Below the pieces are notes generated by a model. The model did not search any database. It was given only the letters and a program-made list of their open reading frames with translations, and had not been told where the DNA came from. The translations under genes and the position numbers were made by a program. A DNA stretch of 64,000 bases from Arcobacter acticola (lineage in GTDB: Bacteria > Campylobacterota > Campylobacteria > Campylobacterales > Arcobacteraceae): NCBI RefSeq assembly GCF_013177675.1, contig NZ_CP042652.1:620001-684000 (forward strand), in the 5' to 3' direction. This document shows positions 1 through 64,000 of this stretch, piece by piece. Position 1 is the first letter of the stretch. Every line of letters starts with the position of its first letter.

Positions 1-1098
1 GATTTTTTCAATATCAATGCTGTTTCATTTTCATTTATTGATAATAGATATTTTAAACAAATTGAAACAAGAAAAGTTACCTTTAATTTGAGACCTGAAC
101 AAAATGATGCAATTAAAGAGATAAAAAAAACTGATTTATCAATTTGTGTTGCACCTCCTGGTTTTGGAAAAACACTAATAGGCGCAAAAATATTCGAAAT
201 TAGGGCTTGCTCAACAATAATTGTTGTAAATAAAAATATGCTTTTAAATCAATGGATTGAAAGATTTGTAGATTATTTTGGATATGAAAAAAAAGATATT
301 GGCTATTTAGGAAAAGGTCATAATAAACTAAATGGAATCATTGATGTAGCAACAATGCAGAGTTTAAAAAATGACCCAGATATAATAAATAACTATTCTT
401 TTGTAATTGTTGATGAATGTCATCATATCCCAGCTATTACCTTTGAGCAAATTATTAAAAATTTTAAAGGTAAGTATCTTTTAGGATTAAGTGCAACACC
501 AAATAGAAAAGATGAACTTCAACCAATTTTATATCAACAATTAGGTGATATTTCATATGAATATAAAAAGAAAAAAACACACACGAATAAACTACAAATA
601 ATTAGAACACAGTTTGAAAGTAATGCAGATAATTATGCTACAATCATAAATGAGTTATGTTTAGATGAAAATAGAAATAATTTAATAATTAATGCAATAA
701 AAGAGAATATTCAAAGAAAAATTTTAGTTTTAACTGATAGAATAGAACATATAAATGTTTTAGAAAATCATTTTTTAAAAGAGGGCTTTGATTATATTAG
801 TGTTCATGGAAGCTTAAATAAAAAAGAGCAAGTTGAAAACATGAATCTAGTAAAAAGTAAATCTTTGATAATTGCAACAACTTCATATTTTGGTGAAGGA
901 ATTGACTTCCCCCACTTAAATACAATTATGTTTGCTACTCCTATTTCTTATTATGGCCGTTTAGTTCAATATTTAGGACGAATAGGAAGAGGAAATCAAG
1001 AGTGTTTAGCAATAGATTTTCTAGACTCAAAAAATGCAATGTTAAATTCAGCCTATAAAAAAAGGTTAGAAGGATACAAACAAATGCATTACAAATAA
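1..1098 (+). CDS. SF2 DEAD/DEAH helicase, 3' part (5' end outside window)
   Basis: The frame is open from base 1, so the gene starts before the window; an internal TTG at 88 is not needed. Visible motifs are Q-motif-like LRPEQ, Walker A APPGFGKT, DECHH (motif II), LSATP (motif III) and a C-terminal QYLGRIGRG motif VI, so both RecA-like lobes are present. The order and wording (MQSL, then VIVDECHHIPA, then LGLSATPNRKD) resemble XPB/Ssl2-like helicases, especially the helicase module of TOTE conflict-system proteins, where a primase-like domain lies upstream. That upstream part is not visible here, so membership of such a system is only an inference. The helicase assignment itself is firm. Confidence 0.85.
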   Translation, partial: DFFNINAVSFSFIDNRYFKQIETRKVTFNLRPEQNDAIKEIKKTDLSICVAPPGFGKTLIGAKIFEIRACSTIIVVNKNMLLNQWIERFVDYFGYEKKDIGYLGKGHNKLNGIIDVATMQSLKNDPDIINNYSFVIVDECHHIPAITFEQIIKNFKGKYLLGLSATPNRKDELQPILYQQLGDISYEYKKKKTHTNKLQIIRTQFESNADNYATIINELCLDENRNNLIINAIKENIQRKILVLTDRIEHINVLENHFLKEGFDYISVHGSLNKKEQVENMNLVKSKSLIIATTSYFGEGIDFPHLNTIMFATPISYYGRLVQYLGRIGRGNQECLAIDFLDSKNAMLNSAYKKRLEGYKQMHYK

Positions 1099-1118
1099 AA
1101 TTAAAAGGAGGTAATTTA

Positions 1119-2732
1119 ATGTTAGGGATTATTGTATCAACAACGCTTATTGCATTAATTTTGAATTTAATTTTAAAAAAAGTACATTTACCTACTATTA
1201 TTGGTTACATACTAACAGGTACAATTATTGCATATACTTTCAATCTACATGAAGCTGTTAATAATCACGAATTAAGAGAAATAGCTGAGTTTGGAGTTGT
1301 TTTTCTAATGTTTACAATAGGATTGGAGTTTTCTATTGCTCATTTAAAAAAAATGAAAAGAGAAGTTTTTTTAACAGGAAGTCTACAAATAATTATAACA
1401 ACTATGTTTGTGTTTTTAATTGCAAAATATGCAATTGGTTTAAATACCCAAACAGCAATGATTATAGGAACAGCACTTGCTCTATCATCAACAGCAATTG
1501 TATTAAAAACATTTAATGAAACAAAAGAGATAAATAAACCTTATGGACGAAGAGTTCTTGGTATTTTAATTATGCAAGATATTGCAGTTATCCCTATTTT
1601 ATTAATGATTTCATTTTTTTCTATGACAGAAGAAGGAAATTTAACTTTAACAATTGGTAAAACTATTTTTGCAGCAGCTGTATTGCTTGGATTATTATAC
1701 TTTAGTGGTAAACATTTATTAGAGCCTTTTTTAAGATATGTATCTCAAACTAAATCAGATGAGCTTTTTGTTGCATCTGTTTTATTACTTGCTATGGGTT
1801 CTGCTTATTTAGCTTATTATTTTGGATTTTCATACTCTCTTGGAGCATTTATAGCAGGGATGATGATTGCTGAGACAAAGTTTAAACATCAAGTAGAAGC
1901 TGATCTTATTCCTTTTAGAAATATATTATTAGGTGTGTTTTTTATTACCGTTGGTATGCAAATAAGTTTTCAAATAATTTATGATTATTTTTTAGTGATT
2001 ATTTTATTACTACCAGTTGTTATGGGTATAAAATTTGCTGTTATTTATGGACTTGTTAGATATGAAGATAATAAAAGAGTTGCTTTTAAAACTGCATTAT
2101 CATTGATTCAAATAGGTGAATTTTCACTAGCTATTTTAGAATTAGCTAGAAGTAAAAATTTAGTTGATCCTACACATTCTCAAATTCTTATTGTTACAAT
2201 TGTTATTTCAATGATTTTAACTCCAATTATTCTTAAAAATTTATCAAAAGCAGCAGCAAGATTAATTCCTGAAGATGTTATGATGATTACAACTACACAT
2301 AATGTTTCAGAAGATACTGAAAATCATGTTGTTGTATTAGGATATGGAAGATTTGGTCAAGCTATTGTTCAAGAGTTAAAAGCCTTTGGTCAAAAGTATG
2401 TAATATTGGAACATAATGTTAAGTTCTATCAACTTGGAAAAGAGAGAAACGAGCCAATAGTTTTTGGAAATGCAGCACAAAGGCATATATTAAATTCTGT
2501 AAATATTACAAAAGCATCCGCAGTTATTGTGGCTGTTAATAATCCAGAAGTTTTACATCTTATTTGTGAGGCAGTTGGTGATTTAACACATAATAGTAAA
2601 ACTATTGTAACAGTAACAAGTGAAGCTGATAAAGAGGCTTTACAGGGTTTACATTTAGAGCATGTGGTTGTAGAAACCAATCAAATAGCAAGAGCTGTTG
2701 TGGATGAAGTATTATATTGTAGGTTAGACTAA
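1119..2732 (+). CDS. Kef-type cation/proton antiporter (CPA2) with RCK domain
   Basis: A 537-residue inner-membrane protein. Residues about 1-385 are a run of hydrophobic helices typical of the Na+/H+ exchanger (CPA2) fold, including FLMFTIGLEF and the helix-rich YSLGAFIAGMMIAETKF segment. From about residue 400 a TrkA-N/RCK domain begins with the nucleotide-binding VVVLGYGRFGQA motif. Family members exchange K+ (or Na+) for H+ and the RCK domain gates them. A strong AAGGAGG ribosome site ends about six bases before the ATG. The gene follows the helicase closely and is on the same strand. Ion specificity cannot be read from sequence. Confidence 0.88.
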   Translation: MLGIIVSTTLIALILNLILKKVHLPTIIGYILTGTIIAYTFNLHEAVNNHELREIAEFGVVFLMFTIGLEFSIAHLKKMKREVFLTGSLQIIITTMFVFLIAKYAIGLNTQTAMIIGTALALSSTAIVLKTFNETKEINKPYGRRVLGILIMQDIAVIPILLMISFFSMTEEGNLTLTIGKTIFAAAVLLGLLYFSGKHLLEPFLRYVSQTKSDELFVASVLLLAMGSAYLAYYFGFSYSLGAFIAGMMIAETKFKHQVEADLIPFRNILLGVFFITVGMQISFQIIYDYFLVIILLLPVVMGIKFAVIYGLVRYEDNKRVAFKTALSLIQIGEFSLAILELARSKNLVDPTHSQILIVTIVISMILTPIILKNLSKAAARLIPEDVMMITTTHNVSEDTENHVVVLGYGRFGQAIVQELKAFGQKYVILEHNVKFYQLGKERNEPIVFGNAAQRHILNSVNITKASAVIVAVNNPEVLHLICEAVGDLTHNSKTIVTVTSEADKEALQGLHLEHVVVETNQIARAVVDEVLYCRLD

Positions 2733-2756
2733 TTGATATATATTTAGGAGTTTATA

Positions 2757-3713
2757 ATGAATGTTGAGAATATGAAAATTCTTTCTATTGATGATAATAA
2801 AACTAATCTTTTAATTATTGAAAGTTATGCGAAAATTCTTAATTTAGAAATAGAGAGTTTTTTAAATCCAAAAGAAGCTTTAGAAGCATCATTTGAAAAA
2901 GAGTATGATTTAGTTATTGTGGATTATATGATGCCCGAAATAAATGGTTTAGAATTTATACAAAGTTTTAGACAAAATAATCAAAGTACCCCTATTATCA
3001 TGCTAACTGCTGTTGGTGATGATATGAATCTTCAAATAAAAGCTTTAGAATATGGAGCCAATGATTTTTTAAGTAAACCAATTAATGCACCTGCTTTTAA
3101 AGCAAGAATTATAAATATGCTTAAACTTAGAAAATCTCAACTTTTATTACAAGATAAAGCATTACTTCTGCAAGACGAGGTTAAATTAGCAACTATTAGA
3201 CTAAAAGAATCAGAATATGAGACTTTACAAATGTTAGGTAAAACAGCAGAATTTAAAGATCCTGAAACAAATGCTCATACCCAAAGAGTTGCTTATTATT
3301 GTAAATTACTAGCAAGGGCATATGGTTTAGATGAAAATCTTCAAGATATAATTTTTTATGCATCTCCTTTTCATGATTTAGGAAAAATTGGAATACCTGA
3401 TAATATACTTTTAAAGCCAGGAAAATTAGATGATGATGAATTCTCAATTATGAAAAATCACGCAAAAATAGGTTATGAAATATTAAAAGGGTCTAAGAGT
3501 AAATATCTAAAAGCTGGTGGAGTAATAGCTTATAATCACCATGAAAAATATGATGGGACAGGTTATCCAAATGGCTTAAAAGGTGAAAGTATTCCAATTT
3601 TTGGAAGAATTACAGCAGTTGCTGATGTATTTGATGCGCTTACTTCTTCAAGACCATATAAAAAAGCTTGGTCTTTAGAAGAAGCCTTTGATTTTTTGAT
3701 AGAAGAAAAATAA
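2757..3713 (+). CDS. Response regulator with HD-GYP domain, C-terminally truncated by in-frame TAA
   Basis: The receiver domain is residues 1-125 with phospho-acceptor D56 (VDYMMP). The HD-GYP domain runs from about 150 to the end, with HD at 206-207 (FHDLGKIGIPD) and GYP at 269-271 (DGTGYP). HD-GYP proteins hydrolyse cyclic di-GMP when their metal ligands are intact, as they appear here. The frame stops at TAA 3711-3713 just after LIEEK. In the same frame it continues to TAG at 3798-3800 with VHFDPKLVDLF, which is the conserved end of HD-GYP domains. A nonsense change has therefore removed about 30 C-terminal residues. The catalytic core remains, so activity may persist. It lies upstream of two hybrid kinases and probably receives their signal. 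Confidence 0.85.
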   Translation: MNVENMKILSIDDNKTNLLIIESYAKILNLEIESFLNPKEALEASFEKEYDLVIVDYMMPEINGLEFIQSFRQNNQSTPIIMLTAVGDDMNLQIKALEYGANDFLSKPINAPAFKARIINMLKLRKSQLLLQDKALLLQDEVKLATIRLKESEYETLQMLGKTAEFKDPETNAHTQRVAYYCKLLARAYGLDENLQDIIFYASPFHDLGKIGIPDNILLKPGKLDDDEFSIMKNHAKIGYEILKGSKSKYLKAGGVIAYNHHEKYDGTGYPNGLKGESIPIFGRITAVADVFDALTSSRPYKKAWSLEEAFDFLIEEK

Positions 3714-3805
3714 GTTCATTTTGATCCAAAACTTGTTGATTTATTTATAGAAAATAAAAATGAGGTAATTGATATTCATAATAAATTTAAAGAAGATTAG
3801 AATTT

Positions 3806-6799
3806 ATGATTAAATATATTTATAAAACCATAACAAATCCAATTATTGGTCCTGTTGTAGTATCTTCTGTTATACTTTCCCTTCTAGTAATGTTCTATTT
3901 ACCAACTCTATCTTTACAAAATCAAAAAGATAAAGTTGTCTTAGAATCATTAACTTTAATTGATCACTTAAAAATATTTAGAACTTATTATAATGAAGCA
4001 ATTGTTAAAAAATTAAAATCAAAAACAGATATTGCAATTGATTATAACCATGAAATTGCTTCAAATACTCTTCCTCTTCCTGCTACAGTAATTTATAATT
4101 TAAGTGAAAGATTAAATAATGAAAGAGGAATTACTGTAAATTTCTTTAGTGATTATCCTTTTCCAAATAGACAAAAAAGAGTTTTAGATGGACATCAAAA
4201 AGAGTCTTTATCTTTTTTAAGAGAAAATCCTTCTGAAACATTTGTAAAAGAAGATTATATAGATAATAAAAAAGTTTTAAGAGTTAGCGTATCTGATGTT
4301 TTAACTTCTCAAGAATGTCTTAATTGTCATAATCATAGAATAGATACTCCAAAAAATGATTGGAAATTAGGTGAAGTTAGAGGTGCTTTTGAAGTTATTA
4401 TGCCCCTTGAAGAACAATTTTTATTAAATCCTATTCAAATAAAAGCAAGTATAGCTTTTATGCTTTTTGTAATTGCATCATTTATTCTTCACTATACAAT
4501 CTTATTTTTAAGAAGAGAAAAAGAGATTAAATTTCAAACTGCATTATTAGAAGAAGAGGTTTCAAAAAGAACCAAAGATTTAAATAGTAGCAATCTTCTT
4601 CTTCTTGAGTATAAAAAAGCAGTTGATGCAAGTGCCATAGTTTCAAAATCTGATTTAAGAGGTACTATTACTTATGTAAATGATACTTTTTGTGAAATTT
4701 CAGGTTATACAAAAGAGGAATTGATTTCTAAACCTCATAATATTGTTAGACATCCTGATATGCCAAAAGAGTTTTTCAAAAATCTATGGGATACTATAAA
4801 AGCAAAAAAAGTTTTTAAAGGAATATTGAAAAATAAAAATAGAAATGGTGAGTCTTATTATGTAGCAAGTACAATTGTTCCTATTTTAGATGATAATGGA
4901 GATATTATTGAGTATTTATCTTTAAGATATGATATTACTGAATTAGTTGATGCAAAGGAAAAAGCTGAAATTGCCCAAAAAGCAAAATCAACATTTTTAG
5001 CAAACATGAGTCATGAAATAAGGACTCCATTAAATGCAATTATAGGATTTTCTGATATTTTATGTGAATCTAATATAAATATAGAAGAAAAAGAACATGC
5101 AAAAATAATATCAAGAAGTGCAAAATCTTTATTGAATATTATTAATGATGTTTTAGATATTTCAAAAATGGAGAATGGAAAATTTGAATTAGAAGAGGCT
5201 GAATTTTCATTATTTAATTTAACAGAACATATAACAGAACTTTTTTCTGTAAATATTAAGGATAAAAATATTAAATTTATATATACATTTGACCCATTGT
5301 TACCCGAATTAATACTAAGTGATTCTTACAGAATACAACAGGTTTTATCAAATCTTATTAGTAATGCTATTAAATTTACTCCTGAAAATGGTAAGGTATA
5401 TTTTGAAATAAAAGTAATAGAAAAGAATGATAAAAATGTAAAAATCAATTTTATAATCAAAGATACAGGTATTGGTATAAGTAAAGAGCAAGAAGAGTTT
5501 ATTTTTAAACCATTTTCACAAGCAGATTCAGGAATTACAAGAAAATTTGGAGGAACAGGCTTAGGATTAGCTATTTGTAACGATATTGTTACGATGTTAA
5601 AATCAAAAATTCAAATTAAATCTGAACTAAATAAAGGTAGTGAATTCTCTTTTATTGTTGATTTTAAAATAGGAAATTCTATTGATGAAAATATTAAAAG
5701 AACTGATATAAACTTTGCTATATCTGAACATTTTGATGATGAAGACAATATAAAATCAATTGTTAAGAATTATCTTGAAAAAATCGGTTTGGTTTTTGAA
5801 TTTCCTGAAGCTTTAAGTAAGAAGATAGATATCTTTTTCTGCTTTGCTATGCAGGATTTACTCATAGAATTAGTAGAATTTAAAAAATATAATTTTGACT
5901 CTAAAATAGTTTATATAGGGGATAAATATAGCTTAAATAAAGCTGTATTATCATATATCGATTATTATGTTGATTTACCAATATATGGTTCAAAAATCTA
6001 TAATATAATTGCTGAAAATTCTAAAATAAATAGAAATGTTTTAAATAAATCTTCAAATTTTGAGAATTTAAAAGGAACAATTTTAGTTGCTGAAGACAAT
6101 CCTAATAATCAAAAATTAATAGAAATTCTTTTGTCAAAAATAGGTTTACAATCACTTATTGTATCAGATGGTCAACAAGCAATTGATATGTATAAAAAAA
6201 GAAAATTTGATTTGATTTTAATGGATATAAATATGCCTATTATTGATGGTATAAAAGCTACTAAAATAATAAGAGAAATACAAAATGAATATTATAAAAT
6301 CCCAATTATTGCATTAACTGCAAATTCAATAGCAGGAGATAAAGAAAAATATTTATCATCTGGCATGGATGATTATTTATCTAAACCAATTGATTTTGAT
6401 AAATTAGTAAATATAATAAAAAAATATTTACAGAATAATGAGAAAAAACTAAATTATATTGAAAAAAATATTACTCCAGAAAAGAAATTTAGTAAAAATA
6501 TTATTAAAGAACGACTCTTTTTAGATGATTTAACAATAGATATGTTGTTAGATAATTTCTTTTTAACTTTAGATAATGATTTAGAAAAATTGCAAAAAGC
6601 AATAGATTCAAAGAATTGTGATGAGATATCAAAAATGGCTCATTATATTAAAGGTAGCTGTTCAAATTTAGGAATGGATGATTGTGCTTTTATTTTAGAA
6701 AAAATAGAAAAAGAATCAAAAGATTTTAAATATGATTTTAGTCTTAAAGAGTTAATAGGGTTATTTAATAAAATAAAAAAAGATTTAAAGGGGAACTAA
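3806..6799 (+). CDS. Hybrid histidine kinase: DUF3365-like haem sensor, PAS, HisKA, HATPase, REC, Hpt
   Basis: A 997-residue membrane sensor. TM1 is about 14-32 and TM2 about 212-236. The periplasmic part between them has a CxxCH motif at 171-175 (CLNCH), as in DUF3365/Tll0287-type haem sensor domains. PAS is about 275-380, HisKA has H403 in MSHEIRTPLN, and the ATPase has the DTGIGIS and GTGLGL motifs. The receiver has D807 (LILMDINMP) and the Hpt has H946 (AHYIKGSCSNL). All phosphorelay residues are present. It starts 5 bases after the read-through end of the HD-GYP gene and is followed 1 base later by a second hybrid kinase, so the three look co-transcribed. Haem binding is inferred from the motif; a redox or gas signal is plausible. 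Confidence 0.88.
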   Translation: MIKYIYKTITNPIIGPVVVSSVILSLLVMFYLPTLSLQNQKDKVVLESLTLIDHLKIFRTYYNEAIVKKLKSKTDIAIDYNHEIASNTLPLPATVIYNLSERLNNERGITVNFFSDYPFPNRQKRVLDGHQKESLSFLRENPSETFVKEDYIDNKKVLRVSVSDVLTSQECLNCHNHRIDTPKNDWKLGEVRGAFEVIMPLEEQFLLNPIQIKASIAFMLFVIASFILHYTILFLRREKEIKFQTALLEEEVSKRTKDLNSSNLLLLEYKKAVDASAIVSKSDLRGTITYVNDTFCEISGYTKEELISKPHNIVRHPDMPKEFFKNLWDTIKAKKVFKGILKNKNRNGESYYVASTIVPILDDNGDIIEYLSLRYDITELVDAKEKAEIAQKAKSTFLANMSHEIRTPLNAIIGFSDILCESNINIEEKEHAKIISRSAKSLLNIINDVLDISKMENGKFELEEAEFSLFNLTEHITELFSVNIKDKNIKFIYTFDPLLPELILSDSYRIQQVLSNLISNAIKFTPENGKVYFEIKVIEKNDKNVKINFIIKDTGIGISKEQEEFIFKPFSQADSGITRKFGGTGLGLAICNDIVTMLKSKIQIKSELNKGSEFSFIVDFKIGNSIDENIKRTDINFAISEHFDDEDNIKSIVKNYLEKIGLVFEFPEALSKKIDIFFCFAMQDLLIELVEFKKYNFDSKIVYIGDKYSLNKAVLSYIDYYVDLPIYGSKIYNIIAENSKINRNVLNKSSNFENLKGTILVAEDNPNNQKLIEILLSKIGLQSLIVSDGQQAIDMYKKRKFDLILMDINMPIIDGIKATKIIREIQNEYYKIPIIALTANSIAGDKEKYLSSGMDDYLSKPIDFDKLVNIIKKYLQNNEKKLNYIEKNITPEKKFSKNIIKERLFLDDLTIDMLLDNFFLTLDNDLEKLQKAIDSKNCDEISKMAHYIKGSCSNLGMDDCAFILEKIEKESKDFKYDFSLKELIGLFNKIKKDLKGN

Positions 6800-6800
6800 G

Positions 6801-9800
6801 ATGAAAAATATGAGAATAAAAGTAAAACTAATATTTCTTTTTATTGTTATAAAAGTAATACCTCTTTTAGCAATATCCTATATAGCGTACAATGGGGTGA
6901 TGAAATTAGATTTATACTTAAACAATAGTACTAAATTACTTTTTGATCAAAGTAAAAATATTATACAAAATACTGCTAATTTATCTATTGAAGATAGTAT
7001 AAAAAATTTAGATAAAAAATCTCAAGAATCATTAGAAAAAATCTCCTATGAAATTGCAAATAAAATTGCAGAGTTTTTATATGAAAGAGATAACGATATA
7101 CTTCTTTTATCTAAACTTGAATTAAATCAAAAAACATTAGAAAAATTTTATGAAGTTAAAAATAAAAATATTACAATCCATGGTAAATATTATTATGATA
7201 ATAGTAGCAGTGAATATAAAAATAATGAACAAATAATAAAAGAGCAAAGAGTTAATACTAAAGCAAATTTGAAAGATAATGAAAAAGAGTTTAATTATAT
7301 TGATCCTTTGGAATTTAAAATAAAATCTATACCCATTTACAAAGAGCTTAACTATTTTGATTTAGATGGAAAAGAGATATATAAAGTTTCTTCTATTAAT
7401 GAAAATAAATTAGATTTATCAGATAAAAAAAATACCTATGTGAACTCAGAGACTTATTTTGAAGAGATTAGTAAATTAAAAGAGAATGAAATATATGTTT
7501 CAGATGTAATTGGTGAGTATGTTGGTTCAAAAATAATAGGTTATTATACAAAAGAGAAAGCAAAAAAAGCAGGTATTGAGTTTGAACCAGAAAAGTCTGC
7601 TTATGCAGGAATTGAAAATCCATTAGGAAAAAGATTTGAAGGAATTGTAAGATTTATAACTCCTGTATATAAAAATGGTCTTAAAACAGGATATGTTTCA
7701 ATGGCTTTGGATCATAGACACGTAAGAGAGTTTACAGATACTTCAAATCCTACAGGAAATAGTGTAAAACAAAATATTTCAGATGCAAGATTGGGTAATT
7801 ATGCTTTTATGTGGGATTATGAGGGAAAAAATATTTCTCATCCAAGAGATTATTCAATTATGGGATATGACAGAAGTACTGGGCAAAAAGTAATGCCTTG
7901 GCTTAGTGCTGATTTGGCTGAAAAATATTATGCTTCAAAAAAAGATATAAATGAGTTTTTAAAAGATTATCCAATATTTGAAGAGCAAAGTCTTAGTAAA
8001 AAACCTAATTTAAAACAATTAAAAGAAGATGGAAATGTTGGTTTAGATTGTAGATATTTAAATTTTGCACCACAATGTGAAGGTTGGATGCAATTAACCC
8101 AAAATGGTGGATATGGTTCTTTTATCATAAATTGGAGTAATGTATGGAAACTAACAACAGCTGCAACGATCCCTTATTATACAGGTAAATATGCTAATAC
8201 AAAAAGAGGATTCGGATTTGTATCAATAGGTGCTAGTGTAGATGATTTTCATTCTGCTGCTAATAAAACAAAAGAAGATGTTTTGAGTATATTAGAAAAC
8301 CAAACAAAAAGTATGCAAACAATAGTAAGTTCCAATCAAGTTGAAATTGAAGATTTTATTACTTTGTTAATTAATGAACTAACTATTATTACTTTAACCT
8401 TAGTATTAATAATTATATTTATTGCAGTTTGGATGTCGGATTATATAATATCAAAAATAAATAATCTTCTAATTGGTACAAAAAAATTTGCAAATAATGA
8501 GTTAGATTACAGAATTAAAGTTACTTCAAAAGATGAAATAGGTGAACTTGAAAGTTCGTTTAATGATATGGCAAAAGAGATTAGTACTTTAATTTCAACA
8601 CAAAAAGAGTTAAATGACCATTTAGAAGATAAGGTTGATGAAAAAACTAAAGAGTTATTACAAATAAATGAAACATTAGAAAAAGAAGTAGAAAATAGAA
8701 CGGAATCTTTAAAAGAAGCTCTTTTAAAAGCACAAAATTCTGATAAGGTAAAATCTACATTCTTAGCAAATATGAGCCATGAAATAAGAACTCCTCTTAA
8801 TTCAATTATAGGTTTTTCAGAACTATTAGCTAATAACTCTGATATAGATGACTCTGCTAAAAAATACTCTTCAATAATTGAAGAGAGTGCAAAATCTTTA
8901 TTATCAATTATAAATGATATTTTGGATATTTCAAAAATAGAAAGTGGTAATTTTGATATTAATATCAAAGAAACAAATATCAATGAAGTTTGTAAAAATG
9001 TATATGAACTTTTTTCTAATAAAGCTGATGAAAAAAACATTAACTTTAATTTTAAAATCAACAAAGATATTCCAAATTGTGTATTGAGTGATGGAATTAG
9101 AATTAGGCAAGTTTTATCAAATCTTATTAATAATGCAATTAAATTTACTAAATTAGATGGTGAAATTGATTTTGAAGTATTACTTATTGAAAATAAAGAT
9201 GAATTAATAAAATTAAGATTTTTAGTAAAAGATAATGGTATTGGTATTCCCTCAAACAAGCTATTAAATATTTTTGAACCTTTTATTCAAGTGGATAATG
9301 AATCAAATAGACAATATGAGGGAACAGGACTTGGACTAAGTATTAGTAGTCATATTGTTAAATTATTAGGATCAAAAATTGAAGTTTCAAGTAAAATAGA
9401 TTTAGGAAGTTCATTTTGGTTTGATTTAGAAGTAAGTGTTTGTGACAGTGGTGTAAGTATTCTTGAAGAAAAAAAAGAAGAGATAGTTCCTAATGATACA
9501 TTTTATGGAAAAATTTTAGTTGCTGAAGATAATGTTTTAAATCAACAATTGATTAAGTATATACTTGAAAATCTAAACTTAAATTATAAAATAGTTTCAA
9601 ATGGTCAAGAGGCTATTAATGAGTACAAGAATGATTCTTATAATTTGATTCTTATGGATATTAATATGCCTATTGTTGATGGAGTAAGTGCCTTTAATCA
9701 AATAAGAGAATATGAGAAAAACAATGACTTAATATTTATTCCAATTGTTGCATTAACAGCAAATGTAATAAAAGGTGATAGAGAAAAATTCTTGGATTTA

Positions 9801-10271
9801 GGTATGGACAATTATTTGACAAAACCTATTAATATGAATAAGTTAAAGCAGATACTTAATACCTATCTATCTTTAAATATTAAAGAAAAAAATATTGAAA
9901 TGAAAATGGATAATATACAAATGCAAAATATTGAAAAAAAAGAGCCGCTAGAAGAATTTGTTTTAACTTTCGATAAAAATGATGCAATAAATCAACTAGG
10001 CTTAGATGAAATTACTATTGATATGTTACTTGATAATTTCTTTTTAACTTTAGACAGTGATATAAATAATATTCAAGAAGCCATTGATTTAAAAGATAGT
10101 AACAAGATATCACAAACTGCACACTATTTAAAAGGTTCTTGTGCAAATCTAGTAATGAAAGATGCTGTTGATATTTTACAAGATATTGAAAGTAAATCAA
10201 AGTTAGGTGAAACAAATTTTGATTTAAAAAAGTTAAAAGAGATTTTTGAAAAGATAAAACAATTTATATAA
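6801..10271 (+). CDS. Hybrid histidine kinase: Cache, HAMP, HisKA, HATPase, REC, Hpt
   Basis: A 1156-residue membrane kinase. TM1 is about 9-30. A large periplasmic Cache-like region (about 35-515) contains GNYAFMWDYEGKNISHPRD, a typical Cache signature. TM2 is about 520-548, followed by HAMP and a coiled coil. HisKA has H660 (MSHEIRTPLNS), the ATPase GTGLGL, the receiver D953 (LILMDINMP), and the Hpt H1108 (AHYLKGSCANL). The catalytic half is closely similar to that of the preceding kinase, including the same ITIDMLLDNFFLTLD stretch before the Hpt histidine. The pair therefore looks like a duplication with different sensor heads. Both may feed the HD-GYP regulator upstream. The ligand is unknown. 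Confidence 0.88.
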   Translation: MKNMRIKVKLIFLFIVIKVIPLLAISYIAYNGVMKLDLYLNNSTKLLFDQSKNIIQNTANLSIEDSIKNLDKKSQESLEKISYEIANKIAEFLYERDNDILLLSKLELNQKTLEKFYEVKNKNITIHGKYYYDNSSSEYKNNEQIIKEQRVNTKANLKDNEKEFNYIDPLEFKIKSIPIYKELNYFDLDGKEIYKVSSINENKLDLSDKKNTYVNSETYFEEISKLKENEIYVSDVIGEYVGSKIIGYYTKEKAKKAGIEFEPEKSAYAGIENPLGKRFEGIVRFITPVYKNGLKTGYVSMALDHRHVREFTDTSNPTGNSVKQNISDARLGNYAFMWDYEGKNISHPRDYSIMGYDRSTGQKVMPWLSADLAEKYYASKKDINEFLKDYPIFEEQSLSKKPNLKQLKEDGNVGLDCRYLNFAPQCEGWMQLTQNGGYGSFIINWSNVWKLTTAATIPYYTGKYANTKRGFGFVSIGASVDDFHSAANKTKEDVLSILENQTKSMQTIVSSNQVEIEDFITLLINELTIITLTLVLIIIFIAVWMSDYIISKINNLLIGTKKFANNELDYRIKVTSKDEIGELESSFNDMAKEISTLISTQKELNDHLEDKVDEKTKELLQINETLEKEVENRTESLKEALLKAQNSDKVKSTFLANMSHEIRTPLNSIIGFSELLANNSDIDDSAKKYSSIIEESAKSLLSIINDILDISKIESGNFDINIKETNINEVCKNVYELFSNKADEKNINFNFKINKDIPNCVLSDGIRIRQVLSNLINNAIKFTKLDGEIDFEVLLIENKDELIKLRFLVKDNGIGIPSNKLLNIFEPFIQVDNESNRQYEGTGLGLSISSHIVKLLGSKIEVSSKIDLGSSFWFDLEVSVCDSGVSILEEKKEEIVPNDTFYGKILVAEDNVLNQQLIKYILENLNLNYKIVSNGQEAINEYKNDSYNLILMDINMPIVDGVSAFNQIREYEKNNDLIFIPIVALTANVIKGDREKFLDLGMDNYLTKPINMNKLKQILNTYLSLNIKEKNIEMKMDNIQMQNIEKKEPLEEFVLTFDKNDAINQLGLDEITIDMLLDNFFLTLDSDINNIQEAIDLKDSNKISQTAHYLKGSCANLVMKDAVDILQDIESKSKLGETNFDLKKLKEIFEKIKQFI

Positions 10272-10374
10272 TATTTAATTATAATTATTATATAAATTAT
10301 AGTTATGATTTTTATAAAAAATTAACCTTTTTTTATATAGACTAAAACTTACATAATATTACTAAAGGATGTTT

Positions 10375-10890
10375 ATGAAGTTTTCAAAAATAGTTTTATC
10401 AATGGGATTATTAGCTAGTAGTTTATTTGCAAATGAATTTATCAATTATGATAATTTATCAAAATCATTAAAAGATGATGCAAAGAAAAATGGTTTATAT
10501 GCAACTACAGATGAAGTAAAAATGGCATTAAAAGAAAAAGACTGGGCGGTAGTTGATGTACGAACGGCTGAAGAATGGGCTGGAGCTTTTATAAAAGGTA
10601 GTCAAAGAGTAGGTCGACAAACTCCAGAAGTTGCAATTGAGAATTTTGTTACAGATGATGATGGAAAACTGATAAAAGACAAGATAATTGTTGTTTGTAA
10701 TTCAGCAGCAAGAGCATCAATAGAAGCTCAAACATTTAGACAAATGGGATTTAAAACTGTAAAAATTTATGATTTATACTCTTGGATTGATGAGTGTAAT
10801 CCTGTTGTTACAAAATACACAGTTAAAAATGATAGAAGCGGAACAGGTTTAAATTTTGGTGAATATTACGCAGAACATTGTAAAAAGTAA
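10375..10890 (+). CDS. Exported rhodanese-like protein
   Basis: About 171 residues from the ATG at 10375, which has AAAGGA five bases upstream; the ATG at 10369 overlaps that ribosome site and is unlikely to be used. An N-terminal signal peptide ends near LFAN. The rhodanese fold shows AVVDVRTAEEWAGAFIKGS and an active-site loop VVCNSAARAS with the catalytic-type cysteine. Periplasmic single-domain rhodaneses move sulfane sulfur or act as redox or folding accessories; the substrate is unknown. It faces the exbD-exbB-tonB operon and shares a bidirectional hairpin with it. Confidence 0.85.
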   Translation: MKFSKIVLSMGLLASSLFANEFINYDNLSKSLKDDAKKNGLYATTDEVKMALKEKDWAVVDVRTAEEWAGAFIKGSQRVGRQTPEVAIENFVTDDDGKLIKDKIIVVCNSAARASIEAQTFRQMGFKTVKIYDLYSWIDECNPVVTKYTVKNDRSGTGLNFGEYYAEHCKK

Positions 10891-10913
10891 TAGATAATTA
10901 TCTACTACTTTTT
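10882..10913. terminator. Bidirectional hairpin between rhodanese gene and exbD
   Basis: An A-rich/T-rich hairpin (AAAAAGTA and TAGATA arms pairing with TATCTA and TACTTTTT) lies between two convergent genes. The A tract on one side and T tract on the other suit termination on both strands. Confidence 0.65.
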
Positions 10914-11291
10914 AGTGTCAGTTATTAAAGATATGTTAAATAGTTGATGTTTTTGAAGGACTTCAAGAACTTCAATTATTTTTTCATATTTTACTTCTTT
11001 ATCAATTCTAAAAATTATATTTTTTTCTTTATCTTCTATTGCAGCTATTTCTTGTTCTAACAACTCTAAAGTAATCTCTTTACCATAAACAGCTAATTTA
11101 TCACTATTTAATTCAATAATTAATTCTTTTTGCTTAAGTTCAATCTCTTGCGCACTTGAGGTTGGAAGATTTAAAACTAAAGCCAACTCATCTTTTTTAA
11201 ATACAGAAGAAACAATAAAAAATATTAAAAGAATAAAAACAACATCTATAAGTGGTGTAATATCAGGAGTTAATATTTCTCTTTTTTTCAT
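10905..11291 (-). CDS. exbD: Biopolymer transport protein ExbD
   Basis: A 128-residue ExbD/TolR family protein: a short cytoplasmic start, one TM helix with the conserved proton-path aspartate in PLIDVVFILLIFF, then a small periplasmic domain. With ExbB and TonB it uses proton-motive force to energise outer-membrane receptors. It overlaps exbB by 4 bases, and the order tonB-exbB-exbD on the minus strand is an operon. The Fur-like box upstream of tonB implies repression by iron. Confidence 0.93.
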   Translation of the reverse strand: MKKREILTPDITPLIDVVFILLIFFIVSSVFKKDELALVLNLPTSSAQEIELKQKELIIELNSDKLAVYGKEITLELLEQEIAAIEDKEKNIIFRIDKEVKYEKIIEVLEVLQKHQLFNISLITDTKK

Positions 11292-11797
11292 ATCTTTTTA
11301 AGAACCTCTTTTTGGATTTTTAGCTCAATATCATCTAAAATACCAACAATATAGTTATATCCTATATAGTGAGGAATCGCCACAATTAATCCAGCAATTG
11401 TAGTAATCAAAGCAACTGAAATTCCACTTGAAAATATAGAAGGATCACCTAATCCACTTTTTGTAATAGAATCAAATGAATCTAAAACTCCAATTACCGT
11501 TCCTAAAAGTCCTAATAATGGGGCAATAGAAGCTATGATTTTTACAGTGTTTAATCCAAACTCTAATTTTCTTATTTTTCTATTTATAAAATTTTCAATA
11601 GAATCTTTTTTAAATTCTTCATTATTCTCTTTTGCAAAAGTGATTATCTCATTTATTAAAAACTCTCTTTTATTGCTAGATAGTGCAATTACTACAAGTT
11701 TCCAAAACATAATTGTAAAACCAATAATATTTAAAAAAATTAGAATATAAACTATTATTCCACCTCTGTCGATATAAGTAATTAAATCAACACCCAT
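11288..11797 (-). CDS. exbB: MotA/TolQ/ExbB proton channel protein ExbB
   Basis: A 169-residue protein with three TM helices, about 13-33, 85-110 and 130-150. The conserved segment IASIAPLLGLLGTVIGVL and the later ISVALITTIAGLIVAIPHY are hallmarks of the ExbB/TolQ family. It forms the proton-conducting inner-membrane complex with ExbD. It is short for ExbB but normal for the compact Campylobacterota form. It sits between tonB (3-base gap) and exbD (4-base overlap). Confidence 0.93.
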   Translation of the reverse strand: MGVDLITYIDRGGIIVYILIFLNIIGFTIMFWKLVVIALSSNKREFLINEIITFAKENNEEFKKDSIENFINRKIRKLEFGLNTVKIIASIAPLLGLLGTVIGVLDSFDSITKSGLGDPSIFSSGISVALITTIAGLIVAIPHYIGYNYIVGILDDIELKIQKEVLKKI

Positions 11798-11800
11798 TTC

Positions 11801-12532
11801 TTAACTCCTTGTTATTTGATAAACTATTGGAACTGTTATTTCCCAAGAGTTCTTATTTAATTTTTCAGGTATTGGCTCAAATCTATTAATCTTTGCAAGA
11901 ATCTCTAAAGCTGCTTCATTTAATCTTTTGTAGTTTGAATCTTTTACAACTTTTACATCTTTGATTTGTCCATCTTTTGAAATAACAAAACAAACATGAA
12001 CTTTTCCCATTTGATTGAGTCTTTTTGCACTTTGTGGATAGATTTTATTTTTTTCAATTAAATATCTAAGTTTTGATAAATACTCATTTTCTAAGGCTTC
12101 TATTTGGCTTGGATCTATTGTATCTTTTTGTTTAAGCACTTCTTTTGAAGCTAATTCTTGTACTTGAGGTTCAGCTTTTTGTTCAACTTTAACTTCTTGG
12201 GTTTTCTCTACTTCCTTTAGAACTTTTTTTTCAACTTTTTTTACTTCTTTTATCTTTTTTTCTTTTTTCTTTTCTTGCTTTACTATATTTTTACTTTTAG
12301 TTTCAGGTAAAGGTTTTTCTATGATTTTCTCAACAATAGGCTCCACAACAGGTTCTACTTTTGGTTCAGGCTTTTTGATTACTACATTTTTTAGATTTAT
12401 TTTTGAAATATTAACTGCTGGTTTATTTTGTGCAACAACAACTTTTTCTTCAAGGTCCAAATTTGCGAATAGTAATAAATGCGCTGAAATTATCAGTGTA
12501 AAGATGATTAGTAAACTTTTTTTATTTTCCAT
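11801..12532 (-). CDS. tonB: Energy transducer TonB
   Basis: A 243-residue protein. One N-terminal TM helix (about 8-24) is followed by a long Pro/Glu/Lys-rich periplasmic spacer (KKPEPKVEPVVEPIVEK). A C-terminal TonB domain (about 155-243) has IYPQSAKRLNQMGKVHVCFVI. It links the ExbB/ExbD motor to TonB-dependent receptors; two receptor genes lie nearby at 21-24 kb and 29.5 kb. It is first in its operon, behind a Fur-like box at 12555-12567. Confidence 0.93.
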   Translation of the reverse strand: MENKKSLLIIFTLIISAHLLLFANLDLEEKVVVAQNKPAVNISKINLKNVVIKKPEPKVEPVVEPIVEKIIEKPLPETKSKNIVKQEKKKEKKIKEVKKVEKKVLKEVEKTQEVKVEQKAEPQVQELASKEVLKQKDTIDPSQIEALENEYLSKLRYLIEKNKIYPQSAKRLNQMGKVHVCFVISKDGQIKDVKVVKDSNYKRLNEAALEILAKINRFEPIPEKLNKNSWEITVPIVYQITRS

Positions 12533-12554
12533 ATGCGAATCTTAATATAATATT

Positions 12555-12567
12555 GATAATAATTATC
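12555..12567. promoter_or_regulatory. Fur-box-like palindrome upstream of tonB
   Basis: GATAATAATTATC is a near-perfect palindrome 23 bases upstream of the tonB start. It matches the GATAAT inverted-repeat core of Fur boxes. The same 13-mer recurs at 12788 and within the site at 29180. Confidence 0.75.
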
Positions 12568-12606
12568 TTAATTGAATATAAAAATATAGAATTTAATTTT
12601 TAGAAA

Positions 12607-12780
12607 TCATAAATCATTATCTCCAAGTATTGAGAATTTTGCTAAATAATCTCTATCTTTGTATAAATATTACTTTTGTATTTTCTTTTTTGCTTCTTCT
12701 ATGATTTTAATTAATTCTTTATTTTGAGTTGCAAATTTTTTAAGCCAAATATTTTCAAACTCTATTTTAATTGGAAAGTG
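12607..12780 (-). pseudogene. Possible degraded coding remnant
   Basis: On the minus strand this intergenic stretch reads as 36 sense codons (containing FPIKIEFENIWLKKFATQNK), then TAA at 12670-12672. It then continues in the same frame for 20 more codons (LYKDRDYLAKFSILGDNDL) to TGA. There is no start codon, and the composition looks protein-like. It may be the decayed end of a gene lost between tonB and the exporter operon. No family was recognised. Confidence 0.3.
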
Positions 12781-12787
12781 TATAATT

Positions 12788-12800
12788 GATAATAATTATC
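12788..12800. promoter_or_regulatory. Fur-box-like palindrome upstream of the tolC/macAB-like operon
   Basis: GATAATAATTATC, the same 13-mer as at 12555, lies 82 bases upstream of the TTG start of the TolC-like gene. It suggests that the whole exporter operon is iron-repressed. Confidence 0.7.
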
Positions 12801-13253
12801 TAAATTAAGTAAAAAAAGATATTTCATTAAAAAATCATTAAAAAACCTTATATATAATTCTTAAAAAACAGAAGGAAGGGCTTTGCGTAAGATATTAATT
12901 TACTCATTATTTTGTAATTTTGCACTTGCAAATGGATTAGATGTATTACAAAATGATAAAAAAGAGTTAAGGAATTTAGAAAAAAAAATCATCGAAACTA
13001 GCTATAAAAGTTTAAAAAATGATTGGATTTCACCTATTACTATTAGTTCAAGTTTAAATAGAAATTATTCAAATATTGATGAAAATGATAAGTTATCAAA
13101 AAATATGTCAATTGGTTTTTCCCAAAGTATTTATGAATCAGGGGGGATTGAATTATCAATTCAATATGCAAAAGATAAATATAATTATGATTTACTTTCT
13201 TGGGAAAATATTAATAATCAAATACTGCAAGCTGTTTATGAAACACTAAGTAC

Positions 13254-13817
13254 CTACTTAAAATTAATGTCATAATTAGTTCCAAAGCCAGCTAATAAAT
13301 TTTTAACATGTTTATGTAAATTATCAAATGATAAATAAGCTTCTAGTTTATGATAGTGATATTTCATATGTTTCCACAATATTTCTATTTTATTTAGTTC
13401 AGGTGAATATGGTGGTAAAAATAATAATTGTAGTCCAAGCTTCTCCCACTTTTCTATCTCTGCTTTAAAAAGCTTACTTGTGTGAATAGATGCATTATCA
13501 AGTATGACAACAGTAGTTTTTGTAATCTGATTTACAAAATCATTAAAGAAATCTATAACAACTTGTGTATCTACTTTTGTTATTGTAGTTTTCGAAAAGA
13601 GATGATTATTCTTTGTATTTAAAAACCCTAAAACATTTATTCTTTTTGCAAATCTATTTGATGGAATTTCTACTGGCTTACCTATTGGTGACCAATAATA
13701 AGGGATATTTGAATCAAGTGAAAAACCACTCTCATCAAAATAATATGTATCAATCCAATCTTTAGCAGACCAGCTTAAAACATTAAGTATTTGAGCTTTT
13801 TTGGAAGAATAATTCAT
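13254..13817 (-). CDS. IS630 transposase, DDE catalytic half (orfB), copy 1
   Basis: 187 residues from the first ATG. The RNase-H-like DDE domain shows YYFDESGFSL (first D), VVILDNASIHTS (second D) and LPPYSPELNKIEILWKHMK (final E). The frame is open upstream of the ATG (NIQYSFKRARNTIFKEKKW), so the natural product is probably a fusion with orfA made by frameshifting at the A7 run (13873-13879). The stop codon lies in the terminal inverted repeat. Confidence 0.9.
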   Translation of the reverse strand: MNYSSKKAQILNVLSWSAKDWIDTYYFDESGFSLDSNIPYYWSPIGKPVEIPSNRFAKRINVLGFLNTKNNHLFSKTTITKVDTQVVIDFFNDFVNQITKTTVVILDNASIHTSKLFKAEIEKWEKLGLQLLFLPPYSPELNKIEILWKHMKYHYHKLEAYLSFDNLHKHVKNLLAGFGTNYDINFK

Positions 13818-13860
13818 CCACTTCTTCTCTTTAAATATAGTGTTTCTAGCTCTTTTAAAA

Positions 13861-14259
13861 CTATATTGTATATTTTTTTAAATATCTTTTTAAGATTTGA
13901 GGTGATACTTTTTTAACTCTTTTTGACTCTTTATTAAGAGCTATACAAGTCTCTTTGATACTATTTGTTTCAATAAGTTTTTTTACTTTATCAATATCAT
14001 TTTCATTTAGTGCTGGTTTTCTACCACGACCAATTTCATCAGATAAATTTTCTATTTGTTCTTCTTTGAATCTATCAAACCATCTATAAACTGTTCTTGT
14101 TGACTTATTGAATATTTTGCATATCTCTTTTACTGTTATACCTTCATTACTTAAAAGTATAGATTTAGCTCTTTGTCTTAATTGCAATGAACTACCATTT
14201 TTTACTATTTTTTCTAATTCTTTTACTGTTTTATTATTTAAATTACTTATATATCTCAT
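13861..14259 (-). CDS. IS630 transposase, helix-turn-helix half (orfA), copy 1
   Basis: 132 residues. The N-terminal HTH has VKEICKIFNKSTRTVYRWFDRF and is followed by a linker (GRGRKPALNENDIDKV), typical of the DNA-binding part of IS630 transposases. The frame ends just after an A7 run. The orfB frame is +1 relative to orfA, so a +1 slip or loss of one A in the transcript would join them. It differs from copy 2 by Ser versus Asn at residue 23. Confidence 0.88.
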   Translation of the reverse strand: MRYISNLNNKTVKELEKIVKNGSSLQLRQRAKSILLSNEGITVKEICKIFNKSTRTVYRWFDRFKEEQIENLSDEIGRGRKPALNENDIDKVKKLIETNSIKETCIALNKESKRVKKVSPQILKRYLKKYTI

Positions 14260-15144
14260 ATAGTATTATAGCTAAAACTAGCTTATAAAACAAGACATTA
14301 ATTTTGATTAATTACTTACTTGAGATATCAATATTAAACTTGCAAATTGAACAAAGTGAATATAAGCTTCAAAATAAAGAAATAGAACTGATTATAAAAA
14401 AGATTCAATATGAAGCTGGTTCTTTAGATATTATTGATTTAAATAATGCAATTATTTCCAAAAATACTCAATTTAAAGAAAATATTTCTTTGAAAAATTC
14501 ATTAAAAGATAAAGAATATGAATTATCAAAATATACAAATCTAAAATATCAAGAGATAGAAATAATAGATTTTAAAAATATTTCAAAAGAAGAATTTTTA
14601 GCAAACAACTTAGAATTGTCTCAAGAAAATTCAAAAATAAAAATGTTAGATACAAGTTATAAAAAACAAAAACTCAGTATTTACCAAAGCTTAGTTTATC
14701 TACTAGTTTAGGATATTCCCATAGCGATAATTTAGATGATAGCTCTGATTCTTATTCTGATACAAGCTCACTTGGTTTGACTTTATCTATGCCTTTATAC
14801 GATTATAATAAATCAAATAAATTAGAAGAGTCTAAGCTTGAATATTTAAAACAAAAAATACAAGTGAATGATTTGAAACTCGAGTTATCTAATAGTTATG
14901 AACAAATATTAAATCAAATAGATACATATGAACAATATAACAAAACAATAAATGAAAACATAAAGATATATGATGATTTAATTTTAGTAAATAGTAGTTC
15001 AAATGAAGCGGGAATGACATCTGTGTATGATTTATATATTCTAAAAAATACAAAAATAATTAATGAATATGACTTAGTAATAAACAATATTAATATTAAA
15101 TTACAATATTCACAACTATATTTTAAAATCAAAGGTTAGGGTTT

Positions 15145-16410
15145 ATGGAAGATTCAAAATTAAAAGAAGAATTAGAAAGTTACAACAATAAAAGTTCTAA
15201 AAAGATTTATATTTGGGTAATTTTAATTTTATTGCTAGGAAGTTCTGCATATTATTTTTTTATTTTAAAAAATAGTACACAAACACAAACTTTTGAATAT
15301 GTAACAAAGAAAATAACAAGGGGTGATTTATCAGTTGTTGTTAGTGCAACGGGAAATTTAAATCCTACAAATAGTGTAGATATTGGTATTGAAGTATCAG
15401 GAACAATAAAAGAAATTTATGTAGATTTTAATGATGAAGTTGAGATAGGTCAGGTTTTAGCAAAACTTGATACTACAAAATTACAATCAGAAGTTGATAG
15501 TTTAAGAGCATCTTTAACTATTGCAAAAGCAAATCAAAAAGAGAGTGAAGTAGGTCTTAGAAGTAAGAAATCAATTTATGATAGAACATTGAAAATGTAT
15601 AAAAGTTCAAATGGTAAATATCCTTCAATTAATGAATTAGATGATACTAAATTTACATACGAAACAGCAATTTCCAATTTAGATGCAACAAAAGCAAAAG
15701 TTGAACAAGCTATTTATAACTTAAAAACTGCACAACAGAATCTAGATAAAGCAGTAGTTAAATCTTCAATAAAAGGAATAGTTTTAAATAAAGAAATCGA
15801 AGTTGGACAAACTGTAGCTGCAACAATGTCAACACCAACACTTTTCACTCTAGCAAAAGATTTAACATTAATGGATTTAATAGTTAGTATTGATGAAGCT
15901 GATGTTGCTGATATTAAAAAAGATTTGAATGTAACTTTTTCTGTAGATGCATATCCTAAAAAAGTTTTTAAAGGAAAAATAAAACAAGTAAGACTAAATC
16001 CTATTGCTGTAAATGGAGTAGTTACTTATGAAACAGTTGTTTTAGTAAATAATGAAGAATTACTTTTACGACCAGGAATGACAGCAAGTGCAAAAATAGT
16101 TACAAAAGAAAGTGTAGATAAATTAATTGTTCCAAATGGTGCTCTAAGATTTAAACCAAAAACTCAAAATAAAGAAAGAAAAAATACTATGAGTTTAGTA
16201 GAGCCTCCAAAACGTCCTCAAGGAGAAAATAAAGCTAAAGATTTATCAAAAAAAGATATGTCACCCATATTTATTTTAGAAAACAATGTAGTAAAAAGAG
16301 TTATGGTAAAAGTTTTAGATACGGATGGAAAATCAAGCACAGTTGAATCAAAAGATTTAAAAGTAGATGATGAAGTTATAATCTCACAAAAGAGTGATGA
16401 TGCAAAATAG
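15145..16410 (+). CDS. MacA-like periplasmic adaptor (HlyD/MFP family)
   Basis: A 421-residue protein with one N-terminal TM anchor (about 22-40). Lipoyl halves are at about 75-110 (VVSATGNLNPTNSVDIGIEVSGTIKEIYVDFNDEVEIGQVLAKLD, split by the coiled hairpin) and about 205-225 (IKGIVLNKEIEVGQTV), with beta-barrel and membrane-proximal domains after that. It bridges a MacB-type ABC transporter to a TolC channel. It follows the broken TolC gene by 5 bases and overlaps the ATPase gene. Located behind a Fur-like box, it may export a siderophore, a metal complex or a toxic compound; the substrate is not readable. Confidence 0.88.
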   Translation: MEDSKLKEELESYNNKSSKKIYIWVILILLLGSSAYYFFILKNSTQTQTFEYVTKKITRGDLSVVVSATGNLNPTNSVDIGIEVSGTIKEIYVDFNDEVEIGQVLAKLDTTKLQSEVDSLRASLTIAKANQKESEVGLRSKKSIYDRTLKMYKSSNGKYPSINELDDTKFTYETAISNLDATKAKVEQAIYNLKTAQQNLDKAVVKSSIKGIVLNKEIEVGQTVAATMSTPTLFTLAKDLTLMDLIVSIDEADVADIKKDLNVTFSVDAYPKKVFKGKIKQVRLNPIAVNGVVTYETVVLVNNEELLLRPGMTASAKIVTKESVDKLIVPNGALRFKPKTQNKERKNTMSLVEPPKRPQGENKAKDLSKKDMSPIFILENNVVKRVMVKVLDTDGKSSTVESKDLKVDDEVIISQKSDDAK

Positions 16411-17104
16411 TAAAACTATTATTGAATTTAAAAATATAGTTAAAACTTATGGTGTAGGAGATGCAAAAACTTATGCCTTAGATAAAGTAAACTTTTCTAT
16501 AAAGGAGGGTGAATTTGTGGCTATTATGGGTTCAAGTGGAAGTGGAAAATCTACTGCTATGAATATGATAGGATGCTTGGATAAACCCACTAGTGGTGAA
16601 TATTTATTTAATGGAATTAACGTAGAAAAATTAAATAGAAACCAAATGGCACTTTTAAGAAGAAATTATTTAGGTTTTATTTTTCAAGGCTTTAATTTAC
16701 TTGGAAGAACATCTGCCTTGGAAAATGTTGAACTACCTTTAGTATATAGAAAAATTCCTGCAAAAAAAAGAAAAGAACTAGCCTTAGAAGCTTTACTAAC
16801 AGTTGGATTACAAAGTGTTTCTCATCATACTCCCTCTGAACTTTCAGGTGGACAGCAACAAAGAGTTGCAATAGCAAGAGCTATTGTGTCTAAGCCCTTG
16901 GTATTATTAGCAGATGAGCCAACTGGAAATCTTGATAGTATTAAAAGTTTGGAAATTATGAATTTATTAAAATCATTTAATAAAGAGTTAAATATCACTA
17001 TTATTATGGTAACACATGAAGAAGAAATGGCAGCATTTGCCCATAGAATTATCTATTTTAGAGATGGACATATTGATGATAGTTTAAAAAAAGGATTTAA
17101 ATAA
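16397..17104 (+). CDS. ABC transporter ATPase, MacB N-terminal/LolD type
   Basis: About 235 residues with Walker A GSSGSGKST, signature LSGGQQQR, Walker B LVLLADEPT and the H-loop VTHE, plus the LolD/MacB family insert GFIFQGFNLLGRTSALENVELP. GTG 16394 and ATG 16397 or 16400 are all possible starts; all overlap the end of the adaptor gene. It powers the separate permease encoded next (1-base overlap). MacB is usually one fused protein; here the ATPase and permease are split. Confidence 0.9.
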   Translation: MMQNSKTIIEFKNIVKTYGVGDAKTYALDKVNFSIKEGEFVAIMGSSGSGKSTAMNMIGCLDKPTSGEYLFNGINVEKLNRNQMALLRRNYLGFIFQGFNLLGRTSALENVELPLVYRKIPAKKRKELALEALLTVGLQSVSHHTPSELSGGQQQRVAIARAIVSKPLVLLADEPTGNLDSIKSLEIMNLLKSFNKELNITIIMVTHEEEMAAFAHRIIYFRDGHIDDSLKKGFK

Positions 17105-18315
17105 TGTTAACAAATGCTTTTTTAATTGCACTAAAAGAGATAAAAAGAAATATATTACGTTCAATCTTAACAATTTTAGGAATAGTAATAGGAGTAGCAT
17201 CTGTAATTGCTATGGTAATGATTGGTGATGGAACTACTGCAAATGTAAAAGAAAATATTTCAAAATTAGGTACTAATATGTTAACTTTAAGAGTAGGACA
17301 GGAAAGACGTGGTCCTCCAAGAGAAGATAATAGTGCTAAAGCTTTTGAAGATGATGATATTGTTGCTATTAAAAATGAAATACAAAATGTAAAAGCAGTT
17401 GCCTCTGAAAATTCAAGTTCTATTAATATTGTATATGGAAATAAAAGTAATGCATCTTTTGTTATTGGTACAAATAATGACTATTTTATAATAAAAGATT
17501 GGGAGTTAAGTGATGGAAGAATATTTGATGAAAGTGAATTAAGTACTGGGAAATCATCTTGTATTTTAGGCTCAACAATTGTAAAACAACTTTTTGAAGA
17601 TGAAAATCCAATTGGTGCTAATATCAGACTAAAAAGCTTTTCTTGTAATGTAATTGGTGTTTTAAAATCAAAAGGTGCATCAGCCTTTGGTAGAGATCAA
17701 GATGAGGTTGTAATTGTGCCATTAAAAATGTCACAAAGAAAGATTAAAGGAGATAAAGATATCTCTTCTATTTTAATATCAATTACCGAAGGTAAATATA
17801 TAGAAAATGCAAAATCAGATATAACAGCACTTATGCAAGAAAGAAGAGCTATAAAAGTGGGGGAAAGTGATAATTTTTATATTCGAGATATGGAAGAAAT
17901 ATTATCAACAATGACATCAACCACAAAAATGTTAACTTATCTTTTAGGCTCAATTGCAGCAATTTCTTTACTTGTAGGAGGAATTGGTATTATGAATATA
18001 ATGTTAGTTTCAGTAACTGAGAGAACTAGGGAAATAGGAACTAGACTTGCCATTGGAGCTATGGAAAATGAGGTATTATTACAGTTTTTAGTTGAAGCGA
18101 TTGTTTTATCAACATTGGGTGGAATAATAGGTATCTTTTTAGGTTTAAGTATTGGTGTAGTTGTTGTAAATATGATGGATTTACCTTTTATCTTAAATGA
18201 ACAGATTATATTAATTTCTTTTATATTTTCAACATTAATTGGAGTTTTCTTTGGATACTTTCCTGCTCAAAAAGCTGCAAAATTAAATCCTATTGATGCT
18301 CTAAGATATGAATAG
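17104..18315 (+). CDS. MacB-type ABC permease (FtsX/MacB_PCD)
   Basis: 403 residues. TM1 is at about 18-45 in ALKEIKRNILRSILTILGIVIGVASVIAM, followed by a periplasmic MacB_PCD domain (about 50-265). Three TM helices follow at about 280-385 with the FtsX hallmarks VGGIGIMNIMLVSVTERTREIGTRLAIGA and FPAQKAAKLNPIDALRYE. MacB permeases are mechanotransmitters that drive substrates from the periplasm through TolC. The own TolC gene is broken, so the exporter is probably crippled unless another channel substitutes. Confidence 0.9.
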   Translation: MLTNAFLIALKEIKRNILRSILTILGIVIGVASVIAMVMIGDGTTANVKENISKLGTNMLTLRVGQERRGPPREDNSAKAFEDDDIVAIKNEIQNVKAVASENSSSINIVYGNKSNASFVIGTNNDYFIIKDWELSDGRIFDESELSTGKSSCILGSTIVKQLFEDENPIGANIRLKSFSCNVIGVLKSKGASAFGRDQDEVVIVPLKMSQRKIKGDKDISSILISITEGKYIENAKSDITALMQERRAIKVGESDNFYIRDMEEILSTMTSTTKMLTYLLGSIAAISLLVGGIGIMNIMLVSVTERTREIGTRLAIGAMENEVLLQFLVEAIVLSTLGGIIGIFLGLSIGVVVVNMMDLPFILNEQIILISFIFSTLIGVFFGYFPAQKAAKLNPIDALRYE

Positions 18316-18350
18316 TTTTATTTATGTATTAATAAGTTTAAATAAAAAAA

Positions 18351-18372
18351 GCCCAAGGATTAACCCTTGAGC
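18351..18372. terminator. Bidirectional intrinsic terminator between permease and ankyrin genes
   Basis: GCCCAAGG-loop-CCTTGAGC hairpin with an A tract on the left and TTTT on the right, lying between convergent genes. Between it and the ankyrin stop (18373-18482) I see no gene. A short minus-strand tail reading DYITIEEIMA then stop could be a relic. Confidence 0.7.
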
Positions 18373-18482
18373 TTTTAAAAATTGTTAGTATGTATATTTA
18401 TAATAAAAAGGTTTAAAAAGATTAAGCCATAATCTCTTCGATAGTGATGTAATCCTACCCTTACCTGTTGTTTATTCTAATC

Positions 18483-19010
18483 TTATTTATCTTGAATTTC
18501 TAAATTTCTAAATTTTTCAATTAAAAATTTTATTTTTAAATCATGTGCCAGACTAAAGGCACTATTTCCTAAAAAATCTTCATGGTTTAGATTTGCACCA
18601 TTTTCTATTAAATAATTGATACTGTTTAATTTATTATATAAAACTGCATATATCAAAGGAGTAGAGTTTATATCATCTATTTCATTTAAATTTAATCCAC
18701 AATTTTTTAAACATTTTATTACTTTTACATTATCTTGATATACAGCATAATTCATGGCAGATAAATTAGGAGATACTTCTTTTGTATTTATATTAAGAGA
18801 AATTAGTTTTTTTATAATATCTGTTTTATTTTTATGTATAGCCCAAAATAAAGAGTTTCTACCTCTGTCATCTTTGATGTTAATATCTACAATACCAAGT
18901 GTGAAAATTTCAATTATAGTTTCCCATTGGTCTTTATGAATTAGTGTATTAAATATATTTTTAAAAAGATGCTGGTTTAGATTAGAGTTTATTAAATGAT
19001 TATTTGACAT
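18483..19010 (-). CDS. Ankyrin-repeat protein
   Basis: A 175-residue cytoplasmic protein with about four ankyrin repeats from residue 45 on (DDRGRNSLFWAIHKNKTDIIKKL; NLSAMNYAVYQDNVKVIKCL; STPLIYAVLYNKLNSINYLIENGANLN; LGNSAFSLAHDLKIKFLIEK). Bacterial ankyrin proteins of this size often support oxidative-stress enzymes such as catalase, but no catalase gene is adjacent. A perfect Fur-like palindrome lies 16 bases upstream of the start, so it looks iron-regulated. The partner is unknown. Confidence 0.85.
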   Translation of the reverse strand: MSNNHLINSNLNQHLFKNIFNTLIHKDQWETIIEIFTLGIVDINIKDDRGRNSLFWAIHKNKTDIIKKLISLNINTKEVSPNLSAMNYAVYQDNVKVIKCLKNCGLNLNEIDDINSTPLIYAVLYNKLNSINYLIENGANLNHEDFLGNSAFSLAHDLKIKFLIEKFRNLEIQDK

Positions 19011-19025
19011 TTTATTTCCTTGTAT

Positions 19026-19040
19026 TGATAATCGTTATCA
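19026..19040. promoter_or_regulatory. Fur-box-like palindrome upstream of ankyrin gene
   Basis: TGATAATCGTTATCA is a perfect 15-base palindrome between the divergent ankyrin and zinc-ribbon genes. It is the same class as the boxes at 12555, 12788, 28389 and 29180. Confidence 0.75.
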
Positions 19041-19148
19041 TAATATAAGGAAACTTAATTATACTTGAATATTTAATTTTGATATAAATCATTGTTTATA
19101 AAAAAATTATCAAATATACTTCTTTTGAGTTTATATCAAAGGAAGTAT

Positions 19149-19340
19149 ATGTTTGGGTGGATTTTTAAAAATAAAGAAAAAAGCAAGGCTGTTCGACCTA
19201 GAACTTTTGTTTGTAAGCATTGTAAATATACTTGCGAAGGATGTGATACAAGATTTTGTTATTCTTGTTATTCAAATCCTGGAAATCCTTGTCCTAAGTG
19301 TGGAAAAACAAATCTACAAGAAAAAGAGTCTAAGCAGTAG
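19149..19340 (+). CDS. Small double zinc-ribbon protein
   Basis: 63 residues from the ATG at 19149, chosen because AAAGGAAG lies four bases upstream; the frame is also open further upstream. Four CxxC knuckles (CKHC, CEGC, CYSC, CPKC) suggest one or two structural zinc or iron sites. Function unknown. It is divergent from the ankyrin gene and shares its promoter region. Confidence 0.7.
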   Translation: MFGWIFKNKEKSKAVRPRTFVCKHCKYTCEGCDTRFCYSCYSNPGNPCPKCGKTNLQEKESKQ

Positions 19341-19893
19341 ATAAATGATAAATCTTATTTAAATACTTATTTGATAAGGTTTTGCTTGGAAGATTACTTT
19401 TCTTTTCAATTATATTTCTATTTTTACAAATATACTCTAATACTGAACACTCTTGTTTTTGAATCAAATTAAATAATACAAATTTCATTGAAGTAATTAC
19501 TTCATTTTGTTGTTTTGCTGAGCTGTTCTCATTGTCAATATCAAATAACTTATCACTAGAACAATAAATATCTTCTGCAATTTTTTCAATATTTACACTT
19601 TGATTTTCTTTGTAATTTTTTTCTAATAAAAGCAATAAATTTTTTGCAATTTTATAGTTTGTAATGTGCTTACATTTTTTGTAAAACTTTATTGCATTAT
19701 CTAATAAATGGCTTTCATTTCCTAGATTTTCTATTTTACTTATTTTGCCTGTTTTTAAAAACTCTTCTAACTCATTATTTGAAAAAGCATAATTTATTAA
19801 ATCAAAGATTTTTCTTTTTTCATGTTTTGACCATTTATAATAAGTGGGAGAAGAGAAGCCAAAGAGTTCAATCATAAGTTTTTCACTAGTCAT
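19330..19893 (-). CDS. Uncharacterised protein with N-terminal HTH-like segment
   Basis: A 187-residue soluble protein with no signal peptide or TM segment. The start (IELFGFSSPTYYKWSKHEKRKIFDLI) looks like a short helix-turn-helix that reads 'select target, act', and the following ELEEFLKTGKI is also family-like; the rest is helical. I recognise no named domain. It lies 12 bases downstream of the DUF438 gene on the same strand, so it is probably co-transcribed. Its stop region overlaps the convergent zinc-ribbon gene by a few bases. Confidence 0.6.
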   Translation of the reverse strand: MTSEKLMIELFGFSSPTYYKWSKHEKRKIFDLINYAFSNNELEEFLKTGKISKIENLGNESHLLDNAIKFYKKCKHITNYKIAKNLLLLLEKNYKENQSVNIEKIAEDIYCSSDKLFDIDNENSSAKQQNEVITSMKFVLFNLIQKQECSVLEYICKNRNIIEKKSNLPSKTLSNKYLNKIYHLSTA

Positions 19894-19905
19894 TACGCTT
19901 TCCTT

Positions 19906-20883
19906 CTAATTCCAATCTAAAAGTCTTTTTTGACCTTCTAGGGCTCTTATTTCAGTGACATCTTGAGACATTTCAATAACACCTTTGTAGTTTCTCTCGT
20001 CATCTCTTATTGCAAAATATCTTATATGAATAAATTTACCTTTAAATTCAATCCAAAACTCAGCAGTATCTTGACGTCCAGCTTTAAACTCTTCAAGAAT
20101 TTTTAAAACTTGATCAACACTTTTTGGAGGATGACAAAATTTAACTTCACGTCCAATGATTCCTGCACTTCTTGGGAAAACTCTATCATCTCCACGATTA
20201 TAAAAAACTACTTTGTCATTTTCATCAACATAAGTTATATCAACAGGAAGAAATTTAAATATAAAATTAACTTGTTCCATTGTTAAATAACCTTCATCAA
20301 AATGAGTTCTATCTTCTAGTGAAAAAGATAGTTTTCTTTTTTTAGTATCTAAACTTGGATGAACATATTCTTCTTGTGCTTTTGGTGGATATTGTGCCGG
20401 TGGTGTTGAAAACATCCATCCAATTTCACAATCACCCTCATACATCTCTTTCCAATCTTCTTCATTTAATAAATTCATTGCATTTGGCAAAAGTCTATTT
20501 TCTTCAACTAACATAAGTTGTGATAAGCTATTAAATACAACAATTAAATCATTTAAAATATTGTCTAAATCTTTTTCTTCAATTGCTTTTCTTACAACTT
20601 TTATTTCAGCTCTAATTTGATCATGAAAAGCCCACATTCCTTGACTAGGACTTGTCCAACCATATTTTTCTAAATATGGAAAAAGTTGATTTTCTTTTCT
20701 TGAAAAGTGTTTTTCAACTTGACTTATTTGATTAAAAAGATTAAAAAATAGTTGAAAATCTTCTTTAGCATCAACTTTAAATATCTCTTCAAAAAGTTGT
20801 TTTATTAATATGTTTTCTTCAATATAAACTCTTACTGGATGACCTTGAGGGAATCTTTCAATATTATTTATTAAGTTATCCAT
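19906..20883 (-). CDS. DUF438/hemerythrin-like protein with C-terminal PAS domain
   Basis: About 325 residues from ATG 20883, which has AAAGGA upstream; the frame upstream is open but not needed. N-terminal DUF438/HHE-like helices carry histidines and glutamates suited to a di-iron site (FSRKENQLFPYLEKYGW; MWAFHDQIRAE; MLVEENRLLPNAMNLL). The C-terminal PAS (about 215-320) has VDITYVDENDKVVFYNRGD and GREVKFCHPPKS. Such proteins are predicted sensors of O2, NO or redox state. It lies downstream of the NnrS/ABC/receptor operon, which fits an NO or iron link. Confidence 0.82.
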   Translation of the reverse strand: MDNLINNIERFPQGHPVRVYIEENILIKQLFEEIFKVDAKEDFQLFFNLFNQISQVEKHFSRKENQLFPYLEKYGWTSPSQGMWAFHDQIRAEIKVVRKAIEEKDLDNILNDLIVVFNSLSQLMLVEENRLLPNAMNLLNEEDWKEMYEGDCEIGWMFSTPPAQYPPKAQEEYVHPSLDTKKRKLSFSLEDRTHFDEGYLTMEQVNFIFKFLPVDITYVDENDKVVFYNRGDDRVFPRSAGIIGREVKFCHPPKSVDQVLKILEEFKAGRQDTAEFWIEFKGKFIHIRYFAIRDDERNYKGVIEMSQDVTEIRALEGQKRLLDWN

Positions 20884-20990
20884 TTTGTATTTTCCTTTTT
20901 TGTTTGTAGGAAATATATCAAAATGGGAATTATTGACAATGATATTAATCAAGAATAAGCTATAAAATCATCAGTAATTCTTTACTTTTA

Positions 20991-21398
20991 TTAAAAACTA
21001 TAAATATATTGAGATAAAAATACTACTAAAACTAGTAATGAAAAGAATAAATAATGAAAAATTGTTTTAAATCTAGCATTTGCATCTAATTTTGTAAATA
21101 ATAAAGGTACAAAATAAAAACCTATAACTAAAACAAGACCTAATAAAACTTTTATATGTAAAATTATTGAAGAATTATTAGCATATAGAAAGAACAATAG
21201 AAGCCCTGAGATAATCAAAATCAGATTATTGATTTTGATTATTCCTCTAGCTTTACTGCCCATTGCTTGCTGAATTTTATTTCCTTCTTCTTTTGGAAAA
21301 ACAGATATGATTTTTAAAATCACAAATGTTCTAAAAAACACAGTTCCCATAAATAAAATAATGCAAACTATGTGTATTGCTTTTAAAAATTCATACAT
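20991..21398 (-). CDS. Small integral membrane protein (CopD/DUF2269-like)
   Basis: 135 residues with four hydrophobic helices (about 7-28, 57-73, 79-100, 112-133). The first helix carries a histidine (FLKAIHIVCIILFMGTVFFRTF), a pattern seen in CopD-like and haem-associated small membrane proteins. It follows the TonB receptor gene by 15 bases, so it belongs to the same operon. A role in inner-membrane metal handling is plausible but unproven. Confidence 0.6.
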   Translation of the reverse strand: MYEFLKAIHIVCIILFMGTVFFRTFVILKIISVFPKEEGNKIQQAMGSKARGIIKINNLILIISGLLLFFLYANNSSIILHIKVLLGLVLVIGFYFVPLLFTKLDANARFKTIFHYLFFSLLVLVVFLSQYIYSF

Positions 21399-23406
21399 AA
21401 AATACCTCTATTTCTAAAAAGTGATTCTAAGACCAGTAAAATAATAACTCCCTACATTTGTACCAATTTCTTCATCAACCTCTTTATTAAAAATATTGTC
21501 AACACCTAAGTAATACTCGATATTTTTATTTATTTGATATTGAGCACCTAAATCAACCAATGTATAATCATTTGTTTGTTCAGTATTTGTTGAATTTGAG
21601 TATTGTTCTCCTATGTATCTAAGCATTAAATTTGTATTTAAATCATTAGTGATTTTATAATTTACACTAAATGAAGCAGAAATATCAGGTGTATAAGTTA
21701 ACTCTTTTCCTGTACTTTCATCTTCAGTTTTTAAATATGTAGCATTTAATCCAAGGTCAATATCTTTATTTAAATCATAATCAAAAGATACTTCTGCTCC
21801 TTTTATATCAACTTGGTCAATATTTTCAGATGTATAATATTTTGTAGAAGAACTTGAATCATTGTATGAAACAAGATCAATTTTGTCTTTAACTTTATTG
21901 TTAAATATTGTAAATACAGATGAAAGATTTTCATATTTATTTGATAATGAAAGCTCAAATGTTTGAGATTGTTCAGGTTTTAAGTCATAAGATTCTGTTT
22001 TAATAGTATTAATAACCTCAGAACCATATCTTTTAGCTCCTTTATAATACATAGAAACAACATAAAGTTCAGCAATATCAGGAGTTCTATATCCTTGAGC
22101 ATAATTTGCTCTAATACTTGTATCCTCTGCTATTTCTTTTACTAATCCTGCTTGAAGAGTAATTTTATTATCAGCATTTGAAATATTGTCATATCTTGTA
22201 CCAACTATTGCATTTAGTGTATCAGAAATTTCTATTTCATCTTGTATAAATAAAGATTCATAATTTACAACTTTTGTAATAAATTCACTAGATGATGCAT
22301 CTGGATTTATTGCTCCTGAATCTCTAGTCTCTTTTCTGTATTCAAGACCCGTTGTAATAATATTTGAATCATTTAAGATATAAGTTAAATCTGATTCTAA
22401 AGTATCAATAGTTACATTTGCACTAAATTTAGTATTTGTAGCACCATCAAAAGTTAAAGGATCAGTATAATTTCTTTTTTTGTAGTATGATCTATACACT
22501 TTTGTATTCATAGATAAATCATCATTTATAAGATATTTGAAATCACTTGAAATATCTATTCTTCTATTTTTATCTTCAGAATTTACAGGAGTATTTGTAA
22601 TTAATCCTCCACTTGTTGCTGACGCATTTCCTAAGTATTGTCCTTCTCTATCTTCTGTAAAATAGCTTAAATCAAGACCTGCTGTAAAATTATCTGAAAA
22701 ATCATATTCTAATCTTGTTCCTATAGTTTTAACAGTTGCTTCATCTTTATAAGTCACATCATAGTTTCCAGAAATATTATCTAAAGAATTTCCATTTAAA
22801 TCTGCTCCAGAACTTGGATTAATAGCTTGTTGTGTATAAGATTTATTTACTTTATAAGGAGTTGTATCATCAATAGAAGTATTAATTTTATATCTAAGTT
22901 TATCAACGCTACCTCTATTTGTAAAGTTTACATTTTTATTTATAGCATCACCATCACCATTTGAGCCATATTTTAAATCTAATGTTGAAACATTTTTATC
23001 TATTTTTTTTGTGATAATATTAATTACACCACCAATAGCATCAGATCCATATAATGTCGACATTGAACCTTTAACTATTTCTATTCTTTCAATCATAGAT
23101 GCTGTTATTCTAGTCATTTCGTATGGACTTTCAGTTTCACCTGATAATCTTTTACCATCAACTAAAATTAATGTACCATTTGCTCCCATACCTCTTAATG
23201 ATATAGAAGCTTTTGAAGAAGCACTTGGATGTGGAAACCTCCCATATTGAGCATTTATCGAGGGTACTTTTTCTAAAATCTTATCTAAAGTTGAAGCACC
23301 TGTTTTTTGAATTTCTTCTTCTGTAATAACTATAACAGATGCACTAACTCCTTCTATATTTTTCTCAGTTTTTGTTGCAGTTGTTACCATTACTTCTTCT
23401 AAGTAC

Positions 23407-23970
23407 CTACTTAAAATTAATGTCATAATTAGTTCCAAAGCCAGCTAATAAATTTTTAACATGTTTATGTAAATTATCAAATGATAAATAAGCTTCTAGT
23501 TTATGATAGTGATATTTCATATGTTTCCACAATATTTCTATTTTATTTAGTTCAGGTGAATATGGTGGTAAAAATAATAATTGTAGTCCAAGCTTCTCCC
23601 ACTTTTCTATCTCTGCTTTAAAAAGCTTACTTGTGTGAATAGATGCATTATCAAGTATGACAACAGTAGTTTTTGTAATCTGATTTACAAAATCATTAAA
23701 GAAATCTATAACAACTTGTGTATCTACTTTTGTTATTGTAGTTTTCGAAAAGAGATGATTATTCTTTGTATTTAAAAACCCTAAAACATTTATTCTTTTT
23801 GCAAATCTATTTGATGGAATTTCTACTGGCTTACCTATTGGTGACCAATAATAAGGGATATTTGAATCAAGTGAAAAACCACTCTCATCAAAATAATATG
23901 TATCAATCCAATCTTTAGCAGACCAGCTTAAAACATTAAGTATTTGAGCTTTTTTGGAAGAATAATTCAT
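23407..23970 (-). CDS. IS630 transposase, DDE catalytic half (orfB), copy 2
   Basis: Same 187-residue protein as copy 1, with the catalytic segments YYFDESGF, VVILDNASIHTS and LPPYSPELNKIE. All three acidic residues are retained, so the element may be active. Joining to orfA would need a +1 shift at the A7 run (24026-24032). Confidence 0.9.
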   Translation of the reverse strand: MNYSSKKAQILNVLSWSAKDWIDTYYFDESGFSLDSNIPYYWSPIGKPVEIPSNRFAKRINVLGFLNTKNNHLFSKTTITKVDTQVVIDFFNDFVNQITKTTVVILDNASIHTSKLFKAEIEKWEKLGLQLLFLPPYSPELNKIEILWKHMKYHYHKLEAYLSFDNLHKHVKNLLAGFGTNYDINFK

Positions 23971-24013
23971 CCACTTCTTCTCTTTAAATATAGTGTTTCT
24001 AGCTCTTTTAAAA

Positions 24014-24412
24014 CTATATTGTATATTTTTTTAAATATCTTTTTAAGATTTGAGGTGATACTTTTTTAACTCTTTTTGACTCTTTATTAAGAGCTATACA
24101 AGTCTCTTTGATACTATTTGTTTCAATAAGTTTTTTTACTTTATCAATATCATTTTCATTTAGTGCTGGTTTTCTACCACGACCAATTTCATCAGATAAA
24201 TTTTCTATTTGTTCTTCTTTGAATCTATCAAACCATCTATAAACTGTTCTTGTTGACTTATTGAATATTTTGCATATCTCTTTTACTGTTATACCTTCAT
24301 TACTTAAAAGTATAGATTTAGCTCTTTGTCTTAATTGCAATGAATTACCATTTTTTACTATTTTTTCTAATTCTTTTACTGTTTTATTATTTAAATTACT
24401 TATATATCTCAT
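24014..24412 (-). CDS. IS630 transposase, helix-turn-helix half (orfA), copy 2
   Basis: 132 residues with the HTH segment VKEICKIFNKSTRTVYRWF, equal to copy 1 except Asn instead of Ser at residue 23. It ends next to the A7 run that precedes the orfB frame. Confidence 0.88.
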   Translation of the reverse strand: MRYISNLNNKTVKELEKIVKNGNSLQLRQRAKSILLSNEGITVKEICKIFNKSTRTVYRWFDRFKEEQIENLSDEIGRGRKPALNENDIDKVKKLIETNSIKETCIALNKESKRVKKVSPQILKRYLKKYTI

Positions 24413-24556
24413 ATAGTATTATAGCTAAAACTAGCTTATAAAACAAGACATTAATTTTGATTAATTACTTAAAGAACTATTCGCAAAGCTATTTTGAACT
24501 AATGCTAGACTTGTAATCGCAGAAATTAAGACTAATTTTTTCATGTTTTGTTTTCC

Positions 24557-25534
24557 TTATTTGTAATATAAATTTGTATCGGGAATTTTCCCACCTATTG
24601 ATTTTGGCTCACTATTTTTTAAAATATTAAAGAAAGATTCTAAATCATCTTTTGCTTCAATTGCATTTATGCTTTCAAATGAAATATGAGAAATAGAATC
24701 AGCTAAACCATTTTCTTCTAACATTGGAAGCTCTTTTACTATAAGTTTTGAAGCTTCAACAGGATTTTGTTTGTACCAATCAAGTGATTTTGAGTACTCT
24801 TGCAAAAATCTATTTATTAATATTTCTTTTCCTTTTGTATCTCCTATATAAGCTATTCCTGCTTGTGGTAATTTAGCTTTAGTTTGAAATAATTCTCCCC
24901 ATTCTTTTTGTAAATCAACACTTCTATACAAATCAGGTGCAACTACACTTATTGGGAATGATTTAGTTTTTCTTAAAGCTATTGAAATAGCAGGTTCTGC
25001 TAAAAGTGCATGGTCAACTCTTCTTAAAATTAACATTTGCATAGCATCAATTGGACTTGATACATATCTAAAATTGAAATCTTTTTGAGGATCTAAACCA
25101 TGCTTTTTTATTAGTTCTGTAAGTACAATATCAGGCATATCTGCTCTAAATGGAACAGCTATTTCTTTTCCTTTAAAATCTTTTAATGATTTTAAATTAG
25201 GGTCTCTACTTATCATTCCTAATATTCCCCAAATAGATACATTTAGAAGCTTAATATTTACACCTTTGTTATATAGATTTGCTGCAACATTTGTAGGAAG
25301 TGCTATAAAATTTATGTCTCCATTCAAAATCAAAGCTCTTAATTCATCTGGATTTTTCCAAAGAACAAACTCTATATTTATTCCCATATCTTTTAGGGAT
25401 TTATTTTTTGCCATATGTATTATTGGATGTGATACACTTGCAAATGGCCCTGCTACTTTTATTGTCACTTGTTCTTTTACTTCACTTGAAAATAGTGAAA
25501 TAGCCATAAATAAAACACTTAATATTTTTTTCAT
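24557..25534 (-). CDS. ABC transporter substrate-binding protein (SsuA/TauA/NMT1-like)
   Basis: 325 residues with a signal peptide (MKKILSVLFMAISLFSSE). It has a periplasmic NMT1/SsuA-like fold: VAGPFASVSHPIIHMAKN near the start, then GDINFIALPTNVAANLYNKG and LKDFKGKEIAVPFRADMPD. Family members bind sulfonates, thiamine precursors, nitrate or similar small anions. Here the gene lies between NnrS and a TonB receptor (12 bases to the receptor ATG) behind a Fur-like box, so a metal complex or its chelator is a reasonable guess. The substrate is not determined. Confidence 0.85.
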   Translation of the reverse strand: MKKILSVLFMAISLFSSEVKEQVTIKVAGPFASVSHPIIHMAKNKSLKDMGINIEFVLWKNPDELRALILNGDINFIALPTNVAANLYNKGVNIKLLNVSIWGILGMISRDPNLKSLKDFKGKEIAVPFRADMPDIVLTELIKKHGLDPQKDFNFRYVSSPIDAMQMLILRRVDHALLAEPAISIALRKTKSFPISVVAPDLYRSVDLQKEWGELFQTKAKLPQAGIAYIGDTKGKEILINRFLQEYSKSLDWYKQNPVEASKLIVKELPMLEENGLADSISHISFESINAIEAKDDLESFFNILKNSEPKSIGGKIPDTNLYYK

Positions 25535-25569
25535 AAATATCCTTTCCTTTTTTTAATAATTTAGTTTTC

Positions 25570-26811
25570 TTAACCTGGTATTCCATCTGCTCTTTTATTA
25601 AGCAAATATGGGAAAAATATTTTCATATAAATAATAAATGGAATAGCCCATAAAATAGATGAACTAATATATGCCATCATTATAAACTCTTCATAATATG
25701 GAATAAAACTTCTAATAAAAGTTGATAAGATAATTAGAATAAATCCTATATTCAGCCAGATATTTGTAAAGAGTAGTCTTCCTGTATGAACAGTAGAAAT
25801 TACAATCATAACCACATAAAAAACCATTCCAAAAACACCACTTGTTAGAAAATGTCTAAAATGATTTAAAGCAAAAATCTCATCATTTAAATAGTCAAAT
25901 CCTAAAAAGCCATAACCTAAAGCCATTAAAATTAAAATACTCATTAAATAAATAATAAAAGGTTTAAATAAAATATTGTTATCTTTTAAAATAAAATCAT
26001 TTAATATATTTAAAATAGAAGCAGCACTTGCAAGTGCAAGATAAGCTAAAATAGGGTTTTGAGGATAAAAAAATTCTGTTAATGTATAAAGAGTTACACA
26101 AAAAATAGCTAGATTATATCTAGGTGATCTTGCATAAAATGTTTCATCAATTCCTTCATGCTCTAACAACTCATTTATAGCTTCCATATTTACACGTCTA
26201 ATTGCTAATAAAACAAGAACCATAAATAAACCAAGAGATAAAAGCATTGTAGAATGAGTATCAAATGAGATTAAATTACCAGCACTTGCAAAAAATAATA
26301 CTTGAGCTAAAATTAAAGAAACAAGTGAAAATCCAAGTGATATATGTCTTTTTGTAACATCAGCAAAAAGAGGTTTTATAACAAGAGCTGTGATATAAAC
26401 AAGTAGTGCAATATTTAAAAACCCAACTAAATAAATACCTAAGTAATCAATAAACCAAAATCCAACTCTTCCTGCAAGCCATAAAAGTGTAATAAATGCA
26501 AGTTTTTTCCCAACAACTGGAATAGTTCCTGGAAATAATTCAGGAGCTCCCGTTAGAAAAAAAGCCATAATTCCAGCACTTCCAATTCCAAATATCATTT
26601 CATACATATGCCAATTTAAAGTATCTTCCATAAAAGGAAGTGAAATATATCCAGCAAATGTAAGTGACCATAAAATAATAGAAATCACAATATACGGAGC
26701 TAAAAGTAAAAAGATAGGTCTAAATCCATATGCTAAATATGGAGGGAACTCTCCTTTTGGGTAATGGGTATAGTGATTTGTTGCGTATTGTTTTTTTATT
26801 TCTTCAATCAT
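25570..26811 (-). CDS. nnrS: NnrS family haem/copper membrane protein
   Basis: A 413-residue polytopic protein with about 12 TM helices. NnrS signatures are AYGFRPIFLLLAPY near residue 30, WHMYEMIFGIGSAGIMAFFLTGAPELF, and a histidine-containing FRHFLTSGVFGMVFYVVMIV late in the protein. NnrS proteins bind haem and copper and protect against nitric-oxide stress or metal-centre damage during denitrification. It overlaps the ABC ATPase gene by 4 bases. The divergent Crp/Fnr gene and FNR-type box upstream fit NO- or O2-linked control. Confidence 0.88.
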   Translation of the reverse strand: MIEEIKKQYATNHYTHYPKGEFPPYLAYGFRPIFLLLAPYIVISIILWSLTFAGYISLPFMEDTLNWHMYEMIFGIGSAGIMAFFLTGAPELFPGTIPVVGKKLAFITLLWLAGRVGFWFIDYLGIYLVGFLNIALLVYITALVIKPLFADVTKRHISLGFSLVSLILAQVLFFASAGNLISFDTHSTMLLSLGLFMVLVLLAIRRVNMEAINELLEHEGIDETFYARSPRYNLAIFCVTLYTLTEFFYPQNPILAYLALASAASILNILNDFILKDNNILFKPFIIYLMSILILMALGYGFLGFDYLNDEIFALNHFRHFLTSGVFGMVFYVVMIVISTVHTGRLLFTNIWLNIGFILIILSTFIRSFIPYYEEFIMMAYISSSILWAIPFIIYMKIFFPYLLNKRADGIPG

Positions 26812-27575
26812 TTTAATTCCAATTCAAATGTATTTATAATCGTTTCATCACTTAAAAGTTTTGCAGTTTGCTCATAAACAAATTTATTATCTCTTTGTAT
26901 TTTTGGTAAATCAAAACTAAATTTTTTGATGATATGTCCAACTGGTTCAGCTTTTAAAACAAGTATTTCATCACTTAATTTAATAGCTTCCATTAAATCG
27001 TGTGTAATAAAAAGTACACTTAATTGTTTTTCTTCTATTTGCTTTATAAGTAAAGTTTGTAACTCTTTTTTAAGTCCAATATCCAAAGCTGAAAAAGGTT
27101 CATCTAAAAATAGTAAAGAGGGATTTATTACAAGTGCTCTTGCAAAAGATACTCTTTGTTTCATTCCTCCACTTAAATCTTTTGGAAACTTATAGAAATC
27201 ATCTTCTTCAAGACCAAATTTTAAAGCAATAGCTTTAGCTTCTTCTTCTCTTTTTTCTTTCTTTATACCTTTTGCTTTTAATCCTAAAGAAATATTATCA
27301 AGGACATTTTTCCATGGTAGTAGTCTTGCTTCTTGAAATGCAAAAGATGAGCTTGTAAAACTATTTTTTATTTTTCCAGTTTCAAGAGTCAAGAGTTTTG
27401 CACAAAGATGAAGTAATGTAGTTTTACCTCCACCACTTGGTCCCACTATTGAAGTAACTTTTCCTTTTTCTAGTGTAAAACTGATATCTTTTAAGATATC
27501 GCTAAAACCAAAAGAGTGTGAAACATTTTGTACTATTAATTGTTCTTTTTGACTTTTTATATTATTTATCTCCAT
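26808..27575 (-). CDS. ABC transporter ATPase (SsuB/TauB-like)
   Basis: 255 residues with Walker A GPSGGGKTT, signature LSGGMKQRVSFARAL, Walker B LLFLDEPFSALD and H-loop ITHD. It belongs to the nitrate/sulfonate/taurine importer class. It overlaps both neighbours (10 bases with the permease, 4 with NnrS), so translation is coupled. It would energise import by the permease at 27566-28345. Confidence 0.9.
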   Translation of the reverse strand: MEINNIKSQKEQLIVQNVSHSFGFSDILKDISFTLEKGKVTSIVGPSGGGKTTLLHLCAKLLTLETGKIKNSFTSSSFAFQEARLLPWKNVLDNISLGLKAKGIKKEKREEEAKAIALKFGLEEDDFYKFPKDLSGGMKQRVSFARALVINPSLLFLDEPFSALDIGLKKELQTLLIKQIEEKQLSVLFITHDLMEAIKLSDEILVLKAEPVGHIIKKFSFDLPKIQRDNKFVYEQTAKLLSDETIINTFELELK

Positions 27576-28345
27576 GATTCAACCTCTCTTTTTATCGGTT
27601 CTAAGATAATATATTCAATTAAAAGTAGGATTGCTATCATGATTACCACAAGCGCAAGTGCGACTGGAGTATCAAGTTGACTTCGAGCAATTGCTAAAGC
27701 TGAACCAATTCCATCATTTGCTGATAATAACTCAGCCATTACTACAATTTTCCATGCCATTCCAAGAGCACCTATCCAAGCTGGAAAAATATAAGAAAAA
27801 ATATGAGGAAAATATAAATCAAATAGTTTCATTTTAAAACTAAGATGAAAACTATCTGCCATCTCTTTTAAATCACCTTCAAGAGTTCTAGTTCCTTGTA
27901 AAGCTCCTATAAAAACAATTGGAAAAGATGCAACAATCACAGTAAAAATAACAGTCATATCTCCCATACCAAACCAAATCATGGCAAGAACTATCCAAGC
28001 AATTGGAGGCATACCCATAAGAATAGTAACAATTGGACGACTCATCATAGATGTTGTTACAAAAAGTCCAGAAAGTAAACCTAAGAAAGTTCCAAAAATC
28101 AAAGAAATAGAAAAACCAATTACAGCTCTTTTTGTAGTGATTAATATTTCATTTATCATTTTTTCATCTTTTAACATTTCAAAAAGAGTTAAGAAAGTCT
28201 CTTTAGGACTTGGTAATATAAGATTTCCATATATTTGATTTCCTAAATCCCAAAATGCAAGAAATAGAAGTATTGATGCAATAGCACCCCAACCACTCCA
28301 TAAGTATGAAGGAAAGTCTTTAATGATTTTTATAAGAAAGTTCAT
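27566..28345 (-). CDS. ABC transporter permease (SsuC/TauC-like)
   Basis: 259 residues with six TM helices. The BPD_transp_1 loop is visible as EMADSFHLSFKMKLFDLYFPHIFSYIFPAWIGALGMAWK in parts (the EAA-type loop) near residues 160-200. It is first gene of the operon permease-ATPase-NnrS-binding protein-receptor-membrane protein. The Fur-like and FNR-like boxes at 28389-28417 lie 44 bases upstream. Confidence 0.9.
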   Translation of the reverse strand: MNFLIKIIKDFPSYLWSGWGAIASILLFLAFWDLGNQIYGNLILPSPKETFLTLFEMLKDEKMINEILITTKRAVIGFSISLIFGTFLGLLSGLFVTTSMMSRPIVTILMGMPPIAWIVLAMIWFGMGDMTVIFTVIVASFPIVFIGALQGTRTLEGDLKEMADSFHLSFKMKLFDLYFPHIFSYIFPAWIGALGMAWKIVVMAELLSANDGIGSALAIARSQLDTPVALALVVIMIAILLLIEYIILEPIKREVESWR

Positions 28346-28388
28346 TTTTATAATCCAAAATAATAAATTTTTGGAAGTATAATGAAAA

Positions 28389-28403
28389 TGATAGTAATTA
28401 TCA
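28389..28403. promoter_or_regulatory. Fur-box-like palindrome in divergent ABC/Crp-Fnr promoter region
   Basis: TGATAGTAATTATCA, within the longer AATGATAGTAATTATCATT (28387-28405). One mismatch breaks the palindrome. It lies between the divergent permease and regulator genes. Confidence 0.75.
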
Positions 28404-28417
28404 TTGACTTAAGTCAA
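28404..28417. promoter_or_regulatory. FNR/CRP-type palindrome TTGAC-N4-GTCAA
   Basis: TTGACTTAAGTCAA is a perfect palindrome with the TTGAN-N4-NTCAA layout of FNR/DNR-family sites. It abuts and slightly overlaps the Fur-like box. It is centred about 41 bases before the regulator ATG and 65 before the permease start. Likely bound by the adjacent Crp/Fnr protein or a paralogue. Confidence 0.65.
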
Positions 28418-28451
28418 CAATTCTTAAGAATGATTAAGATAATATTTTTTT

Positions 28452-29087
28452 ATGTATAACCAGATATTAAAAAAAATAGAATTCTTTAGTTTATTAAATG
28501 CAGATGAAATAGAACAAATCAATAATTCTTGCCAAATAGTTACATTAAATAGAGATAACATACTCTTTTATGAGGGAGATTTAGCTAAATCATTTTATAT
28601 TTTACTTGAAGGGAGCCTAAAATTATACAAAATAGGGAGTTCTGGAAATGAAATTATAATGCACCATTTTGTTCAACCCACATTACTTGCGGAAATGGCA
28701 ACTTTTCAAAATGATTCTTTTCCTGCAACTGCTATAAGTACAAGTCAGGTAACAAAAATTGCCATTTTAGATAAAGAAATATTTATTTCACTATTACAAA
28801 GTAATGGAAATCTATCTTTTCATATTATAGGATCATTAATAAGTAAGATGAAATCATTAGAACAAACTATACATAAAAATTTGGTGTATGACGCTAGACA
28901 AAGAATTTGTGCATTACTAAAAGATAATCCAAAAATTTTAATAGACAAAAAACATTCTTTCGTTGCAAAGATATTAAATATGGCACCAGAAACACTTTCT
29001 CGTAATATAAGAAAACTAAGAGAAAAAGGCTATTTAGATAAAAATAACATAGTTATTAATGATTCTTTTGATGAATTATTGGAATAA
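28452..29087 (+). CDS. Crp/Fnr family transcriptional regulator
   Basis: 211 residues. A cyclic-nucleotide-binding-like beta barrel is at about 10-120 (ILFYEGDLAKSFYILLEGSLKLYKIGSSGNEI). The dimer helix follows, then a winged HTH at about 165-205 (VAKILNMAPETLSRNIRKLREKGYL). It lacks the N-terminal cysteine cluster of FNR, so it is nearer the DNR/NssR-like NO-sensing or effector-free types. No clear Shine-Dalgarno precedes the ATG, and the AT-rich GATAAT just upstream could make the transcript almost leaderless. It is divergent from the NnrS/ABC operon and probably controls it and itself. Confidence 0.85.
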   Translation: MYNQILKKIEFFSLLNADEIEQINNSCQIVTLNRDNILFYEGDLAKSFYILLEGSLKLYKIGSSGNEIIMHHFVQPTLLAEMATFQNDSFPATAISTSQVTKIAILDKEIFISLLQSNGNLSFHIIGSLISKMKSLEQTIHKNLVYDARQRICALLKDNPKILIDKKHSFVAKILNMAPETLSRNIRKLREKGYLDKNNIVINDSFDELLE

Positions 29088-29179
29088 AATTTGATTTCTT
29101 TGTATTAAAGACAAATAATAAATATTTGAAAAAAAGTGTACCTAAATAAATGTAAAACTATCCATTGTTACTTATGTAA

Positions 29180-29194
29180 TGATAATAATTATCA
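29180..29194. promoter_or_regulatory. Fur-box-like palindrome upstream of hemP and haem receptor
   Basis: TGATAATAATTATCA is a perfect palindrome 101 bases before the hemP GTG start, in the expected promoter region of a haem-uptake operon. Confidence 0.8.
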
Positions 29195-29294
29195 ATTTTA
29201 TAAGAAATTAAGTTTTTCTTAGTTAATATCCCATTAATATTTTGTTAACAATGATTTACTTTGATTAACAAAATAAATAAAATTAGGTATTAAA

Positions 29295-29429
29295 GTGAAA
29301 GAGACAACAGAAACAAAAATTGAAAGTAAAGATATTTTTCTAAAAGAAAAAAGTATTGAAATCAAACATGATGGTCAATCTTATTTTCTAAAAATCACAA
29401 AAGCGAACAAATTAATACTTACAAAATAA
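29295..29429 (+). CDS. hemP: Hemin uptake protein HemP
   Basis: A 44-residue protein starting at GTG 29295 (TTAAAG upstream, weak). The C-terminal part IEIKHDGQSYFLKITKANKL and the ending ILTK match the HemP family pattern (I-x-H-x-G-x-x-Y-x-L-x-x-T-x-x-x-K-L-I-L-T-K). HemP is a small protein found just upstream of haem receptors and needed for their expression or function in some bacteria. It is 79 bases from the receptor start and downstream of a Fur-like box. Confidence 0.85.
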   Translation: MKETTETKIESKDIFLKEKSIEIKHDGQSYFLKITKANKLILTK

Positions 29430-29508
29430 ACACAAAATTAACTAGCCAGCGATAGTAACGTTCTCCTACAAATAGCCAGCCAATATTTTTAAATTACAAG
29501 GAAACAAA

Positions 29509-31494
29509 TTGAAATTAAAAATTGCAAAAACAGTTGCAGCATTAATGCTGGCTAATATATCAGTTCAGGCTGAAAATTCACAATCTACACACTTAGATGA
29601 TGTAAATATTAAAACAACAACAGCATTTGATGCTCAAATAAAATCTATTTCTTCGCAAGAATTAGAAGATAAGCAAGCAAGTGATGTAAAAGATGTTTTA
29701 AAATCTATTCCAAGTGTAGATGTATCAGGTGATGCAAGATATGCACAAAAAATATATGTAAGAGGATTAGATGATAAATCTTCAAATATCACAGTTGATG
29801 GTGCTAAAGTAGGTGGTCAATTATTTCACCATTCAGGTGATCAAACTATTGATCCATCGTTATTGAAGATCACTTCTGTTGAACTAGGACCAAACTCTGC
29901 TTTAAGCGGTTCAGGAGTAATTAATGGTTCATTTGTTTATGAAACAAAAGATCCAAGTGATTTTTTAGAACCAAATGAAGTTTTTGGTGGAAAAGTTACT
30001 TTAGGTTATCAAAGTGGATATGAGAGAAAAACAGGTACAGTGGCTGTTTTTGGTAGAGTAAATGACAAAGTAGAGTTCGTAGGAATTGGTACAATTTCTG
30101 ATGATGGAACATTACGAATAGGTGGTGGTGAAGAGTTTACTTCAAAAGAAAGTAGACTTGAAAGTGGTTTAGCAAAAATTGTTATAAAAGCAAATGATTA
30201 CAATACAATCAAACTTTCATATAATAGATATGAAGATAGTGGAGATAGACAACTTTCAGGTGAAAAAGTAGGAACAGATAATGAAGAAGACTATAACTCA
30301 ATAACAAGAGATACTTTTAATATAAATTATGAATATAAACCTGATAATGAACTTGTAAATGTAAAAGCAAATACTTATTACAATGAACAGTATTTAACAA
30401 GAGAAGCTACAAGTGAAGCAACTTATGAAGAACCTGAAAGAGAGTATAAAAATACAACACTAGGATATGACTTAAGAAATACATCTTTATTGGGAATACA
30501 TAAAATCACTTATGGAACTGATTATACCCATGAAGAACAAGAAGTAAGTGCAGATGGGTACAGAGTTTATACAACAGGTGTAACAGAAGATTTAAATGTA
30601 AGTGGTGGTGAAATAGATAATAGAGGTTTATATATTGAAGATGAAATGCAATTAAATAAACTAACTTTAACTTTAGGTGCTAGATATGATTACCATGAAT
30701 TAGGTGGAATCTATGATGGAACATTCAAAGAATTATCTCCTAAATTAAAAGCCAAATATCAACTTACAGATGAGTTAGCTTTAAAAACTGCATACGGTCA
30801 TATCTTTAAAGGTCCAGCTTTAGGTGAAACCTTAATGTTAAGTAGTACAACAACTCAAGATGATGATGTGAGTGCTCAAATTGGAAATAACTTTGAGCTT
30901 GGATTTGATTATGATTTAACAAATACTTTAAATGCTGATTATTCAATTTTTGGATTTAATGTTTATAGATATGATGTTGACAATTATTCATATCCTACAA
31001 AAAACAATAGTCTATCAAGCGAAAGTGATGTTGTTATTTGGGGACTTGAAACAATGTTCTCTTATGAGAAAGATAAATTTGGTTTAAATGCAAGTCATAG
31101 TTATACTGATGGGAAAGAAAAAGATTTAGCATCAGGAACTACATATGATCCTAAAGCTGCACATATTCATTTATTTAAAATTGCTTTAAATTACCAATTA
31201 TTAAATGAATTAAAAGGAAGTTATTCTACACAGTTCGTACCTGGGAATACATGGAATGAGTATTCATCAACATCAGGGGTAATAGAATATGAAAGAGGTG
31301 GATATGCTACTCATGATGTAGACTTTACATATAAACCAAATTCAATGAAAAATACAACATTTAACTTTGGTGTTGGAAATATTTTTGATAAAAAATATGT
31401 TAGTCATAATGGTTTCGGTGCACAAACTACAAGTACAAATAGAAACTATGATGTTGGAAGAAACGTAAAATTTCAACTATCTTATAGATTTTAA
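29509..31494 (+). CDS. TonB-dependent haem receptor
   Basis: 661 residues from TTG 29509 (CAAGGAA eight bases upstream). The signal peptide is about 1-21 (ending VQAEN). The plug has SSQELEDKQASDVKDVLKSIPSVDV and YVRGLDDKSSNITVDGAKVGGQLFHHSGDQTIDP. The 22-strand barrel ends in an aromatic tail KFQLSYRF. The plug wording and the upstream hemP place it with haem/haemoglobin receptors of the ChuA/HmuR/HasR-like group. Unlike the receptor at 21-24 kb it is intact. Haem as substrate is inferred from hemP. Confidence 0.88.
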   Translation: MKLKIAKTVAALMLANISVQAENSQSTHLDDVNIKTTTAFDAQIKSISSQELEDKQASDVKDVLKSIPSVDVSGDARYAQKIYVRGLDDKSSNITVDGAKVGGQLFHHSGDQTIDPSLLKITSVELGPNSALSGSGVINGSFVYETKDPSDFLEPNEVFGGKVTLGYQSGYERKTGTVAVFGRVNDKVEFVGIGTISDDGTLRIGGGEEFTSKESRLESGLAKIVIKANDYNTIKLSYNRYEDSGDRQLSGEKVGTDNEEDYNSITRDTFNINYEYKPDNELVNVKANTYYNEQYLTREATSEATYEEPEREYKNTTLGYDLRNTSLLGIHKITYGTDYTHEEQEVSADGYRVYTTGVTEDLNVSGGEIDNRGLYIEDEMQLNKLTLTLGARYDYHELGGIYDGTFKELSPKLKAKYQLTDELALKTAYGHIFKGPALGETLMLSSTTTQDDDVSAQIGNNFELGFDYDLTNTLNADYSIFGFNVYRYDVDNYSYPTKNNSLSSESDVVIWGLETMFSYEKDKFGLNASHSYTDGKEKDLASGTTYDPKAAHIHLFKIALNYQLLNELKGSYSTQFVPGNTWNEYSSTSGVIEYERGGYATHDVDFTYKPNSMKNTTFNFGVGNIFDKKYVSHNGFGAQTTSTNRNYDVGRNVKFQLSYRF

Positions 31495-31498
31495 AAAT

Positions 31499-31529
31499 AA
31501 AAAGAAGTGATATTAAATCACTTCTTTTT
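31499..31529 (+). terminator. Intrinsic terminator after haem receptor
   Basis: A 13-base perfect stem (AAAAAGAAGTGAT with ATCACTTCTTTTT) and 5-base loop, ending in T5, starting five bases after the receptor stop. Confidence 0.85.
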
Positions 31530-32121
31530 AATAATCACTATCGTTAATAAACCATTAAAATTCATTGGTTAAAATTTCAAAAATTAAAAAAGAGAGAAAA
31601 TATGCATAAAAAGTTTTTGTTCAAAGTCCATCTTATTTTAGGATTAACAGCAGGATTTGTTTTGATGATAATTGGATTAACAGGTTCAATTTTATCTTTT
31701 GAAAAAGAGATAATACAATTTATAAATAAAGATAGTTACTTTGTAAAAAATGTAAATGAACCAAGGTTGTCAATAGAAGATATATTAAATGATTTTAATA
31801 AAAAAATCCCAGATGCTAAAATAAATGCTTTAACTTTTTCAAAAAATGAAAATTCTTCATTAGTTATAAACATTGCTTCAAAAGATAAAAAAGCTAGAAA
31901 AGGAATCAACTATTATATAAATCCTTATACAGCTGAGATTTTAGCAGATATAAAAGGTGAAGTTTTTTTTAAATTTATTGAAAATATTCATAGACGACTT
32001 GCCTTTGGTGATGTTGGTAAACAAATAGTAGGAGCAAGTGTTTTATCACTTTTATTACTTATGATTAGTGGAGTTTATATTTATTGGCCTAGAATAAAAC
32101 ATGCATTTTTCAAAAGTATTA

Positions 32122-33264
32122 TTACTCCACCGATAAACTAAACTAATTATATGCTAAATTTAGCTATAATTTGAAATGGAAAAAATAAATAAATTAGAAA
32201 AAAATGATGCTAGAAAAGTAGATTCAAATACATTACAGTATCTCAGAGATAGAGCAATTAAATTAAGGGATAGTGGTATAAGTAATCTTGAAACAGCTGC
32301 AATATTAGGTTTGTCAAAAATTACAACATCAAGATGGTATAGCAAATATAAAAAAGATGGTCAAAAAGCACTTAAAGTTCAAAAAACTGGTCGTCCTAAA
32401 AAGTCTGGTAAGAGACTTAGCGATGAACAAGAGGAAAAAATCATCCGAATGCTTATAGATACAACCCCAGAACAATTAAAGTTTAAGTTTGCTTTGTGGA
32501 CAAGAGAAGCTGTAAAACAGTTAATTCTAAGAGTAGTAGATATTGATATGCCAATATCAACAGTTGGAGATTATCTTGCAAAATGGCAATTTACTTCGAA
32601 AAAACCAATAAAAAGAGCTTATGAAAGAAAAGATAGTGCAACTAAAGCTTGGTTGGAAGAAACATATCCAAAAATCAAAAAAGAAGCAAAAATAAATAAT
32701 GCTGATATTTGGTGGGCTGATGAGACTGCTTGTGTATCAATGCCATCAAATTTAAAAGGATATGCTCCAATAGGAAGTAAAATAAAACCTATTCTTACTC
32801 ATACAGCTAAAAAGTTTAAAGTGAATATGATATCAGCCATTACAAATACAGGTAAATCAATGTTTGCATTGTATGATGATTCAATAGCTACAGATAATTT
32901 TATAGATTTTTTAGAAAAAGTAATAAAATCAAATGATAAAAAAGTATTTATGATAGTAGATAACCTAAGAGTACATCATGCTAAATTAGTAAAAGCTTGG
33001 GAAGAAAAGCATAAAGATAAAATCAAACTCTTTTATCTTCCACCATACTCCCCAGAATTTAATCCTGATGAATATTTGAATCAAGATTATAAGAGTAATG
33101 TACATAAAAATGGTCTGCCAAAAAATCAAAAAGAACTAAAAGAAAACACACAAAATTATATGGAGAATTTACAAAAAAATCCACAAAAAATAGCTAACTT
33201 TTTTCAACATCAAAGTGTTAAATATGCTAGCTAATGAAATTAGCTCTGTTTATTGGGGGAGTAA
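32122..33264 (+). mobile_element. IS630-family insertion sequence, single-ORF type
   Basis: 1143 bp with TA duplications at 32120-32121 and 33265-33266. Terminal inverted repeats begin TTACTCCACCGATAAAC on the left and TTACTCCCCCAATAAAC on the right, with further similarity inward to about 31 bases. One transposase gene. It is unrelated in detail to the two 1068-bp copies at 13 and 23 kb, but uses the same TA target type. Confidence 0.92.
32176..33234 (+). CDS. IS630-family transposase (single ORF)
   Basis: 352 residues. The N-terminal HTH region is about 20-70 (NLETAAILGLSKITTSRWYSKY), followed by a second HTH-like part and the DDE domain. The domain shows IWWADETACVSMPSN (first D), VFMIVDNLRVHHAK (second D) and YLPPYSPEFNPDEYLNQ (final acidic residue). 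All catalytic positions are present, so it may be active. Confidence 0.92.
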   Translation: MEKINKLEKNDARKVDSNTLQYLRDRAIKLRDSGISNLETAAILGLSKITTSRWYSKYKKDGQKALKVQKTGRPKKSGKRLSDEQEEKIIRMLIDTTPEQLKFKFALWTREAVKQLILRVVDIDMPISTVGDYLAKWQFTSKKPIKRAYERKDSATKAWLEETYPKIKKEAKINNADIWWADETACVSMPSNLKGYAPIGSKIKPILTHTAKKFKVNMISAITNTGKSMFALYDDSIATDNFIDFLEKVIKSNDKKVFMIVDNLRVHHAKLVKAWEEKHKDKIKLFYLPPYSPEFNPDEYLNQDYKSNVHKNGLPKNQKELKENTQNYMENLQKNPQKIANFFQHQSVKYAS

Positions 33265-33864
33265 TACTTTTAAATTTAAAAGTAAAGGAAGAGCTTTTTT
33301 ATCTACAATGCACAGCACTATTGGTATATGGGTAATTCCTTTTTATTTAATCTCATGTTTAACAGGACTTTATTGGTCATATGATTGGTATAGCAATTCT
33401 TTACACTCTTTAACAGGTGTAGAAAAACAGAAAAAAATGCCACCTAAATTTGATGAAAATGCTGTTTTATCATATACAGATGTTCAAAAAGCTCTTGATT
33501 TATTTAATGAAAATGTAAAAGATTATGAGAAAATAAATATTAGGTTTACAGCAAAAAATGAAACTTATACTTTTTCATATTTGCCAACAAATCCAACTCA
33601 TGATATGGCTATGAATAAAATAGAATTAGATATAAATACAAATGAAGTTATAAAACATGAAAAATTTGAAGATAAATCTATGGCAGAAAAACTTATGAAA
33701 AGTATTTTAGCTTTACATACAGGTGAGTATTTTGGTCTGTTTGGGAAAATCATAATGTTTACAACTTCTCTATTAATGTCACTATTTACAATAACAGGTC
33801 TTATGATGTATATAGGAAGAAAAAAGAAAAAACTTAAAGAAGCGGATAAAGCAGTAGTTTAAAA

Positions 33865-35577
33865 CTACTCTTTATCTATATATCTTTTTTTAGCACTATC
33901 TTTGATTTTATCAACTTCAACTAAAATAAATCCATCAATACAATCACCAAAGTTTTTATCAATATTAAAAGATAAAAATTTAATACCACCATCTTCAGTG
34001 ATTTCACTATATTGTTTATATAAAGTAGGAACTGTAACTCCGATATTTGATAGGGCAGATTTTAAAAACTTGAAATCTTTTTTCTTATCTTCTAAATCAA
34101 AAAGCTCTTTTATTTCACTTATATTATTTGAGTATTGATAAGGTGTTTTGCCCTCAACCAAATTTACTTCCTCTTTAAAATAATGACTATAATAAAATAT
34201 CATCATATCTTTTGCAACCGTTGGAAACGAGGCACTCATAGAAACAGGTCCAAACATATATTTGATATTTGGATTACTTTTTAAATATGCACCAATACCA
34301 AACCATAAATAATCTAAAGCTCTAGTTCCCCAATATTTTGGTTGAACAAAACTTCTTCCAAGTTCTATAGAGCTTTTAAGATATGGAGTAAACTCTTCAT
34401 TATATTTAAATAGATTATTTGAATAAAAACCTTTTACACCGATGTTTTTAAATATAAAATCAGAATTTCCAATTCTATAAGATCCAACAATTTCAAGGTC
34501 ATTTTCATCCCATAAGATAATATGTTGGTAATAAATATCATATTTATCCGTATCTCTTTTTTTATTTACACCTTCACCAACTTTTCTAAAAGACAATTCT
34601 CTTAATCTTCCAAGCTCTTTTAAAACAATTGAATCTTCGACATAATCGTATAAATAAATTTTTTTACCATCTGAAGTTTGACCAATAAGTTTTGATTTTT
34701 TTAATTCATTTAATAAATCAATTCTGCTAACTGGATGAGCTATTGCACTTTGAGTTTCAAAGAATGATTTTTTGCCTTTTTTTAGACTATATAAATGTTT
34801 TTTATAAAGATTTAATAAAAACTTTTTATCAATTCCTTTTGGAGTTATATTTTCATTTGGAATAATTTGTCCAACTTTTATAGCAATTCTTTTTGATTTT
34901 TTATTAAACATTTCATGAGATAATAAAAGTGTTGAAAAGGTTTTATTAATTACTGAAATTGTATAAAAAGTTTTTGAGTTTTTTGCATCTAAAAAAATTG
35001 GCAAAATAGGAGCATTTGAATTTTGTGCAAAGTTTAAAAACCCTTTATTCCATGCAGGATCTTTGATACCTTTAGGAGTTGCACGACTTACTTCACCTGC
35101 TGGAAATAAAATAATAGCTTCTTCATTATTCAAAGCTTCATAGATTTTTTTTATATCATTTTTTGATTGTCTTAATTTATAATTATCAATTGGAATTAAA
35201 AGTGAGTTTAATGCTTCAAATCCTGCTAAAAAATCATTTGCTACAATTTTAACATCTTTTCGCACTTGAGAGATTAATCTTAATAAACAAAGTGCATCAA
35301 GTCCACCTAAAGGATGATTTGCAATGATTACCACTTTTCCACTCGTTGGGATATTTTGTAAATCACTACTTGAAACAGTATAATCAAAATCAAAATAATC
35401 TAATACAGCATCAACAAATTCAAAGCCTTTTAAATGTGCATTTTGTGTTAAAAATTGGTTTATTGAGTCTTCATGAACAATTTTTTTTGCAACTTTAAAT
35501 AAAGATTTCTTTAAAAAGTTGTCTTTTTTATTTATATTTGGAAATTTCTTTTCTATCTCTTTTTGAATATCTATCAT
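33865..35577 (-). CDS. Bifunctional acyltransferase, OlsF-like (PlsC-type plus OlsB/GNAT-type)
   Basis: 570 residues. The N-terminal acyltransferase (about 60-270) has the NHPLGGLD motif around H88-D94 and a later LFPAGEVSR. The C-terminal domain (about 300-560) is OlsB/hemolysin-like GNAT, with IVGSYRIG and ELGRSFVQPKYWGTRALDYLW. This order (O-acyltransferase then N-acyltransferase) is that of OlsF, which makes ornithine lipids in one protein. The assignment rests on architecture only. It is convergent with the PepSY gene and divergent from the DUF445 gene. Confidence 0.78.
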   Translation of the reverse strand: MIDIQKEIEKKFPNINKKDNFLKKSLFKVAKKIVHEDSINQFLTQNAHLKGFEFVDAVLDYFDFDYTVSSSDLQNIPTSGKVVIIANHPLGGLDALCLLRLISQVRKDVKIVANDFLAGFEALNSLLIPIDNYKLRQSKNDIKKIYEALNNEEAIILFPAGEVSRATPKGIKDPAWNKGFLNFAQNSNAPILPIFLDAKNSKTFYTISVINKTFSTLLLSHEMFNKKSKRIAIKVGQIIPNENITPKGIDKKFLLNLYKKHLYSLKKGKKSFFETQSAIAHPVSRIDLLNELKKSKLIGQTSDGKKIYLYDYVEDSIVLKELGRLRELSFRKVGEGVNKKRDTDKYDIYYQHIILWDENDLEIVGSYRIGNSDFIFKNIGVKGFYSNNLFKYNEEFTPYLKSSIELGRSFVQPKYWGTRALDYLWFGIGAYLKSNPNIKYMFGPVSMSASFPTVAKDMMIFYYSHYFKEEVNLVEGKTPYQYSNNISEIKELFDLEDKKKDFKFLKSALSNIGVTVPTLYKQYSEITEDGGIKFLSFNIDKNFGDCIDGFILVEVDKIKDSAKKRYIDKE

Positions 35578-35699
35578 CTATACTCCTAATTTATAAAATT
35601 ATATGAGCCTTTGATTACAGAATAGTGACAAAATATTTTTAAAAGCTATTTCAAAAACTTATGATAAAATCTATCTTATTTTAATAGGGGAGATTTTTT

Positions 35700-36410
35700 A
35701 TGAATAAATCAGATATTACAAATTTAATCACCGTTTTAATCATGGCTTATGGTTATTCAAATGGAAATGAGACGGTTTTTATGGTTGGACTTTTTGCTCT
35801 TAGTGGTGCGGTTACAAATACACTTGCTATTCATATGCTTTTTGAAAAAGTGCCATTTCTTTATGGTTCAGGTGTAATTGAAAATAAATTTGATCAATTT
35901 AAACTTTCAATTCATAACTTACTAATGAATCAGTTTTTCACTCGTGAAAATCTAACAAGATTTTTCCAAGATGAGGTAAATAGTGCGAAAAAAACTATTG
36001 ATTTTGAGAAAATTTTAAATAAAACAGATTTTTCACCTGCTTATGAATCTTTAAAAGAATCAGTAATGCAATCAAGCTTTGGTGGAATGTTAGGAATGTT
36101 TGGAGGAGAAGCAGCTTTAGAGCCTTTAAGAGAACCTTTTACAAAAAAACTTCAAGCTTCGATAATCTCAATTTCAAGTAGTGATGCATTTCAAGATGTT
36201 GTAAATGAAGCATTAAAATCAGAAGATTTAAGCGAAGATATTTACAATAAACTTAGCCTAATCGTAAATGCAAGACTAGAAGAATTAACACCTGCAATGG
36301 TTAAAGAAATAGTTCAAGATATGATAAAAGAACACTTAGGATGGCTTGTTATTTGGGGAGCTGTTTTTGGTGGACTAATTGGATTATTTAGTTCTTTAGT
36401 TATGAAATAA
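35700..36410 (+). CDS. DUF445 family membrane protein
   Basis: 236 residues. The N-terminal hydrophobic part has FALSGAVTNTLAIHMLFEKVPFLYGSGVIENKFDQFK in segments, the DUF445 signature. A helical middle follows, with a C-terminal TM helix (LVIWGAVFGGLIGLFSSLVM). Ribosome site AGGGGAG precedes the ATG. Function unknown for the family. It is followed by a hairpin terminator. Confidence 0.85.
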   Translation: MNKSDITNLITVLIMAYGYSNGNETVFMVGLFALSGAVTNTLAIHMLFEKVPFLYGSGVIENKFDQFKLSIHNLLMNQFFTRENLTRFFQDEVNSAKKTIDFEKILNKTDFSPAYESLKESVMQSSFGGMLGMFGGEAALEPLREPFTKKLQASIISISSSDAFQDVVNEALKSEDLSEDIYNKLSLIVNARLEELTPAMVKEIVQDMIKEHLGWLVIWGAVFGGLIGLFSSLVMK

Positions 36411-36434
36411 AAGAAAGATTTATTCTTTCTTTTA
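36408..36434. terminator. Hairpin terminator after DUF445 gene
   Basis: AAAAGAAAGA / TCTTTCTTTT stem, with its T-rich end, starting at the stop codon. It is also positioned to serve the convergent coiled-coil gene. Confidence 0.65.
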
Positions 36435-36457
36435 TATTGGAATTATTTTAAAATAGT

Positions 36458-36694
36458 TTATGAATACTGTGGTATTTCATATGCATTTTGTTCTTTTCTA
36501 AAAGTTAATGCACTTTTCAAAGACTCAACTTCACTTTCTAAAAAAGTTTTTTCTTCTTGCAATTCTCTAATCATTTTTTTCAAAGTTTCAATTTCCATAT
36601 GTAATATATCATTTCTTTTTGCTAAAAATAACTTCTCTCTTTTTAATTCTTCATTTTCTTCCATAGAGAGTTTATGTAGTAGTTCATAATTCAT
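36458..36694 (-). CDS. Short coiled-coil protein
   Basis: 78 residues, almost all one predicted coiled coil with heptad leucines and a high Glu/Lys content (MEENEELKREKLFLAKRND; LQEEKTFLESEVESLKSAL). No TM segment or signal. It resembles small leucine-zipper-like or cell-division helper proteins, but none can be named. Ribosome site AGAAGGA lies upstream. Confidence 0.6.
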   Translation of the reverse strand: MNYELLHKLSMEENEELKREKLFLAKRNDILHMEIETLKKMIRELQEEKTFLESEVESLKSALTFRKEQNAYEIPQYS

Positions 36695-36838
36695 TTTTAA
36701 TCCTTCTCAAGAAAAGTAATCTTTTATAAATCTGATTAATAATATATTGTATCATAATTTATAAAAGTTATTTTTTATTTGAAATCAATAACAAAACTTT
36801 TATATGTTAGAATACCGCAAAAAAGTTTTGAGGGTAAA

Positions 36839-37144
36839 ATGGAAGGTATTGAAGTAGTAGTTTTATTAGATGTTGGTGGTTTAGAAGATAAAGAAAAGTT
36901 TGAAAAACATGTTAAAAAAGAAGGTTTTAAAGCTATTGAAGGTGAAGATTTTGTATATACAGCACACTCAACAACGACAACATTTTCTACTAAAGCTTAT
37001 ATTTTAGAAGTGTTTAGAAAAGGTCTTCAAAAAAATAGTTTTAATGATGCAAATTTAATTTTCTTATTAAATGAAACACCTTATCCTACTTATTATTATG
37101 ATAAGAATACAAATGACTTTGAGCTAGTACAAGTAGAAAAATAG
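36839..37144 (+). CDS. Uncharacterised protein preceding mfd
   Basis: 101 residues from ATG 36839, with GAGGG four bases upstream; an upstream in-frame extension to 36779 lacks a ribosome site. It is an alpha/beta protein with no recognised motif (EGIEVVVLLDVGGLEDKEKF; FSTKAYILEVFRKGLQ). Its stop overlaps the GTG start of mfd by one base, so the two are co-translated. Confidence 0.65.
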   Translation: MEGIEVVVLLDVGGLEDKEKFEKHVKKEGFKAIEGEDFVYTAHSTTTTFSTKAYILEVFRKGLQKNSFNDANLIFLLNETPYPTYYYDKNTNDFELVQVEK

Positions 37145-40131
37145 TGAAAAATATTTATGATTTTTTAAAGAATCTAAAAAATGAAAAAAGAGTAAAAGAG
37201 TGCCAACTTTTAATAGTAAATGATGATAGACAAGCTCAAATAGCTTCTGATATTGTGGCATATTTAGGTTTTAAATCTTTTGTTTTATCTGATTTTAGAG
37301 CAAATTTCGGAGATGATTTACTCTCTTTTTCTACAGAACTTCAAGATATTACAAAAGTTCTAAACTCTTATTATAACTACAAAAAACAAGACAAAATTTT
37401 GATTTCACCTATTAGAACTATTTCGTATGCACTTCCAAAAGAAAAGTGTTTTGATAGTTTTACTATAAATTTTGCTGATACTATTAAAATAGATGAATTT
37501 AAATCAAAACTTTACAACTGGGGATACTATTTTGTAGATATTGTTACAAGTGAAGGTGAAGTTTCTATTAGAGGAGATATTATAGATATCTGTCCTTTAG
37601 GAAGTGATTTAGGATTTAGGGTTTCACTTTTTGATGATGAAGTTGAGAGTATTAGAAAATTTGATATTGAAGATCAAAAATCACTAAAAGAAGAAATAGA
37701 AACTTTTTCTATTAACCCTGCATTTTTAGCACTTGATGAAGAATCAATGGGGGCTATTAATGAGCAAATAGAAACTGTTTCAAGTGATGCTTTTATCAAA
37801 GATATTCACTCTTTAGGTTTCTGGTATTTAAATGATTTAGGAGAATATTTACCTAATAATTTAAGTTCATTTATCACCCAAGAAGCTTTAGATGAAATCG
37901 AAGAAGTTTATGTTTTTGAAGAAAAAAGAATAAACAAAGATAAGTTTTTATTAACACCTCAAATATACAATAGTAAAACTTATCAAGAAATAGCACCTGC
38001 AAATGTAAAAGAGTTTATCTCTTTTCATAAAGAGAAAAAAATCACTATTATTTCAGGTACTGAAGCTAAGGTAAAAGCTTATGATTTAGATTTAAATGAC
38101 AAAAATATTAAATATGTTTTTGATAACTATATTCTAAATTTACTTGGAAATGATGAAGTAATAATCTCTTTAAATAAAGAAGTTAAAAAAAGAAGAAAGA
38201 AAAAAGTAAAACTAGTTCTTGATGAACTTCAATTAAATGACTATGTAGTACACGAAAAACATGGAATTGGTCAATACAAAGGAATTGAACCTGTTACAGT
38301 TATGGGCGCAAAAAGAGACTTTGTAATAGTTATGTATGCAGGTGATGACAAGCTTTTAATTCCTGTTGAAAATATAGATTTAATTGATAGATACGTAGCT
38401 GATGGAAGTTCATATGCTGTTGTTGATAAGCTAGGTAAGGGAAGCTTTGCTAAGCTAAAAGAAAAAGTAAAAGATAGATTATTTGCCATTGCAAATGATA
38501 TTATAAAATTAGCAGCAGCACGTGAACTTGTAAATGGTATCAAAATAAATACTGAGAAAAAACTACTTGAAGATTTTCCAAAAAGTGCTGGATTTGATTA
38601 TACAAAAGATCAAAAAAGAAGTATTAAAGAGATTTTTGCAGATTTAAGTAGTGGAAGAGTAATGGACAGACTTCTTTCAGGAGATGTTGGATTTGGTAAA
38701 ACTGAAGTTGCAATGAATGCAATGTTAGCAGTTGTTTTAGATGGTTTCCAAGCACTGTTTATTTGTCCAACTACACTTTTAGCTTCTCAACACTTCCATG
38801 GAATTCAAAAAAGATTCTCAGAATTTGGAATTAAAGTTGCTAAATTAGACGGAAAAACATCAGCTAAAGAAAAAACAAGTATTAAAAAAGCACTAGAAAA
38901 TGGTGATATTCAAATAGTAATTGGAACTCACTCATTATTAAGTGTTAAAACAAAGGATTTGGCTTTAGTGATTATTGATGAAGAGCATAAATTCGGAGTT
39001 AAACAAAAAGAGAAATTAAAACAATTAAGAGAAGATGTTCATATTTTCTCAATGAGTGCTACACCAATTCCAAGAACTTTAAATCTAGCCTTATCAAAAC
39101 TAAAAGGTATGAGTTCACTTCTTACCCCTCCAACAGAGAGATTAGGAGTTCGTACTTATGTAAAAGAGTTTAGTGATAAACTTATTAAAGAAGTTGTTTT
39201 AAGGGAAAAAAGAAGAGGTGGACAACTTTTCTATGTTCATAACAATATCGCTTCAATTGAAGCAAAAAAAGCAGATATAGAACAAATAGTTCCAGGAATA
39301 AAGATTCAAATAATTCACTCTCAAATAAAACCAGAATTAGCAGAAAAAATAATAGAAGATTTTGAAGAAAAAGAGTTTGATATATTACTTGCAACTTCAA
39401 TAGTTGAATCAGGACTTCACCTACCAAATGCAAACTCAATTATTATTGATGGAGCAGATAGATTTGGAATTGCTGATTTACATCAACTTCGAGGGCGAGT
39501 AGGGCGAAGTAATAAAGAGGGATTCTGTTACTACGTGGTTGAAGATAAAAAACAAATTACAGATGATGCAGTAAAAAGACTTGTTGCTCTTGAATCTAAT
39601 TCATATTTAGGAAGTGGAACAGCTTTAGCTCATCAAGATTTAGAAATCAGAGGTGGTGGAAATATCATCGGTGAAGCACAAAGTGGTCATATAAAACAAA
39701 TAGGATATGGTTTATATCTTAAAATGCTAGAAGATGCACTTGCAAGTCTAAGTGGTGATGAAAAAGCACAGAAAAAAACAGTTGATATTAAACTAGCAAT
39801 TTCAGCTTATATTTCAGATGATTATATCCATGAAGATAGAGTTAGACTTGAACTTTATAGAAGACTAAGTAAGGCTAGTGATATTCAAGAAGTATATAAA
39901 ATAGAAGAAGAGATGGAAGATAGATTTGGTAAACCAGATATCTTTACAAAACAGTTTATCGAACTAATAATCATAAAAATACTTGCCCTTGATAAAGGTA
40001 TTCAAACAATTAGTTCTTATGAAATGGCAATTACATTTACAAAAGCTGATGATACAAAAGAGACAATTAAATCTCCAAGCAAAGATGATGATGATATTAT
40101 TGCTACGACTTTAAGGTATTTGAGGAAGTAA
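37144..40131 (+). CDS. mfd: Transcription-repair coupling factor Mfd
   Basis: 995 residues from a GTG start. Degenerate UvrB-like N-terminal domains are at about 1-320. The RNA-polymerase interacting (CarD-like) domain is at about 355-430 (LNDYVVHEKHGIGQYKGIE). The RecG-like translocase has SGDVGFGKTE (Walker A), IIDEEHKFGVKQKE (DEEH box), FSMSATPIPRTLN and QLRGRVGRS. A C-terminal TRCF domain follows. Mfd removes stalled RNA polymerase at lesions and recruits UvrA. Length is normal for Campylobacterota Mfd. Confidence 0.96.
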   Translation: MKNIYDFLKNLKNEKRVKECQLLIVNDDRQAQIASDIVAYLGFKSFVLSDFRANFGDDLLSFSTELQDITKVLNSYYNYKKQDKILISPIRTISYALPKEKCFDSFTINFADTIKIDEFKSKLYNWGYYFVDIVTSEGEVSIRGDIIDICPLGSDLGFRVSLFDDEVESIRKFDIEDQKSLKEEIETFSINPAFLALDEESMGAINEQIETVSSDAFIKDIHSLGFWYLNDLGEYLPNNLSSFITQEALDEIEEVYVFEEKRINKDKFLLTPQIYNSKTYQEIAPANVKEFISFHKEKKITIISGTEAKVKAYDLDLNDKNIKYVFDNYILNLLGNDEVIISLNKEVKKRRKKKVKLVLDELQLNDYVVHEKHGIGQYKGIEPVTVMGAKRDFVIVMYAGDDKLLIPVENIDLIDRYVADGSSYAVVDKLGKGSFAKLKEKVKDRLFAIANDIIKLAAARELVNGIKINTEKKLLEDFPKSAGFDYTKDQKRSIKEIFADLSSGRVMDRLLSGDVGFGKTEVAMNAMLAVVLDGFQALFICPTTLLASQHFHGIQKRFSEFGIKVAKLDGKTSAKEKTSIKKALENGDIQIVIGTHSLLSVKTKDLALVIIDEEHKFGVKQKEKLKQLREDVHIFSMSATPIPRTLNLALSKLKGMSSLLTPPTERLGVRTYVKEFSDKLIKEVVLREKRRGGQLFYVHNNIASIEAKKADIEQIVPGIKIQIIHSQIKPELAEKIIEDFEEKEFDILLATSIVESGLHLPNANSIIIDGADRFGIADLHQLRGRVGRSNKEGFCYYVVEDKKQITDDAVKRLVALESNSYLGSGTALAHQDLEIRGGGNIIGEAQSGHIKQIGYGLYLKMLEDALASLSGDEKAQKKTVDIKLAISAYISDDYIHEDRVRLELYRRLSKASDIQEVYKIEEEMEDRFGKPDIFTKQFIELIIIKILALDKGIQTISSYEMAITFTKADDTKETIKSPSKDDDDIIATTLRYLRK

Positions 40132-40144
40132 AATATAGGACAAA

Positions 40145-40180
40145 AAAAAAGAGAAAGCATATTGCAACTTTCTCTTTTTT
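40145..40180 (+). terminator. Intrinsic terminator after mfd
   Basis: AAAAAAGAGAAAG / CTTTCTCTTTTTT stem of 13 pairs with a 10-base loop and T6 end, 13 bases after the mfd stop. Confidence 0.85.
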
Positions 40181-40198
40181 AACTTAGGGTTACATGTC

Positions 40199-40417
40199 TA
40201 GAATAAATCATTAGGAGGGATATTTATTCTATGTTAAAATTCAAAAAAAGATTTCATAAAAAATAAACTTAGGAGATTTATTTTGAGAAATCTTTTAAAA
40301 AAGAGAATGAAAGCACACTTTCTCTTTTTCGTACTTAAGGAAGAGCATGAACGATTTAAAAATAATTGTTTGTATTTTGGGTTGCTCTATAATAAATTAC
40401 TGCAAAATTTATTATGA
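40199..40417 (+). other. Possible small RNA/mini-ORF locus downstream of mfd
   Basis: After the mfd terminator there is a -10-like TAGAAT (40199-40204) and a strong GGAGG (40214-40218). An 11-codon ORF follows (MLKFKKRFHKK, 40231-40266). A second AGGAG (40271-40275) precedes TTG 40283 with a 44-codon basic/hydrophobic ORF. A hairpin (40297-40329, ending T5) lies inside the second ORF. The rest, up to 40494, shows only AT-rich DNA and a GTAAAAAGGGGGTTTTTAC hairpin (40441-40459). A short regulatory RNA with leader peptide(s) is possible; unproven. Confidence 0.3.
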
Positions 40418-40494
40418 AAGAATTATAATAAATCCAAGTGTGTAAAAAGGGGGTTTTTACATTAATATAAATTTTATTATCTAATTTTATTTTT

Positions 40495-41502
40495 TTATCT
40501 AAATTTAATCTCACAAACAACTTGAGCATGGTCACTATTTAGAAGTGAACCATTCTGATTTTTTTGTAAATGTTTATCCAACACTTCATAAGATGTTACT
40601 TCTGCTATATTATCTTTTGCTTTTTTATCAAATTTATTTGAAACAAAAATATAATCAAGTACATTTCCTTTTCCTGCAAAATAGCTTGTTGGTGTTCTTT
40701 TTACACCTTTAAATTCTGGATGAGGATTATAAACTTTTTTTTCATGAAGATGATAAGCATCTAAAAGTAAAAACCTATCATTTTTTCTTTTTTCTTCATG
40801 ATATTTTCTATTTGTTAAAGCATCAATAGTTAAAGAAAATTCTTTATCATTTAAATCTGTTAATAAAACTGCTGGTCTTTTTGTTCTTTTAATATTTGAG
40901 TAGAGTGAACTAGCTTCGCAAAGCCTTTGTTTTAAAGAAACAGAATAATTCTCTTTTAAAGCTTTTGAAACTTTTTCTATCTTTTCATCCATTGAAGAAT
41001 TTTCTGTGAAAATATATTCAAACTCATTATCTCTATTTGATTTTAAATGACAAACATAAACATCTAGTTCTTTTTCATCTTCTAAACAAATTGTAGCTTT
41101 AATAGGTTCCCTAGCAAATTTGAAAAAACCTTCATAATAGTGTTTTTTTAAAGCTAAAAAATCAATATCTACTTTTTTTAAGTTTTTAATAGGATATTTT
41201 GATGCAATTGCAACTGTTGTACTTATATAAATCTTATCATTATTTTTACTGATTCTTGCATTATCAACTGTTTTAAAATATTTAAACCCTAAGTCGCCTA
41301 CTAACTCTTTTAATGCAAGTTTAGAAAAAACTTCTTGAAAACCAATAATATCGCAATTCATATTTGTGATTTGCTCTTTTATCCAAGTTGTTTTTTCTAT
41401 CCATTGTAAAGGAGTAAATCTTTCTTTTTTTGTGTACCAAGAATAAGGAGGTTCAACAAATTGGTATAAATTAAAAGTGCCTATTCGTATTGTCATTTTC
41501 AT
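40495..41502 (-). CDS. Endonuclease/exonuclease/phosphatase family protein
   Basis: About 335 residues from ATG 41502, which overlaps the upstream stop as ATGA. EEP fold motifs: IRIGTFNLYQF (first strand), CDIIGFQEVF (catalytic E), VYVCHLKSNRDNEF, LLTDLNDKEF and NSDHAQVVCEI (catalytic D-H at the end). Substrates in this superfamily range from DNA to phosphoesters of lipids or nucleotides. No signal peptide, so it acts in the cytoplasm. Coupled to the GGDEF gene upstream. Confidence 0.85.
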   Translation of the reverse strand: MKMTIRIGTFNLYQFVEPPYSWYTKKERFTPLQWIEKTTWIKEQITNMNCDIIGFQEVFSKLALKELVGDLGFKYFKTVDNARISKNNDKIYISTTVAIASKYPIKNLKKVDIDFLALKKHYYEGFFKFAREPIKATICLEDEKELDVYVCHLKSNRDNEFEYIFTENSSMDEKIEKVSKALKENYSVSLKQRLCEASSLYSNIKRTKRPAVLLTDLNDKEFSLTIDALTNRKYHEEKRKNDRFLLLDAYHLHEKKVYNPHPEFKGVKRTPTSYFAGKGNVLDYIFVSNKFDKKAKDNIAEVTSYEVLDKHLQKNQNGSLLNSDHAQVVCEIKFR

Positions 41503-43214
41503 TTTTGTATAAAAATACAATTCCTTCCATTATTTTTAGCTTCATATAGAGAATCATCTGCTTCTTTATATAAAGCATTAGTATCTAAAAGTTCAAACCC
41601 TATTCTTGATGCAATTCCTATTGAAATAGTTAAATGTTCTGAGACCTTACTTCTTTTGTGCTCAATATGAAGTGATTCTATTTCATTTTTTATATTATTT
41701 GCAAATTCAATGACTTTGTCTTTATCAAGTCTTGTAATAATACCAAACTCTTCACCACCTAGTCTAAATGCAAAATCACTACTTCTATTTGTATATTTTT
41801 TAAGAACATTTGCAACTTCTATGAGAGCTACATCTCCTGCTTGATGTCCATAATTATCATTATAGTCTTTGAAATAATCTACATCTATTATTAAAAAAGA
41901 TAAATAGCTATTTTCTCTTTTTGCTCTGTTTATTTCTTTATCTATTTTTACATTAAAAAATCTTCTATTAAAAAGTTGTGTTAAATCATCTGTAATAGAC
42001 AGATGTTCAATATGTTTTTTATCTGTAATATTTGTTCTAATTGCAGTAAATCCAACTATTTCATCATCTTTAATTACAGGCTTTATTATTGCAAGAACCC
42101 AATAGTCATTATTGTTTTTATCTTTGTTTTTAATTTCACCTTTCCATTCTTTTTTACTAAGTAATGTATCCCACATATCTTTATAAAATGAATCAAGAGT
42201 ATCTGGATGTCTTATAAGACTATGGTTTTGTCCAATTAGTTCTTGTCTTGAATAAGCTGAAATTTTACAAAAAGCTTCACTTACATCTGTAATAATTCCT
42301 TCTTTATTTGTAGATGAAATTATAATATTTTCATTAACAATATCTACGTAGTCTTGTAATGTTCTTTTTGTAGCAATTTTATTCTCTAAAACACTATTTA
42401 AATTATTTGCAAGGGAAATAAATTCTTTAAAGGTTAAATTATCGGTATTAATTTTAATATCTTTTTTAGATGCTTTTTCAAAAGAAGAGGTCAAATTTTG
42501 AATATTTACTTTTATATATTTTGATAATTTTTTTGAAATTATATAAATAACAATTAAAATTAGAATAAAAATTGCCAATAAAGTTATAATTTCACTTTCT
42601 ATACTTTTTTTAAAAATTGCTTCTTTTCTAGCTAATTCTATTTCAATTTCATCTAAATATGCACCTGTTCCTATAATCCAACCATATTTTTCATACTCTT
42701 TTACAAATGCTAGTTTGTCAAATTCTTTTATTGTATCTGGCTTTTTAAATTTGTAAAATAAAAAACCATCTGTTTTTAATGAATCAATTTGTTTTTGTAA
42801 TAATTCTTTATCAGGATATTCTATTGCAGGTTCAAGTCTTTTTCTATCCCAAAGTAAAGCTTTTCCATCTAATGTATTTACAAAGATATAACCATCTTTA
42901 CCTACAACATATGATGCAAGTAAATTTAATATGTTATTTCTATTTTCTTTTTCTATTTCTTTTATATCACTATTAGCTGGTAATTTTTTAGTTAGTTCTT
43001 CTAGCATATTATTATTTTGATCTACTAAATTATAAATAATTTGGATTTCTTTTATTAATTCATTTTTTTTGTATTGAATAAATTCTTTTTTTATATGTTG
43101 AATGTCTTTTTTATGGCTCATATATTGGAAAAAAATAGATACAAAGAACACTACTGTAGTACATATAAAAGCAATAGAAAAAATGAATTTATTAATAAAT
43201 TTTGATAGTTTCAT
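41499..43214 (-). CDS. Diguanylate cyclase with Cache and PAS domains
   Basis: 571 residues. TM1 is about 10-30. The periplasmic Cache domain (about 35-190) has GKDGYIFVNTLDGKALLWD and YGWIIGTGAYLDEIE. TM2 is about 207-228, PAS about 290-395 (SAFSRQEL-like ISAYSRQELIGQNHSLIRHPD). GGDEF is about 405-571 with active-site GGEEF, and an RxxD inhibitory site (RSSD) five residues before it. It should make cyclic di-GMP with product inhibition. It overlaps the endonuclease/phosphatase gene by 4 bases. Confidence 0.9.
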   Translation of the reverse strand: MKLSKFINKFIFSIAFICTTVVFFVSIFFQYMSHKKDIQHIKKEFIQYKKNELIKEIQIIYNLVDQNNNMLEELTKKLPANSDIKEIEKENRNNILNLLASYVVGKDGYIFVNTLDGKALLWDRKRLEPAIEYPDKELLQKQIDSLKTDGFLFYKFKKPDTIKEFDKLAFVKEYEKYGWIIGTGAYLDEIEIELARKEAIFKKSIESEIITLLAIFILILIVIYIISKKLSKYIKVNIQNLTSSFEKASKKDIKINTDNLTFKEFISLANNLNSVLENKIATKRTLQDYVDIVNENIIISSTNKEGIITDVSEAFCKISAYSRQELIGQNHSLIRHPDTLDSFYKDMWDTLLSKKEWKGEIKNKDKNNNDYWVLAIIKPVIKDDEIVGFTAIRTNITDKKHIEHLSITDDLTQLFNRRFFNVKIDKEINRAKRENSYLSFLIIDVDYFKDYNDNYGHQAGDVALIEVANVLKKYTNRSSDFAFRLGGEEFGIITRLDKDKVIEFANNIKNEIESLHIEHKRSKVSEHLTISIGIASRIGFELLDTNALYKEADDSLYEAKNNGRNCIFIQK

Positions 43215-43373
43215 AGTTATTATTCTTAATATTATATTTTAAGTATATATTATATCAAAAGAAAAATAATTTCTTCTTTTTTACTTTGATTAAGTTTTCG
43301 TTAATATAAAATTTATAAATGGTTAAAATAATAATGTAACAATTTCAAATACCAAAATTAAAAAGGATTTAAA

Positions 43374-43820
43374 ATGACAACAAGAAATAAAATGATATCA
43401 GGATTAGCGTTAAGTACACTTTTAGCAACAGGATTATTTGCAGGAAATGAGCAAATGAAAAGAGATGGAAATTCATCTTGTATGATGAAAAAAGGTTCTA
43501 TGGATAAAGGTGGAAAGCATGGTGAAAGATCAGTAATAGGAATATTTAAAAGATTAAATTTAACTCCTGAACAAGATGCACAAATAGAAAAAATTGTACT
43601 TGAAAATAGAGCTAACATGGAAAGTTTTGATGATGCATTTACAAAAGATGGTTTTGATAAAGCTAAATATATTAAGATTATGAACGAAAAAAGAGATAAT
43701 ATGTTAAAATCTAATGCAGAAATATTAGAAAAATCTTATGCGATTTTAACACCAAAACAAAAAGAACAATTAAAAGTTTTAATGGATTTAAGAAAAGAAA
43801 AAATGGATAAAAAATTATAA
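43374..43820 (+). CDS. Spy/CpxP-like periplasmic protein
   Basis: 148 residues with a signal peptide ending near TGLFAGNE. The mature part is helical, basic and methionine-rich, with two LTxxQ-type motifs (RLNLTPEQDAQIEKI and ILTPKQKEQLKVL). Spy/CpxP proteins are envelope chaperones and sensors for metal or misfolding stress. Its position right before a two-component system suggests that it modulates that kinase. Confidence 0.85.
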   Translation: MTTRNKMISGLALSTLLATGLFAGNEQMKRDGNSSCMMKKGSMDKGGKHGERSVIGIFKRLNLTPEQDAQIEKIVLENRANMESFDDAFTKDGFDKAKYIKIMNEKRDNMLKSNAEILEKSYAILTPKQKEQLKVLMDLRKEKMDKKL

Positions 43821-43900
43821 GATTTTTTATAAATACCGTTAAAAGTAAATTGAAAATGATTAGGTTCCTTTCAAATAGGGACTATTTAAAAGGATAGATT

Positions 43901-44578
43901 TTGATAAAAATTGCAATGATAGAAGATGATTTAGAATTAGCAGATGTTCTAACACAATATTTAAAGCAGTTTAATATGGAAGTTACCAACTATGAAGAGC
44001 CATTTTTGGCTCTTTCATCTTTGAGAATAAATAAATACGATTTAATTATTTTAGATTTAACTCTTCCTGGAATGGATGGATTAGATGTTTGTAAAGCAAT
44101 AGTAAAAGATTTTAATATTCCAATTATAATTTCAAGTGCGAGAAGTGACATAACAGATAAAGTAATAGCTTTGCAATTAGGAGCAGATGATTATTTACCA
44201 AAACCTTATGATCCAAGGGAATTAGAAATTAGAATTAAAACAATTTTACGAAGATTTAATCACTCAAATGTACAAGAAGAAACTAATAACAAAACTTTTA
44301 TTTTAGATAGCGATAAAAGAGAAATTACAAAAAATGGAACTTATATTAAACTAACAGCAGGTGAATTTGAGGTATTATCTCTTTTTATTAAAAGAGAAGG
44401 TTTTATAATTTCAAGGGAAGATATATTTGAAAATTCAGATATATTAAATCAAGATTATGAAAGTACAGGTTCTTTAGCTGTTCTTATAAATAGAATAAGA
44501 CATAAAATAGAAGATAACTCAAAAGAACCACAATATTTACATACAATAAGAGGGATGGGGTATAAATTTACACAATGA
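43901..44578 (+). CDS. OmpR-family response regulator (CpxR-like)
   Basis: 225 residues from TTG 43901 (AAAGGATAGA upstream). The receiver has D52 (LIILDLTLPGMDG) and K in DDYLPKPYDPRE. The C-terminal winged HTH ends YLHTIRGMGYKFTQ. It overlaps the sensor kinase gene by 4 bases. With the Spy-like protein upstream it forms a CpxP-CpxR-CpxA-like unit; the actual signal is unknown. Confidence 0.9.
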   Translation: MIKIAMIEDDLELADVLTQYLKQFNMEVTNYEEPFLALSSLRINKYDLIILDLTLPGMDGLDVCKAIVKDFNIPIIISSARSDITDKVIALQLGADDYLPKPYDPRELEIRIKTILRRFNHSNVQEETNNKTFILDSDKREITKNGTYIKLTAGEFEVLSLFIKREGFIISREDIFENSDILNQDYESTGSLAVLINRIRHKIEDNSKEPQYLHTIRGMGYKFTQ

Positions 44579-45825
44579 ATAGACAATCAATATTTTTTAC
44601 AATCACTGTAAGTTTTATAATATCAGTATTATTAGTAATAGCTAGTTTTGTAGTATTAGTTACACATGATTATAGAGCTAAAGAGGGACAACTTTTAGAT
44701 AAATATATTCCTGTAATCAAAATGCTTGCAAGACAAGAAAGAGTTGGATTTGATGAAAACTTTTTAAAAAATCTTGAAGAAATAGAATATACACTTTTTT
44801 TGGATACTGGAAAAATAAATGCTATTACATATAATCCTAAAACGAAAGTATTAGTAGAAAAAAATCATCCCAAGTTTAATGATATTTTTAGAGTATTAAG
44901 TTTAGATAATACAAATTATATTTACATAAAAAAAAGAAATGACACCTTGTTAATTCGTGATAATAGTAGCTCAAATAGTAATTCTTTACTTTATATAACT
45001 TTAGTTTTTTCAATTTTATTAATTACAATTATTCTAGTTTATTTAATAACTCTTAGAAAACTAATACCTCTTAAAATACTAAAAGACAAAGTAAAAACCT
45101 TAGGTGATGAAAATTTTGATTTTGAGTGTTGTAATAGTAACTCAAAAGATGAAGTTTCTCTTCTAGGAATGGAGTTCAAAAAAACTGCTTTAAAATTAAA
45201 AAGCTTAAAAGAAGCTAGAAATATTTTTATAAGAAATATAATGCATGAACTTAAAACTCCTATTACAAAAGGTAAATTTTTAACGCAACTTGAACAAAAT
45301 GAAGAAAATAATGAAAAATTAAAATCAGTTTTTTCAAGACTTGAATCTTTGATAAATGAATTTGCCTCAATAGAAGAATTGATTTCCTCTTCAAAAAATA
45401 TAGAAAAAAAGATTTACTTCTTAGAAGATATTATTGATAATGCAAAAGATATTTTAATGATAGAAGATGAACATGTAATAGGAAAATTTGAAAATAAAAA
45501 ACTTGAAATAAATTTCAAATTATTTTCAATTGCAATAAAAAATCTAATAGATAATGCTGTGAAATATTCGCCAAATAAAGAAGTAATCATAAAAAATGAA
45601 AATGAAAATATAATTTTTGAAAATCAAGGTGAAATTTTAGAAAATCCATTGGAAAGCTATTTTGAACCATTTTCTTCAAATGAAGATAAATCAAAAGATT
45701 CTTTTGGCTTAGGTTTATATATAGTTCATAATATTTTAAAAGCAAATGCTTATACTTTAGAATATGAACACATAGATGGTATAAATAGATTTATATGTAA
45801 AAAGGATGAAGTATCTACGATATAG
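44575..45825 (+). CDS. Sensor histidine kinase (CpxA-like position)
   Basis: 416 residues with TM1 about 9-30, a short periplasmic part, and TM2 about 140-162. HAMP-like linker, then HisKA with H224 (RNIMHELKTPITKGKF), and HATPase with FGLGLYIVHNIL. It is compact for a two-TM kinase. Its 3' end overlaps the flavoprotein gene if that one starts at the ATC at 45813. Confidence 0.88.
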   Translation: MNRQSIFFTITVSFIISVLLVIASFVVLVTHDYRAKEGQLLDKYIPVIKMLARQERVGFDENFLKNLEEIEYTLFLDTGKINAITYNPKTKVLVEKNHPKFNDIFRVLSLDNTNYIYIKKRNDTLLIRDNSSSNSNSLLYITLVFSILLITIILVYLITLRKLIPLKILKDKVKTLGDENFDFECCNSNSKDEVSLLGMEFKKTALKLKSLKEARNIFIRNIMHELKTPITKGKFLTQLEQNEENNEKLKSVFSRLESLINEFASIEELISSSKNIEKKIYFLEDIIDNAKDILMIEDEHVIGKFENKKLEINFKLFSIAIKNLIDNAVKYSPNKEVIIKNENENIIFENQGEILENPLESYFEPFSSNEDKSKDSFGLGLYIVHNILKANAYTLEYEHIDGINRFICKKDEVSTI

Positions 45826-46979
45826 CAATTATAGGAGCTGGAGCTAGTTCTTTAATGCTAGCTTCTAATCTTGATAAAAATAAATACAAAAATATTTGTC
45901 TTATTGATACAAATGCAAAATTAGCTCCTAAAATAAAAGTCTCAGGTGGAGCAAAATGTAATATTACAAATGAACTTGTAAGCTCTAAGAATTATTTAGG
46001 TGATAGGAATTTTGTAAAAGAGTTATTAGAAAAATTTTCAAAAGATGATTTATTAACCTTTTTAAATAAAAATGGCGTATTTCCTAAAATTAATCCAAAA
46101 ATTGTAAAAGGAACATATTTTTGTAACTCTTCTCAAGATGTTATAGATATGTTTACAAAACTCACAACTCATATAAAAAAATATTTAAATACTACAGTTT
46201 TAGATGTGGAATTTAATAATCATTACAAAATAAAAACAGATACAAAACTAATAGAAGCAAAAAAACTTGTGGTGGCAAGTGGTGGATTATCATATGCAAT
46301 GTTAGGAGCTTCATCAATTGCTTTTGATATTGCAAAAAAGTTTGGGCATACAATAGAAAAACTTGAACCTGCACTTGTAGGGTTTACAGTACAAAAAGAG
46401 CAGTTTTGGTTTAAAAACCTTTCAGGACTTTCAGCACCTGTTCATACTTTTGTAGAAGGAAAAACTTTCGAAGGCTCACTTTTATTTGCCCATAAAGGCT
46501 GTTCAGGTCCAGTTATTTTAACAACTTCTCTTTATTGGAAAAAAGGAAAAATTGCAATTGATTTTTTACCTAAGAAAAAATTAGAGAGTTTTTTAACAGG
46601 AAATAAAATTATTTCAACAGCGCTACCACTTCCAAAAAGATTTATGCAAGAATTTTTAGCTTCTGTTGAACTAGAAGATAAAAGTATCTCAAAATTAACA
46701 AATGAAGACAAAGAAAAATTAAAACGACTAAAATATTATGAATTTCCACCTGCTGGAAACTTTGGATATACAAAAGCAGAAGTTACCAAAGGTGGCGTAA
46801 ATACAGATGAAATAGATCATAATAGTTTTGAAAGTTTAAAGCAAAAAGATTTATATTTTATTGGAGAATGTTTAGATATCACAGGTGAGTTAGGTGGGTT
46901 TAATTTTCAAATTGCCTTTAGTGAAGCCTTTGTTTGTGCTAAAGAGTTAAATAAATATAGACCTATCAAAGATGAATAA
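45813..46979 (+). CDS. HI0933/BaiN-type flavoprotein, start codon appears as ATC
   Basis: A Rossmann FAD-binding start (YDIAIIGAGASSLML) must be translated from before 45855, yet no ATG, GTG or TTG lies in frame before the TGA at 45807-45809. The codon before TAC-GAT-ATA is ATC (45813-45815), with AAAGG seven bases upstream. Typical family members begin M-Y-D-I, so ATG to ATC is the simplest explanation. The first ATG, 45855, would delete the GxGxxS loop. The family motif VSGGAKCNITN and the C-terminal GGFNFQIAFSEAFV are present. Members are NAD(P)/FAD oxidoreductases of uncertain substrate. Expression may be poor. Confidence 0.8.
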   Translation: MYDIAIIGAGASSLMLASNLDKNKYKNICLIDTNAKLAPKIKVSGGAKCNITNELVSSKNYLGDRNFVKELLEKFSKDDLLTFLNKNGVFPKINPKIVKGTYFCNSSQDVIDMFTKLTTHIKKYLNTTVLDVEFNNHYKIKTDTKLIEAKKLVVASGGLSYAMLGASSIAFDIAKKFGHTIEKLEPALVGFTVQKEQFWFKNLSGLSAPVHTFVEGKTFEGSLLFAHKGCSGPVILTTSLYWKKGKIAIDFLPKKKLESFLTGNKIISTALPLPKRFMQEFLASVELEDKSISKLTNEDKEKLKRLKYYEFPPAGNFGYTKAEVTKGGVNTDEIDHNSFESLKQKDLYFIGECLDITGELGGFNFQIAFSEAFVCAKELNKYRPIKDE

Positions 46980-47024
46980 AAGTTTATTTTTATACAATTA
47001 CAAAAAAATTAATAAAGAAGATTA

Positions 47025-47855
47025 ATGAGAATTGCATTTATAGGTGATATTGTAGGTCGACCTGGACGAAAAATAATAAAAGAAAACTTAGTAAAAATAA
47101 AAAAAGAGTATGAAATAGATTATGTTATTGCAAATGGTGAAAATGCAAGTCATGGTTTTGGACTTACTACAACATCTTGCTCGGAGCTTTTAAAAGCTGG
47201 TATTGATATTATCACAGGTGGAAATCATAGTTTTGATAAGAAAAAAGATATGATGGTTTTACTTGAAACTGCAAATGTATTAAGACCTGATAATTATCCT
47301 GAAGGTTTAGTTGGATCTGGAATGAAAGTTTGTGATGTACAAACTGCTAATGGAATTGAAAAATTAGCTGTAATAAATCTTATGGGACAATTTGCAATGC
47401 CAACTGTTGAAAATCCTTTCAACTGGGCTAAAAAACTTGTATCAAAACTTCAAGAAGAAGAAATCAAAAATATTTTTATAGATTTTCATGGTGAAGCAAC
47501 AAGTGAAAAAAGAATTATGTTAATGATGTTTAAAAATCAGGTAAGTGCCATTTGTGGAACACATACACATGTTGGAACTGATGATTTACAAATTTATGAA
47601 AATACAGCATATTTAACTGATATTGGACTTACAGGTTGTAGAGATAATGTAATAGGTATGGATAGTAAAATTCCAATTCAAAAAGCAACAACTGGAATTG
47701 GTGGACATTTTGAAGTTCCAAACTCTTGTAAATCAATCTTACAAATGATGGTAATAGATATAGAAGAAGGAAAAGCGCAAAGTGCATTTAAAATAAAAAA
47801 ATATTGTAATAATCCAAAACTATTTATCTCAGAGGCTTTTGTTGAGTTAATATGA
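47025..47855 (+). CDS. ymdB: YmdB family metallophosphoesterase
   Basis: 276 residues matching TIGR00282: MRIAFIGDIVGRPGRK, IANGENASHGFGLT, GIDIITGGNHSFDKK, FHGEATSEKRIMLMMF, CGTHTHVGTDDLQI. These give the two-metal binding site. YmdB has phosphodiesterase activity on 2',3'-cyclic nucleotides and affects biofilm genes in Bacillus. No signal peptide. Followed by 160 bases without a gene. Confidence 0.92.
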   Translation: MRIAFIGDIVGRPGRKIIKENLVKIKKEYEIDYVIANGENASHGFGLTTTSCSELLKAGIDIITGGNHSFDKKKDMMVLLETANVLRPDNYPEGLVGSGMKVCDVQTANGIEKLAVINLMGQFAMPTVENPFNWAKKLVSKLQEEEIKNIFIDFHGEATSEKRIMLMMFKNQVSAICGTHTHVGTDDLQIYENTAYLTDIGLTGCRDNVIGMDSKIPIQKATTGIGGHFEVPNSCKSILQMMVIDIEEGKAQSAFKIKKYCNNPKLFISEAFVELI

Positions 47856-48021
47856 GTTTGATTTATATTAGTATATACAGTCATTCACAGTATATGGAAT
47901 TAATAAAAATTACGATAAAATAATTGCACTATATGGTTATGAAATCTCTTTAAATAAAGTTTATTTATGATTTCATGGCAAAATTGTTGAATTTATGAAA
48001 CGAAATCCAAAGGTCTAATTG

Positions 48022-48813
48022 ATGATTATAATTCCACAAACAAAAGGTGGTGTAGGTAAATCTACAGTTGCGATGCAAGTTATAGCTCCATACTTATACA
48101 AAAAACATGGCAAAAAAATCACATATATCGAAATTGATGATGAAAATAATGATTCAAGATCATTTACAAGAACTGAAATAGTAAATAAAAGAATGCTAGG
48201 AACAAATAAATTATCAGAGCTTGATGAGTTAATTTTAATGGATGATAATCACGAAGTTATTGTTGATGTAGGTGGAAATAAAACTTCATCTTTAGTGCTT
48301 GAAGAGATAAAAAAAGTAGGTTCTTTTGGAAATATTAAGTGGATTATTCCCTTAGGTGATGGTGAACTTGATGGGAAAAATGCCATTAGTACTATGAAAA
48401 AGATTAGAAAAATCGAAAGAAATCCAGAAGAAAATATTATTTTTGCTTTAAATAGAGCAATTTCCATGGATGAAGATTATTATAATGAGCAGTTTATTAA
48501 TTTTTTCGGACATAAGTATTTGGATTCCAATTCAGTTATTTGTGATTTTGCAAAAAATCCAAAATACTTCCCTGTAAAAAACGATAAAGTAATTACAATG
48601 AGTAGATATTTAGGCTCAACAGTTTGGGAAATGGCTTATAATAACACTGATTTTGGCGCAAAAGCTATTAAGGCAAAAGAGATGGGAGATATTGAAAGTG
48701 CAAGAAAATATCTCTTTTTTAGAAGAATACAAACAGAAGCAAAAGATTATGTATTAAATACATTAAATAAAATCTTTTGTGATTTAGATAGATGGATTGA
48801 AATTAAAAAATGA
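48022..48813 (+). CDS. ParA/MinD-like ATPase, orphan
   Basis: About 263 residues from ATG 48022 (AAAGG eight bases upstream). Deviant Walker A TKGGVGKST at the N-terminus; a switch-like EIDDENNDSRSF; HEVIVDVGGNKTSS (Walker B region). The C-terminal third is unusual and lacks the MinD amphipathic helix. No ParB and no plasmid-type genes are nearby. It overlaps a gene for a small coiled-coil membrane protein by 4 bases, a likely partner. It may position a membrane or surface structure, but this is inference. Confidence 0.82.
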   Translation: MIIIPQTKGGVGKSTVAMQVIAPYLYKKHGKKITYIEIDDENNDSRSFTRTEIVNKRMLGTNKLSELDELILMDDNHEVIVDVGGNKTSSLVLEEIKKVGSFGNIKWIIPLGDGELDGKNAISTMKKIRKIERNPEENIIFALNRAISMDEDYYNEQFINFFGHKYLDSNSVICDFAKNPKYFPVKNDKVITMSRYLGSTVWEMAYNNTDFGAKAIKAKEMGDIESARKYLFFRRIQTEAKDYVLNTLNKIFCDLDRWIEIKK

Positions 48814-49058
48814 GTGATATGAGTTTTAAACAAGCTAAAGAGCTTGTTGAACGAATGGAATTTTCAGAAATTGCATTAAAAAGAGCTGTTGAAAATATAG
48901 AAAGCTCTACTCAAAATTTTGAAACAACACTAAAACATCAAGAGGATATTATAAATAAACTGCCATATGCAGATAAAAAACTTTCATATATGTCAATTGC
49001 AGTTGCTGTTAATATAGGTTTGATTGTAGGAATTTTAATAGGTAAATATCTTTTATAG
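48810..49058 (+). CDS. Small coiled-coil protein with C-terminal TM anchor
   Basis: 82 residues. The N-terminal part (about 5-50) is helical and coiled-coil-like (FKQAKELVERMEFSEIALKR); one TM helix is at about 60-80 (SIAVAVNIGLIVGILIGKYL). Translationally coupled to the ParA-like ATPase. It could be the membrane receptor or activator for that ATPase. No known family recognised. Confidence 0.7.
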   Translation: MSDMSFKQAKELVERMEFSEIALKRAVENIESSTQNFETTLKHQEDIINKLPYADKKLSYMSIAVAVNIGLIVGILIGKYLL

Positions 49059-49084
49059 AAATAAGAAAATAGGATTAATATAAA

Positions 49085-49795
49085 ATGGGTAAACAAGAAA
49101 AAATTGTATCAATGTTTAATGATATTGCAGGGACTTATGATGTTGCAAATAGAGTTTTATCAATGGGAATTGATAAATCTTGGAGAAATAAAGCTTGTAA
49201 TTTAGCTTTTAATTTTTATGGTAAAAAAGATATAGGAAAAATAGTAGATGTTGCTTGTGGAACGGGAGATATGATTCTGTTTTGGAAAAAAGTTGCAAAT
49301 GAAAATAAAATCAATCTTCAAAACATAGTTGGAGTTGATCCAAGTGTTGGAATGATGGAAGTTGGTAAGAAAAAACTTCCAGAAGTAGAGTTCATTGAAG
49401 CAGGAGCTGCTGATATGCCTCTTGAAAGTGATAGTACTGATATTATTTCTATTTCATATGGTATTAGAAATGTAGTTCAAAGACAAGAAGCTTTTGATGA
49501 GTTTGCAAGAGTTCTAAAAAAAGATGGTTTAGTTGTAATCTCAGAGTTTACAAAAAATAAAAAAGAGAAATTATTAGATCATGTAACTGATTTTTATATG
49601 AATAAAGTTTTGCCAGTTTTAGGTGGAATGATTTCAAAAAATAAAGAAGCATATACTTATTTGCCAAACTCAATTGATGAATTTTTAACAACTGAAAATT
49701 TATGTAAAGAGCTTAAACTTGCAGGGCTTGAGCCAATTCATGTAAAAGCTTTTTCAATGAATATATCAACTTTAATCATAGCTAGAAAATTATAG
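49085..49795 (+). CDS. ubiE: Demethylmenaquinone/ubiquinone methyltransferase UbiE/MenG
   Basis: 236 residues with SAM motif I VDVACGTGDM, family signatures YDVANRVLSMGIDKSWR near the N-terminus and ISYGIRNVVQRQEAFDEFARVLKKDG. It makes the last C-methylation of menaquinone. Campylobacterota use menaquinone, so MenG function is expected. Ribosome site AGGA upstream. Confidence 0.95.
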   Translation: MGKQEKIVSMFNDIAGTYDVANRVLSMGIDKSWRNKACNLAFNFYGKKDIGKIVDVACGTGDMILFWKKVANENKINLQNIVGVDPSVGMMEVGKKKLPEVEFIEAGAADMPLESDSTDIISISYGIRNVVQRQEAFDEFARVLKKDGLVVISEFTKNKKEKLLDHVTDFYMNKVLPVLGGMISKNKEAYTYLPNSIDEFLTTENLCKELKLAGLEPIHVKAFSMNISTLIIARKL

Positions 49796-49800
49796 TTTTT

Positions 49801-49910
49801 TAGCTCTTTTTTGAATCTTCTTCGTTGAAATGATATTTTTATTCAGTCACATACTTTAGTATGCTCTTTCATAAAAATATTATTTCGCCTTGAATCTTCT
49901 AAAAAATAGT
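49801..49910. repeat. Nested palindromic intergenic repeat element
   Basis: Between ubiE and xseA lies a large imperfect palindrome. The arms are GAAATGATATTTTTAT (49827-49842) and ATAAAAATATTATTTC (49871-49886), around an inner CATACTTTAGTATG (49850-49863). An 11-base direct repeat TTGAATCTTCT flanks it (49811-49821 and 49890-49900). It looks like an interspersed REP/MITE-like repeat. I noticed no second copy in this window. Confidence 0.6.
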
Positions 49911-49949
49911 CTAAAAACCTATCAATTTTCATTTTAAAGAAAGGCAAAA

Positions 49950-51221
49950 ATGAATAATCCTATTTCGGTATCTACTTTAAATGTACAAATAAAATCACTT
50001 CTTGAAACAACGTTTATCCAAGTTTACGTGGAAGGTGAGATTTCTAATCTTACTTACCATAACTCAGGACATATATATTTTTCAATTAAAGATGAAAGCT
50101 CAACACTATCATGTGTTATGTTTAAAGGTAATACAAAATATCTAAAATTTCAGCTTGAAAATGGACAAAAAGTTGTAATCAATGGAAATATAACTGTATA
50201 TGCTCCAAGGGGAAATTATCAACTTTTATGTAATAAAATTGAACCATCAGGGCAGGGTGCTTTAGCATTTGCTTTTGAACAATTAAAAAATAAACTTGAA
50301 GCAAAGGGTTATTTTGATGGTAATTACAAACAGCCACTTCCAAAATATCCTAAAAAAATAGTTCTTGTTACATCTGCAACAGGTGCTGCTATTGAAGATA
50401 TGAAAAAAGTAGCAAATCATAGATGGCCTTTAGTTGAATTTATTTTAATTCCTACTTTAGTTCAAGGTGAGGGTGCTGCAAGTGATATTTCAAACTCTAT
50501 TAAATTTGCTGATAGCTTAGCTTGTGATATTATGATTGTAGGTCGAGGTGGCGGAAGTATTGAGGATTTATGGGCATTTAATGAAGAAATTGTAGCAAAT
50601 GCTATTTATGAAGCTAAAACACCTATTATTTCAGCTGTTGGACATGAAGTTGATTATTTGATTTCTGATTTTGTAGCTGATATTAGAGCTGCAACTCCTT
50701 CAAATGCAATTGAGATTGCTCTTCCTGATATAAATGAACATAGAATTTATTTAGATTCTTTAGTAAATGAATATAATAATAGATTAAAGAATATTTTATT
50801 TTCAAAAGAGCAAGAACTTTCAAATATGAAAAGATTGATGGAACAAAATTCTATTGATACTAAATTTAATTATATTCAAACAGAAATAAATCTTTTAAAA
50901 TCATCATTTAAAACAGATTTATCACAAAAAATTTTATCTTCTTCAAATGAATTAAATTTATTACATAATACTTTTAAAAATTCTTATTCATCATTTTTAG
51001 TAAAAACTCAAAATCAAATAGATTTATTAAAAACAAATTTTGAATTAAATCATCCTGATAAAAAAGATAAAAAAGGTTTTGTTCAAATTTCTAAAGATAA
51101 TAAAATAATTTCTTTAGAAGATTTAAACATTGGTGATGAAATTAAACTTCAAACGCCAAAGTACATTGGAACTTGTATTTTAAATAAAGTTGAAAAACAA
51201 TCAGATTTAAGTTTACAGTAG
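49950..51221 (+). CDS. xseA: Exodeoxyribonuclease VII large subunit
   Basis: 423 residues. N-terminal OB fold (about 1-105; VYVEGEISNLTYHNSGHIYFSIKDE in parts), then the catalytic core with VTSATGAAIEDM and GRGGGSIEDLWAFNEE and the AVGHEVDYLISDFVADIRAATPSNAIE region, then a coiled-coil tail. It degrades single-stranded DNA with the small subunit XseB, which is not seen in this window. Confidence 0.95.
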   Translation: MNNPISVSTLNVQIKSLLETTFIQVYVEGEISNLTYHNSGHIYFSIKDESSTLSCVMFKGNTKYLKFQLENGQKVVINGNITVYAPRGNYQLLCNKIEPSGQGALAFAFEQLKNKLEAKGYFDGNYKQPLPKYPKKIVLVTSATGAAIEDMKKVANHRWPLVEFILIPTLVQGEGAASDISNSIKFADSLACDIMIVGRGGGSIEDLWAFNEEIVANAIYEAKTPIISAVGHEVDYLISDFVADIRAATPSNAIEIALPDINEHRIYLDSLVNEYNNRLKNILFSKEQELSNMKRLMEQNSIDTKFNYIQTEINLLKSSFKTDLSQKILSSSNELNLLHNTFKNSYSSFLVKTQNQIDLLKTNFELNHPDKKDKKGFVQISKDNKIISLEDLNIGDEIKLQTPKYIGTCILNKVEKQSDLSLQ

Positions 51222-51275
51222 GTAAAATAATAGCAAACAAGTTTAATCTCTTGTCTTAATAAAAAGGAATGTTTT

Positions 51276-51755
51276 ATGGAAAATAATGATACTAAAGTAA
51301 TAAATTATGCTAATACAAGTGAATTTATGACATTTGAATTGGGCGCTATGAAGTATGCAATTGAATTACCAAAAATTAGAGAAATATTAACATATCCAGA
51401 TAATATAACTCCTTTACCAAATACAACAAAATGGGTTAAAGGTTTAATTAATCTTCGAGGTGAAGTTGTACCTATTTTAGATATTAGAATTAAGTTTAAT
51501 ACAGGTCCTGGAACTTATGATGAAAATACTTCTGTAATTGCAGTAATAACAGAAGATAAAAGAATGATAGGAATTATCGTTGATTTAGTTGATGATGTTC
51601 AAAGACTTGATACTACAATGTTAGCTCCAGTTTCTGAAATGGGATCTGCAATTCCAGCTAAATATTTAAAAGGCTATGTAAGACTTGATAATAATCAAAT
51701 GCTAGTTGTTATGGATATTGAAAGAGTTGTTGCAAAAGAAGAATTAAGAGATTAA
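51276..51755 (+). CDS. cheW: Chemotaxis coupling protein CheW
   Basis: 159 residues, a single CheW domain: FELGAMKYAIELPKIREIL, VKGLINLRGEVVPILDIR, and GIIVDLVDDVQRL. It links chemoreceptors to the CheA kinase. The following gene encodes a REC-PAS protein, not CheA, so the chemotaxis genes are dispersed. Confidence 0.93.
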   Translation: MENNDTKVINYANTSEFMTFELGAMKYAIELPKIREILTYPDNITPLPNTTKWVKGLINLRGEVVPILDIRIKFNTGPGTYDENTSVIAVITEDKRMIGIIVDLVDDVQRLDTTMLAPVSEMGSAIPAKYLKGYVRLDNNQMLVVMDIERVVAKEELRD

Positions 51756-51778
51756 AAAAATTAAAATTAAGTGATTTT

Positions 51779-53131
51779 ATGAGTATAGATAAAAATTTGT
51801 TAAAAAGATTAACCCTTTTATATGTTGAAGATGATGACATAATCAGAAATGAATTATCTCAACTATTAGCAAATTTTTTCTCCCAAGTTTTAGTTGCAAA
51901 AGATGGGAAAGAAGGTCTTCGAACCTTTTTAGAAAATCAAGATACAATAGATATAGTTTTGACAGATATAAATATGCCTTTATATAATGGTATAGAGATG
52001 GTTAAAAAAATAAGAAATATCGATAGTAAGATATCTGTTATATTTGCAACTGCTTATTCAGATAATGAATTTCTTCTAGATGCTATTAAACTTAGAGTTC
52101 AAGAATATATTATTAAACCAATTGATATTAGAAAATTATTATCTTTTTTAAATGATATTGCAAGTAATTTATATCAAGAATTTTTATTAAAACAACAACA
52201 ATACGAATTAACTAAATATAAAGAGATTTTAGATTCAAATAATATTGTAATAAAAACTGACGCACGATTAAACATAACTTATGTAAATCAACTTTTTTGT
52301 GATATTTCAGGATATAGTGATAGTGAATTAATAGGTAAAGAATTCAAATCCTTAAAGTTTCCAGATGTTTCAAATGATATATATACAGATTTATATGCAA
52401 AAGTATTAAATAATAAACCTTGGCATGGAAATTTAAAAAATATTAAAAAAGATAAAACGCATTATACCTGTGATGCTCATGTTTTTCCTACATTAGGTGA
52501 AAATGGTGAAATGAATGGCGCTATTTCAATTCAAAAAGATATTACAAAAGAGTTAAATAAAAAAAGAGAAATTCAATTAGCTTTAATGCGAGATAAAAGT
52601 GATATATTTATTAGAAGTAAAGAGGGAAGCTTAGAACAAAATCAATTAATAAATGATTTGAGATTTAAATTACAAAATCTTCAAGTTGAATTAGAACAAT
52701 CTGTAAGAAATGTAGATAAATATATGTATAGTAATGAGAAATACAGATTAGAAAACAAAAATCTAAAAACAGAAATAGGTTTATATAAAAAGAATAATAA
52801 TTCTAGCACAGCACTTAAACTAAATAGAGAAAATAGTGATTTAAGAATAGAAAATAAAAAACTAAAAGAAAAATTATTACAAATAGAACTTGATGATGAA
52901 AAGAAATTATCTCAATTAAGAGTATATTCTGATGAAACAAGAAGTGAATTAGAAGATAAAATTAGTGAATTAACAGAGCAATTAGAATCATTACAAACAG
53001 ATGATGTATTAAAACAAAAATTTGAATATTGGAAAGACAAAGCAAAAGCTGAAACGGCAAGAATTGAAAACCTTGAAAAACAAATAATTGCTTATGCTGA
53101 TGGAGTTACTTTAAATAAAATTTTTGGATAA
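51779..53131 (+). CDS. Response regulator with PAS domain and long coiled coil
   Basis: 450 residues. The receiver is about 8-125 with D63 (VLTDINMPLYNG). PAS is about 150-260 (TYVNQLFCDISGYSDSELIG). From about 285 to 435 a long coiled coil follows (LRFKLQNLQVELEQSVRN and later LEDKISELTEQLESLQ). No output enzyme or DNA-binding domain is visible, so it probably acts by protein contacts. The last 58 codons are repeated downstream of the IS at 55010, but this copy is complete. Placed after cheW, a taxis or polarity role is possible. Confidence 0.85.
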   Translation: MSIDKNLLKRLTLLYVEDDDIIRNELSQLLANFFSQVLVAKDGKEGLRTFLENQDTIDIVLTDINMPLYNGIEMVKKIRNIDSKISVIFATAYSDNEFLLDAIKLRVQEYIIKPIDIRKLLSFLNDIASNLYQEFLLKQQQYELTKYKEILDSNNIVIKTDARLNITYVNQLFCDISGYSDSELIGKEFKSLKFPDVSNDIYTDLYAKVLNNKPWHGNLKNIKKDKTHYTCDAHVFPTLGENGEMNGAISIQKDITKELNKKREIQLALMRDKSDIFIRSKEGSLEQNQLINDLRFKLQNLQVELEQSVRNVDKYMYSNEKYRLENKNLKTEIGLYKKNNNSSTALKLNRENSDLRIENKKLKEKLLQIELDDEKKLSQLRVYSDETRSELEDKISELTEQLESLQTDDVLKQKFEYWKDKAKAETARIENLEKQIIAYADGVTLNKIFG

Positions 53132-53251
53132 TTTATAATTTTAAGCTCAAGGGTAAATCAAGAAAAACTTGATTTACTCTTTAATTGAAATAGAAATAAT
53201 TTTAACATCTTCTAAAGGCTTATCACCTTGGTATTTATTTGTAGGAACACT
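52959..53251. repeat. 293-bp direct repeat, left copy (target duplication of IS1634-like element)
   Basis: Base-for-base identical to 55010-55302 as read here. It contains the last 58 codons of the REC-PAS gene, a terminator hairpin (GGGTAAATCAAG / CTTGATTTACTC, 53151-53179) and 26 codons of the end of the cyclophilin gene. Confidence 0.92.
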
Positions 53252-55009
53252 CCTGACTTTCTCATTTTTATCAAAAATCAATTTTTCTAAAAGTGATATC
53301 CCTTATTAAAGGGCTTTATAGACTATAAAATTCATAAAAGTGTGTGTCCTATAGTCTAAAACCTGCTACAATTTTAGTATGAGTTTACATATTAGACAGA
53401 AGAAAAATAGTAGTGGAACAATCAGTATTCAGATTATCGATAGAGTTCATAGGAAATATAAGGTTATAGAAACTATTGCTTGTGTAAAAAATGATTTAGA
53501 TTTACAAATTTATTTAGATGTTGCAAATAAACGTTTAGAAGAACTGCGTCAACAAATGTATCCTACTTTATTTGATGAAAATAAAAATGAAGAGTTAATA
53601 TTCATAGAACTTGGAAATAATGATTTAATACCAATAGGTGATGAATTAATCTATGGAAAATTATTTGAACGATTGGGATGTTCTAGTGTAGATTTGGATT
53701 GTAAAAGACTTCAGATGTTTAAAAATCTTGTTGTATCAAGATTACTGTATCCTGGTAGTAAATTATATTTGATTGATTATCTTGAATATTTTAAAAAAGA
53801 GAGTGTAGATAAAAATGCTATCTATAGATTTTTAGATACACTTTATGAAGAGAATTTAAAACTACAAATTGAAAAATGTGTATTTGATCATACTTATGCA
53901 AAAATGAACCAAACTATTGCATTTACATTTTATGATGTTACAACCCTGTACTTTGAATCTGAGAGTGAAGACGATCTTAGACGTATTGGATTTAGTAAAG
54001 AGGGTAAATTAGCACGTCCTCAGATACAACTGGGATTGTTTACAACACTACAAGGATATCCATTAAGCTTTGAGGTTTATGAGGGTAATAAATATGAGGG
54101 ACATACTTTAGTTGATGTACTTAAAAAGTTTCAAAATAAATTTCAATTAAAAAATAAACCTGTAGTTGTAGCTGATAGAGGAATGCTAAACAATAATAAT
54201 CTAGTATATCTTGAAAATAATGGATATAAATATATCCTTGCAGCCAAAATAAAAAATATATCAAATGATTTAAAAGAGCAAATATCAAACTTGATATTTT
54301 TAAATGATGGAGTAACTCATACACTTAAATTTAATAAAGATATACCATATACTGATGAGAATGACAATAAACAATCCATAAATATCAATCAAAGGTTAGT
54401 TCTTTCATATTCAACGGCAAGAGCTAAGAAAGATAAACATAATAGAGATAAAGCACTTGAAAGATTAAAGAAAAAAATTGAATTCTCAAAATCTATCACA
54501 AAAAAAGATTTAAAACTATCATACTATGCTAAATATCTTAACATCGATGATCATAAATGTGATATCACTTTTAATATCAATAATCAAAAAGTTGATAATG
54601 ATTCAAAATTAGATGGTATAAAAGGTTTTATTACAAATGATTTTACACTAACACCAAGTGAAATTATAGAACACTATAATAATCAATATGCAGTAGAACA
54701 AGCATTTAGAATATCAAAAACTGATCTTAAAATCAGACCCATATACCATAGGCTAGAAACCAGAATAAAGGCTCATATTCTTATTTCATTTGTATCATAC
54801 TCAATTTATAAAGAGTTTGATTCAAAACTTAAAGAAAATAATATTAAATTTAAATTCTCACAAAAACTTTTAAGAGATATAATTAAACATATGTTTGCAC
54901 TTAGAACAAATGGAAAATTAGTCTACTTGAAATTTGATGAAATTCAACAACAAGTTTATAATGCAATTAAAAATAGTTAAAAAGTGTGTGTCCATATGAG
55001 AAAGTCAGG
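53252..55009 (+). mobile_element. IS1634-family insertion sequence with 293-bp target duplication
   Basis: 1758 bp. The inverted ends share CCTGACTTTCTCAT. It is flanked by perfect 293-bp direct repeats. Long variable duplications are known for IS1634 and IS1549 relatives. Because the duplication covers the convergent ends of both neighbouring genes, each keeps one complete copy. Confidence 0.92.
53379..54980 (+). CDS. IS1634-family transposase
   Basis: 533 residues of the IS4-superfamily DDE type. Signals: FTFYDVTTLYFESE (first acidic residue), VVVADRGMLNNNNLVYLEN (second), and NNQYAVEQAFRISKTDLKIRPIYHRLETRIKAHIL in parts (the Y-x2-R-x3-E-x6-K-like end). Length and order fit the IS1634 family. 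Appears intact. Confidence 0.92.
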   Translation: MSLHIRQKKNSSGTISIQIIDRVHRKYKVIETIACVKNDLDLQIYLDVANKRLEELRQQMYPTLFDENKNEELIFIELGNNDLIPIGDELIYGKLFERLGCSSVDLDCKRLQMFKNLVVSRLLYPGSKLYLIDYLEYFKKESVDKNAIYRFLDTLYEENLKLQIEKCVFDHTYAKMNQTIAFTFYDVTTLYFESESEDDLRRIGFSKEGKLARPQIQLGLFTTLQGYPLSFEVYEGNKYEGHTLVDVLKKFQNKFQLKNKPVVVADRGMLNNNNLVYLENNGYKYILAAKIKNISNDLKEQISNLIFLNDGVTHTLKFNKDIPYTDENDNKQSININQRLVLSYSTARAKKDKHNRDKALERLKKKIEFSKSITKKDLKLSYYAKYLNIDDHKCDITFNINNQKVDNDSKLDGIKGFITNDFTLTPSEIIEHYNNQYAVEQAFRISKTDLKIRPIYHRLETRIKAHILISFVSYSIYKEFDSKLKENNIKFKFSQKLLRDIIKHMFALRTNGKLVYLKFDEIQQQVYNAIKNS

Positions 55010-55302
55010 AAATTAGTGAATTAACAGAGCAATTAGAATCATTACAAACAGATGATGTATTAAAACAAAAATTTGAATATTGGAAAGACAAAGCAAAAGC
55101 TGAAACGGCAAGAATTGAAAACCTTGAAAAACAAATAATTGCTTATGCTGATGGAGTTACTTTAAATAAAATTTTTGGATAATTTATAATTTTAAGCTCA
55201 AGGGTAAATCAAGAAAAACTTGATTTACTCTTTAATTGAAATAGAAATAATTTTAACATCTTCTAAAGGCTTATCACCTTGGTATTTATTTGTAGGAACA
55301 CT
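55010..55302. repeat. 293-bp direct repeat, right copy
   Basis: Second copy of the target duplication (see 52959-53251). It carries an orphan end of the REC-PAS gene (55010-55182) and the genuine 3' end of the cyclophilin gene, with the shared hairpin at 55202-55230 acting as its terminator. Confidence 0.92.
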
Positions 55303-55755
55303 TTCTATTTTCTTAACTACATCATATCCATCTTTTACATAACCAAAAATAGTATATCCACCATTTAAATGATAGGCAGGAACAGTTGTAATAAAAAATT
55401 GACTGCCATTAGTATTTGGACCTCTATTAGCCATTGCTAAGATACCTGCTTTGTCAAATACTGCATTTGGTGCAAATTCATCTTTGAATGGTTGACCCCA
55501 AATTGATTCTCCACCAGCTCCTGTTCCTGTTGGATCTCCAGCTTGAATCATAAAACTTCTAATAACTCTGTGAAAAGTAATGCCATTGTAATATCCATTT
55601 TTTGAATGAGTTACAAAGTTTTCAACAGCTTTTGGTGCTAAGTCAGTTCTTAATTCTAGAACAATATTTCCCTTTGTAGTTTCCATAGTAGCAATAGGAT
55701 TAGATGCTTCTAAAAGTAACACAAATGAACAAAGGAAAAATAAAACTTTTTTCAT
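55225..55755 (-). CDS. Exported cyclophilin-type peptidyl-prolyl isomerase
   Basis: 176 residues with a signal peptide (KKVLFFLCSFVLLLEAS). Cyclophilin core: GITFHRVIRSFMIQAGDPTG, GESIWGQPFKDEF, MANRGPNTNGSQFFIT and LNGGYTIFGYV, including the catalytic Arg in FHRV and Phe in QFFIT. It assists folding of envelope proteins. Complete thanks to the 293-bp duplication left by the IS next door. Confidence 0.93.
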   Translation of the reverse strand: MKKVLFFLCSFVLLLEASNPIATMETTKGNIVLELRTDLAPKAVENFVTHSKNGYYNGITFHRVIRSFMIQAGDPTGTGAGGESIWGQPFKDEFAPNAVFDKAGILAMANRGPNTNGSQFFITTVPAYHLNGGYTIFGYVKDGYDVVKKIESVPTNKYQGDKPLEDVKIISISIKE

Positions 55756-55905
55756 ATAAACCCTTTTTTTTGATAAATTTTTAAAATAGTATATTATATT
55801 AGCTTTAAAAAAAAATAAAAAGTAGATTTTTATTAGAATTTAAATATAAAGTGTTAAAATTCTGCAAAATTATTATAGAATGCACTATTTAAAAGAAGGA
55901 ATAAC

Positions 55906-56268
55906 ATGGAAATGCCAAGTATCCCACAACCAACGTTTTATATATTCAAATGTGAGCAGGCTTCACCTCCTGGAATGCCAAAACCGTCATGTGTTAATGA
56001 AAATACAAGAGATTTATTTAATCATACAGCTCAAACTTTAATGAAGAGTGGTTTGATGGGTCCAGTTCAAGTTGTTAGGACTTCATGCCTTGGAAGATGT
56101 CAAATGGGTCCACTTATGCTAGTAGAGCCAGGACATTTTATGTATTCTCATTTATCTAAGGAAAAAATAGATAGAATTATAGAAGAACATATACTAGGTG
56201 GAAACCCAGTTGAGGAGTATTTAATACCTTCTCAATATTGGGGTGAAGCAGTTAATTTAGCGAAATAA
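55906..56268 (+). CDS. Thioredoxin-like [2Fe-2S] ferredoxin
   Basis: 120 residues of the NuoE/shethna-like fold. Cysteine ligands are visible in IFKCEQASPPGMPKPSC near the N-terminus and in RTSCLGRCQMGPLMLVEPG. Cytoplasmic electron carrier of unknown partner. It is 13 bases upstream of panD. Ribosome site AGAAGGA. Confidence 0.85.
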   Translation: MEMPSIPQPTFYIFKCEQASPPGMPKPSCVNENTRDLFNHTAQTLMKSGLMGPVQVVRTSCLGRCQMGPLMLVEPGHFMYSHLSKEKIDRIIEEHILGGNPVEEYLIPSQYWGEAVNLAK

Positions 56269-56281
56269 AAGGGATTGAAAT

Positions 56282-56665
56282 ATGACATTTGATATGCTAT
56301 ATAGTAAAATTCATAGAGCAACTGTAACAGATGCGAATTTGAACTATGTTGGATCAATTACTATTGATGAAGATTTAATGAAAGCATCAACTTTAAGAGT
56401 TGGTCAAAAAGTTGATATCGTTAATATAAATAATGGAGAAAGATTTCAAACTTATGTAATTAAGGGAAAAGCTGGATCTAAAGAAATGTGCTTAAATGGA
56501 GCAGCCGCTAGAAAAGTTGCCATTGGTGATAAGATTATTGTTATTGCTTATGCTTCATATAGTGAAGCTGAACTTGAAAATTATAAACCAACTGTTGTTT
56601 TAGTTGATGAAAAGAATAATATTGATTTAATAACTCATGAACTTATAGGAAGTGATTATGTTTGA
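56282..56665 (+). CDS. panD: Aspartate 1-decarboxylase PanD
   Basis: 127 residues. Self-cleavage site in [11 protein letters not shown] (Gly-Ser) generates the pyruvoyl group; [18 protein letters not shown] and [19 protein letters not shown] are family signatures. It makes beta-alanine for pantothenate and CoA. Overlaps ebfC by 8 bases. Confidence 0.95.
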
Positions 56666-56978
56666 TGGAATTGATTTAAAAAACTTAAATTTAAATGATA
56701 TGATGAATCAGTTTCAAGATATGGCAAATAAATCAAAAGAAGACAATGCTTCAAGAATCTTCACTGCAAAAGCAGGTGGTGGAATGGTTGAAATATCAAT
56801 AAATGGAAACTCAGAAGTTATTGATTTAAAACTTGATGATTCATTATTGGAAGATAAAGATTCATTACAAATTTTATTAATATCAGCAATGAATGATGTA
56901 ATAAAACAAAGTGATGAAAATAAAAAAATGATGGCTATGAATATGATGAGTGGATTAGGTTCTTTTGGACAAAAATAA
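56658..56978 (+). CDS. YbaB/EbfC nucleoid-associated protein
   Basis: About 106 residues from ATG 56658 (AGGA five bases upstream); GTG 56652 is an alternative. Typical YbaB features: [23 protein letters not shown] and a methionine-rich tail. Forms dimers that bind DNA. Located between panD and ispA with overlaps on both sides. Confidence 0.9.
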
Positions 56979-57843
56979 CTCTATGCAAAATTTAGCAAAA
57001 TCTTTTGAAGATTATTTATTTCATAATCTTCCTAAGTCTAAAACATTTCATCCTTATTTTGAGGATGCTTTAGCTCATATGTTAAAAGCAGGTGGAAAAA
57101 GATTTCGACCTATGCTTTTATTATCTGTAGTAAAATCAAATAAAAGCTTATTAATACCAAACACTTTATGTGTAGCTCTTGGTCTTGAATTCTTACATAC
57201 TTACTCTTTAATCCATGATGATTTACCTGCTATGGATAATGCTGATTTAAGAAGAGGTTTTCAAACCTTACATAAAAAATATGATGAAGTAACAGCTATA
57301 CTTGTAGGTGATGCTTTAAATACAGAAGCCTTCAATTTAGTAGCAAATGCTTCATTATCAAATGATATTAAAATTGATTTAATTAAATGTTTAAGTTCTA
57401 ATGGTGGAATAGATGGCATGATAATTGGTCAAGCTATTGATTGTTTTTTTGAAAATCAAAAGTTAGAACTTAATCAATTAGAATTTTTACATATTCATAA
57501 AACAGCAAAATTAATTGCAGCTTCTTTAAAAATGGGAGCAATTATTTGTGAGTATGATTTACAAACACAAGAAAAACTATATAACTTTGGAATTGATTTA
57601 GGATTATTATTTCAAATTCAAGATGATATTATTGATGAAATTTGTAGTTCAGAAGAAGCTGGAAAAACAACTCAAAATGATGGAGCTAAAAATTCTTTTG
57701 TAAATTTATTGGGACTAGAAGGTGCTAAAAAAAGTGCAGATGAATTATCTTTAAAATGTATAAAAACACTTAATACCTTTGATTTTAATTTAAAAGAGTC
57801 TTTGGAAGAACTTTTATTAGAATATATCAATCGGCATAAATAG
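56965..57843 (+). CDS. ispA: Farnesyl/geranyl diphosphate synthase IspA
   Basis: Up to 292 residues (TTG 56965; ATG 56983 also possible). First aspartate-rich motif IHDDLPAMDNADLRRG, second FQIQDDIIDE; GGKRFRP near the N-terminus. The short DDxxD context is that of bacterial farnesyl diphosphate synthases. It supplies prenyl chains for menaquinone and cell-wall lipid carriers. Confidence 0.93.
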   Translation: MDKNNSMQNLAKSFEDYLFHNLPKSKTFHPYFEDALAHMLKAGGKRFRPMLLLSVVKSNKSLLIPNTLCVALGLEFLHTYSLIHDDLPAMDNADLRRGFQTLHKKYDEVTAILVGDALNTEAFNLVANASLSNDIKIDLIKCLSSNGGIDGMIIGQAIDCFFENQKLELNQLEFLHIHKTAKLIAASLKMGAIICEYDLQTQEKLYNFGIDLGLLFQIQDDIIDEICSSEEAGKTTQNDGAKNSFVNLLGLEGAKKSADELSLKCIKTLNTFDFNLKESLEELLLEYINRHK

Positions 57844-57879
57844 AAATATCAAACTCTTAGTCAAATTAACTCAAAGCTC

Positions 57880-57908
57880 TTGACAAATATTCAAAAATTT
57901 AATAAAAT
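57880..57908 (+). promoter_or_regulatory. Sigma-70-type promoter of groES-groEL
   Basis: TTGACA (57880-57885), 17-base spacer, TAAAAT (57903-57908), immediately upstream of the CIRCE element. Confidence 0.8.
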
Positions 57909-57935
57909 TTAGCACTTGGAAATTTAGAGTGCTAA
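57909..57935. promoter_or_regulatory. CIRCE element (HrcA operator)
   Basis: TTAGCACTT-N9-GAGTGCTAA, one mismatch from the consensus inverted repeat. Its position over the likely transcription start means HrcA would repress groESL in the absence of heat stress. Confidence 0.93.
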
Positions 57936-57983
57936 ATATCTAAGTTTTAATAGAAAATATTATAAATAATAAAAGGAAATACT

Positions 57984-59878
<1,895 letters not shown>

Positions 59879-59900
59879 TAAATAATCTTTGATTATTTTT

Positions 59901-59932
59901 AAAAGGTAAAGTTTTTAAACTTTACCTTTTTT
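59901..59932 (+). terminator. Intrinsic terminator after groEL
   Basis: AAGGTAAAG / CTTTACCTT stem with T-rich end, about 22 bases after the groEL stop. Between it and 59985 nothing is recognised. Confidence 0.8.
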
Positions 59933-59985
59933 TATGTCTAAATACTTTTGATACTATTATTAAATATTTTTATGTTAGAAGGCAT

Positions 59986-60164
59986 AAAAAAAGGGTCTTT
60001 AGATTTCTCTAAAGACCCACTAAAATATTATTTTTCAAAACACTACTCGTGTTTATCTGAATTTACTCGAAAGTAAACTTACTTTTAAATTTAAATTGTA
60101 ACAACCGTAAAAAGTGAAATCATCGTCATTCGTACCTCCACATTGTTTAGATAGTGTAATTATA
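59986..60164 (-). ncRNA. Probable small RNA with 12-codon ORF and strong terminator
   Basis: On the minus strand: -10 TATAAT (60159-60164) with a weak -35-like TTTACT (60182-60187); perfect GGAGG (60135-60139); ATG 60129 starting MTMISLFTVVTI then TAA (60091-60129). About 70 untranslated bases follow, then GGGTCTTTAGA-GAAA-TCTAAAGACCC with T7 (59986-60018). The expected transcript is about 165 bases. Promoter, ribosome site and terminator are all strong, yet the ORF is tiny, which suits a regulatory RNA, a leader peptide or a type I toxin-like locus. Confidence 0.6.
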
Positions 60165-60196
60165 ACATCATTTTACATTAAAGTAAACTGAATTTT

Positions 60197-61582
60197 CTAA
60201 AAATTATTTTCTATTGGAAAAGATATAGTTAAAGTTGTTCCAATATTCTCTTTACTTTGAATATTTATTTTTCCTTTATGAATATCTACAATCTTCTTTA
60301 AAATGGACATTCCCAAACCCGTTCCGCCTGAATTTTTATTCCTACTTTTATCTGTTCTATAAAATTTTTCAAATATTTTAATTTGTTCATTTTTTTCTAT
60401 TCCAATTCCAAAATCTTGAACAGAAATTTCAAAGAAATTACCTTTTTTATAACTTTTGACTATTATTTGAGAATTTTTATGACTAAATTGTATTGCATTT
60501 TTAAGTACATTTTTTAAAGCTATCTTTAAAAGGTTTGAATAACCTCTATATTCTATAGTATCTTCTAGTATAAAATTCATCTCTATCTGGTTTAATTTTG
60601 CAAAACTTTTTACTTCATTTATTGATTCATCAATAATTTCATCAAAATATATATCTTCTTGATTATCTATTAAAATATCTTTTTCATTTTTTGCTAAAAA
60701 TAGTAAATCATTTATTGTTTTTTCAATTATGATTATTTCATTTAATGAACTACTCAGAACACTCTTATATTCTTCATTTGAACGCTCTCTTCTTAATGCA
60801 ATCTCTATTTCACCTCTTATTATTGTCAAAGGAGTTTTTAGCTCATGAGATGCATCTGAGCTAAATTGGGAAATTTTCTCAAATGATAATTCTAATCTTT
60901 TTAATAAACTATTTACTTCTTCGACAAGTTGATTTATTTCATCTTTATTTTTATTGCTTTTTAGTCTTGCAGATAAGTCTTTTGCATTTATTTCTTTTAA
61001 TTGTGATAATATATTTTCAATTGGTAAAAATGATTTATAGATTAAAAAATTACCACCAATTAAAGAAAAAATTAAAACAATTGGTAATATAAAACTAAGA
61101 ATGTATAAAACATTTTCTAAAGTTGAAGTTAAAATATCTTTTGTTGTTACAATTTCTAGTATTACTACTTTTTCATTATGAAAATCTATTTTAATTCTAC
61201 TTACTAAATAGTTGTTTTGTTCTTCAAAGGTAACTGTATTTTGTTCTAAGTTATTTAGATATTGATCACTATGTTCAATATTCTTTGGAAAGTTTGATGT
61301 TTGAATTAATTTTTCATGGGTATTGTTATCTAAGATTCTTATAAATAAAGGTTCAAATTTATACTCTTTTTCTGCATCTAAAATTATATCTGTTATAACT
61401 TTTTTTTCAAGTAAATCATCCGTTACATCAAGTATTATAACTTTCAAAGTTGCTTGAAGTTTATCTAATGTTGAAATTTCTAGGGCTTTATAAAGTGAGA
61501 AAGAAAAGATAGCTAGAATAATAATTTGAATTAAAAAGCTATAGATTAAGAGTTTCTTCTTTATTGATAATTTACTTGTCAC
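60197..61582 (-). CDS. Sensor histidine kinase (CusS/ArlS-like layout)
   Basis: 461 residues. TM1 about 11-31; periplasmic domain about 32-160; TM2 about 163-187; HAMP about 188-240. HisKA has H246 (SSDASHELKTPLTIIRGE), HATPase has FGIGIEKNE and GGTGLGMSIL. It overlaps the regulator gene by 11 bases. The layout resembles heavy-metal sensor kinases, but the ligand is unknown. Confidence 0.9.
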   Translation of the reverse strand: MTSKLSIKKKLLIYSFLIQIIILAIFSFSLYKALEISTLDKLQATLKVIILDVTDDLLEKKVITDIILDAEKEYKFEPLFIRILDNNTHEKLIQTSNFPKNIEHSDQYLNNLEQNTVTFEEQNNYLVSRIKIDFHNEKVVILEIVTTKDILTSTLENVLYILSFILPIVLIFSLIGGNFLIYKSFLPIENILSQLKEINAKDLSARLKSNKNKDEINQLVEEVNSLLKRLELSFEKISQFSSDASHELKTPLTIIRGEIEIALRRERSNEEYKSVLSSSLNEIIIIEKTINDLLFLAKNEKDILIDNQEDIYFDEIIDESINEVKSFAKLNQIEMNFILEDTIEYRGYSNLLKIALKNVLKNAIQFSHKNSQIIVKSYKKGNFFEISVQDFGIGIEKNEQIKIFEKFYRTDKSRNKNSGGTGLGMSILKKIVDIHKGKINIQSKENIGTTLTISFPIENNF

Positions 61583-62240
61583 TTATTTTAAATCCTATTC
61601 CTCTTATTGTTTTAATTAGTTTTTTATCAAATTTTTTATCAATTTTATTTCTTAATCTATAAATATATACATTTACAATATTACTAATATTTGAATCTTC
61701 AAATGATGATAATGCTGAATTAATCATGGTCTCACTCAGAACTCTATCTTTATTTTTAATCAAAAACTCAAGTAGGGTAAACTCTTTTGATGTAAGAACA
61801 ATATTTTCATTAGCTCTTGAGGCTGTTTTATTTAATAAATCAAGTTCTAAGTCATCTATAGATAGTTTTAATAAAACAGAATTATTAGATCTTAATTGCA
61901 CTCTAATACGAGCTAATAATTCAGCAAAAGAAAAAGGTTTTGCTAGATAATCATTTGCTCCAATATCTAAGCCTTTTATCTTATCTTCAATAGAATCTTT
62001 AGCAGTTAGCATAATAATAGGAGTTTGATTATTTGAATCTCTTAGGCTTTTACAAACTTCTATTCCATCCTTTACGGGAAGTTGAATATCTAATAAAATC
62101 AAATCATATTCATTTACACTTGCAAGATATAAACCCTCATCTCCATTTGTTGCACTATCAACAACATAACACTCTTCAACTAAGCCTTTTTTTAAAAAAC
62201 TTACGATTTTTTCATCGTCTTCTATTATTAATATTTTCAT
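61572..62240 (-). CDS. OmpR-family response regulator (CusR-like)
   Basis: 222 residues with receiver D51 (LILLDIQLPVKDG), DYLAKPFSFAEL, and a winged HTH ending LIKTIRGIGFKISDK. Partner of the overlapping kinase gene. Confidence 0.92.
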   Translation of the reverse strand: MKILIIEDDEKIVSFLKKGLVEECYVVDSATNGDEGLYLASVNEYDLILLDIQLPVKDGIEVCKSLRDSNNQTPIIMLTAKDSIEDKIKGLDIGANDYLAKPFSFAELLARIRVQLRSNNSVLLKLSIDDLELDLLNKTASRANENIVLTSKEFTLLEFLIKNKDRVLSETMINSALSSFEDSNISNIVNVYIYRLRNKIDKKFDKKLIKTIRGIGFKISDK

Positions 62241-62244
62241 AGAA

Positions 62245-62973
62245 TTATTTTACACTTTTTGCTATTAATTTAAGTAAGCTTATTTCATTATCTGCTTTAT
62301 ATCTAAAATCCACACCCCAAGTTCCTAAACCTTTGTTTACATAGATTGCTGTTTGTCTTCTATAAAACAAACCTGCTAAAAATGGTTGTACAACTCTTAC
62401 TAAATAGTGAAAAGGAAAAATTTGACCACCGTGTGTATGTCCGCATAAAAATAGATTTGCTTTCGAATTAAGAGCAATTTTGTAATCTTTTGGTTGATGG
62501 GAAATGAAAATAGAAGGAGAGTTTAAAAGATATTTTTCTATTTGTTTTTCTTCTCTTTTTATTTTAAAAAACTTTGAAAATCTATCACTAAGTCCTGCTA
62601 GATATATAATTTCATTTTTATAGATAAACTCTTTACAACTATTATCCATAAAAATAAAATTTGTTAACTCTTTTTTTAAATCCTCCAAACCATAAAACAG
62701 ATCATGATTTCCACTTATATAATAAACTTCTTGTTTTAATCTATTTAATACTTGTAAATGCTCTTTTATAAACTTCACTTTTGTATCAATAATATCTCCT
62801 GTAATAACAGCAATATCAAACTCTAAATCATTACAAACATCTATTAACTCTTGCATTTGTACTAATGAGCTTTTTTTATGTATATGTAAATCACTTAAGT
62901 GAAGTATTTTAAGATTATGTAGTTTTTCATTTTCTACGAATATTTCTATTGATTTAGGTTTTGGAAGAGTCAT
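62245..62973 (-). CDS. Calcineurin-like metallophosphoesterase (YkuE/YaeI-like)
   Basis: 242 residues with the full two-metal set: ILHLSDLHIHKKS, VITGDIIDTK, YISGNHDLFYG, FISHQPKDYK and LCGHTHGGQIFP. The order and GHTHGGQ motif fit membrane-associated phosphodiesterases of the YkuE group, though no TM segment is present. It starts at the stop of the thioredoxin-like gene, so it belongs to that operon. Substrate unknown. Confidence 0.88.
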   Translation of the reverse strand: MTLPKPKSIEIFVENEKLHNLKILHLSDLHIHKKSSLVQMQELIDVCNDLEFDIAVITGDIIDTKVKFIKEHLQVLNRLKQEVYYISGNHDLFYGLEDLKKELTNFIFMDNSCKEFIYKNEIIYLAGLSDRFSKFFKIKREEKQIEKYLLNSPSIFISHQPKDYKIALNSKANLFLCGHTHGGQIFPFHYLVRVVQPFLAGLFYRRQTAIYVNKGLGTWGVDFRYKADNEISLLKLIAKSVK

Positions 62974-63428
62974 TAGTGAAAAAACTTTTCTAATTCATTT
63001 TTTGATGAAATGTATTTAATATCATTTACCTGACCATTAAAAATAGAGTAAATTGTAGCTTTATTCTCTTTTTTTAAAAATTTAATACTATTATCATCAT
63101 AAATTAAAAGAATAGTATATTTATAATCTCTTAAATGAGGAATTGTAAACATTCTTGTAATAATTGTTGAACTTGAAGTAATATTACTTATAAACACAGC
63201 ATGTTTATCTTCTAAAAAATGTTCACTTTTTGACGATAAAAAATCATTTATCATCTCTAAAGTATCTTTTTGAAAAGTTACAATAATAGTGGAAATTCCA
63301 CTATTAATTGTATGAATTTTGTCAAATTGATCTGTTAGTGAAAAATTGCTTATTTTATCGTTTATTTTTAAGTTACTAGCAAATATTATTGCTGGAAATA
63401 GTATTGATAATATAAGTTCTTTTATCAT
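62973..63428 (-). CDS. Periplasmic thioredoxin-like protein without CxxC
   Basis: 151 residues with a signal peptide (ELILSILFPAIIFASN). The mature part opens with LKINDKISNFSLTDQFDKIH, as in redoxin-fold proteins, but no CxxC pair is present, so it is unlikely to be an oxidoreductase. Located between YceI (5-base gap) and the phosphoesterase. Confidence 0.6.
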   Translation of the reverse strand: MIKELILSILFPAIIFASNLKINDKISNFSLTDQFDKIHTINSGISTIIVTFQKDTLEMINDFLSSKSEHFLEDKHAVFISNITSSSTIITRMFTIPHLRDYKYTILLIYDDNSIKFLKKENKATIYSIFNGQVNDIKYISSKNELEKFFH

Positions 63429-63433
63429 CTATT

Positions 63434-63955
63434 TTACTTATTTAATTGAATATTATAAGAGATGTCAATTTGATTTCTAACTGTTAAAAAGAACATTGTA
63501 GGTGGTTCTAAATTAAAATCTGTGAGATTAAAAGAGAATCCACCCTTTAGTAAAATAGCATCTTTATTATTTATTATTTCACCATTTGTTGTGATATTTT
63601 TAGTAATACCATTTAATGTTAAATCTCCATTTATATAATAGCCATTTTCATTTTTTACAATACTTGAGATATCAAAAGAGATATTTTTGTATTTTTGGAA
63701 ATTCAATAATTCATACATATTTGAATCCCTATCTCTTTTTTGGCTAATTAGTGTGATAGTATCAAAATAAATTTTACCTCTTATTGATTCTACTTCTTTT
63801 TGTATTGTTAAAAAAGTATTTATCTCTTTTGTACTTGGGTTAATTTGGCTATCACCAAAAACCTCAGTATGAGCTATAATTTCACCTTTTTTAATATTAA
63901 GACTTGAAGCAATTGCTGCTAGGCTTAAACATAATATTATTAATATTTTAGACAT
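63434..63955 (-). CDS. YceI family periplasmic protein
   Basis: 173 residues with a signal peptide (KILIILCLSLAAIASSL). YceI lipocalin-like fold: IRGKIYFDTITLISQKRDRDSNMYELLNFQ in parts, YINGDLTLNGITKNI and FSFNLTDFNLEPP. Such proteins bind polyisoprenoids or amphiphiles. First gene of a three-gene operon; its promoter lies at or beyond the window end. Confidence 0.88.
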   Translation of the reverse strand: MSKILIILCLSLAAIASSLNIKKGEIIAHTEVFGDSQINPSTKEINTFLTIQKEVESIRGKIYFDTITLISQKRDRDSNMYELLNFQKYKNISFDISSIVKNENGYYINGDLTLNGITKNITTNGEIINNKDAILLKGGFSFNLTDFNLEPPTMFFLTVRNQIDISYNIQLNK

Positions 63956-64000
63956 ATGTTATCTCCTTATTTTTTGGTAAATATTCCCTAGTCATTATTT

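Follow-up and report, generated by a model that had tools for sequence, protein, structure and literature searches.

A conserved NnrS and ABC importer cassette behind a composite CRP/FNR-type and Fur-type operator in Campylobacterota, with a possible role in iron-chelate uptake

The uptake of PQQ uses the TonB-dependent receptor PqqU (PMC12124388). TonB-dependent copper receptors tied to respiratory oxidases also exist, and in the copper receptor CrtA an invariant histidine is essential (PMC12914433). In other proteobacteria, FNR-like regulators that respond to NO control the membrane protein NnrS (PMC1274295). In Arcobacter acticola, NnrS is encoded in one operon with an NMT1-type ABC importer, a TonB-dependent receptor and a small membrane protein, within the 64-kb window (the whole stretch of 64,000 nucleotides analysed here). 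A sequence-only reading of the window knew of no described function for this gene set, and our literature searches on NnrS with TonB, ABC or iron, and on copper with NMT1, likewise returned no description of the system. In the paper on the N2O transcriptome of Nitrosophilus labii, the main text mentions no NnrS and no ABC transporter.

All six operon genes were found on the minus strand where the sequence-only reading had placed them (Table 1), and the proposed combination of importer, NnrS, TonB receptor and small membrane protein is present. The permease and ATPase genes overlap by 10 bases and the ATPase and nnrS genes by 4, as had been claimed, whereas the supposed third overlap of 12 bases is a gap between the stop of the binding-protein gene and the original start of the receptor gene; 35 bases separate the nnrS and binding-protein genes. 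The receptor gene of this strain is broken by the IS630-type element just after the signal peptide, and intact relatives with 58–68% identity occur in other genomes. The label "CopD-like" proved weak for the 135-aa membrane protein, which has no CopD Pfam match and stays below threshold with UPF0093 (28.6 bits against 34.2) and the HemJ model TIGR00701 (16.6 against 138); its H9 and H115 are invariant. In the window the operon is flanked by exbBD-tonB and a second TonB receptor/PepSY set with Fur boxes.

Table 1. Features of the locus in the Arcobacter acticola window (positions in the window).
Feature	Position	Strand	Basis or remark
ABC permease	27566..28345	-	PF00528 (BPD_transp_1); beside the binding protein in 78/86 loci
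ABC ATPase	26808..27575	-	PF00005 (ABC_tran); 78/86 loci
NnrS, 12-helix membrane haem protein	25570..26811	-	PF05940
NMT1-type periplasmic binding protein	24557..25534	-	PF09084
TonB-dependent receptor, gene body	21414..23438	-	Plug and barrel domains; listed start not native
Receptor gene 5' remnant (start codon and signal peptide)	24472..24544	-	Read directly from the sequence
IS630-type element inside receptor gene	23399..24471	-	1,073 bp, 99.9% identical to 13246-14318
Four-helix CopD/HemJ-like membrane protein, 135 aa	20991..21398	-	Sub-cut-off UPF0093 match; optional member
Fur-type 7-1-7 box	28389..28403	.	13/14 positions
CRP/FNR-type palindrome TTGACTTAAGTCAA	28404..28417	.	Abuts the Fur box
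Divergent CRP/FNR-family regulator	28452..29087	+	PF00027 and PF13545

Conservation was assessed in the 86 homologous loci having enough flank. The permease and ATPase are retained in 78 of them and NnrS was detected by direct similarity in 69; together with the binding protein they form a conserved cassette, which is distributed across Campylobacterota, as well as in some Pseudomonadota, and whose gene order differs among loci. The search for conserved co-occurrence proposed by the sequence-only reading thus gave a positive answer, and chance clustering of the genes is ruled out because the same genes recur together across genera, in another phylum and in several rearranged orders. An outer-membrane protein often accompanies the cassette, be it a TonB receptor, an OprC-like barrel or a PF13557 barrel, and relatives of the CopD/HemJ-like protein are present in 14 of the 86 loci. 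Only the importer with NnrS is invariant; the outer-membrane partner varies, the TonB receptor being one of several alternatives, and the CopD/HemJ-like protein can be absent. The two-membrane route that had been suggested for the operon therefore stands insofar as an outer-membrane arm is frequent, but the TonB receptor is not its constant partner. None of the three outer-membrane partner types lies near the cassette in 39 of the 86 loci, which counts against the two-membrane uptake of an iron chelate that we favour below. Ferritin, FeoAB or ExbBD genes are found near several cassettes (ferritin and Feo counted without matched control loci).

Upstream of the cassette lies a 29-bp operator in which a perfect TTGAC-N4-GTCAA palindrome of the CRP/FNR type abuts a Fur box with a gap of 0. 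The Fur-like box had been noticed in the sequence-only reading and is real; the abutting palindrome had been missed. The window contains five 7-1-7 Fur-type boxes compared with 0.16 expected. Such boxes precede 70 of 104 cassettes but only 30 of 213 control operon starts, an enrichment with p = 5e-5 when one locus is taken per 75%-identity cluster, falling to p = 0.005 at 65% clustering. The gap is exactly 0 in 28 of the 33 loci carrying both the Fur box and the palindrome. The A. acticola genome has a single match to the composite pattern; 104 Arcobacteraceae genomes contain 29 composite operators, before the cassette or NO-related genes, and 151 Sulfurimonadaceae genomes contain 19, all before the cassette, with 0 in the reversed control in each case, so that the sites in both sets are confined to the cassette or NO-related genes. 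In loci L034-L037 and L047, a regulator with 64–71% identity to the divergent CRP/FNR-family protein of the window stands beside the cassette. The conserved 7-1-7 box places the operon in a predicted Fur regulon, and the CRP/FNR-type palindrome, common to N-oxide genes, places it in a predicted Nss/FNR N-oxide regulon.

The operator also precedes NnrS paralogues, a norB/HPP/DUF2269 cluster and FmdE/YgbA_NO genes, and this sharing would suit a NO-defence unit with NnrS at its centre, to which the importer would supply a cofactor or a substrate for repair. Fur is inactivated by NO, and a Fur box could be present in such a unit for that reason. The outer-membrane partners and exbBD neighbours are left unexplained by NO defence itself, and we consider this explanation improbable.

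The cassette co-occurs with nosZ (counts 35/21/8/40, p = 2.8e-6; within-genus permutation p = 1e-4) and adjoins nosZ in one genome; nosZ is present in two of six cassette carriers outside Campylobacterota, a set of draft genomes too small for a verdict. The comparison with norB by gene content is uninformative because PF22085 is above cut-off in just 5 of 104 genomes. Of the connection with haem and NO metabolism proposed in the sequence-only reading, the NO/N-oxide part is upheld by the nosZ association and by the composite operator before NO-related genes, whereas a haem ligand finds no support in the receptor. The haem-receptor FRAP/NPNL motifs and any invariant His or Cys are absent in 12 Arcobacter-type receptors, and the haem receptor model TIGR01785 gives 207 bits against a cut-off of 316.85. 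A haem ligand was rejected on the lack of these motifs and of an invariant histidine.

NosZ requires copper, and the main rival to iron-chelate uptake is that the system supplies copper to nitrous oxide reductase and haem-copper oxidases, with the receptor or OprC-like barrel admitting it to the periplasm and the importer, the CopD-like protein and NnrS delivering it. The co-occurrence and proximity of nosZ and the cassette agree with this scenario, as do a NosL-domain protein encoded in the same cluster as the binding protein at locus L119 and the known link of some TonB-dependent copper receptors to respiratory oxidases (PMC12914433). The OprC-like barrels of Campylobacter-type loci (n = 10) have their top score with the copper receptor model TIGR01778 (OprC/NosA), which gives 177.9 bits for the Campylobacter-type barrel and 61.6 bits for the window receptor, but none reaches the cut-off of 472. 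NosL lies next to just two of 115 loci (each of Sulfurospirillum type), the Arcobacter-type receptors differ from CrtA in having no invariant His or Cys, and the Fur-type boxes indicate iron; copper uptake therefore appears rather unlikely to us.

The binding protein (AlphaFold pLDDT 89.8) has a single clear PDB sequence match, 3hn0 (BDI_1369 of Parabacteroides distasonis, E 7.8e-24), with which it has the C-terminal GGxLPD motif in common. Structural comparison also ranks 3hn0 best (Z 30.9), followed by PqqT (27.9), SsuA (26.1) and NrtA (25.1), matches of fold that show no ligand. This nearness to PqqT, SsuA and NrtA, and the use of a TonB receptor in PQQ uptake as well (PqqU; PMC12124388), would be expected if the importer carried an organic nutrient or cofactor, for example PQQ, a thiamine precursor, nitrate or a sulfonate. 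The curated NCBIfam cut-offs were, however, missed widely, both for sulfonate and taurine importers (SsuA 47 bits against 163.5, TauB 174 against 357, SsuB 154 against 395, SsuC 83 against 347, TauC 59 against 342) and for nitrate importers (ntrB 71 against 209, ntrCD 136.5 against 291.8), and these substrates were rejected. Thiamine or B12 uptake was rejected as no riboswitch was found at the gathering threshold, and PQQ uptake because the cassette has no association with quinoproteins: of 56 carriers, 42 lack a PF13360 protein above cut-off (Fisher p = 0.29). A Fur box would also be unexpected, and an organic substrate has in our judgement only a small chance of being the right one.

NnrS matches PF05940 with 244.4 bits (cut-off 28). 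Its AlphaFold model (pLDDT 89) was matched to CcoN by Foldseek, and as modelled the fold resembles subunit I of cbb3 oxidase, a haem-copper oxidase. Histidines H13, H68, H156, H320 and H342 are invariant; the helices that bear CuB in the oxidases contain no invariant His. It is possible, although we do not lean towards it, that NnrS acts in the inner membrane as redox partner to an ABC importer dedicated to metal chelates, that is, as an oxidase-like haem protein without CuB that would reduce or protect incoming iron or copper and so allow NO- or N2O-respiring cells to build metalloenzymes. The searched literature contains no description of a metal-chelate importer with an NnrS partner.

These results lead us to propose tentatively, with a confidence somewhat short of even, that the system is a Fur- and CRP/FNR-controlled two-membrane route for a small iron chelate used in N-oxide respiration, with NnrS as its inner-membrane partner; an iron chelate is the most likely substrate. 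The metal complex or chelator suggested in the sequence-only reading is kept here as a putative ligand. The outer-membrane protein, here the TonB-dependent receptor and elsewhere an OprC-like or PF13557 barrel, would admit the ligand, the NMT1-type binding protein would capture it, and the permease and ATPase would import it or its chelator. NnrS would act with the importer, most likely by delivering electrons or guarding against NO, so that the metal is reduced or protected. As to control, iron shortage would lift repression by Fur, and anoxia or N-oxides would act via a CRP/FNR-type regulator at the abutting site. Given this double control, the system would therefore serve cells respiring nitrate, NO or N2O.

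An orphan importer family and NnrS would thereby be connected with the supply of metals for respiring NO and N2O, in a phylum rich in N2O reducers. If this is true, the switch to removal of the greenhouse gas N2O in these bacteria includes their metal supply, and the role of NnrS becomes directly testable. The composite operator offers a ready genetic handle.

Among described systems, SsuABC, TauABC and NrtABC have a similar importer architecture and binding-protein fold; the cassette differs from them in its pairing with NnrS, in the frequent outer-membrane protein and in the Fur and CRP/FNR-type operator. PqqU-PqqT likewise pairs a TonB receptor with a binding protein whose fold is very close, but identity to PqqT is 18%, and the cassette includes NnrS and is not associated with quinoproteins. 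With CrtA, OprC and NosA it shares an outer-membrane receptor tied to respiration, and the Campylobacter-type barrels resemble TIGR01778; the ABC importer, NnrS and the Fur-type box set it apart, and, unlike CrtA with its essential invariant His, the 12 Arcobacter-type receptors have no His that is invariant among them. The NnrS proteins of denitrifiers and NO-stressed bacteria belong to the same PF05940 family, whereas here NnrS has a constant ABC-importer partner behind a composite Fur and CRP/FNR-type operator.

The operon that the sequence-only reading described as joining an importer, NnrS, a TonB receptor and a small membrane protein was found as claimed. Of its reported overlaps of 10, 4 and 12 bases, the first two are real, while the third is a gap. 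The TonB receptor gene is cut by an IS630 element of 1,073 bp, 99.9% identical to a second copy in the window, and the receptor is therefore probably not made in the window strain. Relatives of the hemerythrin and PAS protein encoded next to the operon (86–90% identical) also lie downstream of the cassette in six loci (L033, L065, L094–L097).

Features of the operon and its surroundings in the window
Feature	Position	Strand	Remark
OEP/HlyD/ABC/MacB efflux set	10905-18315 (region)		
TonB gene	11801-12532		two short genes after it, same region
Fur boxes	12554 and 12787		between TonB gene group and efflux set
IS630 copy	13246-14318		breaks OEP gene of efflux set
Hemerythrin and PAS protein	19906-20952		immediately downstream of operon
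Operon	20991-28345	minus	ABC permease, ATPase, NnrS, NMT1-type binding protein, TonB-dependent receptor, small membrane protein
IS630 element	23399-24471		in TonB receptor gene of operon
CRP/FNR-family regulator	28452-29087		divergent
Perfect Fur box	29180		
Second TonB receptor	29509-31494		
PepSY_TM gene	31602-33862		after second TonB receptor; split by transposase gene
Transposase gene (PF13358)	32176-33234		

Orthologues of the binding protein (E below 1e-50) occur in 56 of 104 Arcobacteraceae genomes, mostly at 52–94% identity. A search of the named genome collection gave 442 stretches coding for relatives; among the 80 best are records from Arcobacter, Aliarcobacter, Malaciobacter, Poseidonibacter, Sulfurimonas, Sulfuricurvum, Sulfurovum, Sulfurospirillum, Thiomargarita and Thiobacillus. 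Gene neighbours were counted at 86 loci flanked on both sides by 5.5 kb or more. The conserved co-occurrence in Campylobacterota that the sequence-only reading had proposed to look for was borne out, as permease and ATPase genes adjoin the binding protein on the same strand at 78 loci and NnrS is present at 69 by direct similarity, a screen that misses the more distant NnrS of Campylobacter-type loci; in the one such locus tested (L178), NnrS was recognised by Pfam. There are two main gene orders, permease–ATPase–NnrS–binding protein and binding protein–permease–ATPase–NnrS, and the cassette genes thus remain joined despite rearrangement. Some Pseudomonadota show the same layout, with the order receptor–binding protein–permease–ATPase–NnrS. 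A Sulfurospirillum-type cluster without the importer (L119, 8586-11884, and L191) combines a PF13557 barrel, a CopD-like protein, a binding protein and a NosL-domain protein.

The Fur-like box claimed before the operon is present upstream of the permease start as a 7-1-7 box with a 13/14 match, and it directly abuts a perfect CRP/FNR-type palindrome. The gap is exactly zero in 28 of the 33 cassette upstream regions having both elements. A Fur-type box matching at least 12/14 stands before 70 of 104 cassettes, compared with 30 of the 213 operon starts used as controls; for perfect FNR-type palindromes the counts are 37 and 10. These enrichments persist when each 75%-identity cluster contributes a single locus (Fur p = 5e-5, FNR p = 8e-8) and weaken with 65% clustering (p = 0.005 and p = 0.004, respectively). 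The composite pattern has 29 matches in the 104 Arcobacteraceae genomes, with none for the reversed control, and a single occurrence in the window's own genome (one contig of 3.02 Mb). Eighteen of the 29 matches lie upstream of the cassette and the other 11 upstream of NO-related genes, namely NnrS paralogues, an HPP/DUF2269/norB cluster, a DUF2249 gene and FmdE (once with YgbA_NO). In 151 Sulfurimonadaceae genomes all 19 matches precede the cassette (reversed control 0). Several nos operons have an FNR-type box without an abutting Fur box. Among operator loci of other Arcobacteraceae (L223, L224, L226 and L229–L231; L225, L227, L228 and L232), the operator precedes an NnrS paralogue in some and a DUF2249/HPP/DUF2269/norB cluster or FmdE genes elsewhere; these targets appear to form a small undescribed NO-linked regulon. 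A purely NO-protective role of the system is possible. In Wolinella, CRP/FNR-family Nss regulators govern nitrate, NO and N2O respiration (PMC6682613).

Around the window operon lie a TonB gene together with partner genes upstream of it, a set for tripartite efflux, and a second TonB receptor accompanied by a PepSY_TM gene; Fur boxes precede them. Near the cassette, ferritin was found at 7, FeoAB at 5 and ExbBD at 5 of 115 loci, counts taken without matched control loci. Our best reading is an uptake system whose substrate would be an iron chelate. Fur would repress this system under ample iron, and a CRP/FNR-type regulator would govern it when oxygen is absent or N-oxides are present; NnrS would be its inner-membrane partner, acting in redox chemistry or guarding against NO.

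The strongest rival, copper supply for NosZ, would account for the association of the cassette with nosZ (scored by PF18764). Among Arcobacteraceae, 35 genomes have both, 21 the cassette only, 8 nosZ only and 40 neither (p = 2.8e-6 by Fisher's exact test; p = 1e-4 with labels shuffled within genera); the corresponding counts in 397 Campylobacterota genomes are 69, 27, 59 and 242 (p = 1.6e-20, phylogeny ignored). Cassette and nosZ lie at most about 17 kb apart in six genomes of several families, in two cases with a CRP/FNR gene between them. In one of the six (L187), a transposase gene divides nosZ into two parts (12521-15998), which adjoin the cassette and a CRP/FNR gene. The outer-membrane partner varies among the 86 loci: a TonB receptor in 30, a barrel of ~617 aa without a Plug match in 10, a PF13557 barrel of ~315 aa in 7 (with more in short-flank loci), and none of the three nearby in 39. 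The ~617-aa barrel scores highest with the OprC/NosA copper-receptor model, yet under its cut-off, and has at least five invariant histidines across seven members; no Plug domain was found in that of L178, the one scanned. Campylobacter/Helicobacter-type cassettes (L172–L182) start with this barrel. Copper supply accounts for such OprC-like barrels as well, but leaves unexplained both the Fur box and the Arcobacter-type TonB receptors, in which no His or Cys is invariant and haem-receptor motifs are also absent. Iron-chelate uptake remains our preferred reading.

The model of the binding protein is confident (pLDDT 89.8). Its nearest solved structure is 3hn0 from Parabacteroides, the only clear sequence match among solved structures, followed by PqqT and then closely by SsuA and NrtA. 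Sharing a fold does not reveal the ligand, and an organic ligand is possible. For the NnrS model (pLDDT 89), the sole Foldseek matches with E < 0.001 were to cbb3 oxidase subunit I, with TM values reaching 0.69 among nearby ranks. The low-spin haem ligands of oxidases sit in the second and tenth helices and the CuB ligands in the sixth and seventh. Two of the five invariant histidines of NnrS (H13, H68, H156, H320 and H342) are placed by the model in the second (H68) and tenth (H320) long membrane helices. NnrS is predicted to have no CuB site because its sixth and seventh helices hold no invariant histidine.

The set had been proposed to be undescribed, in agreement with our search of the open-access literature, where no description of a conserved NnrS-paired importer with the composite operator was found. 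All parts are members of known families.
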